From: Paludibacteraceae bacterium
GTDB taxonomy: Bacteria > Bacteroidota > Bacteroidia > Bacteroidales > Paludibacteraceae
Assembly: GCA_017962085.1 (NCBI GenBank)
Contig: JAGCWA010000037.1
Location: forward strand, 1-35,684
Direction of reading: 5' to 3'
DNA length: 35,684 nucleotides
How positions within the stretch are numbered: position 1 is the first letter of the stretch; each line of letters opens with the position of its first letter. The notes beneath the pieces were generated by a model. The model was not told where the DNA came from and made no database searches. It saw only the letters and a list, made by a program, of their open reading frames with translations. Positions 1 through 35,684 of this stretch are shown in pieces. A program made the translations under genes and the position numbers.

Positions 1-425
1 CGCTCCAACGCCACCCAATGTTTCAACTGCTCGTCATAGTAGTAGGTGCGGATATCGTCCTCCGTGTAGCCGCTCGGTATCTTCGTCCGGTCATAGCCCA
101 GAACAACCTTGGCTCCCTTGCCGTCGAAGTGCTCACCGTGCGGCAGGAAACGGTAGCCCGAAAAGCTATCCGTTACGTTCGTCATGCCCCGATCCAGTTT
201 CGGGAGCTGCGACTCCCCAATCGAGGAGAGGGAGATCTCCAGGTTTTCCTTCATCACACCTTCCGACACCTCCAGCGTCGCTGTGGGCGCCTCCAGTTTG
301 CCGGACTTAGACTTTTCTATCAACTGGGATTTATGGAAAGTACTGTTTTCTATGCCATTAGCCATCACACTTGGCAGACACACCAACCCAATTACTACGA
401 AACAAAATTTAAATAAACGCACCAT
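1..425 (-). CDS. SpvB/Rhs-like secreted protein, N-terminal part (runs off left edge)
   Basis: About 141 codons are visible, starting with ATG at 425-423 and still open at base 1. The first ~23 residues (MVRLFKFCFVVIGLVCLPSV...) form a signal peptide ending near VMANG. The mature part reads through YRFLPHGEHFDGKGAKVVLGYD and then IPSGYTEDDIRTYYYDE, the pattern of the N-terminal domain of SpvB/TcaC and Rhs-type proteins: a 'phG..F' strand, then 'lgYD...lP.gyteeDirtyYYDe...W..L'. In this family the domain precedes a long YD-repeat shell that encloses a C-terminal toxin or effector. Nothing past the first domain is visible, so whether the gene is full length, and what its tail is, cannot be judged. 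A candidate promoter lies about 100 bases upstream. The family call is from remembered motif pattern, not from a search. Confidence 0.6.
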   Translation of the reverse strand, partial: MVRLFKFCFVVIGLVCLPSVMANGIENSTFHKSQLIEKSKSGKLEAPTATLEVSEGVMKENLEISLSSIGESQLPKLDRGMTNVTDSFSGYRFLPHGEHFDGKGAKVVLGYDRTKIPSGYTEDDIRTYYYDEQLKHWVALE

Positions 426-528
426 ATTTTTTATCAAAATCAACCTATTCCATCCAACTTTCTTTACGCACAGGAATCAATATTATCAATATTGGATGGT
501 TTTCTATTTATATTTACAATACGAACTG

Positions 529-560
529 CAAATATGCAAAAAACTAAATCATTACACAAA
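529..560 (-). promoter_or_regulatory. Candidate Bacteroidetes promoter for the SpvB/Rhs-like gene
   Basis: On the minus strand a TTTG -33 box (560-557) is followed after 20 bases by CATATTTG (536-529), one mismatch from the TAnnTTTG -7 consensus. It would give a leader of about 100 bases before the ATG at 425. The rest of 426-797 is AT-rich and holds no convincing gene. Confidence 0.4.
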
Positions 561-683
561 AAAATGCAATAAAATGAACCATATAATCCTTTTTTTTCGT
601 CATATATATCAACTTTTCAAATAGTACTTTAATTGAAGTAAATCAAGAAAGGAGACAATAGCAACGGATTTAACTTCCTTCAA

Positions 684-714
684 TTTGATTTACAAAAAAT
701 AGTCATTAATTTTA
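684..714 (+). promoter_or_regulatory. Candidate promoter for the two-gene exported-protein operon
   Basis: TTTG at 684-687 is followed after 19 bases by TAATTTTA at 707-714, close to the Bacteroidetes TTTG-N19-21-TAnnTTTG pattern. The implied leader before the ATG at 798 is roughly 75 bases. Confidence 0.4.
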
Positions 715-797
715 GGCGGTTTAAATATAGGGTTGCTTTCAATGCGCCGCACACGACGAGATTGGGGGCATTATGTTTCACAAAAAATTAATACACC

Positions 798-1268
798 ATG
801 AAGAAAAAAAGTTTACTAGTATTAGCCGCAATGGGGGTATGGGGGTCTGTTTTCGCTGAACCATCTTTCGTGACGATTGAGTTCAAAGATCTCACAAAGA
901 AATCATTCCTTTTGGCGGACGCACCTGTTTTTCAGTTCAAGAATGACAGTTTAGTGGTAAATGGAGACGCATCGACCGCCTATCAGTTCGAGAAAGTCGC
1001 CAAGTATTATTTCGCTGACGCAGGAGAAGGATCCAACATCCCTACCGTCGCGACGAACGAGGTGCGCGTCACCTACTTGGACAACCAACACATCCAAGTG
1101 GAGGGACTTGCAGCCAATTCCCAAGTGGGTTTGTTCTCCGTCTTAGGACAGGTGATCGAGCAAAAATCCGCCAAAGAGGGGAAAGCGGTTCTCTTTACTT
1201 TACCCGCAGCAAAGGGTGTCTACATTCTAAAAGTTAACGAGCAATCCATCAAAATCATAAAGAAATAA
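798..1268 (+). CDS. Small exported protein with T9SS type A-like C-terminal sorting tail
   Basis: The 156-residue product begins with a clear signal peptide (MKKKSLLVLAAMGVWGSVFA, cut before EPS). The middle (about residues 23-75) alternates short strands ending in KYYFAD, a style common in small Prevotella secreted proteins. The last ~60 residues end in GLFSVLGQVI...KGVYILKVNEQSIKIIKK. This is the layout of the 'Por secretion system' C-terminal sorting domain: a G-vLGqvv turn, a GvYilkv strand and a basic KIIKK end. That suggests export through the outer membrane by type IX secretion and possibly surface anchoring. The following gene starts only four bases after the stop, so the two are very likely co-transcribed. 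The function of the mature part is unknown. ATG 798 is the only start that gives the signal peptide. Confidence 0.75.
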   Translation: MKKKSLLVLAAMGVWGSVFAEPSFVTIEFKDLTKKSFLLADAPVFQFKNDSLVVNGDASTAYQFEKVAKYYFADAGEGSNIPTVATNEVRVTYLDNQHIQVEGLAANSQVGLFSVLGQVIEQKSAKEGKAVLFTLPAAKGVYILKVNEQSIKIIKK

Positions 1269-1272
1269 TCTC

Positions 1273-2736
1273 ATGAAAAAACATATACTCTTATGTACGA
1301 TGGCACTAATCAGTGTCATCGGAGCGAATGCTACGTCCAAAATGTACGTGGACGAAAAGGCAGGCAATGGGGTCCAAACGCACATCTATGAGATTTCCGT
1401 AGTGGATTCCATCGTCCATCAAACCGTCGATTCCGTCCATCAAGTGAAGGTCATGATGAACCGATACAGTCATGATATCTACCCAGCGGAAAGTCTGGAA
1501 CAGATCTATTTCACCCCTGAAGACAAGAAGATCGACACGAAACTTGCCTCTTTCAGTGATTGCAAGGGAGGAACAACCAACGAGAACACCAACGCTCTCT
1601 CCTCTCATCACAATGACACCATTGCCACCTACAAATATAACCGAGAGGACAAGGTATTGAATATCAAACTAATATCACTTATCGGCGATTGTTGTGGCGA
1701 GGGATGGGCCGTCAACGCGACCACTTCGGATAGCACCATTGTCCTAATTCCTACTCAAACCGGCAAAGCATCATGCAACTGCATTTGTTCGTTCGACGTG
1801 GAGGTGGATCTGACGAACATAGAGCCTCGTCTATACCTCTTCACAGTGCGGGATGACAAATTCAGCATCAACCTCTCAGAAAGCACGGAGGGTATAATTC
1901 TGGACATTCCAAGAGGCCATTACAATAGAAGCAGCGATTGCAAGTACGTCGACGACGGATTCAGCGATATCTTCCCACAGGAAGACGGTTTTCCTCCTAT
2001 CTACCCAACTGCGCCTAACCAAGACACGGATATTGACATGACAAAGGAGAGTCACGCATTGGTGAAATACATCTTTGAGCCAGAAAACGGAACGGCTTTC
2101 ATCGTCTCCGTCAATAGGGTGTTCAACTGTTGCTCCGCACAAGGTTCCTCAGTGAGGGTTTCAGGAGATACGATCTTCGTCAACTCTTACGAAATCTTCA
2201 TGAGCGAAGAGATGTGCGACTGCGTTTGCCCGTACGACATCTCAACCACGATAGAGAATCTGAAGCCTAAAAAGTACATCTTCATCGTGGACGGCACGGA
2301 GTTCAAAATAGATTTGGAGAAAGACACTGTACTTAACAACACGATATACGACTTCGAACGTGGATTGTTCGTCAAGAACAGCCCATGCAAAAACAAAGAA
2401 GGTGTCATAGAAGATATCGAACTTCTCAAGGAGGGCGACACGCTGGTCTCCTATCAGTTCGACCCGATGGCAGGCACGGGACTCATCATCTCCCACTACC
2501 GCTCGTTGAATTGCTGCAGCGAAAAGGGTTCCAAAACAACCATAGATGCAAGCAACATCACCATCACCACGACGCAATCGGGAGATGTTTGGTGCCAATG
2601 CGATTGCATGTTCGACATCACCACCAAAGTGATGGGGCTGCACCTCAACAAGAAGTACACGTTCAATGTGGACGGCACGAAATTCGATGTGAAATTCGAT
2701 GGTGAAACGCCTATCAGCGGGGTTATCACCAAATAA
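1273..2736 (+). CDS. Exported protein with three tandem Cys-rich domains, function unknown
   Basis: The 487-residue product has a signal peptide (MKKHILLCTMALISVIGANA). Residues 35-80 resemble the N-terminal region seen in many Prevotella exported proteins. Three copies of a ~90-residue domain follow, at about residues 114-203, 259-349 and 387-477. Each copy has a strand (ATYKY / VKYIF / VSYQF), a CC pair (140-141, 286-287, 414-415), a CxCxC cluster (168/170/172, 315/317/319, 441/443/445) followed by FD or YD, and a strand near YxFxVDGTxFxI. Copies 1 and 2 are each followed by a linker (starting DIPRG or DFERG) with one further Cys. Five Cys per copy point to disulfides or a bound metal or cluster outside the cytoplasm. 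No T9SS tail is evident at its own end. I do not recognise the family. It lies four bases after the T9SS-tailed gene, so the two products may act together at the cell surface. Confidence 0.85.
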   Translation: MKKHILLCTMALISVIGANATSKMYVDEKAGNGVQTHIYEISVVDSIVHQTVDSVHQVKVMMNRYSHDIYPAESLEQIYFTPEDKKIDTKLASFSDCKGGTTNENTNALSSHHNDTIATYKYNREDKVLNIKLISLIGDCCGEGWAVNATTSDSTIVLIPTQTGKASCNCICSFDVEVDLTNIEPRLYLFTVRDDKFSINLSESTEGIILDIPRGHYNRSSDCKYVDDGFSDIFPQEDGFPPIYPTAPNQDTDIDMTKESHALVKYIFEPENGTAFIVSVNRVFNCCSAQGSSVRVSGDTIFVNSYEIFMSEEMCDCVCPYDISTTIENLKPKKYIFIVDGTEFKIDLEKDTVLNNTIYDFERGLFVKNSPCKNKEGVIEDIELLKEGDTLVSYQFDPMAGTGLIISHYRSLNCCSEKGSKTTIDASNITITTTQSGDVWCQCDCMFDITTKVMGLHLNKKYTFNVDGTKFDVKFDGETPISGVITK

Positions 2737-2822
2737 ACATACGGCAAGTTACTTCCCGACAGAGTTTCACAGGAAACAGAGAAGAAAACATAACGGAATA
2801 GCATATTTTAGGGTATTTTTAT

Positions 2823-2830
2823 TACATTTG
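2823..2830 (+). promoter_or_regulatory. Candidate -7 box for the thioesterase gene
   Basis: TACATTTG matches the Bacteroidetes TAnnTTTG -7 element exactly and lies 45 bases before the ATG at 2876. No good TTTG -33 box is seen at the usual distance, so the call rests on the -7 element alone. Confidence 0.4.
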
Positions 2831-2863
2831 TGGAGGTGCAGGATCATGTACCTCCACATTTTT
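2829..2863 (+). terminator. Hairpin with T-run after the exported-protein operon
   Basis: TGTGGAGGT (2829-2837) pairs with ACCTCCACA (2850-2858), a 9-bp stem, followed by a run of T. It would end transcription from 798-2736. It also overlaps the first bases of any transcript made from the -7 box at 2823-2830, so it could instead be a 5' leader hairpin of the thioesterase mRNA. Confidence 0.55.
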
Positions 2864-2875
2864 TATAGAACGAGT

Positions 2876-3352
2876 ATGGCACTAAAAAAGATTATCAATC
2901 CATGGTATAATTACCCCGGCTACAACTGCTTCGGCTGTAGCCCCGACAACCCTATCGGCCTCCATCTGAGCTTTTACGAGGATGGGGATTACATCGTGAG
3001 CACCTGGCATCCCAGCAAGAACTACCAGGGCTGGATCGACACGATGCACGGAGGCATTCTGAGCACACTGATCGACGAGGTGTGCGGATGGGTCGTCACC
3101 CGCAAGATGCAGGCGAGCGGCTATACCGTGCAGCTGAACGTGAAGTTCCGCAAAGCGGTCCCGACCAACGAACCCGAGCTGACAATCCGCGCCAAGGTGG
3201 ATAAACAGGTGCGCAACCTCGTCTACCTCCACGCAGAGATAACGAACAGCAAGGGCGAGCTCTGCAACGAAGGCGAGGTGGTCTACTTCCTGATGAACGA
3301 GGAGAAATCAAAGGAGATGGGCTTCCTGCAATGCAAGGTGGAGGGGGAATAG
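2876..3352 (+). CDS. PaaI-family hotdog-fold acyl-CoA thioesterase
   Basis: This 158-residue protein belongs to the hotdog-fold thioesterase family (PaaI/YiiD-like), which hydrolyses acyl- or aryl-CoA thioesters in the cytoplasm. The signature is TMHGGILSTLIDE at residues 56-68: the HGG turn (58-60) followed by the helix with the conserved acidic residue (D67/E68). The N-terminal part has NCFGCSPDNPIGL (C18, C21), typical of PaaI-like members. The reading frame is open further upstream, but those codons lie inside the preceding terminator hairpin and the end of the previous gene. ATG 2876 gives a family-typical length and start (MALKKIINPW). The substrate cannot be told from the sequence. It appears to be a single-gene unit ending at the terminator near 3435. 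Confidence 0.85.
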   Translation: MALKKIINPWYNYPGYNCFGCSPDNPIGLHLSFYEDGDYIVSTWHPSKNYQGWIDTMHGGILSTLIDEVCGWVVTRKMQASGYTVQLNVKFRKAVPTNEPELTIRAKVDKQVRNLVYLHAEITNSKGELCNEGEVVYFLMNEEKSKEMGFLQCKVEGE

Positions 3353-3423
3353 TACGGGGAATTAGGCAACCGCTTGGGCGAAACAACTGAGACACTCGCC
3401 ACCATCACCGCAAAACATTTTTT

Positions 3424-3470
3424 ACAAAAAAATAGGGCTGGTTCCATAGAGGAGCCAGCCCTTGTTTTTT
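3424..3470. terminator. Bidirectional rho-independent terminator between thioesterase and CRISPR array
   Basis: GGGCTGGTTCC (3435-3445) pairs with GGAGCCAGCCC (3451-3461), an 11-bp stem with one G-U pair and a 5-base loop. A T-run follows on the plus strand (3462-3470) and an A-run precedes it (3426-3432), so it works on both strands. It would end the thioesterase mRNA from the left and the leftward CRISPR precursor RNA from the right. Confidence 0.85.
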
Positions 3471-3519
3471 CTTCCCTTTTTCCAAAAAACGCATACGTTA
3501 TTAGCAAAACAAACGGCCA

Positions 3520-4670
3520 ACACAAATCCTTGTTATACTGGAATCTACGCTACGAGTAAGTTGAACGTGACCACACAAACCACGGTTAACTTGTCTTAAT
3601 CCTTATTGTACCGAAAATTACGCTACGTGGTTGGCTTCACGCAGGCGCAGAAGACGCAGTACCTAATATCTTAATCCTTGTTATACTGGAACTTACGCTT
3701 CGAGGGCGAAGTGGAACTCGCAGATGATGATCTACGCACTATCTTAATCCTTGTTATACTGGAACTTACACTTCGAGAACGGTGAGTTGGACATCCTTGT
3801 AGCAGGCAAGACAGCGTCTTAATCCTTGTTATACTGGAACTTATGCTTCGAGAATTTAATTTTTACAATTATGGCAAGGTCAAAATTCATGTCTTAATCC
3901 TTGTTATACAGGAACTTACGCTTCGAGATATTAACCAACAGTTCGTCAATGAGATCGCTAACAAGTCTTAATCCTTGTTATACTGGAACTTACGCTTCGA
4001 GTTGGGCGCGGTAGAAATTGAGTCCCTTATCCAAGGGTAGTCTTAATCCTTGTTATACTGGAACTTACGCTTCGAGTTTAGTAAGTCTTCTAAGTGTGCA
4101 ACTGCTAACGCTAAGTCTTAATCCTTGTTATACTGGAACTTACGCTATGAGCCTACACGGACACCGCTCCGACGGAGACGAATATCGAGTCTTAATCCTT
4201 GTTATACTGGAACTTACGCTTCGAGCCATAATCGGTATTATCCTAGCAATATTGATAGGAGGTCTTAATCCTTGTTATACTGGAACTTACGCTTCGAGAT
4301 TATATCAAATTGTTAGACAAGATGAAGATAATCCAATGTCTTAATCCTTGTTATACTGGAACTTACGCTTCGAGATGTCAAGCTTTTGGCAAATCAACCT
4401 GACCAATTCTTGTCTTAATCCTTGTTATACTGGAACTTACGCTTCGAGTATTTAAATTCAATAAGTCTTAACCTAGTGTATTCTTCGTCTTAATCCTTGT
4501 TATACTGGAACTTACGCTTCGAGAAATTTAACAAATCCGAAATTTTCAAAAGTGCATGGTCTTAATCCTTGTTATACTGGAACTTACGCTTCGAGGTTAT
4601 GAAATCAAAGAAACAAGGTTGGGTCAACATCTAGTCTTAATCCTTGTTATACTGGAACTTACGCTTCGAT
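3520..4670 (-). CRISPR. CRISPR array, 37-nt repeats, 16 repeat units and 15 spacers, transcribed leftward
   Basis: Repeat units start at 3520, 3593, 3668, 3741, 3816, 3891, 3965, 4040, 4115, 4189, 4262, 4338, 4412, 4487, 4559 and 4634. Each is 37 bases, on the plus strand running from GTCTTAATCCTTGTTATACT to ...CTTACGCTTCGAG. Spacers are 35-39 bases. Read on the minus strand the repeat ends in ATTAAGAC, which fits the 8-nt 5' tag of type III crRNAs (usually AUUGAAAG/C-like). The units at 3520 and 3593 are clearly decayed and those at 3668 and 3741 have A for the first base, so the left end is the old, distal end. Single changes also occur at 3816, 3891 and 4115. The right-most unit differs only in its last base. 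The repeat has no strong internal hairpin, as expected when Cas6 handles an unstructured repeat. All spacers differ from one another. Confidence 0.97.
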
Positions 4671-4810
4671 TCCGCATATTTTAACCTGCATTTTTTGACG
4701 ATGCAGAATTAATCGTTTTTACCAAAATGTCAAAGAACTTATTTGTTCACCTAGCAACCCAACCACTTGATTTTTCAATGTCTAGGAAAGCGGATTAAGA
4801 ACCGACTCCC
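4671..4810 (-). promoter_or_regulatory. CRISPR leader with promoter reading into the array
   Basis: This AT-rich stretch lies between the helicase stop and the first intact repeat. On the minus strand TTTG (4734-4731), 19 bases, then TAATTCTG (4711-4704) is one mismatch from the Bacteroidetes promoter consensus. A transcript would start about 25-30 bases before the first repeat. A small hairpin (CTGCAT 4686-4691 with ATGCAG 4701-4706) overlaps the -7 box. Position, AT content and promoter direction agree with the decayed repeats at the far left end. Confidence 0.7.
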
Positions 4811-6280
4811 CTATTGAATATAAAATTTATCAAGGGTGTGCAAAGTCTTCTTCGCCCGGGTGACTGCCGTATATACCCACTGCATCTTCGATTTCGTCAG
4901 ATTGCGGGCCATGTTGCCGAAATCAACATAGACATTGTTCCACTCTCCTCCCTGCGACTTGTGGCATGTCACCGCATAGCCATACATGCACCGCAGGGCA
5001 TTTAGATACGGATCTTCCATCATGGCCCTATTAAATTCCTCGATGTTCTTCTTCTGGTCAATGCCTTTCTTTTTCATCCTTTTCACGAAATCGAGGAAGA
5101 GCTCCGTCTGTTGGTGGGCATCTAGATTCAACACACCGTTGATCAACGTCGTGCATAGCAATAACACCTGCTTCAGATCGCCGGTGAACAACTCACGCAG
5201 GACAACTGTGCGGAAAACGAGCCCCGCCCGGATCACATCCTTGTGATCTATATGGACTACCTCCACCATGTCCCCGTTCATGAGCCCCGTCGGCAAGTTG
5301 TTTTGTATGACCATCAGCAAATCCCCCTTCTGGACGTATGCTTCTGTGAGGTTTAACGCTCTACGCACCGCACTAGAAATCTCCGAACATTTCTTGTTCG
5401 ACTGGCAAATGAATATGGAATCGTTGTATCCCTCCTTCTTGATGTTCTCGATGTACGATTGCACCATGCTGTCCAGGTCCTCGTGCAGTTGCGTGTTCTT
5501 GTTGTAGCGCAATGGGAATCTACCCCATGACGGGAACACATACTGCCGTTCGTTTTCTGGCACCAATGCCCATATCTTCCGGATTTGGAGAGAGGCTACG
5601 ATCAAGTCATTCTCGTTTTTTTGCCTCATGATCTCTGTGAGTTCGGCACCTCGGGAAGACAGGTTGTATTGTCGGGAGAAATAGCTGGACATCAGCGCGG
5701 GAGATTGGATCTCATGGACCGGGGGCAGCTGGCAGGGGTCACCCACGAAGATGAATTTACTCTCCGGGCGGTCGTCGTAGTTCAGCAGTTCACTCAGTAG
5801 TTTTCCCGAGCCGAATTTAGCCTGCGTGACGTTTTTCTCCTCCACATCCGACACCATCGACGCCTCGTCGATGATATAGACCATTGTAGGAAGACATTCA
5901 TCGTATTTGACGGGCTCGAAGTTCAGATACAACTGTCCCGTCGAATCGATATTCATCTCGCTCTCCTTCACGTCGGACAAGTCTTTGTTCAACCTCGAGA
6001 AGGAGTAGATCAGCGAGTGAATCGTTTGGGCAAAGCTGCCACTGATGTTTGACAGCACCTTTGCCGCCCGTCCGGTTGGCGCCAACAGCATGAACGACCG
6101 CTTATCCTTTTTGAGCTTAGCTATCAAAAAGCGCATGAGGGTGGTCTTGCCAGTTCCCGCATAGCCCTTTAGGATAAAAACACGATCGTTGTCGTCAGAC
6201 ACGAAATCAAGTATCTGATCAAGTGCTTTCTGTTGGCTTACCGTCAACTTCAGTTTGTCCAATTCGCTTTTACTTGGCAT
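4811..6280 (-). CDS. RecD-like superfamily 1 DNA helicase, last gene of the CRISPR operon
   Basis: The 489-residue product is an ATP-dependent helicase of the RecD/UvrD-C type. Motif I (Walker A) is GYAGTGKT at 39-46, motif II is DEAS at 138-141, motif III is GDPCQLPP at 180-187, and the C-terminal RecA-like lobe has AVTCHKSQGGEWNNV (436-450) and YTAVTRAKK (470-478). All residues needed for ATP hydrolysis appear to be present. It is shorter than full RecD2 and lacks an obvious N-terminal HhH region. ATG 6280 lies inside the end of the preceding gene (overlap of 11 bases), so translation is probably coupled. Helicases are not part of known Csm complexes. A role in DNA repair or spacer-related processing is speculation. 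Similar RecD-like helicases also occur as ordinary housekeeping genes in Bacteroidetes, so it might be a neighbour rather than a CRISPR component. Confidence 0.88.
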   Translation of the reverse strand: MPSKSELDKLKLTVSQQKALDQILDFVSDDNDRVFILKGYAGTGKTTLMRFLIAKLKKDKRSFMLLAPTGRAAKVLSNISGSFAQTIHSLIYSFSRLNKDLSDVKESEMNIDSTGQLYLNFEPVKYDECLPTMVYIIDEASMVSDVEEKNVTQAKFGSGKLLSELLNYDDRPESKFIFVGDPCQLPPVHEIQSPALMSSYFSRQYNLSSRGAELTEIMRQKNENDLIVASLQIRKIWALVPENERQYVFPSWGRFPLRYNKNTQLHEDLDSMVQSYIENIKKEGYNDSIFICQSNKKCSEISSAVRRALNLTEAYVQKGDLLMVIQNNLPTGLMNGDMVEVVHIDHKDVIRAGLVFRTVVLRELFTGDLKQVLLLCTTLINGVLNLDAHQQTELFLDFVKRMKKKGIDQKKNIEEFNRAMMEDPYLNALRCMYGYAVTCHKSQGGEWNNVYVDFGNMARNLTKSKMQWVYTAVTRAKKTLHTLDKFYIQ

Positions 6281-6617
6281 ATTCTCGGAATCTTGTGAAT
6301 TTAAACTTGGAAATCTTCACGCCGTTCTCCTCCACGGTCTCACGCTGCGTGGTGGAAGCTACGCATTTCACGCCAAAAGTTTTTAGTTTGTTGACCAAGG
6401 CGAAGGTGAAATTCATCTCGCCCATGATGTGGACGGCTGATATGTTGTCCATCGCCAACACCTTCTGCAGGTATTCGTTGGCGAGGCTCTCGATATAGGC
6501 CTCGTCGCCGTCAGGGTCAACCTGCGGGAAAGGCATATCGACAACTGTGTCACCTGCGGCGTCTAGTTGTTCGGGCGTCCAGTTGGCAGACGGGTGGTTG
6601 GAGAGGTTGAGGAGCAT
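6270..6617 (-). CDS. Small CRISPR-associated Rossmann-like protein, possible ring nuclease (Csx15/16/20-like)
   Basis: The 115-residue product starts MLLNLSNHPSANWTPEQLDA and continues VVDMPFPQVDP..DE.YI, AVHIMGEMNFTFALVNKLK and GVKCVASTTQRE. Small proteins of this build (a short N-terminal strand ending in S/T-x-HP, then two or three alpha/beta units and a late STT-R motif) turn up beside type III CRISPR loci. They resemble the Csx15/Csx16/Csx20 group, members of which have been described as ring nucleases that cut cyclic oligoadenylate. The family assignment here is by resemblance only. It begins two bases after the Csx1 stop, and the helicase start overlaps its 3' end. The location directly after two CARF effectors fits a switch-off role. 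Candidate active residues are S6, H8, S87-T89 and R91, but none is proven. Confidence 0.6.
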   Translation of the reverse strand: MLLNLSNHPSANWTPEQLDAAGDTVVDMPFPQVDPDGDEAYIESLANEYLQKVLAMDNISAVHIMGEMNFTFALVNKLKTFGVKCVASTTQRETVEENGVKISKFKFTRFREYAK

Positions 6618-6619
6618 CT

Positions 6620-7945
6620 TCAGTCAATTTTAATATTGAACAAAATTACACCAAAAGCGCAAATGCATTTTTTGATGTTTTCCTTTATTTTTTGCGGTGA
6701 CATAGGTGACCGCATTGACCGCATTCCTGAATGGTTGAAATCATTTCTGACTTCAGTCAGGTTATTGAAACTTTGCACCAGAGTAGCATTTGCAAATAGA
6801 TCATCAGCGAACACCTCTTTTAACTTTCCTTTTTTTTCACTATCAATAATCCATTTATCTTCAGGAATATTATTGAATTTTATAATGAAAGCCTTGTTTA
6901 CTATTTCTCGGGTTGCCTCATCATCTATGCCAATGTCATGCCGCAAACAGAAGAAAGAGACAACGAACTCCTGCAAAATGGTGGCCGCTTGCTGAAACAA
7001 CCCATTGTCGTAACACCACACAGCTGCAGAAAATCCATTCCTGATATTTTCATTTTCATCAAATGAGACCAGAGAAGACTTTATCTTCTCAAAAATTGGG
7101 TTGAATGCATCAACAAATGTTTCTTCAAGATTATCGGCACACTCTTTCAATCCTTTGAACGAGGTTGATTTTATTATGTCCATACCTCGACAAGCTTTCC
7201 GCTCTTCTGTCACTGTCGAAAGTCTTGTAATAAAAGACTTTAATTTTTGTGCAGCCACGTCAGCTCCTTGCGTTTCCTTCAGAATAGGCTTAAACTCTTG
7301 TTCACAAAGCGAAACCAACCGATTGACACTGCCATTTTCGAGATATTGGCCAGCCGCAAAAGTCCAATCTTGAAGTTGCGATAATGAAAGCAAATCAATT
7401 ATTGGAGCTTTGTTATTCTCCTTGTTTCGAGCTTCATAATTACCATATGTTATGCTTTTGATTGTTACGTTTTTTAGAAACTTGGCATAGTCGCACAAGA
7501 CCAGAATCAGCATCGGTAAAAAACGGAAAGCGTGCGTTACATCGAAATAGAGTTCGTCGCCATCACTGAGTTCATTGAATGTAGATGTGAATATTTCCCA
7601 AATTTCTTTTTCGTTGTTACCATCTGGGATAGGTAAATCTTTGATTGTGAACTGTAATTGCATTCTTTTCAAAACATTTTCCAATCCCTCATATTCAACT
7701 TCTTGTTTTTTAGAATAATCTTGGCGTTTTATAATCGATTTGTCCCAATTGTTTTTTCGTGCCAAATCTGTAAGCAAAAACAATCCTATATCTTTAGAAG
7801 TCCAATCCTTTGCATTTAAATATTGCAACGTTGCAGATTGAACAAAAAAAGTCTCGTCGGATTCAAAGTGAGCATCTTCTCTTACATATTGGCATTTACC
7901 ATAAAGACCTGTTCCTAAAACCGATATAAAAACTTTTCTTCCCAT
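6620..7945 (-). CDS. csx1: Csx1-family CARF-HEPN ribonuclease (TIGR02221/Csx2-type)
   Basis: The 441-residue protein starts MGRKVFISVLGTGLYGKCQY, the typical first strand and loop of the TIGR02221/TM1812 group of CRISPR-associated proteins. The CARF domain covers about residues 1-185. Its second conserved motif is DVTHAFRFLPML (135-146), which in this family binds cyclic oligoadenylate. A helical linker leads to a C-terminal HEPN domain with RNDFNH at 400-405, a perfect R-x4-H RNase motif. The expected role is collateral RNA cleavage when the Cas10 complex detects target RNA. It lies 14 bases after the Card1-like gene and 2 bases before the small ring-nuclease-like gene. The gene is visibly AT-rich compared with the helicase downstream. 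Which ring size (cA4 or cA6) it uses cannot be read from the sequence, although Csx1 proteins usually use cA4. Confidence 0.9.
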   Translation of the reverse strand: MGRKVFISVLGTGLYGKCQYVREDAHFESDETFFVQSATLQYLNAKDWTSKDIGLFLLTDLARKNNWDKSIIKRQDYSKKQEVEYEGLENVLKRMQLQFTIKDLPIPDGNNEKEIWEIFTSTFNELSDGDELYFDVTHAFRFLPMLILVLCDYAKFLKNVTIKSITYGNYEARNKENNKAPIIDLLSLSQLQDWTFAAGQYLENGSVNRLVSLCEQEFKPILKETQGADVAAQKLKSFITRLSTVTEERKACRGMDIIKSTSFKGLKECADNLEETFVDAFNPIFEKIKSSLVSFDENENIRNGFSAAVWCYDNGLFQQAATILQEFVVSFFCLRHDIGIDDEATREIVNKAFIIKFNNIPEDKWIIDSEKKGKLKEVFADDLFANATLVQSFNNLTEVRNDFNHSGMRSMRSPMSPQKIKENIKKCICAFGVILFNIKID

Positions 7946-7959
7946 CTCCTAAAATCCCC

Positions 7960-9105
7960 TTATTTCGTATTAATATTAAACAATTCACTATCTAAAAGAA
8001 GAGCTAACGCTTTTTCATGAGACATGCCCAAATGGTCGTCTTGCAGGGAAAAGGAAAGCAATCCATGCTCCTCGCATTTCTTCCTTGCCACGTCCGTCAT
8101 TCTAGCATCCGTCACGAACAAGCCTTTACTACCTGTTCCTCCGTAACCTTTCACCACGCTTCGAAATTTGTCGATGTCTGTCGTGTGGGTGATTTGGGTC
8201 TTGCACTCCACAAACAAAATCTTTGTTCCCGTGTTTACGATAATGTCCACTTCGTTCTTGTCCACATTGGGTCTGAATGGGAAGTGACAATTCAGATAAA
8301 CGCTTTTGGCTTTAGCCCACTTCGAAAGCAATGTTGCCACCTCAAACTCAAACCAGCCCGAATTGAATGCGAGGTCAACCGCATTCTCCGACTCAAATGT
8401 GACTTCTTGGGATTTGCCATTTTTCTTGGCAAGGAAGATTCGCACAAAACCGATGCTATCCTTGGTCGTCTTTTCCCATTCGACATACGATTGTGAGCCA
8501 TTTGCCATCAAATCGAACTTGCCACTATTCTGATTGCGCAATATATTCTGCTGTTTATCATTAAGAGTGGCCGTCAGCTTGTTGAAATCGAAGACATTAA
8601 ACAACCTGATATTCTTTATCATATCAAGTGCATTCAAATCTTTTTCAGTGTAATCGGTCAGCCTTTTATAATTTTCCAATCGATTGCCATACAGGCGGAA
8701 GAGAACATCCATATCAAACTCAAAATCGGACTTGTGCTCCATCGTCCGGTAGTTCCACAGCACGTTGTTTTGGTCCATATAGACAACCGAGGCATTGGGC
8801 ATCGAATCGAAGACACGTCCGAAGAGGTGTGACCATGATTTCAGTCCGCTGGAAATATTGAGCGTGACCTCATCCTCCTTATACTTCTCCGCCAATGCTT
8901 TTGCTCGTTCCATAATCAGGTGCGGATCAGTCGTATCCAGAGGTTTCTGTTCATCCTCCGTAATGTGGATTTCGCTCCTCACCTTCTCAACCACATCACG
9001 GCTGGACTCCGAATAGATAAATACCACCTTATCGGGCTGTGTGGCTACAATGCCATGATAGACGGGAGCCGGCTGACCACCAACGAGGGTAATGTGCACT
9101 TTCAT
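7960..9105 (-). CDS. Card1/Can2-like CARF nuclease (DUF1887 family, PD-(D/E)XK)
   Basis: The 381-residue product has an N-terminal CARF domain (first strand HITLVGGQPAPVYHG at 4-18; second motif NISSGLKSWSHLF at 83-95, the DUF1887 equivalent of N-TGGtK). A helical and winged-helix-like middle follows, then a C-terminal PD-(D/E)XK nuclease fold. Nuclease residues can be seen at E253 (GWFEFEV), D287 (NEVDII) and E300-C-K302 (FVECKT). This is the plan of Card1 and Can2, nucleases switched on by cyclic tetra-adenylate that cut single-stranded nucleic acids or nick DNA. The second CARF motif is SSG rather than TGG, a mild departure. Its ATG (9105) overlaps the AbiEii stop as ATGA, so its translation is probably tied to that of the toxin. 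It is the second CARF effector in this operon. Confidence 0.85.
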   Translation of the reverse strand: MKVHITLVGGQPAPVYHGIVATQPDKVVFIYSESSRDVVEKVRSEIHITEDEQKPLDTTDPHLIMERAKALAEKYKEDEVTLNISSGLKSWSHLFGRVFDSMPNASVVYMDQNNVLWNYRTMEHKSDFEFDMDVLFRLYGNRLENYKRLTDYTEKDLNALDMIKNIRLFNVFDFNKLTATLNDKQQNILRNQNSGKFDLMANGSQSYVEWEKTTKDSIGFVRIFLAKKNGKSQEVTFESENAVDLAFNSGWFEFEVATLLSKWAKAKSVYLNCHFPFRPNVDKNEVDIIVNTGTKILFVECKTQITHTTDIDKFRSVVKGYGGTGSKGLFVTDARMTDVARKKCEEHGLLSFSLQDDHLGMSHEKALALLLDSELFNINTK

Positions 9106-9932
9106 ATCGCTTGGAATTTTATACGTTCAGCCAATTGCAAAAAATAGGCATTGGACCAAATGCTTATCTCTTCGCGTTTTTTTAGGAATGGTTCCACATC
9201 CTCTACCACCTTCTTTATGTCCGTTGAGGATAACCGTTCTTTCAGACGAGTGATAAAATCTTCCCTACTCAAATCCAGCCCATTAAACTGCTTGGCACGT
9301 TCCTGTAAATGGCTGAAATTTAACGGGATGCCACTCCTGACATACCATTCAAAATCATACCAGTCACGTCCTTTCACCCTATGTTTCCAATTACGGAACA
9401 ACAATGCATGCATTTTCCCTGCGAACAAGTCCGACAGGGTGAAACAACGAACCATAAACGAAAACGGTTGTAATAGCAGCAAATCCTCGGTCTCGAAATT
9501 CAATGGAGGATTGGTGTCCACCTCGATCTTAATCTTAATGCTCTTCTCCGTCTGAAACGTAAGGTCATACACATCTGTGTTATCTTTAAGGAATGCGGAT
9601 TCAACTTCCCCGAAACTCTTTTTGTCTTTTTTGTTGATCTCCACCTTTCGTCCGAGGCTCTCAAATTCCGCGACAATGGAGGGAAAGTAACTCTCGAACT
9701 GAAAATTCTCATCTTTTGTTATGAGGGAGAAATCCATATCCTCGCTAAACCGGTTCAATCCATGGAATATGCGTAGACATGTGCCTCCGTAGAATGCGGC
9801 ATGGTTGAAAAAGCCTCCACGGTACAAACCCGCGAGCGCGATCTGTTGGTTCACCTCAAACACAGCATTGCGTTTCTGTTGCTCAGTTGAGCAATCGTAG
9901 GCGGAAAGCATATTCTGGTATATCTCGTTCAT
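9102..9932 (-). CDS. abiEii: AbiEii-type nucleotidyltransferase toxin
   Basis: This is the toxin of a type IV toxin-antitoxin (abortive infection) system. From ATG 9932 the product has 276 residues. The nucleotidyltransferase core is clear: FYGGTCLRIFHGLNRFSEDMDFSL at about 47-70, with the GG-turn at 49-50 and the D-x-D pair (D65, D67). KIEVDTNPP follows, and then the family's third region LSDLFAGKMHALL with KGRDWYDFEWYV. Family members transfer nucleotides to RNA targets such as tRNA and halt growth. The frame is open back to 9992, but those codons lie inside abiEi. ATG 9932 forms an ATGA overlap with the antitoxin stop and is the natural start. The stop likewise overlaps the ATG of the Card1-like gene. 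All key residues look intact. Confidence 0.9.
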   Translation of the reverse strand: MNEIYQNMLSAYDCSTEQQKRNAVFEVNQQIALAGLYRGGFFNHAAFYGGTCLRIFHGLNRFSEDMDFSLITKDENFQFESYFPSIVAEFESLGRKVEINKKDKKSFGEVESAFLKDNTDVYDLTFQTEKSIKIKIEVDTNPPLNFETEDLLLLQPFSFMVRCFTLSDLFAGKMHALLFRNWKHRVKGRDWYDFEWYVRSGIPLNFSHLQERAKQFNGLDLSREDFITRLKERLSSTDIKKVVEDVEPFLKKREEISIWSNAYFLQLAERIKFQAI

Positions 9933-10552
9933 CGTTCCAAAATTTTTGCAAGTAAGTTCAGTGTCACACGCTTTTTCCCAACCTCCGCACATTGTCGAAA
10001 GATGGAAGGATTCATTTTCTCAAAGGCATCCATGTCCAATCGGAAGTCATCTTCAAGACATTCCAGCACCTCTTTCTTGTATCGAAGATTTAGGCCATGC
10101 GTATTGACGATCAAGTCGCAAAGGGCTTTCTCTGGTGATGCCATAATGAATTGGGTATCCCCCGATTTTATTTGCGTCAAACCAATGCTGTAATAATCTG
10201 CAGGACATGAGATATATTGGAAGCGTCCCAAACTATTTTCGAAACATCGGGAGTGCTTGGTGGTCATCGATTGCATCGTGTAAACCATTTCCGGGATAAG
10301 ACCATAGTAACGTAACGCAGAATGCATGGAGACGTATGACGGACCGTACAGGTGGTTGGCGATCAGTTCGGTCGAGATTGTCATCCCACTTTTTTGCGGA
10401 CTGACAACGTACAAACCCCGCTTTAGCCGAATGATATCACCCGACTTCTCCAACTCCTGCACCTTTTGGTTCTTCCCGACAATATCAGGGAACAATCCAC
10501 CAATCGTGCTGTTGGCGATTGGAATATTTTTCAATCTCTCTAATCTATTCAT
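9929..10552 (-). CDS. abiEi: AbiEi-type antitoxin / transcriptional autoregulator
   Basis: The 207-residue product is the partner of AbiEii. The N-terminal ~55 residues form a winged helix with the family signature DIIRLKRGLYVV (near 39-50). The rest is the AbiEi C-terminal region, with YGPSYVSMHSALRYYGLIPE and ASPEKALCDLIV, both typical of this family. Antitoxins of this type neutralise the toxin without stable binding and repress their own promoter by binding inverted repeats. The stop overlaps the abiEii start (ATGA). A 117-base gap separates it from csm5, the largest gap within the run of 12 genes. The gap carries a matching inverted repeat (10574-10610), so this pair probably has its own promoter as well as read-through from csm5. 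Confidence 0.88.
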   Translation of the reverse strand: MNRLERLKNIPIANSTIGGLFPDIVGKNQKVQELEKSGDIIRLKRGLYVVSPQKSGMTISTELIANHLYGPSYVSMHSALRYYGLIPEMVYTMQSMTTKHSRCFENSLGRFQYISCPADYYSIGLTQIKSGDTQFIMASPEKALCDLIVNTHGLNLRYKKEVLECLEDDFRLDMDAFEKMNPSIFRQCAEVGKKRVTLNLLAKILER

Positions 10553-10573
10553 GCGTCAAAAATAGTAAAATTT

Positions 10574-10610
10574 CGTACACTAAAATATGTTTTTTATATT
10601 TTTCTGTACG
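10574..10610. promoter_or_regulatory. Inverted repeat upstream of abiEi, candidate AbiEi operator
   Basis: CGTACA (10574-10579) and TGTACG (10605-10610) are perfect inverted arms separated by 25 AT-rich bases. The arms lie 22-58 bases upstream of the abiEi ATG and enclose an AT-rich stretch that includes TATTTTAG on the minus strand, a weak -7-like box. AbiEi antitoxins are known to bind inverted repeats upstream of their operon, so this is the likely operator. The assignment is from position and symmetry only. Confidence 0.5.
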
Positions 10611-10669
10611 GATATTTACTGTTTTATGAGATTTTCAGAGATGTTAGGGGCAAGTCAACGAGAGAGACT

Positions 10670-11842
10670 TCACTCTATAATCGACAATTTCACAAATCCT
10701 AGCAACTCACACTCATCATCCACTCTCCTCGTCTTAGGGAAATCATATTGTTCGTAAATTGAATTTTTAGGACGAGATACAGGAACAACAAGGGAATCGA
10801 AATTCTTTAAACTTTTCGCCCAAGCTCCTGTAATAAAGCACCAACCAGAGCCGTGTCCAATTCGAAGAATACACTCTTTCCCATCTTTGCACTTCCTTGC
10901 AATTGATAATATATCGTTTACCTTTCCCATATAAGTGGATACATTGTCGGACTCGTCTTTGTCTTCTCTTTCTTCCCAATATTCAAGTTCCTCACATAGA
11001 AGCTTTTGTGTATGTGTATTAATTGTTCTGAACAACTCGGCTTCTGAACTCATACAAAGAGGCAACTGGTTAACCTTTCCCCGAGAAAAGTTGTATCCTG
11101 AAATGTTTAGTTTCAATTGGAACTCCGATTCATCTTCTGGTGATACAGCTTCAATCAATTGAGGCTTGCTTGCGTCCCAAAAACTTTGACGTTCACGCTC
11201 GTTAATATTCACCATGCGAATTGCCACCTCTCTCAACTCTCCAAAATAGGCATCGCCAACTTGTAAAAAACGAAACACATCTTTATTAGGGTCTACGCCC
11301 TCCTTTTTAGAATTAAATCCAAACAACTCTGCTTCAATTTTTTGAGCATTGGCTTTAAGTTGAATCTTCCCTCTCTTGTCTGGACTCGGATTTCCATCGG
11401 AATCTCGTTTGGTTTTGTCGATTTTACTTTCCTTGTCTTGGATTCCACCCACCAGTGAGGCAAGAATAGCAGTACGAATCGCACCTTTGATTGAACTCCC
11501 GGGAATATACGGTCTGCCTTGTCCATCGTGGATTTGTTCTTTTAATGTATCGGTATCTCGAACTTCTGACCATCCAAGAATAATACGATTAGAATAGTCC
11601 TCCAATTTAGCATTCGGGACATATCTCTTTACTACTTGTGAAGTCGATTCTTTTCGTTCAATAGCTGTGACCCATTGTTGTACGTTGTCAACACCGATTA
11701 AGTCCAATACTTTACGTGGTTCTATGATAGATATCACATCGCCATCTTCCGTCTCTCCTGTGACGAAATCCGTTCCATATTGTAAAGTTTCTCCAGAACC
11801 AATGTGTACCGCCGTAAGTGTTTCTATCTTTATTTTACTCAT
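10670..11842 (-). CDS. csm5: Csm5, type III-A RAMP protein
   Basis: Csm5 caps the crRNA 3' end of the type III-A complex and helps its maturation. The 390-residue product has the RAMP opening IKIETLTAVHIGSGETL (4-20) and, near residue 113, RPYIPGSSIKGAIRTAIL, the glycine- and basic-rich loop of Csm5. The length is typical. A charged insert (about residues 135-165, rich in K and D) precedes the ELFG motif region. The start at 11842 is two bases after the csm4 stop. It is the last gene of the core csm set; the toxin-antitoxin pair comes next. AT-rich like the other csm genes. Confidence 0.9.
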   Translation of the reverse strand: MSKIKIETLTAVHIGSGETLQYGTDFVTGETEDGDVISIIEPRKVLDLIGVDNVQQWVTAIERKESTSQVVKRYVPNAKLEDYSNRIILGWSEVRDTDTLKEQIHDGQGRPYIPGSSIKGAIRTAILASLVGGIQDKESKIDKTKRDSDGNPSPDKRGKIQLKANAQKIEAELFGFNSKKEGVDPNKDVFRFLQVGDAYFGELREVAIRMVNINERERQSFWDASKPQLIEAVSPEDESEFQLKLNISGYNFSRGKVNQLPLCMSSEAELFRTINTHTQKLLCEELEYWEEREDKDESDNVSTYMGKVNDILSIARKCKDGKECILRIGHGSGWCFITGAWAKSLKNFDSLVVPVSRPKNSIYEQYDFPKTRRVDDECELLGFVKLSIIE

Positions 11843-11844
11843 AA

Positions 11845-12828
11845 TTAGTTCAAATTTATTGGTATAGCGAATGGTTTCCCACTTCGATAGACAGGGTGCA
11901 TACGTTCATCATTCCATGACGGTTGTAAGTCAACTATTTTGCCAGTCAATTTAGTTGTTGTTGGGAATACGGATCCGACATTAAAGGCATACACTGACTT
12001 CTTACGTAGATGTTTGAAATCCTCCTCCTGACTACCAGCTAAGAATCCGCCACGCTGAACAAGTTCATACTTCGAGTTTAGCAAATCCAATGAATCAATT
12101 TCTTCCTCAGCAGGAATATACAACGACAGCAACATGGTGGCATTAGCCGATTTTACACAATCAAAATTAATCGGCTCTGCTTTTTCAACTTCAAATTTTC
12201 CGCCTCCTATGTTCTTGTCTGTTCCTATCCCGGTTTCCCCCAACATTTGGAACAACTCAACAATCTCCGTTTCCTTGTTTTTTGGCGCATCCAACACGCA
12301 AAACAAGCCTCCTTCTTGATGGAAATAAGTCCAATCAAAAAAGAATGGATCAGCATCGGCTCCATCGTTGCGAGGAACTGAGACTCTTTGATTTACTTGC
12401 GATTTATAAGGGACTGCAAATTTCGACACCGATTTAGACGATAGCAAAAATATGCTTTGAAGTTGATTTGATTGCACATTTACAGATTCACCACATATCA
12501 GTTGTTTCCATGTCTCATATTCCACAAATTTCACTTTTTTCAGTTTTTTCCTTGAAGAATACTCTTCCATGTCTGAAACAGAAACATTCATTTTTCCTTG
12601 TGGCTTAGGGAAGAATAGACATTGTCCAAAGAACGGGAATGCTGAACTTACTGTGAACGATTCCATAAAATCTTTCAAGTCGTCAACCTTCCCGCATTGA
12701 ACACGCATGGCGGCCAAAGCTGCAGAAATTGTATCGCTTTGCAATACAGAGGAAGAGAAGTCATAGTTTTCTTTCCCCGTACCCATATGCAAAGGCGATA
12801 TATGCTTTAGTTTTATAACAACTGCCAT
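11845..12828 (-). CDS. csm4: Csm4, type III-A RAMP protein
   Basis: Csm4 binds the crRNA 5' tag and bridges Cas10 to the Csm3 backbone. From ATG 12828 the product has 327 residues. The first strand and loop VVIKLKHISPLHMGTGKENY is a standard RAMP start with the H-G-G-like turn, and the late glycine-rich loop GETGIGTDKNIGGGKFEV is the Csm4 signature. A TTG codon six bases upstream (12834) overlaps the csm3 stop and could serve as start, adding two residues; the ATG is preferred. Tightly packed between csm3 and csm5. Confidence 0.9.
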   Translation of the reverse strand: MAVVIKLKHISPLHMGTGKENYDFSSSVLQSDTISAALAAMRVQCGKVDDLKDFMESFTVSSAFPFFGQCLFFPKPQGKMNVSVSDMEEYSSRKKLKKVKFVEYETWKQLICGESVNVQSNQLQSIFLLSSKSVSKFAVPYKSQVNQRVSVPRNDGADADPFFFDWTYFHQEGGLFCVLDAPKNKETEIVELFQMLGETGIGTDKNIGGGKFEVEKAEPINFDCVKSANATMLLSLYIPAEEEIDSLDLLNSKYELVQRGGFLAGSQEEDFKHLRKKSVYAFNVGSVFPTTTKLTGKIVDLQPSWNDERMHPVYRSGKPFAIPINLN

Positions 12829-12830
12829 AC

Positions 12831-13478
12831 TCAATAAGTTTTGTCTTCTCCATCTGGATTTACCAAATCGATTTTTACTTGTCCATAGCCACGAGAACCA
12901 TGACCACCCAAGTAATCATCTTCAAGCAACTTGATTGCCTGTTCCAGGGTTTTCTTCAAATCTTCTTCATTTTCTCCTTCAAAGATGTTCAACACCATAT
13001 TCAATTTGAACTTTGCTCCCGCAGGAACTCGCTCGAAGGTTCTAGGATTAGCTTTTGCAGTAACACGATCAATAGCGACTTCTGTCTTACTTTCTGTATA
13101 TAGCATGTCTGTATTACTGAAATTGCAAGCTTCAACATCCAATTCTGCATCACGGACAATCAATCGAGAAGGTCGATTGTTGTTATTCCCTGTCGCGACT
13201 CCAAACAATTTACCTGAAATCGAATTTGGGTCATCACTCGGTTTCGCATTGCCTTTTTCATCAAGGGTCACACAACCATTTGCAATTTCAACTAGCGATC
13301 GCATTTTCCCCTTCAATGAACTTCCAGGAATGTAAGGAATGAAGTTAATCGGATTTCTTACTACGAATTTATCTGGACCTCCAATATTTAATGCAGCATT
13401 AGTACCACCAATATGCAATCCAGTTTTTAGTGTGATAGTTCCTGTATATAGGATCTTCTTCTTTAGTTTTATAGTCAT
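12831..13478 (-). CDS. csm3: Csm3, backbone RNase of the type III-A complex
   Basis: Csm3 forms the helical backbone along the crRNA and cuts target RNA every six bases. The 215-residue product reads GLHIGGTNAALNIGGPDKF at 20-38. D36 lines up with the catalytic Asp of Streptococcus thermophilus Csm3 (D33, in the same GG/GAIDSP context), so target RNA cleavage should be intact. Further family marks are PYIPGSSLKGKMRSL (48-62) and the late LLEDDYLGGHGSRGYGQV. Length and layout are normal. The gap to csm2 upstream is 27 bases. Confidence 0.95.
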   Translation of the reverse strand: MTIKLKKKILYTGTITLKTGLHIGGTNAALNIGGPDKFVVRNPINFIPYIPGSSLKGKMRSLVEIANGCVTLDEKGNAKPSDDPNSISGKLFGVATGNNNNRPSRLIVRDAELDVEACNFSNTDMLYTESKTEVAIDRVTAKANPRTFERVPAGAKFKLNMVLNIFEGENEEDLKKTLEQAIKLLEDDYLGGHGSRGYGQVKIDLVNPDGEDKTY

Positions 13479-13505
13479 AATAATGATATTTTATTCGTTA
13501 TTAAA

Positions 13506-14039
13506 TCAATCCTTTCCACCGTATGCTTTGTGATAGGCAAGTATGGCCTCCAGTAAGTTACAGAAGTTATTATACATCTTTGAGTCATAACCATTATTTG
13601 TAACAACCTCCCATCCTTTGTTAAAAATCAGTTTGAATAAAGTAAGCCCTTTTGTCTTATTGCGGCCTTCCGCATAAGCGACTTTAGCTTTCAGCAATAC
13701 AAACGAAGACTGACCCTCAGCGCTGTTAATGCCTTTTAACTGAATCCGTTTGATTTCACCATAAACATTTCTGATTTGAGATTTACTTAGTTTATCCTTG
13801 TCTCTCTCATCTTTTGGAGCCATATATTCCCCTGACTTTTCAGCAAAATCATTCATGTCTTTATCTGCTCCCTCTGTTATCCATCGATTATTAAAGGATA
13901 ATTGAGACAAAAATTTATCAGGGAAAAGTCTGTCTTTATTATCTCCCTCGGGTTTATTTCTCTCCCATTTTTGAAACCCACCTCCTTGAGGTCGATCTCC
14001 CAGTCGTGGTCTCTGGTAATTGTTCTCGAAACCTTCCAT
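13506..14039 (-). CDS. csm2: Csm2, small subunit of the type III-A complex, with an unusual N-terminal extension
   Basis: From ATG 14039 the product has 177 residues. The frame is open back to 14102, but that would overlap the cas10 3' end, so the ATG 19 bases after the cas10 stop is preferred. The helical core (about residues 65-175) contains KLSKSQIRNVYGEIKRIQ and LLKAKVAYAEGR, which are typical of Csm2: a helix with Q-x-R-x-x-Y and a second helix with K-x-x-Y. The first ~45 residues are low complexity and rich in R, G, P, N and D (for example QRPRLGDRPQGGGFQKWER). They make the protein longer than usual Csm2 (roughly 120-140). Csm2 is identified by order as well as by this helix. Confidence 0.88.
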   Translation of the reverse strand: MEGFENNYQRPRLGDRPQGGGFQKWERNKPEGDNKDRLFPDKFLSQLSFNNRWITEGADKDMNDFAEKSGEYMAPKDERDKDKLSKSQIRNVYGEIKRIQLKGINSAEGQSSFVLLKAKVAYAEGRNKTKGLTLFKLIFNKGWEVVTNNGYDSKMYNNFCNLLEAILAYHKAYGGKD

Positions 14040-14058
14040 ATAACTAATCAGTTTAAAA

Positions 14059-16560
14059 TTATTTATTTGTTCTGTATTCCAATTCCGCCCATCTTGCAGC
14101 AAATGTCCATAATTCCAAAGGATGATAATCCGTTTGGATGGATTTACCGTTCAAAGTGTTTTTGTTTTTGTCACATACTTCCTTGATGCAATTGTCAATC
14201 ATGTTGTTAACTGCTTCTGTGTTTGACCTTCCTTTCATGCGACTTAGGTCGTACGTAAGCATCCAGTATGTTTTCACTTCTTTTATCTTGTGGTTTATAA
14301 TTTTTGCATTTTCGTAATGCATCATTAATTTTGACAGAAAGGATTTGGGCAATTGTTCCTTTATCAACCAGTCATATAAATCGTTTTTCAACTCTTCTAC
14401 CACATCAAACTCTTCATCCCAATTTAAAGGCATATCCATAAACGACAAAGAATTCTTTGTGTTGTTTTTGCATGTGTGGTCTTTGGCTTGCTTCTCTTCC
14501 ATTTCGCTTTCCTCTGCTCCTTTCATTATCGGAAACTTAGATGGAACAATGGCTATTCCTCCTGACAACGAAAACGCAGGATTTTCGCATGTATACGACC
14601 TGAAATCAGCTTTTATTTTCTTTGCCGTCTCTATCATTACATTCCAACTACCTACGATGAACACATCGTCTCCACCACTGTATATAATGAACGATTTATC
14701 TGGGTCGGTTTCTCTCCAGATAGAGTTCAAATAACCAGAGAAGAAAAAGTCGAAAGAACGGCTCAAAGCTGCATATCGTGATAATGTAGCCCGATCTGGC
14801 GCAATCCCCTTCTGGAAGATGTTTCCCAAATTGTCAACATCCATTCTCAGCACCCCCATTCGTGAAAAGTTATTATTCTCACACATTTCTTCAAATGTTG
14901 GGACGTCTTTCCCATCTATCTCATTTCCACCATAAAACAACAATGAATAGATATTGTTTATTCCATCTATGGTATGCATGAAACTACAATCTCCGTTCTT
15001 CCCATTTAAGGTAATTACAGTAACCTTGTCAGCCGAAGCTCGCAGTTCTTCTTTCATTTCCGACAAATCCTTTTCGCTATTCAAGAAGTAATAGGTGAAT
15101 CCTAAATTCGCAGGTGATATATGTGTTTTTTCGTTCCAGTAAGAAAGTGGCTCTCCGTCTTTCACAACAATGAGGTTTGTTTCCCGCAACTTTTTACCGA
15201 TTTCAATTTGCTCATTAGTCGTTTTCTTCAATTTTAGACCGTCTTTGATTATCGGTTTTTCATTGGGCAGAAATTCTTCTCCTGTTATGCTATCCCTATC
15301 AGTGTCTCCTCCTTGAAGAATAGGGTTGAAAAAATCTGGATATCTGGACATTATCTGCGTAGCAAATTTTGCCGATTTCTTTTTGTCCCGTTTCTCAAAA
15401 AGTTCTCCCCAAATCTTACCTAAGTTCTGTCCATCTTTGTGCATAAGTGCTTCTTTTGACATCTCAACGCTATCAATTGCTACATATAGAGATGTGCCGT
15501 GTGTTTCAAACAAATGTTGTTCTATTGTTTGTATGGCATTCTGCAATTGTTGTTGCACAAAAACTGTATTCGGAGCCAATAAATAAAAACTGCCACCTGA
15601 GTTATATACTATATTCGCTTGAAATAGATTCAATTCCTTCAACAAATAGCGGACTATGGTGTCTGATAATAGAGAAAGATAAAACGAGCGTCCTTTTAGA
15701 TTTTTACCCGCATGTTTTGATACTATCTGATAGATATACGGTTGGATACCACTAAAGTCAGCTCCAATCAATAGGAATGGGTTTTCTGAAGATTCCTTGT
15801 TTTGATAAAAGTCGTACAAGCATACTGACAATGCGGCTGTGGTTTTCAAGTGATCATAAAGAGACACATCAGGGAAATCAATAGTACTTGAGGGCACACT
15901 GCTTGTGTATTTTTGTATCAGATTCAAAAATGTTTCTGCAAAAGCATGATACGTATTTGCTTGTATCCACTTGAATTCTTCCACAAATGCATTCCATAAA
16001 GATGCATAGTCTGGTTCAATTGGAAATTCTTTCTTTGGAAAATATGCTTCAGTAAGTTCCATTGATGTTACGGGTAGATGCCACCATTCGTTCTTCCCTT
16101 TCTCGAAATTAACCGTTTGTAGAATTGATGTCATTCTTTTTTTCTTGAATGCATCCCAGTCCTTTTCGTCTTGTATGTCGTTGAATGCATTGTCTCTATC
16201 CATACCAGACGAAAGGCTATCTGCTTCCTTAATTATTTGGCCTAAATCAGACAATTGATCTTTTTGCAAATGATGCCCAGCGGCCAAATTGATTAAATTA
16301 TTTCTGTTTGTCATGTCGCCAATTTCAGAATCAGACAATTTCAAAAAAACAGAGCGAAAATCATCAATGAATTGGGCCGTCCACAAAACATGCTTATGGC
16401 TATATTGCCCTTGATACTGTGGGCAAAACGAACTTTCTTCTTTACTATAATCTTTCAGATGAGTGCTGGATCCTACAGAACCGGTATCCGCCCTCTGATA
16501 AAACTTTCCTATATCATGCAGCAGTGCCGCCAAATACACTTTTTCTCTCGTCGCGTCCAT
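14059..16560 (-). CDS. cas10: Cas10/Csm1, cyclase subunit of the type III-A complex
   Basis: Cas10 detects target RNA binding and makes cyclic oligoadenylate; its HD domain can cut single-stranded DNA. From ATG 16560 the product has 833 residues. The HD domain opens with YLAALLHDIGKF (H15, D16) and continues with GHH near 95. The first palm has LIGADFSGIQPYIYQI (about 264-279). The second palm carries the cyclase motif IIYSGGDDVFIVGSW with GGDD at 629-632. Both active centres appear intact. An in-frame ATG at 16593 would add 11 residues and overlap cas6; 16560 lies four bases after the cas6 stop and has the A-rich upstream region usual in Bacteroidetes. An intact GGDD agrees with the two CARF effectors in the operon. 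Confidence 0.95.
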   Translation of the reverse strand: MDATREKVYLAALLHDIGKFYQRADTGSVGSSTHLKDYSKEESSFCPQYQGQYSHKHVLWTAQFIDDFRSVFLKLSDSEIGDMTNRNNLINLAAGHHLQKDQLSDLGQIIKEADSLSSGMDRDNAFNDIQDEKDWDAFKKKRMTSILQTVNFEKGKNEWWHLPVTSMELTEAYFPKKEFPIEPDYASLWNAFVEEFKWIQANTYHAFAETFLNLIQKYTSSVPSSTIDFPDVSLYDHLKTTAALSVCLYDFYQNKESSENPFLLIGADFSGIQPYIYQIVSKHAGKNLKGRSFYLSLLSDTIVRYLLKELNLFQANIVYNSGGSFYLLAPNTVFVQQQLQNAIQTIEQHLFETHGTSLYVAIDSVEMSKEALMHKDGQNLGKIWGELFEKRDKKKSAKFATQIMSRYPDFFNPILQGGDTDRDSITGEEFLPNEKPIIKDGLKLKKTTNEQIEIGKKLRETNLIVVKDGEPLSYWNEKTHISPANLGFTYYFLNSEKDLSEMKEELRASADKVTVITLNGKNGDCSFMHTIDGINNIYSLLFYGGNEIDGKDVPTFEEMCENNNFSRMGVLRMDVDNLGNIFQKGIAPDRATLSRYAALSRSFDFFFSGYLNSIWRETDPDKSFIIYSGGDDVFIVGSWNVMIETAKKIKADFRSYTCENPAFSLSGGIAIVPSKFPIMKGAEESEMEEKQAKDHTCKNNTKNSLSFMDMPLNWDEEFDVVEELKNDLYDWLIKEQLPKSFLSKLMMHYENAKIINHKIKEVKTYWMLTYDLSRMKGRSNTEAVNNMIDNCIKEVCDKNKNTLNGKSIQTDYHPLELWTFAARWAELEYRTNK

Positions 16561-16564
16561 ATTA

Positions 16565-17263
16565 TTATTCGTTATTATTTTTTCTGTTTTCATATTTCTT
16601 TACTACCGTTCCAAACCCCAGACTCACACCTTTCCCCAGTCCCACATAGTCGGGCAAACTGATGTTGGTTTTGAACGCCACGTCAAACCCTTGCATCTTC
16701 ACGCCTTTATACAGATAGGAATGCGTATCCATTATCTCCGTGATCACACACTTGATCTCACCCTCTACCGTGACACCAATGCCCTTGCAGAACGACAAGA
16801 TGTTACCCACCAATATCCTCTGCAGGAAATCACAGCGTTCCGAAATCCCTTCCAATTGGCCGTACTCCCGGTAATTCTCCGAACTCAACGGCAACCATTT
16901 CCGCAACGTGTAGCGGAAATCACTATCCCAGACCTGAAGTATCGTCCGCTTGGCATCTATATGGTCTATCCCCATATCCACCTCTCGCTCTCCTACCTTG
17001 AAATGGAAATCGGTCTGCGAGAAAAATTCGCCGATGACCTCCGTTCCTTCTCCCACACATACGATGGCCGCCTTCCCCCCAATACGCTTGTACTGTATGA
17101 GAGGATAACGATACCTCAACTGTTCGTCACCCAAATGATTATGGAACAATATGTTCGCATCCTCCATCGAGTGGACCACACACCCCCGGAAATATGGTAT
17201 TTCCTTCAGCGATATTTCTTTGTCTAATAATACTACCAGCGTCTGGACTGATTTCGCATTCAT
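16565..17263 (-). CDS. cas6: Cas6-like CRISPR RNA-processing endoribonuclease
   Basis: Cas6 cuts the array transcript within each repeat, leaving the 8-base 5' tag. From ATG 17263 the product has 232 residues. The N-terminal half has IPYFRGCVVHS and RYRYPLIQYKRIGGKAAIV, as in Bacteroidetes Cas6 proteins. The C-terminal GLGKGVSLGFGTVVKK is the glycine-rich loop of the second RAMP fold. A TTG at 17284 extends the frame, but the ATG gives the usual MNxxSVQTL start. It is the first gene of the operon. A catalytic His cannot be assigned with certainty. Its base composition is nearer to the housekeeping genes than to the AT-rich csm genes that follow. Confidence 0.85.
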   Translation of the reverse strand: MNAKSVQTLVVLLDKEISLKEIPYFRGCVVHSMEDANILFHNHLGDEQLRYRYPLIQYKRIGGKAAIVCVGEGTEVIGEFFSQTDFHFKVGEREVDMGIDHIDAKRTILQVWDSDFRYTLRKWLPLSSENYREYGQLEGISERCDFLQRILVGNILSFCKGIGVTVEGEIKCVITEIMDTHSYLYKGVKMQGFDVAFKTNISLPDYVGLGKGVSLGFGTVVKKYENRKNNNE

Positions 17264-17580
17264 GATATCATTTTTTTCGGCCAAAATTCCTCAGCCAAGT
17301 GGATTTGAAACAAAACATCCTTTCAACATTAAAAAAGTTTCACTACAACACTGTCAGAGAACATACCTTAGGATATTTGTCTTGTATTTACAAAATAATA
17401 TCATTTTTCATATGAAAACAACAAAGAACACAAAAAAATCCATTTCGGGAACAAAAACATAAACTGACAATGATTTCACCAACATAAAGGAATGAAGCCA
17501 TTATCAAAGATTATAGTCTCACAGATTTTCGCAGATAGACTCCCTAAAACAAACAACAAGGAGAATCGACTATTTATACA
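17264..17580. other. Gap between the methyltransferase and the CRISPR operon
   Basis: This ~317-base stretch is AT-rich and should hold the cas operon promoter on the minus strand. The best -7-like box is TTATTTTG (17398-17391), with one mismatch and no well-placed TTTG -33 box. AGTCT at 17515-17519 can pair with AGACT at 17537-17541 as a weak hairpin after the methyltransferase, without a T-run. No gene is seen. Confidence 0.35.
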
Positions 17581-18915
17581 TCAAAAATATTTATTCCAAA
17601 CTTCTTCTAATCGTCTCGCGATATTATAAGCCAGCACTGGAGGCACCGCATTGCCAATCACCTTATAGGCACCAGACGCACTGACTACGAAACGACTCGT
17701 GCCAGCCTTACGGTAGACGAACGGATAGTCCGGCGGGAAAGTCTGAATCAACGCACACTCCCTCGGAGTCAACCGTCTCTCTTTCAAGCCTTTATTCAGC
17801 TCATCCGAATACTTGCCACCATGCTCCGCCGACAAACGTCGGTACTCTATGTTTCCATGGTGCTCGGACCTGATCGTCGGACCTAAGCCTCTGAGATTCA
17901 CCTCACTCTGTCCCTGACAGTGGCTACCCATGTACTTCGCCTTCGAGTAATTGGCATGGGAGAGATCCGCACTATCTTCAGGCTCTTTCAAGTCACGGAA
18001 GACATCGGCACACGTCACAGGAGGCAACAAGTCTGGATTCTTCAACGTATAAGCGTGGGTTGGCTTCGGATAAGGATTGTATTCTTCCGGGATGTTCCCG
18101 CTCTCAAAGACTTTTCTCGCAGTCTCATTCAGTGCGGATTTCTTCACACCGATGAATATGACCCTCTCCCTCATCTCAGGCACTCCATAGTTGCCAGCAT
18201 TCAACACCTGGGGATCAAACACGTAATAATCATGGCCATCCGCAGAGGCGAAATCCTTTTGGATGATATCCTTCACATCCCCCAAGCTGACCAATCCCTT
18301 CACGTTCTCCGCAATGAATATCTTAGGCTTGACGATATCTATCACCTGCTTCATCCAGAAATAGAGTTTTCCTCTCGTCTCTTCCGAAGCCTCATCCTCC
18401 GTCCTTTTCTCGCCATTATGGCTCATTTGGGAGTCGAAACCCTTCCGCTTGCCCGCTACACTGAAATCCTGGCAAGGGAAACCGCCCGTGACAATATCCA
18501 CGGACGAAGGGAAAGAACTATCACCAGACTGATACGCCTTCACCAAATCCACCACACTCTCCGTATGGAAGACACCGTCCTCACAACCGAACCGTCCCAT
18601 GTACTTCGTCCACGAACGGAAAGCCTCCGACAAGATATCGTTGGCGAAGACCGTACGGAAGCGGTTCTTCTTCAGGAGAACCCAATTGTCATTGACCGCA
18701 CGCTCAATCCAGCCAGACGCTTCCGGGACAGACCTTCTGTTGCAGACAAATCCACCTTCGAAGCCAAGGTCCATGCCTCCGCAACCAGAGAATAGCGACA
18801 AGACATTCAGGCAATTCTTCCCAGAGCGTTTTCCGGAAGGAACAGCGCAAGCCTCTTCGGCGCCAGACAAGAAGTCCGCCACCTCTTCCTTGTTATACAG
18901 ATTGGACCGATTCAT
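17581..18915 (-). CDS. dcm: DNA (cytosine-5) methyltransferase
   Basis: The enzyme moves a methyl group from S-adenosylmethionine to C5 of cytosine in a specific DNA site. From ATG 18915 the product has 444 residues. Motif I is FSGCGGMDLGF (42-52). Motif IV is GGFPCQDFS with the catalytic Cys at 148. Motif VI is IAENVKGL (ENV 203-205). Motif VIII (MRERVIFIG) and motifs IX-X (ECALIQTFP, then VIGNAVPPVLA) are present in the right order, so the enzyme looks complete. A GTG at 18918 is an alternative start. No restriction endonuclease or very-short-patch repair gene lies beside it, so it appears to be a solitary methylase. The target site cannot be predicted from the sequence. Confidence 0.93.
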   Translation of the reverse strand: MNRSNLYNKEEVADFLSGAEEACAVPSGKRSGKNCLNVLSLFSGCGGMDLGFEGGFVCNRRSVPEASGWIERAVNDNWVLLKKNRFRTVFANDILSEAFRSWTKYMGRFGCEDGVFHTESVVDLVKAYQSGDSSFPSSVDIVTGGFPCQDFSVAGKRKGFDSQMSHNGEKRTEDEASEETRGKLYFWMKQVIDIVKPKIFIAENVKGLVSLGDVKDIIQKDFASADGHDYYVFDPQVLNAGNYGVPEMRERVIFIGVKKSALNETARKVFESGNIPEEYNPYPKPTHAYTLKNPDLLPPVTCADVFRDLKEPEDSADLSHANYSKAKYMGSHCQGQSEVNLRGLGPTIRSEHHGNIEYRRLSAEHGGKYSDELNKGLKERRLTPRECALIQTFPPDYPFVYRKAGTSRFVVSASGAYKVIGNAVPPVLAYNIARRLEEVWNKYF

Positions 18916-18929
18916 CACTCACAAATGTT

Positions 18930-18966
18930 TGTATTAAAAGAAGGCTCGATACGAGACCGAGCCTTC
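18930..18966 (-). terminator. Rho-independent terminator of the pyruvate:ferredoxin oxidoreductase gene
   Basis: GAAGGCTCG (18940-18948) pairs with CGAGCCTTC (18958-18966), a 9-bp stem with a 9-base loop. On the minus strand it is followed by TTTTAATAC. It lies between the stop at 18995 and the methyltransferase start. Confidence 0.85.
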
Positions 18967-18994
18967 CTTCCAATATGTTATTTAGAGTATTTTA

Positions 18995-21900
18995 TTAATA
19001 CTCCATCTTCGTCATACGAACGTATGATTGGTAACGCTTCTTAGCCATATCCTGGCAAGCTGCGAACAACTGGTCAGCCTCGTTAGGGAACAACTTCTTA
19101 ACTGAGTTGTAACGAACCTCACCCATCAAGAAGTCTTGGAACTTGCTATAATCAGGTTCCTTAGAATCCAATGAGAATGGGTTCTTGCCCTCAGCCTCCA
19201 AAGCTGGGTTGAATCTCCACAAGTGCCAGTAACCACAAGCGACAGCCTTAGCCTCCTCAGCTTGTGCCTTACCCATACCAGCCTTCAAACCGTGGTTGAT
19301 ACATGGAGCGTAAGCGATGATCAAAGAAGGACCGTCGTATGCCTCAGCCTCCTTGATAGCCTTCAAACACTGAGCTTGGTCAGCACCCATAGCCACCTGA
19401 GCGACGTATACGTATCCGTAAGTCGTAGCGATCATACCCAAGTCTTTCTTACGAACCCTCTTACCAGAAGCGGCGAACTTAGCGATTGCGCCGAGAGGAG
19501 TAGACTTAGAAGACTGACCACCCGTGTTAGAGTAAACCTCAGTATCCAATACCAAGATGTTCACATTCTTACCGGAAGCGATCACGTGATCCAAACCTCC
19601 GTAACCGATATCGTAAGAAGCACCGTCACCACCGATGATCCATTGAGAACGTTTAACCAAGTAGCCCTCCAACTCGCACAATTGCTTGCAGTGGTTGCAC
19701 TTAGCCTTACCAGCCTCGATGACAGGGATAATCTTCTCAGCCAAAGCCTTAGACTTCTCAGCGTCATCCTTATCAGCGATCCAAGCGGAGAACAACTCCT
19801 TAGCCTCAGCAGGAGTGCAATCAGCGGCGATAGCCTCGTTCATGATCTTCACGATACGCTCGCGCATCTTCTCGTTAGCCAATTCCATACCCAAACCGAA
19901 CTCGCAGAAGTCCTCGAACAAAGAGTTAGCCCAAGCTGGACCTTGACCCTTCTCATTAGTCGTATAAGGAGTAGAAGGAATTGAACCAGAGTAGATAGAA
20001 GAACAACCCGTTGCGTTAGCCACGATCTCACGGTCACCGAACAATTGGGAAATCAACTTCACGTATGGAGTCTCACCACAACCTGAGCAAGCGCCAGAGA
20101 ATTCGAACAATGGCTTAGCGAACTGTGAGTTCTTAGGGTTAGCCGTGATATCAACCAAGCTTTGCTTGCTGGATACCTTCTTAACACCATACTCCCAGTT
20201 AGCAGCCTCAACAGCTGTCTCCTTAGACTCAGGATCGAACGGAACCATCTTAAGAGCCTGCTTGCCCTTCTCTGGGTTGTTACCCATACAAACGTCAACG
20301 CAGTTACCGCAACCCAAGCAGTCCAAAACGCCCACTTGCATACGGAACTTCATGCCCTTCATGGTAGCAGGAGCCTTCATCTCGATCATGTCGCCATTCA
20401 TGCCCTTAGCCTCCTCATCGTTCATCACGATTGGACGGATACATGCGTGAGGACAAACGAACGCACACTTGTTACATTGTACGCAGTCAGCAGCGTTCCA
20501 TTGAGGAACGAACGCAGAGACACCACGCTTCTCGTAAGCGGATGTACCAGCATACCAAGTACCATCCTCGATGCCCTTGAATGCGGATACAGGAAGCAAG
20601 TCACCGTCCTGAGCGTTGATAGGACGAACGATCTTGTTGATGAATTCAGGATCATCGTTAGCCTTAGCAGCGTCTGGAGACAACTTAGCCCAAGCTGGAT
20701 CGATAGCCAACTCCTTGTATTCACCACCACGGTCAACAGCGGCGTAGTTCTTGTTCACCACATCCTCACCCTTCTTACCGTAAGACTTAACAATGAACTT
20801 CTTCATTTGTTCAACAGCCAACTCTACAGGGATGACACCTGTGATACGGAAGAATGCGGATTGAAGGATCGTATTGGTACGGTTACCCAAACCAATCTCC
20901 TGAGCAATCTTAGTAGCGTTGATATAGTAAACCTTGATGTTATTCTTAGCGAAATAAGCCTTCACCTTGTTAGGCAAGTTCTTAGCCAACTCCTCGCCTT
21001 CCCAGATCGTGTTCAACAAGAACGTACCGTTCTTCTGCAAACCACGAGTCACATCGTACATGTGGAGGTAAGCCTGAACGTGGCAAGCCACGAAGTTAGG
21101 AGTGTTCACCAAATAAGTGGAACGGATAGGCGTATCACCGAAACGCAAGTGTGAGCAAGTGAAACCTCCGGACTTCTTAGAGTCGTAAGAGAAGTATGCT
21201 TGACAGTGCTTGTTGGTGTTGTCACCGATGATCTTCACAGAGTTCTTGTTAGCGCCGACAGTACCATCAGCACCCAAACCGTAGAACTTAGCCTCGAACA
21301 TACCTGCGCCACCGACAGCGATCTCCTCCTTCTGAGGGAGGGAAGTGAAGGTAACATCATCATTGATACCCAAAGTGAAGTGGTTCTTAGGAGTATTCAA
21401 AGACATGTTCTCGTATACGGAGATGATTTGAGCAGGAGTAGTATCCTTAGAGCCCAAGCCATAACGTCCACCGACGATGACAGGAGCGTTCTTCTGCTCG
21501 TAGAATGCCTCACGTACATCCAAGTACAAAGGCTCACCGTTAGCACCTGGCTCCTTCGTTCTGTCCAAAACAGTGATAACCTTGGCAGAAGCAGGAACAG
21601 CGGCCAACAAATGCTTCGTGGAGAATGGACGATACAAGTGAACAGCGACCAAACCAACCTTCTCACCCTTAGCGGCCAAGAAGTCGATCACCTCACGGAT
21701 ACACTCAGTCACGGAACCCATGGCGATGATGACGCGGTCAGCATCCTTAGCACCATAGTAATCGAACAAACCATAGTTACGTCCAGTGATCTTGGAGATC
21801 TCCTTCATGTAGTTCTCAACGATCTCAGGAACGTTGTTGTACATTGTATTGCAAGACTCACGGTGAGTGAAGAACGTATCAGGGTTCTCCGCCATACCGC

Positions 21901-22552
21901 GCATTACAGGCTTATTTGGATTCAAAGCTCTTGAACGGAATTCAGCCAACTTCTCTTGGTCGATCAATCCAGCCAAATCCTCGTTGTCCAACTTCTCGAT
22001 CTTCTGGATCTCGTGGGAAGTACGGAATCCGTCGAAGAAGTTCAAGAAAGGAACTTGAGACTTAATGGTTGACAAGTGAGCTACACCAGCCAAATCCATA
22101 ACCTCCTGTACTGAACCCTCAGCCAACATCGCAAAACCTGTCTGACGGCATGCGTAAACGTCCTGATGGTCACCGAAGATACAGAGAGAGTGAGATGCGA
22201 TGGTACGAGCTGAAACATGGAACACAGCCGGCATCTTCTCAGCAGCGATCTTGTACATGTTAGGGATCATCAACAAGAGACCCTGGGAAGCGGTGTAAGT
22301 GGATGTCAACGCACCCGCTTGGATTGCACCGTGAACTGCACCAGCGGCACCTGCCTCTGACTGCATTTCTGTTACTGACACTGTCTCGCCGAAGATGTTC
22401 TTGCGACCTTGAGCGGCCCACTCATCCACGTGCTCAGCCATCGTTGAAGATGGTGTGATTGGGTAGATACAGGCGCACTCGCTGAACATATAGGAAATAT
22501 GTGCAGCAGCCTCATTACCATCACAAGTGATGAATTTTTTTTCTTTAGCCAT
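18995..22552 (-). CDS. nifJ: Pyruvate:ferredoxin (flavodoxin) oxidoreductase
   Basis: This enzyme converts pyruvate and CoA to acetyl-CoA and CO2, passing electrons to ferredoxin in anaerobes. The 1185-residue single-chain form matches the usual length (~1180). The N-terminal domain I has YPITPSSTMAEH (about 31-42), and the CoA and hinge domains follow. Two [4Fe-4S] clusters are bound by CVQCNKCAFVCPHACI (near 694) and CLGCGNCVDVC (near 744). The third, proximal cluster is served by CSGCGETPY (near 820) and later Cys. Thiamine diphosphate is bound around GGDGASYDIGYGGLDH (near 977). It appears to be a single-gene unit with its own promoter (22622-22629) and terminator. The 2[4Fe-4S] ferredoxin at 33213-33383 is a plausible electron acceptor. 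Confidence 0.98.
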   Translation of the reverse strand: MAKEKKFITCDGNEAAAHISYMFSECACIYPITPSSTMAEHVDEWAAQGRKNIFGETVSVTEMQSEAGAAGAVHGAIQAGALTSTYTASQGLLLMIPNMYKIAAEKMPAVFHVSARTIASHSLCIFGDHQDVYACRQTGFAMLAEGSVQEVMDLAGVAHLSTIKSQVPFLNFFDGFRTSHEIQKIEKLDNEDLAGLIDQEKLAEFRSRALNPNKPVMRGMAENPDTFFTHRESCNTMYNNVPEIVENYMKEISKITGRNYGLFDYYGAKDADRVIIAMGSVTECIREVIDFLAAKGEKVGLVAVHLYRPFSTKHLLAAVPASAKVITVLDRTKEPGANGEPLYLDVREAFYEQKNAPVIVGGRYGLGSKDTTPAQIISVYENMSLNTPKNHFTLGINDDVTFTSLPQKEEIAVGGAGMFEAKFYGLGADGTVGANKNSVKIIGDNTNKHCQAYFSYDSKKSGGFTCSHLRFGDTPIRSTYLVNTPNFVACHVQAYLHMYDVTRGLQKNGTFLLNTIWEGEELAKNLPNKVKAYFAKNNIKVYYINATKIAQEIGLGNRTNTILQSAFFRITGVIPVELAVEQMKKFIVKSYGKKGEDVVNKNYAAVDRGGEYKELAIDPAWAKLSPDAAKANDDPEFINKIVRPINAQDGDLLPVSAFKGIEDGTWYAGTSAYEKRGVSAFVPQWNAADCVQCNKCAFVCPHACIRPIVMNDEEAKGMNGDMIEMKAPATMKGMKFRMQVGVLDCLGCGNCVDVCMGNNPEKGKQALKMVPFDPESKETAVEAANWEYGVKKVSSKQSLVDITANPKNSQFAKPLFEFSGACSGCGETPYVKLISQLFGDREIVANATGCSSIYSGSIPSTPYTTNEKGQGPAWANSLFEDFCEFGLGMELANEKMRERIVKIMNEAIAADCTPAEAKELFSAWIADKDDAEKSKALAEKIIPVIEAGKAKCNHCKQLCELEGYLVKRSQWIIGGDGASYDIGYGGLDHVIASGKNVNILVLDTEVYSNTGGQSSKSTPLGAIAKFAASGKRVRKKDLGMIATTYGYVYVAQVAMGADQAQCLKAIKEAEAYDGPSLIIAYAPCINHGLKAGMGKAQAEEAKAVACGYWHLWRFNPALEAEGKNPFSLDSKEPDYSKFQDFLMGEVRYNSVKKLFPNEADQLFAACQDMAKKRYQSYVRMTKMEY

Positions 22553-22621
22553 AATTTTATAAATTGAACAATAAAAATTCCAATCTCCTTTTGTGGGAAA
22601 ACACTATTTTCACACAAAACG

Positions 22622-22629
22622 CAAAAGTA
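22622..22629 (-). promoter_or_regulatory. -7 box of the pyruvate:ferredoxin oxidoreductase promoter
   Basis: The minus strand reads TACTTTTG, an exact TAnnTTTG element, about 70 bases before the ATG. A TTTG lies 23 bases further upstream, slightly beyond the usual spacing. Confidence 0.5.
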
Positions 22630-22763
22630 GTAAAAAATTTTTTCAAATTCCGCAAACAAAAGAGATGTTTACGGATTTTCTTTCAACAACTAAAAAATCA
22701 CAATTCGTGAAGTGTTAAATCGGCAAATTCTCCTCCCCCAATAGCCATTCTTTTTTCATTACC

Positions 22764-22796
22764 TATGTAAAAAGTATGATAAAAATTGTAACTTTG
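22764..22796 (+). promoter_or_regulatory. Promoter of the AsmA-cvfB operon
   Basis: TATG (22764-22767), then 21 bases, then TAACTTTG (22789-22796), a full Bacteroidetes -7 box. It is divergent from the nifJ promoter and leaves a leader of ~50 bases before ATG 22854. Confidence 0.6.
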
Positions 22797-22853
22797 CATA
22801 TATTTTGCGTTGAACAAAAAAGACAAAAAAAATAAACTAATATATCGCATAAT

Positions 22854-25745
22854 ATGAAACGCATCCTAAAAATTGGAGGAATCGCCCTATTAGCAATCAT
22901 CGTACTGCTCGCGGTACTTCCCTTCTTGTTCAAAGACAAGGTTAAAGAAGTGGTTATCAACGAAGTGAATGACATGTTAAACGCGGAATTGTACATGGGA
23001 GACTTTTCCATGAACTTCTTCAAGCACTTCCCGAACGCATCTGTATCCATCGAAAACGTCGGAGTTGTCGGTGAAAACGAATTCGCGGGGGATACCTTGG
23101 CGGACATCGGCAAGCTCACCGCCGTGATCGATCTCTCCAGCCTATTCGCAGATGCGTACGTGATCAACTCCATCGAAATCATCAACCCTACCTTCCGAGC
23201 CAAGGTGTTGGAGGACGGAAAGGCGAACTGGGACATCATGAAGAGTGATTCCACGGAGAGCGCCGAGGAGGATACCACAAGCTCCGCCGCCATTCTATTG
23301 GCCCTCGACAAATTCCTCATCGAGAACCTGTGCGCTTCTTACGACAACAAACAGGATAGCATGTCGGCTTCCGTCGACCACCTCAACCTGAACCTAGCAG
23401 GCGACCTCGCCTTGGACAAAGGGACACTCGCCAACATCAAGACTTTCCAACTGATGTTCGACAAGGTTGCCTATGCGGACGACAAATCGGCCACCACAGC
23501 ATTGCTGGAAAAGACGAAACTGGACTTTTCTGGTAACGTGAGCGAAAGCGTCTCAGACATACACCTCTTATTGGATGTGGACTCCATCTCCGTCGCCCTC
23601 TCTAACATTCCGTACCTGAACAAAGCGAAGACGAACGCGGACATCAAGATCCAGGCGGACTTGGCGAACGACAAGTATACTTTCGGAGAGAACCAACTCT
23701 CCTTGAACGAAATCAAGGCGAACTTCTCGGGTTTTGTGCAATTGATCGACACGACCGCCATCGACATGGATCTGGCGCTGAACACGCCTGGCATCGATTT
23801 CAAACAGATCCTCTCGCTGATTCCTGCCATCTATGCGGATGATTTCGCCTCTATCCAAACGTCTGGTGAGGTTGCCCTCTCCGCCACCGCTAAGGGACGC
23901 ATGGAGGGAGACACGCTTCCTGCCATCAACGCGGATCTGAAGATTTCGAACGCTATGTTCAAATACCCGGACTTGCCTAGCTCCGTTAACGACATCAACA
24001 TCAGCGCCAATATCACCAACCCAGGGAACATCACCGACTCCACCGTCATCAACGTGGAAAAGTTAGGCTTCAAAATGGCGGGCAACCCATTCGACGTGAC
24101 CCTGCTGATGAAGACACCGATCTCCGACCCGGACTTCCACTTCGGTGCTAACGGAACCATCGATTTCAGCAAGCTGACGGAGGTGGTCCACCTGAGCGAC
24201 ATGAAGATCAACGGTATCATGACCGCAGCGCTGAAGGCGAACGGCAAGATGTCTTACGTGGACAAGGAGCAATATGACTTGTTCACCATCTTAGGTTCCC
24301 TCAATCTCAAGGACTTCATCCTGAAGATGAACTCACTGGACTTCGACGTGAACATGAACAACGCCAACATGGAGTTCACCTCTCAAAACGTGAAGATGAA
24401 TGCGGACTTAGGCTTGGGCAAATCAGACCTGAAGTTGGACGGAACGCTGCAGAACTTCCTGCAATACGCAGTTAGGGGCGAGACCATCAAGGGTACCCTG
24501 AACGTCAGTTCCAACTACATTGACGCAAACGAGTTGTTAGGCGGAGAAGAGGAAGAGAGCGCCAACACGAATCCTGAAAGCGCCACGGAGAACACCATCA
24601 TCGACATTCCTGGCAACGTCGATTTCGCACTCTCCACCAACATCAACAAACTGCTCTTCGAGGATATAGAAGTGACCCAACTGAAAGGAAACCTCGCCTT
24701 GAAGGAGAAGGTGGCGAAGATCAGCACCCTGAGCGGTAACACGATGGGTGGTTCATTCAACGTCAACGGAGAATACGACGTGAAGGACACGCTCTCCCCG
24801 AAAGTGGATCTGGCATTAGCATTGAAGGAGATGAAGATCTCCGAGGTATTCACCAAGGTCTCCACCGCCAACAAACTGGCCCCAATCTTGTCAGACGCTT
24901 CGGGTAACTTCTCAATGGATCTGAAATTCGACTCCAAGCTGGACCATGGCATGACGCCTGACTTATCCACTGTCAACGGGAAGGGTAAATTCTCCTCCAG
25001 GGAAGTGGGATTGAACGATGTGAAGGCATTCAGCATGATCGAGGATAAGGCTAAAGCAATCAACACCCTTGCCAATAAGATCCAAATGCCTTCCCTGAAG
25101 AACCCACAGATGAAGGACATCAACATCAAATTCGTCATCAAAAACGGAAGGTTGGAAATCGATCCTTTCGAGACCGCCATCCAGACCGCATTGTTCAAGT
25201 TCTCCGGTTCGTCGGGTCTCGACCAGACATTGGACTACATCTCCACCATTTCGCTCAAGACCATCACGGATAAGATTCCAGTGGCATTGGATGTGAAGAT
25301 CGGTGGTACATTCACCGCTCCGAAGGTGACTGTCGGTGCGGGCTCAACCCTCGAATCCATCAAGGAAAAGGCGTTGGAAGTTGTAGACAAGGCGAAAGAG
25401 AAAGCCATTGCGGAGGCAAAGGCACAACGCGACAAGATGGTGGCAGAGGCCAAAGCACAGCGTGAGAAGATGATTGCGGAAGCACAAAAAGGTGCGGACA
25501 AATTAGTGGAAGAGGCGAAGGCCAACTCTCAGAAGCTGCAGGACAAGGCAACCAACCCAATTGCCAAAGCGGCTGCCAAAAAGACAGGCGACGCAGGTGT
25601 TAAAAAAGCGCAGGAGCAAGCCAACAAAATGGTGAGCGACGCCGCAGCGGCAGGTGACAAACTGATCCAAAACGCAGAAAAGAACGGAAACGCCCTGATT
25701 GAAAAGGCTTCCGCCACAGGTGGCAACAACAAGAAAACAGAATGA
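22854..25745 (+). CDS. AsmA-like inner-membrane-anchored protein with a long coiled-coil tail
   Basis: The 963-residue product has one N-terminal membrane segment (residues ~5-27, GGIALLAIIVLLAVLPFLF), then the AsmA-type start NEVNDMLNAELYMGDFSMNFFKHFPNAS. A long beta-rich region of TamB/AsmA type follows (repeated short strands with D-F-S/T, and DGKANWDI near 123-130). AsmA-like proteins form periplasmic grooves thought to carry phospholipid between membranes. The last ~130 residues are an Ala/Lys/Glu/Gln-rich coiled coil with repeated AEAKAQR(D/E)KM units, not part of the basic AsmA fold. It probably forms an operon with cvfB, which starts within its stop codon (ATGA overlap at 25742-25745). 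Confidence 0.85.
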   Translation: MKRILKIGGIALLAIIVLLAVLPFLFKDKVKEVVINEVNDMLNAELYMGDFSMNFFKHFPNASVSIENVGVVGENEFAGDTLADIGKLTAVIDLSSLFADAYVINSIEIINPTFRAKVLEDGKANWDIMKSDSTESAEEDTTSSAAILLALDKFLIENLCASYDNKQDSMSASVDHLNLNLAGDLALDKGTLANIKTFQLMFDKVAYADDKSATTALLEKTKLDFSGNVSESVSDIHLLLDVDSISVALSNIPYLNKAKTNADIKIQADLANDKYTFGENQLSLNEIKANFSGFVQLIDTTAIDMDLALNTPGIDFKQILSLIPAIYADDFASIQTSGEVALSATAKGRMEGDTLPAINADLKISNAMFKYPDLPSSVNDINISANITNPGNITDSTVINVEKLGFKMAGNPFDVTLLMKTPISDPDFHFGANGTIDFSKLTEVVHLSDMKINGIMTAALKANGKMSYVDKEQYDLFTILGSLNLKDFILKMNSLDFDVNMNNANMEFTSQNVKMNADLGLGKSDLKLDGTLQNFLQYAVRGETIKGTLNVSSNYIDANELLGGEEEESANTNPESATENTIIDIPGNVDFALSTNINKLLFEDIEVTQLKGNLALKEKVAKISTLSGNTMGGSFNVNGEYDVKDTLSPKVDLALALKEMKISEVFTKVSTANKLAPILSDASGNFSMDLKFDSKLDHGMTPDLSTVNGKGKFSSREVGLNDVKAFSMIEDKAKAINTLANKIQMPSLKNPQMKDINIKFVIKNGRLEIDPFETAIQTALFKFSGSSGLDQTLDYISTISLKTITDKIPVALDVKIGGTFTAPKVTVGAGSTLESIKEKALEVVDKAKEKAIAEAKAQRDKMVAEAKAQREKMIAEAQKGADKLVEEAKANSQKLQDKATNPIAKAAAKKTGDAGVKKAQEQANKMVSDAAAAGDKLIQNAEKNGNALIEKASATGGNNKKTE

Positions 25746-26581
25746 TTGAAATAGGAAAAATAAATAAAATGACCGTGCGAAGCGTCGGTCAGAAGGAAGT
25801 GATCGTCGTCTCCGAAGATGAGGAGATATTCAACATACCGGCAGAGGAATTCTCCGAAATGCCCCAAGAGGGCGACGTCGTGAAGATTTTCCTCTACAAG
25901 GATGCGGACAAGAAGACGATTGGCTCAGCGAAGATTCCTCTCGCCATCGCAGGCGAGTTCGAGTTCCTCCCCGTCGTGCATGTATCCTCGGCGGGTGCCC
26001 TACTCGATTGGGGACTGAAACGCAAGCTTTTCCTCCCTTCCAAGGAGCAGACCAGCAAGCTGGCCCTCGGCGGCACCTACCTCGTGCACGTCTTCTATGA
26101 CCACCACACGGAGCAGGTCATCGCCAGCATGCACGTGGATGACTTCCTCGACCTGGACAAGCCTACCTACAAAAGGAACGACGAAGTGGATATTCTCTTC
26201 GCCAAAGAGACCGACCTCGGCTACAAGGTAATCGTGGACGATGCCTACTGGGGCCTGGTTTACCACAGCGAAATCTTCGAACACATAGACTTCGCCATGC
26301 GCACCAAAGGCTACGTGAAAAGCGTACGCGAGGACGGCAAACTCGACGTAGCCCTACAGCCGCAAGGCTACAAGGTGGTGGACGCCATCAGCGAGCAGAT
26401 ACTCGATGAACTGAGACGTAGGAACGGCTATCTGCCTATGAACGACAAGACAGATGCGGACATCATCTACAACACTTTCGGATGCAGCAAGAAAGCCTTC
26501 AAGAAAACTTTGGGTTCACTGTACAAACAACGAATCATCACCATCGGAGAAGATGGTATCAGGCTAACGGAAAAGAATTGA
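25742..26581 (+). CDS. cvfB: CvfB/YitL-family S1-like RNA-binding protein
   Basis: The 279-residue product has the CvfB plan: several S1-like OB folds, then a C-terminal winged helix. Seen here are an N-terminal strand-rich domain with IFNIPAEEFSEMPQEGDVVKIF (two pieces of about 10 residues), a second with SSAGALLDWGLKRKLFLP, which is strongly typical of this family, a third with YKVIVDDAYWGLVYHSEIF, and the winged helix with DIIYNTFGCSKKAFKKTLGSL. Homologues bind RNA and affect virulence gene expression in Staphylococcus. The start overlaps the AsmA-like stop by four bases. A terminator follows. Confidence 0.9.
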   Translation: MIEIGKINKMTVRSVGQKEVIVVSEDEEIFNIPAEEFSEMPQEGDVVKIFLYKDADKKTIGSAKIPLAIAGEFEFLPVVHVSSAGALLDWGLKRKLFLPSKEQTSKLALGGTYLVHVFYDHHTEQVIASMHVDDFLDLDKPTYKRNDEVDILFAKETDLGYKVIVDDAYWGLVYHSEIFEHIDFAMRTKGYVKSVREDGKLDVALQPQGYKVVDAISEQILDELRRRNGYLPMNDKTDADIIYNTFGCSKKAFKKTLGSLYKQRIITIGEDGIRLTEKN

Positions 26582-26644
26582 TAAGGGCGTGTACGAAAGG
26601 AACGTCCAATAAAATTCCACACAGCCAATAAGAGAATCGAAAAA

Positions 26645-26688
26645 TGTCAGATGGTGGAACTAACTCACGCCGTCTGACATTCTTTATT
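26645..26688 (+). terminator. Terminator after cvfB
   Basis: TGTCAGATGG (26645-26654) pairs with CCGTCTGACA (26670-26679) in a 10-bp stem with one G-U pair, followed by TTCTTTATTT. The remaining ~100 bases up to 26796 hold two copies of AATTCTTAATT (26745 and 26787) and no gene. Confidence 0.75.
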
Positions 26689-26796
26689 TGCTGGTGCTAA
26701 TCGCTTAACAGGTAGGATGAGCCATTAACTAAACAATAGCCAATAATTCTTAATTGACTACGTCGAACTAACGTTTCATAATTCAAAATTCTTAAT

Positions 26797-27702
26797 TCAC
26801 TTGATTTCCCCTTCCTGCGTTACGATCTCCTTCTCATCGAAACCGTCCGACTCATCATCGAAGAGACGCTTACCGCAGTACCTGCAGAAGACCGCATCCT
26901 CGTCATGCCCCGTCTTGTGGCAATGAGGACATGGACGGATGGATATCTTCTTCTTGTCGGAGATCATCTGTGCGGAGACGATACCCGTAGGGACCGCCAA
27001 CACCGTGTAACCCAAGAGCATCACAAAGGCGGAGAGGAAACGTCCTAAGCCCGTCATCGGGGTGATATCTCCATAGCCCACCGTCGTAGTGGTCACAATC
27101 GCCCAATAGATACTACTCGGTATATCGTGGAAACTACTTCCTTCAATACCACCCTCCACCATGTACATCACCGTTCCGATGCAGACAACAAGAAGGAGCA
27201 CGAAGACAAAGAAGACGATGATCTTCCGGAAACTGGCCCGCAAGGAGTTCAACAGAATTTCGCCCTCCCTCCAGTAGGAGAAGAGCTTAAAGATACGGAA
27301 AACACGTATCAGACGTAGGATACGGATGGTCAACAGACCATGTGCGTTCGGGAAGAAAAAGCCGAGGTAGGTAGGTACCGTAGCCAACAAGTCCACGATG
27401 CCGAAGAAACTGGTGGCATACTTGAACGGATGAGGGGAGCAATAGAGCCTCAACAAGTACTCAACCGTAAAGAAGACCGTGAAGACCCACTCCAAGATAT
27501 TCAAGAAGAACTTAAACGTCGGCGGGAAGATCGCAAGGCTCTCCAGAATCACGACCAAGACACTCACAAGGATAAACACGATGAGCAAGACATCAAACAT
27601 CTTACCCATAGGGGAATCCGTATCGTAGATCACCATATAAATCTTATGCTTCAACTCCTCGTTGTGCATAAAATCGTGCCATTTCTTCTTTAAACCAAGC
27701 AT
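26797..27702 (-). CDS. Voltage-gated-type potassium channel with C-terminal zinc ribbon
   Basis: From ATG 27702 the product has 301 residues. The frame is open further upstream but lies in the end of mntP. Segments S1-S4 are visible between residues ~35 and 140, with S4 RILRLIRVFRIFK (R127, R130, R133, R136). S5 is at ~160-181. The pore helix and selectivity filter TTTTVGYGD (204-212) give potassium selectivity, and S6 is at ~222-246. The C-terminal tail holds CPHC...CRYC (C258, C261, C273, C276), a zinc-ribbon-like pair, then an acidic end. This tail is not the cyclic nucleotide or RCK domain usually found. It starts 17 bases after mntP on the same strand, so it is probably co-transcribed with metY and mntP. 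Confidence 0.9.
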   Translation of the reverse strand: MLGLKKKWHDFMHNEELKHKIYMVIYDTDSPMGKMFDVLLIVFILVSVLVVILESLAIFPPTFKFFLNILEWVFTVFFTVEYLLRLYCSPHPFKYATSFFGIVDLLATVPTYLGFFFPNAHGLLTIRILRLIRVFRIFKLFSYWREGEILLNSLRASFRKIIVFFVFVLLLVVCIGTVMYMVEGGIEGSSFHDIPSSIYWAIVTTTTVGYGDITPMTGLGRFLSAFVMLLGYTVLAVPTGIVSAQMISDKKKISIRPCPHCHKTGHDEDAVFCRYCGKRLFDDESDGFDEKEIVTQEGEIK

Positions 27703-27718
27703 ATCAAATTCATAAAAA

Positions 27719-28303
27719 CTATATTCCAAACAAAATCGACAAGAGCGATGTGTGTTCAAGGAAAATCTTCACGCCGATACCTATCAGGACAAGGCCACCC
27801 ACCAACTCCATATTCACGGGAAGATGCCGCCCCAAATAGAGTCCGACGAGGTTTCCCGCCACGGAAAGCGCGAAGCTGAACAAACCAATCATCGTCAATG
27901 CGAACGCAAAGGTAGGAATAGTTTCTGAAATAAACACAAGACCTGTCGCTAAAGCGTCGATACTGGTGGCGATCGCCAACAACGTCAATGTTTTCCAACG
28001 CAACGCAGGTTGAGATTCACCCTCCTCCTTGTCAGAACGGCTCTCCCGTATCATCTTCACGCCAAGGAACACGAGCACGATCAGGGCTATCCAATGGTCG
28101 TAAGCCTCTATCGCCTCCTTGAAACCCACGCCCGCCAACCAACTGACGAAGGGCATGAAGGCCTGGAAGAAGCCGAACAGAAGGGCCATCTTCATAATAG
28201 GAACAAAATGGAATCGCCCTAAGGCGACCCCATTTGTAATAGAAACTGCGAAACAATCCATCGCCAAAGCGAGGGCTAGCAGCAATATGGTTCCAACATC
28301 CAT
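27719..28303 (-). CDS. mntP: Manganese efflux pump MntP
   Basis: MntP exports Mn2+ across the inner membrane. The 194-residue, six-helix product has the two-repeat layout of the family, with the paired acidic motifs LALAMDCFAVSITNG (10-24) and AIATSIDALATGLVF in the second half. A short charged loop (RESRSDKEEGESQ) sits between the halves. The length matches the family (~190). It begins 15 bases after metY. No yybP-ykoY-type manganese riboswitch is evident, since it has no separate leader. Confidence 0.95.
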   Translation of the reverse strand: MDVGTILLLALALAMDCFAVSITNGVALGRFHFVPIMKMALLFGFFQAFMPFVSWLAGVGFKEAIEAYDHWIALIVLVFLGVKMIRESRSDKEEGESQPALRWKTLTLLAIATSIDALATGLVFISETIPTFAFALTMIGLFSFALSVAGNLVGLYLGRHLPVNMELVGGLVLIGIGVKIFLEHTSLLSILFGI

Positions 28304-28318
28304 GTGGAACAGATTAGA

Positions 28319-29602
28319 TTAACACTTTGCCAATGCTTGCTCCAAATCAGCGATGATGTCCTCTGGCTCCTCGATACCTACAGAGAAACGGATCAAGTCA
28401 GGACGTACACCTGCGGCGATCAACTGCTCGTCGGACAACTGACGGTGAGTGTGGGAAGCTGGGTGAAGCACACAAGTACGTGCGTCAGCCACATGCGTCA
28501 CGATGCAAGCCAACTGCAAGGAATCCATGAACTTGATAGACTCCTCACGTCCTCCCTTGACACCGAAGGTAACCACACCGCAAGACTGTCCGTTGGTAAA
28601 TTGTTTCTGTGCCAACTCATAATATGGGCTGGACTTCAAACCTGGGTAGTTAACCCAAGCCACCTTAGGGTGTTTCTCCAAATATTCAGCCACCAACTGA
28701 GCGTTCTCACAGTGCTTAGGCATACGCAGGTGAAGCGTCTCCAAACCAAGGTTCAACAAGAAGGCGTTTTGTGGGGATTGGATGGAACCGAGGTCACGCA
28801 TCAACTGAGCCGTAGCCTTCGTGATGTAGGCACCCTTACCGAACGCCTTGCTGTAGGCCAATCCATGGTATGACTCGTCTGGTTGGGTCAAGCCTGGGAA
28901 TTTATCCTTGTGAGCCTCCCAGTCGAAGTTACCGCTGTCCACGATACATCCACCCACGTTCGTCGCATGTCCGTCCATGTACTTCGTCGTGGCATGCGTA
29001 ATGATATCGCAACCGAACTCGAACGGACGGCAGTTGATTGGTGTAGGGAATGTGTTATCCATGATCAAAGGCACACCGTGAGAGTGGGCGATGCGGGCGA
29101 ACTTCTCGATATCCAACACCGTCAATACTGGGTTAGCGATCGTCTCACCGAACAAAGCCTTCGTGTTCGGACGGAACGCCTTGGAGATCTCCTCCTCAGA
29201 GGCATCCGGATCCACGAACGTGCACTCGATGCCCAACTTCTTCATCGTCACAGCGAACAAGTTGTAGGTTCCACCATAGATGCATGAAGAAGAGACAAAG
29301 TGGTCTCCAGCCTCGCAAAGATTGAAGATGGAATAGAAGCTGGCGGCCTGACCAGATGAGGTCAACATGGCGGCCACACCACCCTCCAGCGCACAGATCT
29401 TAGCGGCTACCGCATCATTGGTAGGGTTCTGCAAGCGAGTGTAGAAATAACCAGAAGCTTTCAAGTCGAAGAGATCACCCATCTCCGCACTTGTATCATA
29501 CTTAAACGTTGTAGACTGATAAATCGGGAGCACCCTTGGCTCACCCTTCTTAGGTTTCCAACCCTCTTGGACACACAAAGTTCCTAATCCTTTTTTACTC
29601 AT
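28319..29602 (-). CDS. metY: O-acetylhomoserine sulfhydrylase (MetY)
   Basis: This PLP enzyme makes homocysteine from O-acetylhomoserine and sulfide. The 427-residue product is typical in length. The marks are YSRxxNP-like YTRLQNPTNDAVAAKI (54-69), the SSGQAA turn, the PLP-phosphate region, DNTFPTPINCRPFEFGCDI (D at ~186) and the lysine motif SxTKY as THATTKYMDGHATNVGG. The C-terminal HPASHTHRQLS and IRFSVGIEEPEDIIADL are standard for the Cys/Met metabolism family. It has its own promoter, with a leader of about 130 bases, and reads on into mntP and the potassium channel gene. Confidence 0.96.
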   Translation of the reverse strand: MSKKGLGTLCVQEGWKPKKGEPRVLPIYQSTTFKYDTSAEMGDLFDLKASGYFYTRLQNPTNDAVAAKICALEGGVAAMLTSSGQAASFYSIFNLCEAGDHFVSSSCIYGGTYNLFAVTMKKLGIECTFVDPDASEEEISKAFRPNTKALFGETIANPVLTVLDIEKFARIAHSHGVPLIMDNTFPTPINCRPFEFGCDIITHATTKYMDGHATNVGGCIVDSGNFDWEAHKDKFPGLTQPDESYHGLAYSKAFGKGAYITKATAQLMRDLGSIQSPQNAFLLNLGLETLHLRMPKHCENAQLVAEYLEKHPKVAWVNYPGLKSSPYYELAQKQFTNGQSCGVVTFGVKGGREESIKFMDSLQLACIVTHVADARTCVLHPASHTHRQLSDEQLIAAGVRPDLIRFSVGIEEPEDIIADLEQALAKC

Positions 29603-29735
29603 ACAATTTTTTAATTACAATCAATTACCCAATATGGACATCCACAATGCAGAGAAACGACAAAGGATCGTTCCTTATAGCCTTGCAATGTGCTCGATGC
29701 GGACATCCATCCTATCTTCCTCCATTTCCATCGAA
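29603..29735 (-). promoter_or_regulatory. metY 5' leader, possibly regulatory
   Basis: The leader has a possible outer stem (TCGATG 29694-29699 with CATCGA 29729-29734), a small hairpin (AAGGA/TCCTT near 29663-29676), and two copies of GGACATCCA (29636-29644 and 29701-29709, plus strand). I cannot match it to a known SAM riboswitch, and no terminator-type hairpin is present. Confidence 0.35.
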
Positions 29736-29740
29736 CGTTG

Positions 29741-29771
29741 CAAAAGTACTGCCAACAGACAAAATGCGAAA
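29741..29771 (-). promoter_or_regulatory. metY promoter
   Basis: On the minus strand TTTC (29771-29768), 19 bases, then TACTTTTG (29748-29741), an exact Bacteroidetes -7 box. The stretch 29772-29989 further upstream is AT-rich and holds no gene that I can support. Confidence 0.6.
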
Positions 29772-29989
29772 GGAAAAGAGATAAAAACGTATAAACATTC
29801 TAAAACAGATATGTCCAATGGACAAATATTCCAAAAACAGAAACAAACAATTCAGATTTATAGTATATTATTCTTTTTTTGCGCTTAATTCAGAACGAGT
29901 CAGGGGTGGAACGGAAGGTTCATGGAGGAACAAGGATTGGAGGAGACTTCCTCAAGCATAGGTTTAGATGATGATTGGCCAAGCCACAC

Positions 29990-30019
29990 AAAAAAGGTCG
30001 TCCTCCGAAGAAAACGACC
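29990..30019 (-). terminator. Terminator of the small lipoprotein gene
   Basis: On the minus strand GGTCGT and ACGACC (outer arms, 30019-30014 and 30001-29996) close a hairpin with a TTCG loop, followed directly by TTTTTT. It lies about 20 bases after the stop. Confidence 0.85.
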
Positions 30020-30039
30020 CCTATACCAACAAAGAGATA

Positions 30040-30243
30040 TTACTTGCAGATGAAATACCCTGTGGTGTCGGATGTGTTCAATTCCGAGCAGTCATTCACC
30101 CTCATCTCTTCCTTGAGTCCGCTATAGCTTGGCACTTCCTCACCTGCAGCATTGTAGAATGTGCAATCACAATCCTTCTTCGTGCAAGAACACAATACCG
30201 AAAAGATTCCGGTCAAGCCCAATATCAGCAATATACTTCTCAT
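30040..30243 (-). CDS. Small lipoprotein, function unknown
   Basis: The 67-residue product begins MRSILLILGLTGIFSVLCSC, a lipoprotein signal peptide with C20 as the probable lipidated Cys in the LCSC lipobox. The mature part is short (TKKDCDCTFYNAAGEE...) with three more Cys after the anchor and a final one near the end (YFICK). ATG 30243 is preferred over the codon 12 bases upstream, which would place charged residues before the signal. A -7 box (TACATTTG) lies ~55 bases upstream and a strong terminator follows, so this is a real single-gene unit. I recognise no family. Confidence 0.7.
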   Translation of the reverse strand: MRSILLILGLTGIFSVLCSCTKKDCDCTFYNAAGEEVPSYSGLKEEMRVNDCSELNTSDTTGYFICK

Positions 30244-30295
30244 TTCAAAATCCATTAAGTTTCAGCCTACTCTATCGTTTTCGGCAACCCGATGG

Positions 30296-30303
30296 CAAAT
30301 GTA
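30296..30303 (-). promoter_or_regulatory. -7 box of the small lipoprotein gene
   Basis: The minus strand reads TACATTTG, an exact TAnnTTTG element, about 55 bases before ATG 30243. No clear -33 box. Confidence 0.45.
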
Positions 30304-30383
30304 ATATTAATTCGGGAAATAATTACCTTAAAACAAAAAATTCTTGTCCTACGGTTCCTATGCCCCAATATGATTATCGATTT

Positions 30384-31697
30384 CTATAGCGCATCCAAAG
30401 CCTCGCAGATGGCTGCCTTGTCCATATCCTTGCCGATGAAGACCAGCTTCACCAGACGGTCTCCGTAGAAATCGTCCCAATCCTTGCGCAACTCCTCGCT
30501 CTCCGCCAACAGGCGTTCCTGCTCAGCTTTCGGGGCTGTGCATATCCACTGGCCAGTCTCCTGTACGCTCTTCTGACGACCCGCCTGCTCAAAAAGGTAA
30601 GACATGTCCGGATTCTCCACAAAATAAAGAATACCCTTGCAACGTATCACGCTCTTCGGCCAACGCTGGTCGATGAAACGGTCAAACTTGCTCAAAGAGA
30701 AGCCCTTACGCCTGTAGTAGACGAAGGTGGATATACCATACTCTTCCGCCTCTCCCTCGTCATGGTGGTGGTGATGGTGGTGGTGATGTCCATGCTCCTC
30801 CTCGTGCTCATGCTCATGGTGGTGGTGCTCGTGCTCGTCGTCGTCATCGTCGTCATGCTCATGGTGGTGGTGATGTTCGTGCTCATCCTCCTCGTCATGG
30901 TGATGGTGATGCTCATGCTCGTGCTCGCCCTGCTCTTTACGTTTCTTCTCCTCCACCTGTTGCTCATCGTTCTCCAAAGCCTGAATCCAACCTGCAGACA
31001 TGCTAACAGCCTGGAAGTCGAAGCGATTAGAGTTGATGATACGATCCAAATCTATTTTAGCGTAATTGGTCTCGATGATCTCCGCGCGAGGCTGCAATGT
31101 GCGGACCACAGCACGCACCTGGTCCAACGCATCCTTGCCCACCTCGTCCACTTTGTTGAGGAGGACCACGTCACAGAACTCGATCTGTTGGATAAGAAGG
31201 TTCTCAATATCGTCCTCATCGAGGTTCTTGCGCATCAAATCGTTTCCACTGGAGAACTCATCGTAAAGGCGGAGGGCATCCACCACAGTCACGACGCAGT
31301 CCAGCCTGCACACCTCCGGCATACCATAGCGCTTAGCCATCGAAGACATCGTCACAATGGTTTGGGCAATCGGCAACGGCTCACATATACCGCTCGCCTC
31401 GATCACGATGTAATCGAATCGATTCGTATCCGTGATATCCGTGATTTGCTTCATCAAGTCGGCCTTCAACGTGCAACAGATGCAACCATTGCTCAAGGCC
31501 ACCAGGCTTTCGTCCCTTTCGGTAACCACACCGCCCTGCTGGATCAAGGAAGCATCCACATTCACCTCCCCGATATCATTCACGATAACCGCAATCTTCA
31601 ATCCTTTTTCATTCGTCAGGATATGGTTCACCAACGTCGTCTTTCCACTTCCCAAATAGCCTGTAAGCAACGTAATAGGCACAACTTTCTTACTCAT
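30384..31697 (-). CDS. COG0523 (CobW/ZNG1-like) metal chaperone GTPase with a His-rich loop
   Basis: From ATG 31697 the product has 437 residues. The upstream open frame lacks family similarity. The G domain has Walker A GYLGSGKT (13-20), the metal-binding CxCC motif GCICC (71-75), the EASG switch (100-103) and the base motif NKVD (181-184). Residues ~258-313 are almost wholly H, E and D, with tracts of five to nine His, well placed to hold Zn2+ or a similar ion. The C-terminal CobW domain follows (VIRCKGILYF, then KLVFIGKDMDK). Members deliver metal, often zinc, to client enzymes. The specific metal is inferred. The promoter is probably divergent from the flippase gene; TAATTTTA with a TTGC 19 bases upstream is the likely -7/-33. 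Confidence 0.92.
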   Translation of the reverse strand: MSKKVVPITLLTGYLGSGKTTLVNHILTNEKGLKIAVIVNDIGEVNVDASLIQQGGVVTERDESLVALSNGCICCTLKADLMKQITDITDTNRFDYIVIEASGICEPLPIAQTIVTMSSMAKRYGMPEVCRLDCVVTVVDALRLYDEFSSGNDLMRKNLDEDDIENLLIQQIEFCDVVLLNKVDEVGKDALDQVRAVVRTLQPRAEIIETNYAKIDLDRIINSNRFDFQAVSMSAGWIQALENDEQQVEEKKRKEQGEHEHEHHHHHDEEDEHEHHHHHEHDDDDDDEHEHHHHEHEHEEEHGHHHHHHHHHDEGEAEEYGISTFVYYRRKGFSLSKFDRFIDQRWPKSVIRCKGILYFVENPDMSYLFEQAGRQKSVQETGQWICTAPKAEQERLLAESEELRKDWDDFYGDRLVKLVFIGKDMDKAAICEALDAL

Positions 31698-31769
31698 GAC
31701 ATCAATAAAATTATCAGTTATTTCACGATGTAAAATTACAAAAAACAAAAGGAAAACGCAATCTTTTTA

Positions 31770-31777
31770 TAACTTTG
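31770..31777 (+). promoter_or_regulatory. -7 box of the flippase gene
   Basis: TAACTTTG is an exact Bacteroidetes -7 element, ~25 bases upstream of the GTG start. Confidence 0.5.
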
Positions 31778-31802
31778 CCCTAGAACCAAAAAGAGGAGGA
31801 AA

Positions 31803-33107
31803 GTGTCTTTCACAAACAGATATAAAAAGATTAAAGAATCCGAGTTCGTGAAGAACTCCGCCAAGCTTCTTTCCGCAGGGGTTATCGCCCAAGCCATCGG
31901 CATACTCATATACCCTGTCCTGACCAGGATCTACGCCCCGGAAGACTTCGGTCTGCTGAATCTCTTCCAAAGCATCGCCGGCGTGCTCATCATTCTGTCC
32001 ACGGCGGAATACCAATACTCCATCCTCTTGCCCAAGGAGGATGATCAGGCGAAGAAATGCCTCCATGTGGGCACGACCGTACTCATCGGCACATTCGTCC
32101 TGTGCTCACTTTCCGTTCCTTTCGCGCAACCCATCGCCCAACAATTCAATGCGCCCGAACTCGCGCAATGGTACTGGACACTGCCCCTATTAGTGCTATT
32201 CTCCGGAGGGTGGTCGCTGCTCAACTATTGGCACACAAGGAATAAGAACTACACGCTCGCCAGCACCTATCAAATCAGCAAGAGCCTCCTCAACGCAGGA
32301 CTCAAATGGGGGCTTGGGGTCCTCGGCTTCATCAAGGGTGGTCTCATCATTGCGACCGTCGTCTCCGCCATACTCTCCTTCCTCTTCAACCTGACACGCT
32401 CGATGAGGAAATACAAATGTAGGCTGGCATCATTGTTGCCCAAGCCAGACAAGCAAACGGCGGTGACCTACCAGAACTTCCCCAAGTTCGCACTTCCCCG
32501 CACCCTGTTCAACTACGTCAGCGCCAACCTACCCTTCTTCCTGCTCACACCTTTCTTCGGGCTGGAAGAGACAGGCTTCTTCGGCATGGCGCTCACCCTA
32601 GCGTTCACCCCCATCAGCCTCATCAACGGATCGATATACCAAGTACTCTTCCAGCAGGTTTCCGAGAAGGTGAACAATAGGCAATCCATCATCGGGACGT
32701 TCCGCAACTTCTACCGTAGGATATGCTTGGTTGTTCCGCCCATAGGCATCCTCCTATTCATCTCCCTTCCCTTCCTGACGAAACTACTTTTGGGAGAAGC
32801 ATGGGACACCACGGCAGACTACATACGGATGATGCTTCCATGGCTTTTCGCCTCGATGTTAGCAGGACCGACCTGCTTCATCACGGACATTTTCATGAAA
32901 CAAAAAGAGACATTGTACGTCGAGTTCACGTTGCTGATTGTCAGGGCAGCCAGCCTCATCTACGGTATCATGACCCAAGACATACACATTGCCATCTTGG
33001 GATTCTGCGGAGTCACCTTCCTCATCTTCTCCGCACAGGTCTTCTGGTTCTACTCCATCGCAAAGAGATACGAATCGACGCTTTCGGACAACTCCAAGCA
33101 AGCCTAA
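31803..33107 (+). CDS. Wzx-like oligosaccharide flippase (MOP superfamily)
   Basis: The 434-residue product has about 12 hydrophobic segments and the start KNSAKLLSAGVIAQAIGILIYPVLTRIYAPEDFG, here seen in pieces: the N-terminal helix, then LTRIYAPEDFGLL, a signature of polysaccharide flippases. Such proteins move lipid-linked sugar units for O-antigen or capsule across the inner membrane. The start is GTG at 31803, supported by a strong Shine-Dalgarno-like GAGGAGGA directly upstream, which is rare in this phylum; no in-frame ATG lies nearby. No glycosyltransferase genes are adjacent, so it stands alone. A bidirectional terminator follows. Confidence 0.88.
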   Translation: MSFTNRYKKIKESEFVKNSAKLLSAGVIAQAIGILIYPVLTRIYAPEDFGLLNLFQSIAGVLIILSTAEYQYSILLPKEDDQAKKCLHVGTTVLIGTFVLCSLSVPFAQPIAQQFNAPELAQWYWTLPLLVLFSGGWSLLNYWHTRNKNYTLASTYQISKSLLNAGLKWGLGVLGFIKGGLIIATVVSAILSFLFNLTRSMRKYKCRLASLLPKPDKQTAVTYQNFPKFALPRTLFNYVSANLPFFLLTPFFGLEETGFFGMALTLAFTPISLINGSIYQVLFQQVSEKVNNRQSIIGTFRNFYRRICLVVPPIGILLFISLPFLTKLLLGEAWDTTADYIRMMLPWLFASMLAGPTCFITDIFMKQKETLYVEFTLLIVRAASLIYGIMTQDIHIAILGFCGVTFLIFSAQVFWFYSIAKRYESTLSDNSKQA

Positions 33108-33161
33108 CTATTGCAATTGCATATACAAACTTAAAATCAGGCGGAGGCGAAACACGGGCAC

Positions 33162-33191
33162 AAAAAAAGGCGTCCGATCAGGACGCCCTTT
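33162..33191. terminator. Bidirectional terminator between flippase and ferredoxin genes
   Basis: GGCGTCC (33169-33175) and GGACGCC (33181-33187) form a 7-bp stem with a 5-base loop. A-run on the left (33162-33168) and T-run on the right serve both convergent genes. Confidence 0.85.
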
Positions 33192-33212
33192 TCTGTTTGT
33201 TGTTGAGACTGA

Positions 33213-33383
33213 TTACTCTCCCTTAGAGATAGCACCTGCAGGACAAGCGTCCGCACAAGTTCCACACTCGGTGCAAGCATCAGCGTTTATTGAATAGATG
33301 TCACCCTCAGAGATAGCTCCTACAGGACATTCGCTAATGCAAGTACCACATGCAACACAATCTTCACCAATTACGTAAGCCAT
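33213..33383 (-). CDS. 2[4Fe-4S] bacterial-type ferredoxin
   Basis: The 56-residue product is a complete clostridial-type ferredoxin. Two CxxCxxCxxxCP motifs are present: CVACGTCISECPVGAI in the first half and CTECGTCADACPAGAI in the second. They bind two [4Fe-4S] clusters and carry low-potential electrons in the cytoplasm. The start ATG 33383 gives the standard MAYVIGEDC opening. It has its own promoter and terminator. It is a likely electron partner of the pyruvate:ferredoxin oxidoreductase in this window. Confidence 0.97.
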   Translation of the reverse strand: MAYVIGEDCVACGTCISECPVGAISEGDIYSINADACTECGTCADACPAGAISKGE

Positions 33384-33430
33384 AGTATTTTTCTTTTTTA
33401 GTTAATAAAATTTTGTGCTTCCACACAATG

Positions 33431-33462
33431 CAAATATATAGTATTCCTAAAATACCACGAAA
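33431..33462 (-). promoter_or_regulatory. Ferredoxin gene promoter
   Basis: On the minus strand TTTC (33462-33459), 20 bases, then TATATTTG (33438-33431), an exact -7 box, ~50 bases before the ATG. Confidence 0.6.
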
Positions 33463-33599
33463 TATTTTTTGTGAAATTTTCTAAAAAAATCACAAGGCGA
33501 GCCGCAATCTTTCCCGTTGGAATATGTGGCATTTGCGCTTATCACATCTCCCTTTTTATAGAAAAATATGCCACATTTCAAAAAAAACAAAAGAAAAAA

Positions 33600-33630
33600 T
33601 TGTGAAAATGAGAATTTATACATACATTTG
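33600..33630 (+). promoter_or_regulatory. Promoter of the PUR-family gene
   Basis: TTGT (33600-33603), 19 bases, then TACATTTG (33623-33630), an exact -7 box, ~48 bases before ATG 33679. Confidence 0.55.
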
Positions 33631-33678
33631 GAAGATTTCGTTTTCAAGGAATGATAATTAAAAATAGGAGGATTGTAT

Positions 33679-34014
33679 ATGGAAGATGAGAAATTGAGGT
33701 TTGATACGGATAAGCGGGATCAGGAGATTGTTTATTCGAAAGCGATCAAGGCAGGCAAAAGAATATACTACCTTGACGTGAAGCGCAACCGCAAGGACGA
33801 GCTTTTCCTCGCCATTACGGAGAGCAAAAAGAAAGTTTCAGGGGAGGAAGCCCAGGTATCATTTGAAAAACACAAAATCTTTTTATACCGGGAAGACTTT
33901 GAAAAATTCATGACAGGCTTGAACGATGTGATGGACTACATCGGCAAGAGTTCCGAGCAAGGAGAGGATAGGAACAACCCAGTTCCAAGCCGATTCGAGA
34001 TAGACTTCGGTTGA
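33679..34014 (+). CDS. PUR-family DNA/RNA-binding protein (DUF3276, Pur-alpha-like)
   Basis: The 111-residue product has the single PUR repeat of Bacteroidetes and spirochaete proteins: EIVYSKAIKAGKRIYYLDVKRNRKDELFLAITE, seen as KAGKRIYYLDV (26-36) and DELFLAITESKK, then HKIFLYREDFEKFMTGL. The single-repeat forms dimerise and bind purine-rich single strands of DNA or RNA. ATG 33679 is preferred over the TTG at 33673, since AGGAGG (33667-33672) is six bases from the ATG. The last ~20 residues are polar, ending EIDFG. A single-gene unit between a good promoter and terminator. Confidence 0.93.
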   Translation: MEDEKLRFDTDKRDQEIVYSKAIKAGKRIYYLDVKRNRKDELFLAITESKKKVSGEEAQVSFEKHKIFLYREDFEKFMTGLNDVMDYIGKSSEQGEDRNNPVPSRFEIDFG

Positions 34015-34043
34015 TTTCACTTGTTCAGGAGAGAAGAGACAAG

Positions 34044-34073
34044 AGACGCATCGCAGGTTGCGTCTTTTTTTTG
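34044..34073 (+). terminator. Terminator of the PUR-family gene
   Basis: AGACGCA (34044-34050) pairs with TGCGTCT (34059-34065), followed by a run of eight T. Confidence 0.85.
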
Positions 34074-34133
34074 TCCCATTTATACCGACACCCCTACACG
34101 GAATAAACCCCACACCCATAGTTGCGCATCAGA

Positions 34134-34187
34134 CAAAAAAAGCGATGTGCACATCATCTCTTTTCCAAGAAACAATATGCACATCGC
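34134..34187 (-). terminator. Terminator of the Bax inhibitor-1 gene
   Basis: GCGATGTGCA (34142-34151) and TGCACATCGC (34178-34187) are perfect 10-base arms around a 26-base loop; on the minus strand a run of T follows. The loop is long for a terminator, but the arms and T-run fit the role. Confidence 0.65.
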
Positions 34188-34232
34188 CACGACAGGGATG
34201 AGACATCCCTTCGAATCCCACATCGATTGTTT

Positions 34233-34937
34233 TTAGTTCCTTCTTGAACCCACGATCCTCAAAATATAGATCATCAAGTTGATGAAATCCAAATAGAGAT
34301 CCAGAGCTCCCATCAAGGCGAGCTTCATGCTGCTCTCGTTGATCTCTGTGCCGAACTCACTGATCTGACGTTTTATCTTTTGGGCATCATAAGCGGTAAT
34401 TCCAACAAAGATGAGAACACCCACATAAGAGAGGATGTACTGCAAGGTGGAACTTCCAATGAACAGGTTCACGACAGTCGCGATGATCAGTCCGATAAGA
34501 GCCATCAACAGGATCTGTCCCATGGAGGAAAGGTCTTTCTTCGTGAAATGTCCAATCAATGCCATGGCGGCGAAAGTACCTGCCGTGATGAAAAAGGCAA
34601 GGGCAATGGACTCATACGTATATATCATCAATAAGACACTGAGCGTCACTCCATTAAGGATGGAATAGACAACAAAAACGATGCCCGCCGTAGTGAACGA
34701 CATCTTGTGGATACGGGCGGATAGGATGACTACCAGCACAACCTCCGCTATCAACAGACCGATATAAAGTCCAGACCCCATGAGGGAGAGAATACGCTCC
34801 GAAGAAGCGACATAGTAGGAAGTCAGCCCCGTCACGACAAGGGCGAGAGCCATCCAGCAATAAACATTCTTCAACAACGTACGTTGCGCACTCAACGCCT
34901 CGTTCGTCTCTCTAGTTGTTTCAATGTAATTTTCCAT
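34233..34937 (-). CDS. Bax inhibitor-1/YccA family membrane protein
   Basis: The 234-residue product has seven membrane segments from residue ~25 on. It shows the family patterns KNVYCWMALALVVTG, then FTTAGIVFVVYSILNGVTLS, and the C-terminal GITAYDAQKIKR with the aspartates (YDAQ, ALDLYLDFINLMIYIL) that form the pH-sensing pair in the bacterial homologue BsYetJ. Members act as calcium-leak channels or interact with FtsH. The start 34937 is 15 bases after the argF' stop on the same strand, so it is probably co-transcribed with it. Confidence 0.93.
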   Translation of the reverse strand: MENYIETTRETNEALSAQRTLLKNVYCWMALALVVTGLTSYYVASSERILSLMGSGLYIGLLIAEVVLVVILSARIHKMSFTTAGIVFVVYSILNGVTLSVLLMIYTYESIALAFFITAGTFAAMALIGHFTKKDLSSMGQILLMALIGLIIATVVNLFIGSSTLQYILSYVGVLIFVGITAYDAQKIKRQISEFGTEINESSMKLALMGALDLYLDFINLMIYILRIVGSRRN

Positions 34938-34952
34938 ACTGAGTATTTTTGA

Positions 34953-35684
34953 TTATAACGATTCCAAAATGCGTTTGATGACCGTTTCAGCGGAGATCTC
35001 ACGGTTAGCGGCCTCCGGAATCACCAGAGACTGAGGACTCTCGATCACGTCATCCGTCACGATCATGTTACGACGGACAGGCAAGCAATGCATAAAATAG
35101 GCATTGTTGGTGAGCGCCATCTTCTCCGTGCTTACCGTCCAAGACATATCCTTGCTAAGAATCTGTCCGTAGTTAGGGTCTTGGTAAGCGGACCAGTTCT
35201 TCGCATAGACGAAGTCCGCGCCTTCCAATGCCTTGTCCTGGTCATACTCGACCTTAGCGTTGCGCACAAACTTCTCGCTCAATTCATAACCCTTCGGATG
35301 GGTGATGACGAAATCCACATTCGCCTCGTTCATGAAGTCGGCGAACGAATTAGGCACAGCCTGCGGAAGGGCACGTGGATGAGGGGCCCAAGTCATGACC
35401 ACCTTCGGACGTTCCTTCTTCTTGTACTCCTCAATGGTGATGAGATCTGCGAACGCCTGCAACGGATGGGCGGTAGCGGACTCCATGCTGAACACCGGCT
35501 TGCCCGAATACTTGATGAATTGGTTCAAGATCGTCTCCTGATAGTCGAACTCCTTGTTCTCGAAGCGGGCGAACGAACGCACACCAATCACATCACAGAA
35601 CGAAGCCATGACAGGGATAGCTTCGAGCAGATGCTCCGACTTGTCGCCATCCATAACGACGCCACGCTCCGTCTCCAACTTCCA
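34953..35684 (-). CDS. argF': N-succinylornithine carbamoyltransferase (argF'), 3' part; runs off right edge
   Basis: 243 residues are visible, with no start inside the window. The sequence closely follows the Bacteroides fragilis enzyme that carbamoylates N-succinyl-L-ornithine in its arginine pathway: GVVMDGDKSEHLLEAIPVMA, then SFARFENKEFDY, VVMTWAPHPRALPQAVPNSF, FMHCLPVRRNMIVTDDVI and SLVIPEAANREIS. The HCLPVRR motif is the carbamoyl phosphate site. The residue that decides succinyl versus acetyl specificity lies in the N-terminal part, outside this window, so substrate is inferred from overall likeness. It is followed closely by the Bax inhibitor-1 gene. Confidence 0.93.
   Translation of the reverse strand, partial: WKLETERGVVMDGDKSEHLLEAIPVMASFCDVIGVRSFARFENKEFDYQETILNQFIKYSGKPVFSMESATAHPLQAFADLITIEEYKKKERPKVVMTWAPHPRALPQAVPNSFADFMNEANVDFVITHPKGYELSEKFVRNAKVEYDQDKALEGADFVYAKNWSAYQDPNYGQILSKDMSWTVSTEKMALTNNAYFMHCLPVRRNMIVTDDVIESPQSLVIPEAANREISAETVIKRILESL

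Follow-up and report, generated by a model that had tools for sequence, protein, structure and literature searches.

An AbiE toxin-antitoxin cassette at the csm5/card1 boundary of a type III-A CRISPR locus in a probable Paludibacteraceae defense hotspot

The stretch of DNA that was analyzed (the window, 35,684 nucleotides) is a whole contig of the Paludibacteraceae genome G000. Its type III-A CRISPR genes all lie on the minus strand, in the order cas6-cas10-csm2-csm3-csm4-csm5, a 117-bp gap, abiEi-abiEii, card1-like-csx1-csx20-helicase and then the CRISPR array (Table 1). The presence of Cas10/Csm1 together with Csm2-Csm5 places the locus in type III-A (TIGR02578 3.3e-189, TIGR02582, TIGR01899); csm2 was identified through PF03750 and csm4 through TIGR01903 (3.2e-60), and Cas10 keeps both its HD and GGDD motifs. 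CARF proteins are effectors of cyclic oligoadenylates, and the Card1-like protein combines a CARF domain with a PDDEXK nuclease; among solved proteins its profile matched the DUF1887 protein 8bao (1.8e-106) and Can2 7bdv (9.5e-10). The bases at the csm3/csm4 junction are TTGA and not ATGA, and csm4 may start later. Neither cas1 nor cas2 was found among the window genes scanned, which were part of the open reading frames. The tRNA and Rfam scans gave no match, nor did a megablast against plasmids with the operon as query.

Table 1. Features of the window, with positions counted from its first letter
Feature	Position	Strand	Remark
C5 cytosine DNA methylase	17581..18918	-	left hotspot border, upstream of cas6
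csm5, csm4, csm3, csm2, cas10, cas6	10670..17284	-	effector half of the III-A locus
cas6	17284-16565	-	
csm5	11842-10670	-	
DNA shared with the stand-alone abiE of G010	9117..10623	-	79.7% identity
37-bp imperfect palindrome CGTACAGA...AGTGTACG, candidate AbiEi operator	10574..10610	-	score reached by 1/200 dinucleotide shuffles
TATTTTTG, presumed Bacteroidetes-type -7 box	10557..10564	-	upstream of abiEi
abiEi, predicted antitoxin/repressor, 207 aa	9929..10552	-	PADLOC AbiEi 7.6e-72
abiEii, predicted DUF1814 nucleotidyltransferase toxin, 276 aa from inner ATG	9102..9932	-	PF08843 5.7e-32
ATGA, abiEii stop/card1 start	9102..9105	-	
Card1-like CARF-PDDEXK (DUF1887) nuclease	7960..9105	-	PADLOC CARF_PDDEXK 1.1e-150
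Csx1-type CARF-HEPN	6620..7945	-	R400xxxxH present
csx20	6270..6617	-	PADLOC 2e-35; NCBIfam match below cut-off
SF1 RecD-like helicase	4811..6280	-	accessory half
CRISPR array, 16 repeats	3520..4670	+	two repeats at the low-coordinate end degenerate
Thioesterase	2699..3352	+	right hotspot border

The sequence-only reading had placed an abiEi-abiEii pair on one strand between csm5 and the two CARF nuclease genes, with the abiEii stop overlapping the start of the Card1-like gene as ATGA, and the genes, their order and the overlap were all verified. The PADLOC match of AbiEi covers residues 10-207, and its Pfam and NCBIfam matches are under the curated cut-offs; AbiEii exceeds the PF08843 cut-off and matched PADLOC at 1.1e-116. 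AbiEii carries all four motifs (GG at residues 69-70 of the 296-residue open reading frame, then RFSEDMD, KMHALLFR and RDWYD); across 10 aligned sequences the motif residues are invariant, except that G044 has E in place of the motif III lysine. The abiEii frame can be read from 9992 (296 residues), and the true start is probably the inner ATG at 9932, since the relatives L022, L023 and L024 begin likewise, sharing ATGA with the abiEi stop. With this start the cassette has two ATGA overlaps, abiEi/abiEii and abiEii/card1. Having a DUF1814 toxin with motifs I-IV and an AbiEi-family gene directly upstream in a bicistronic arrangement, the cassette is an AbiE type IV system by the features that can be tested from sequence. 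For type IV AbiE systems, AbiEi is described as both repressor and neutralizer, with no binding between toxin and antitoxin.

Between the window and its congener G007 the abiEi dN/dS is 0.05 (6 changes in all); it is about 0.06 against a second congener, G010, where dS (1.42) is near saturation. Single-sequence structure models were poor, with a mean pLDDT of 40 for AbiEii and 36 for AbiEi, too low for a fold search. Searches of solved structures, run with AbiEi and AbiEii individually and with the profile of each, gave weak or spurious matches only, the best AbiE profile match among solved chains being 6y56 (weak, E 0.012). Relatives of AbiEii were also seen at two loci in viral contigs.

The gap between csm5 and abiEi contains the palindrome and, closer to abiEi, an octamer which we take to be a Bacteroidetes-type -7 box. 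No TTTG or TTG-type -33 element was found at 17-22 bp from this box. The half-site pattern of the palindrome has a single match in the whole window, and the palindrome forms an inverted repeat over the predicted abiE promoter. Palindrome and -7 box can be aligned with their counterparts in some stand-alone abiE operons. Half-sites G-ACAGA and TGT-C are invariant, and the -7 box region is conserved, in six aligned abiE promoters, which were picked by eye from 12 and include the window and the nearly identical G007; the alignment is not an independent test. The palindrome score was significant (reached by 0-1 of 200 shuffles) in 6 of 11 abiE promoters (window, G083, G051, G058, G091 and G022) and not significant in the other five (G010, G044, G065, G035 and G086). 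Terminator-like sites in 7500-12000 on both strands numbered 4, against 3.6 expected from shuffles; one weak coding-strand site lies within abiEii at 9835-9817, between the abiE promoter and card1. These features suggest that the pair is autonomous, apparently with its own promoter and operator. Since AbiEi of Streptococcus agalactiae is reported to bind inverted repeats over its own promoter (PMC3985639, PMC7319586), the palindrome and -7 box lead us to infer that AbiEi represses a promoter located inside the III-A operon.

The frequency of this arrangement was determined with a Card1 profile built from eight Card1-like proteins, which gave 27 loci in genome contigs and 16 strong full-length matches among 358 family genomes. 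After merging of duplicates there were 29 card1 clusters, 27 of them with a recognized upstream gene; the two without one were left out. The upstream gene is here the nearest among the query set, other open reading frames lying between in L064 and L067. AbiE was directly upstream of card1 in 2/27 clusters, those of the window and G007. Csm1 was found in 19/358 family genomes and 29/393 order genomes (47 distinct, 4 of them below the family cut-off), and AbiEii (PF08843) shared a contig with Csm1 in two of the 47 (G000 and G007), a count that may be too low as several assemblies are fragmented. AbiEii itself is common, occurring in 232/358 family genomes. Recurrent independent co-occurrence of AbiE with type III operons was thus not found in either set, and with 2/27 clusters from one lineage the idea that AbiE regularly serves type III loci as an accessory was rejected. 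No paper joining AbiE to a III-A operon was found among open-access titles and abstract openings.

The loci of the window and G007 are 98.1% identical over 7913-13122 (98% for the Card1 proteins), with 300-bp blocks mostly at 95.7-100% and lower toward the csm3 end. The sequence-only reading was to be abandoned if only one strain carried the pair beside this nuclease: strictly, two species carry it; in effect, because the two loci are so similar, they represent one event. Between them dS is 0.016-0.091 for csm4, csm5, abiEi, abiEii and card1, against 0.16-0.88 for six flanking genes and 2.7 for a seventh (g798). Divergent alleles are present at csm2 (dS 0.96), csm3 (0.43) and csx1 (1.10), and cas6 stands at 0.33. 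Since the recent history of csm4, csm5, abiEi, abiEii and card1 is common to all five genes, abiE travels with the CRISPR block, and the locus looks to have been exchanged piecewise between species with abiE as part of the exchanged block.

Elsewhere the slot before card1 holds AAA_14-DUF4143 genes, genes for small membrane-looking proteins, Cad1-NUDIX or CARF-HEPN genes, or only csm5 or another RAMP gene. AAA_14-DUF4143 occupies it in 7/27 clusters (in one followed by a small protein, in one as a fragment), and in L013/L054, L051 and L017 they show the same overlap with card1 as abiEii does, indicating that the overlap is not special to AbiE. In five clusters card1 begins only 6-22 bp after csm5, suggesting that it has no promoter of its own. 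The card1-csx20-helicase half is accompanied by any of several RAMP gene sets that differ strongly from one another. We regard the csm5/card1 boundary as the joint of two interchangeable halves, cas6-csm5 and card1-csx1-csx20-helicase-array, with abiE apparently located on the joint.

A separate observation concerns the AAA_14-DUF4143 genes of this slot, which carry three to four direct repeats upstream of their starts, spaced by exactly 33 bp, in 7/7 loci (the L068 fragment was left out). Among 30 related genus loci listed, which include three slot loci and some near-duplicates, 21 have the 33-bp period, with 0/200 shuffles reaching the score (L123 being the weakest), six have a period of 32 bp, judged by score alone (L116, L117, L118, L119, L121 and L108), and three have neither (L097, L112 and L115). 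The repeat motif varies between paralogues and the period is constant. Among the 30 top-scoring phylum-wide PF13635 loci, no 32- or 33-bp period exceeded those of 40 shuffles (a 22-bp period occurred in one locus, and another had a misplaced start), so the repeats look like a trait of a subfamily of roughly 440 residues. This finding may be more interesting than the placement of abiE.

The strongest evidence came from the flanking genes: the methylase and thioesterase genes mark a chromosomal site with variable content. The window methylase was found at 91-97% identity in G011, G005, G015, G010, G007 and G001 (7/16 genus genomes have it at 91% or more); two further genus genomes have a relative at 65-66% that is not flanked by the other border genes. 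In G010 the stand-alone abiE adjoins this methylase (94% identity across 234 residues), and both G010 and G015 have the order methylase-abiE-thioesterase, as in the window. No cas gene was detected by tblastn between methylase and thioesterase in these two genomes, neither Csm1 nor this Card1 was found anywhere in their assemblies, and no CRISPR remnant was seen by eye in the junctions. The G005 site contains the methylase, a restriction enzyme-like gene (PADLOC REase_II 8.1e-31, no Pfam match) and the thioesterase; in G001 the methylase is followed by other genes, and in G011 by cas6 and cas10 up to the contig end. The toxin gene of G015 is cut, keeping only residues 1-57 as counted in the 296-residue frame (some 37 if the inner ATG is the start), next to an intact antitoxin gene, and G003 has a 30-residue abiEii remnant.

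The DNA shared by the window and G010 begins 71 bp ahead of abiEi and stops 15 bp short of the abiEii end. Its silent divergence (pS 0.64-0.80 for abiE) is far above that of most flanking genes (0.08-0.31, except g798 at 0.72), and is near saturation; a common site is therefore no proof of simple shared descent: either abiE reached the site more than once, or it would be an old resident whose flanks were homogenized. The rarity of the arrangement, the apparent autonomy of the cassette and the occurrence of the same site with abiE and without CRISPR in congeners point to abiE as interchangeable cargo of a defense hotspot. The proposal of an addiction module or second-line response integrated in the CRISPR operon found no comparative support, given the one locus lineage, the apparent promoter and operator and the CRISPR-free site in G010 and G015, although either use may apply; a dedicated link of AbiE to CRISPR is weakly supported.

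The reading that we favor, with confidence somewhat better than even, is that of a self-contained AbiE cassette which would occupy a chromosomal defense hotspot between DNA methylase and thioesterase and which, in the window and G007, appears to fall on the joint of two exchangeable III-A halves. AbiEi would be predicted to bind its own promoter at the 37-bp palindrome, repressing abiEi-abiEii, and AbiEii to be a nucleotidyltransferase that halts growth once AbiEi is lost; some transcription from the abiE promoter may read through into card1. The likely role would be stand-alone abortive infection and/or stabilization of the island, with any benefit to CRISPR immunity incidental. Placement in the CRISPR operon appears best explained by modular reshuffling in the hotspot. 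Alternatively, abiE may have been caught between the halves by hotspot recombination and have no present function. The single lineage, the mosaic locus, with csm2, csm3 and csx1 divergent between G000 and G007, and the decayed copies in G015 and G003 would fit such a passenger; on the other hand, both genes of the window are intact and keep every motif, amino-acid changes being few, and we consider this quite unlikely. The suggestion that the pair is an addiction module guarding the CRISPR locus, where deletion of the whole island would be punished as the toxin outlives the antitoxin, is likewise quite unlikely. It agrees with the reported ability of AbiE to stabilize a plasmid (PMC3985639) and with the cut toxin beside an intact antitoxin in G015, the order expected of an active toxin (n = 1), and abiE without CRISPR in G010 and G015 could be the residue after loss of both halves. 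However, the borders of these two sites enclose no cas gene detectable by tblastn and no junction remnant visible by eye, the association is not recurrent, and protection would be poor because either half can be lost while abiE, lying between them, stays.

Regulatory coupling, in which the AbiEi-repressed promoter would be a second promoter for card1-csx1-csx20-helicase and a fall in AbiEi, once infection or effector activity halts protein synthesis, would co-induce the toxin and the CARF effectors, is unlikely. It would account for the retention of palindrome and -7 box within the operon, and it is consistent with the abiEii/card1 overlap without a convincing terminator, with a card1 that seems promoterless in the five clusters where it closely follows csm5, and with the AAA_14 cassettes, which in the same slot likewise have an upstream -7 box and repeats. 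Against it stand the single locus lineage, the absence of a good -33 element and the weak terminator-like site in abiEii ahead of card1. Both coupled induction and addiction are possible, geometry being their sole comparative support. It is quite improbable that AbiEi, through an operator inside the III-A operon, is the switch of a cyclic-oligoadenylate effector battery, its loss in infection raising toxin, Card1, Csx1, Csx20 and helicase together; if true, toxin-like cassettes that repress themselves, such as AbiE here and AAA_14-DUF4143 in other loci, would be a recurring route to infection-sensed control of CARF effectors. The location of a toxin within a CRISPR locus also recalls a CreTA-type guard, in which a CRISPR-like RNA represses the toxin, and which would be extremely improbable here. 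An ungapped search of the window, allowing up to 11 mismatches of 37 on the plus strand and up to 13 on the minus strand, gave no repeat-like sequence beyond the array, and no array spacer matched elsewhere in the window with fewer than 13 mismatches; with no repeat-derived element near abiE, and CreTA being reported from type I systems whose toxins are RNAs, this candidate was rejected.

The self-contained cassette that we favor provides a concrete case for asking whether a toxin-antitoxin repressor controls CRISPR accessory effectors, and it cautions that gene overlap is not to be taken for functional partnership. The site documents reshuffling in a hotspot, where one slot can hold a toxin-antitoxin pair, that pair enclosed in a CRISPR locus, or a gene resembling a restriction enzyme.

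Compared with the AbiE system of S. agalactiae (AbiEi COG5340/AbiEii DUF1814), as described in PMC3985639 and PMC7319586, the cassette is likewise bicistronic with the antitoxin gene first, motifs I-IV and a large promoter inverted repeat; mutation of motifs I-IV abolished toxicity of the streptococcal AbiEii (PMC3985639). It differs in the other half-sites of its 37-bp palindrome, in an AbiEi below Pfam and NCBIfam cut-offs and in its location inside a III-A operon. CreTA, as reported, belongs to type I CRISPR and consists of an RNA toxin and an RNA antitoxin (PMC8501985, PMC9458426); a toxin in a CRISPR locus is common to both, whereas the ungapped search found no repeat-derived element near abiE. 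The locus resembles type III-A systems with a Card1/Can2-type (DUF1887) nuclease and Csx1 in its cas6, cas10 (HD, GGDD), csm2-5, card1, csx1, csx20 and array, but has a toxin-antitoxin pair between csm5 and card1. With the methylase-side defense hotspot of G005, G010 and G015 it shares the borders, and the cargo in the window is CRISPR plus abiE.

Compared with the window, the congeneric genome G007, which likewise carries abiEi-abiEii directly before card1, the gene for the Card1-like nuclease, holds divergent alleles of csx1, csm2 and csm3 (dS 1.10, 0.96 and 0.43, respectively), flanked by stretches that are about 96-100% identical. The two genomes also differ in cas6 and in the CRISPR array, and no spacer was common to the 15 of the window and the 19 of G007. 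The window array repeats at 3520 and 3593 deviate, with 8 and 7 mismatches, respectively. In a third genome (G003, contig C107) the end of abiEii survives as a 30-residue remnant, 87% identical (L035:1501-1590), and neither the methylase nor the thioesterase that border the defence hotspot of the window was found on the fetched stretch around it.

Elsewhere in the window, ATG/GTG/CTC-rich repeats (30741-30923) lie within ORF 30384-31748. Read on the minus strand they would encode a His/Glu/Asp-rich stretch, and this predicted composition is perhaps connected with metal binding.

Features of the window and of loci with an AAA_14-DUF4143 gene next to card1
Feature	Position	Remarks
Divergent alleles, window versus G007	window 7558-7913, 13122-13965	
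CRISPR array	window 3520-4670	16 repeats, 15 spacers
AAA_14-DUF4143 gene overlapping card1 start	L051:1759-3075	Bacteroidales type III locus
AAA_14-DUF4143 gene overlapping card1 start	L054:6685-8001	Bacteroidales type III locus
AAA_14-DUF4143 gene overlapping card1 start	L017:7657-8982	Bacteroidales type III locus

An AAA_14-DUF4143 gene preceded card1 in 7 of the 27 resolved clusters with a recognised upstream gene, being a more recurrent neighbour than AbiE. At another locus a 597-residue gene (L067:6185-7978) is sited between the RAMP genes and card1; it gave weak matches to SIR2/short-Argonaute-associated models (PADLOC 3.3e-15).

Direct repeats with an exact spacing of 33 bp were present upstream of the AAA_14-DUF4143 gene before card1 in all seven loci examined (L051, L054, L056, L058, L061, L065 and L066). 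Among 30 loci of the genus (L094-L123), 27 carried spaced direct repeats 5' of such genes, at 33 bp in 21 and at 32 bp in six. In the phylum sample, the 30 highest-ranking PF13635 loci all lacked repeats with either spacing. The ATPases encoded downstream of the repeats have about 440 residues. The period is kept across paralogues and the motif itself varies; the repeats look like a self-regulatory operator array.
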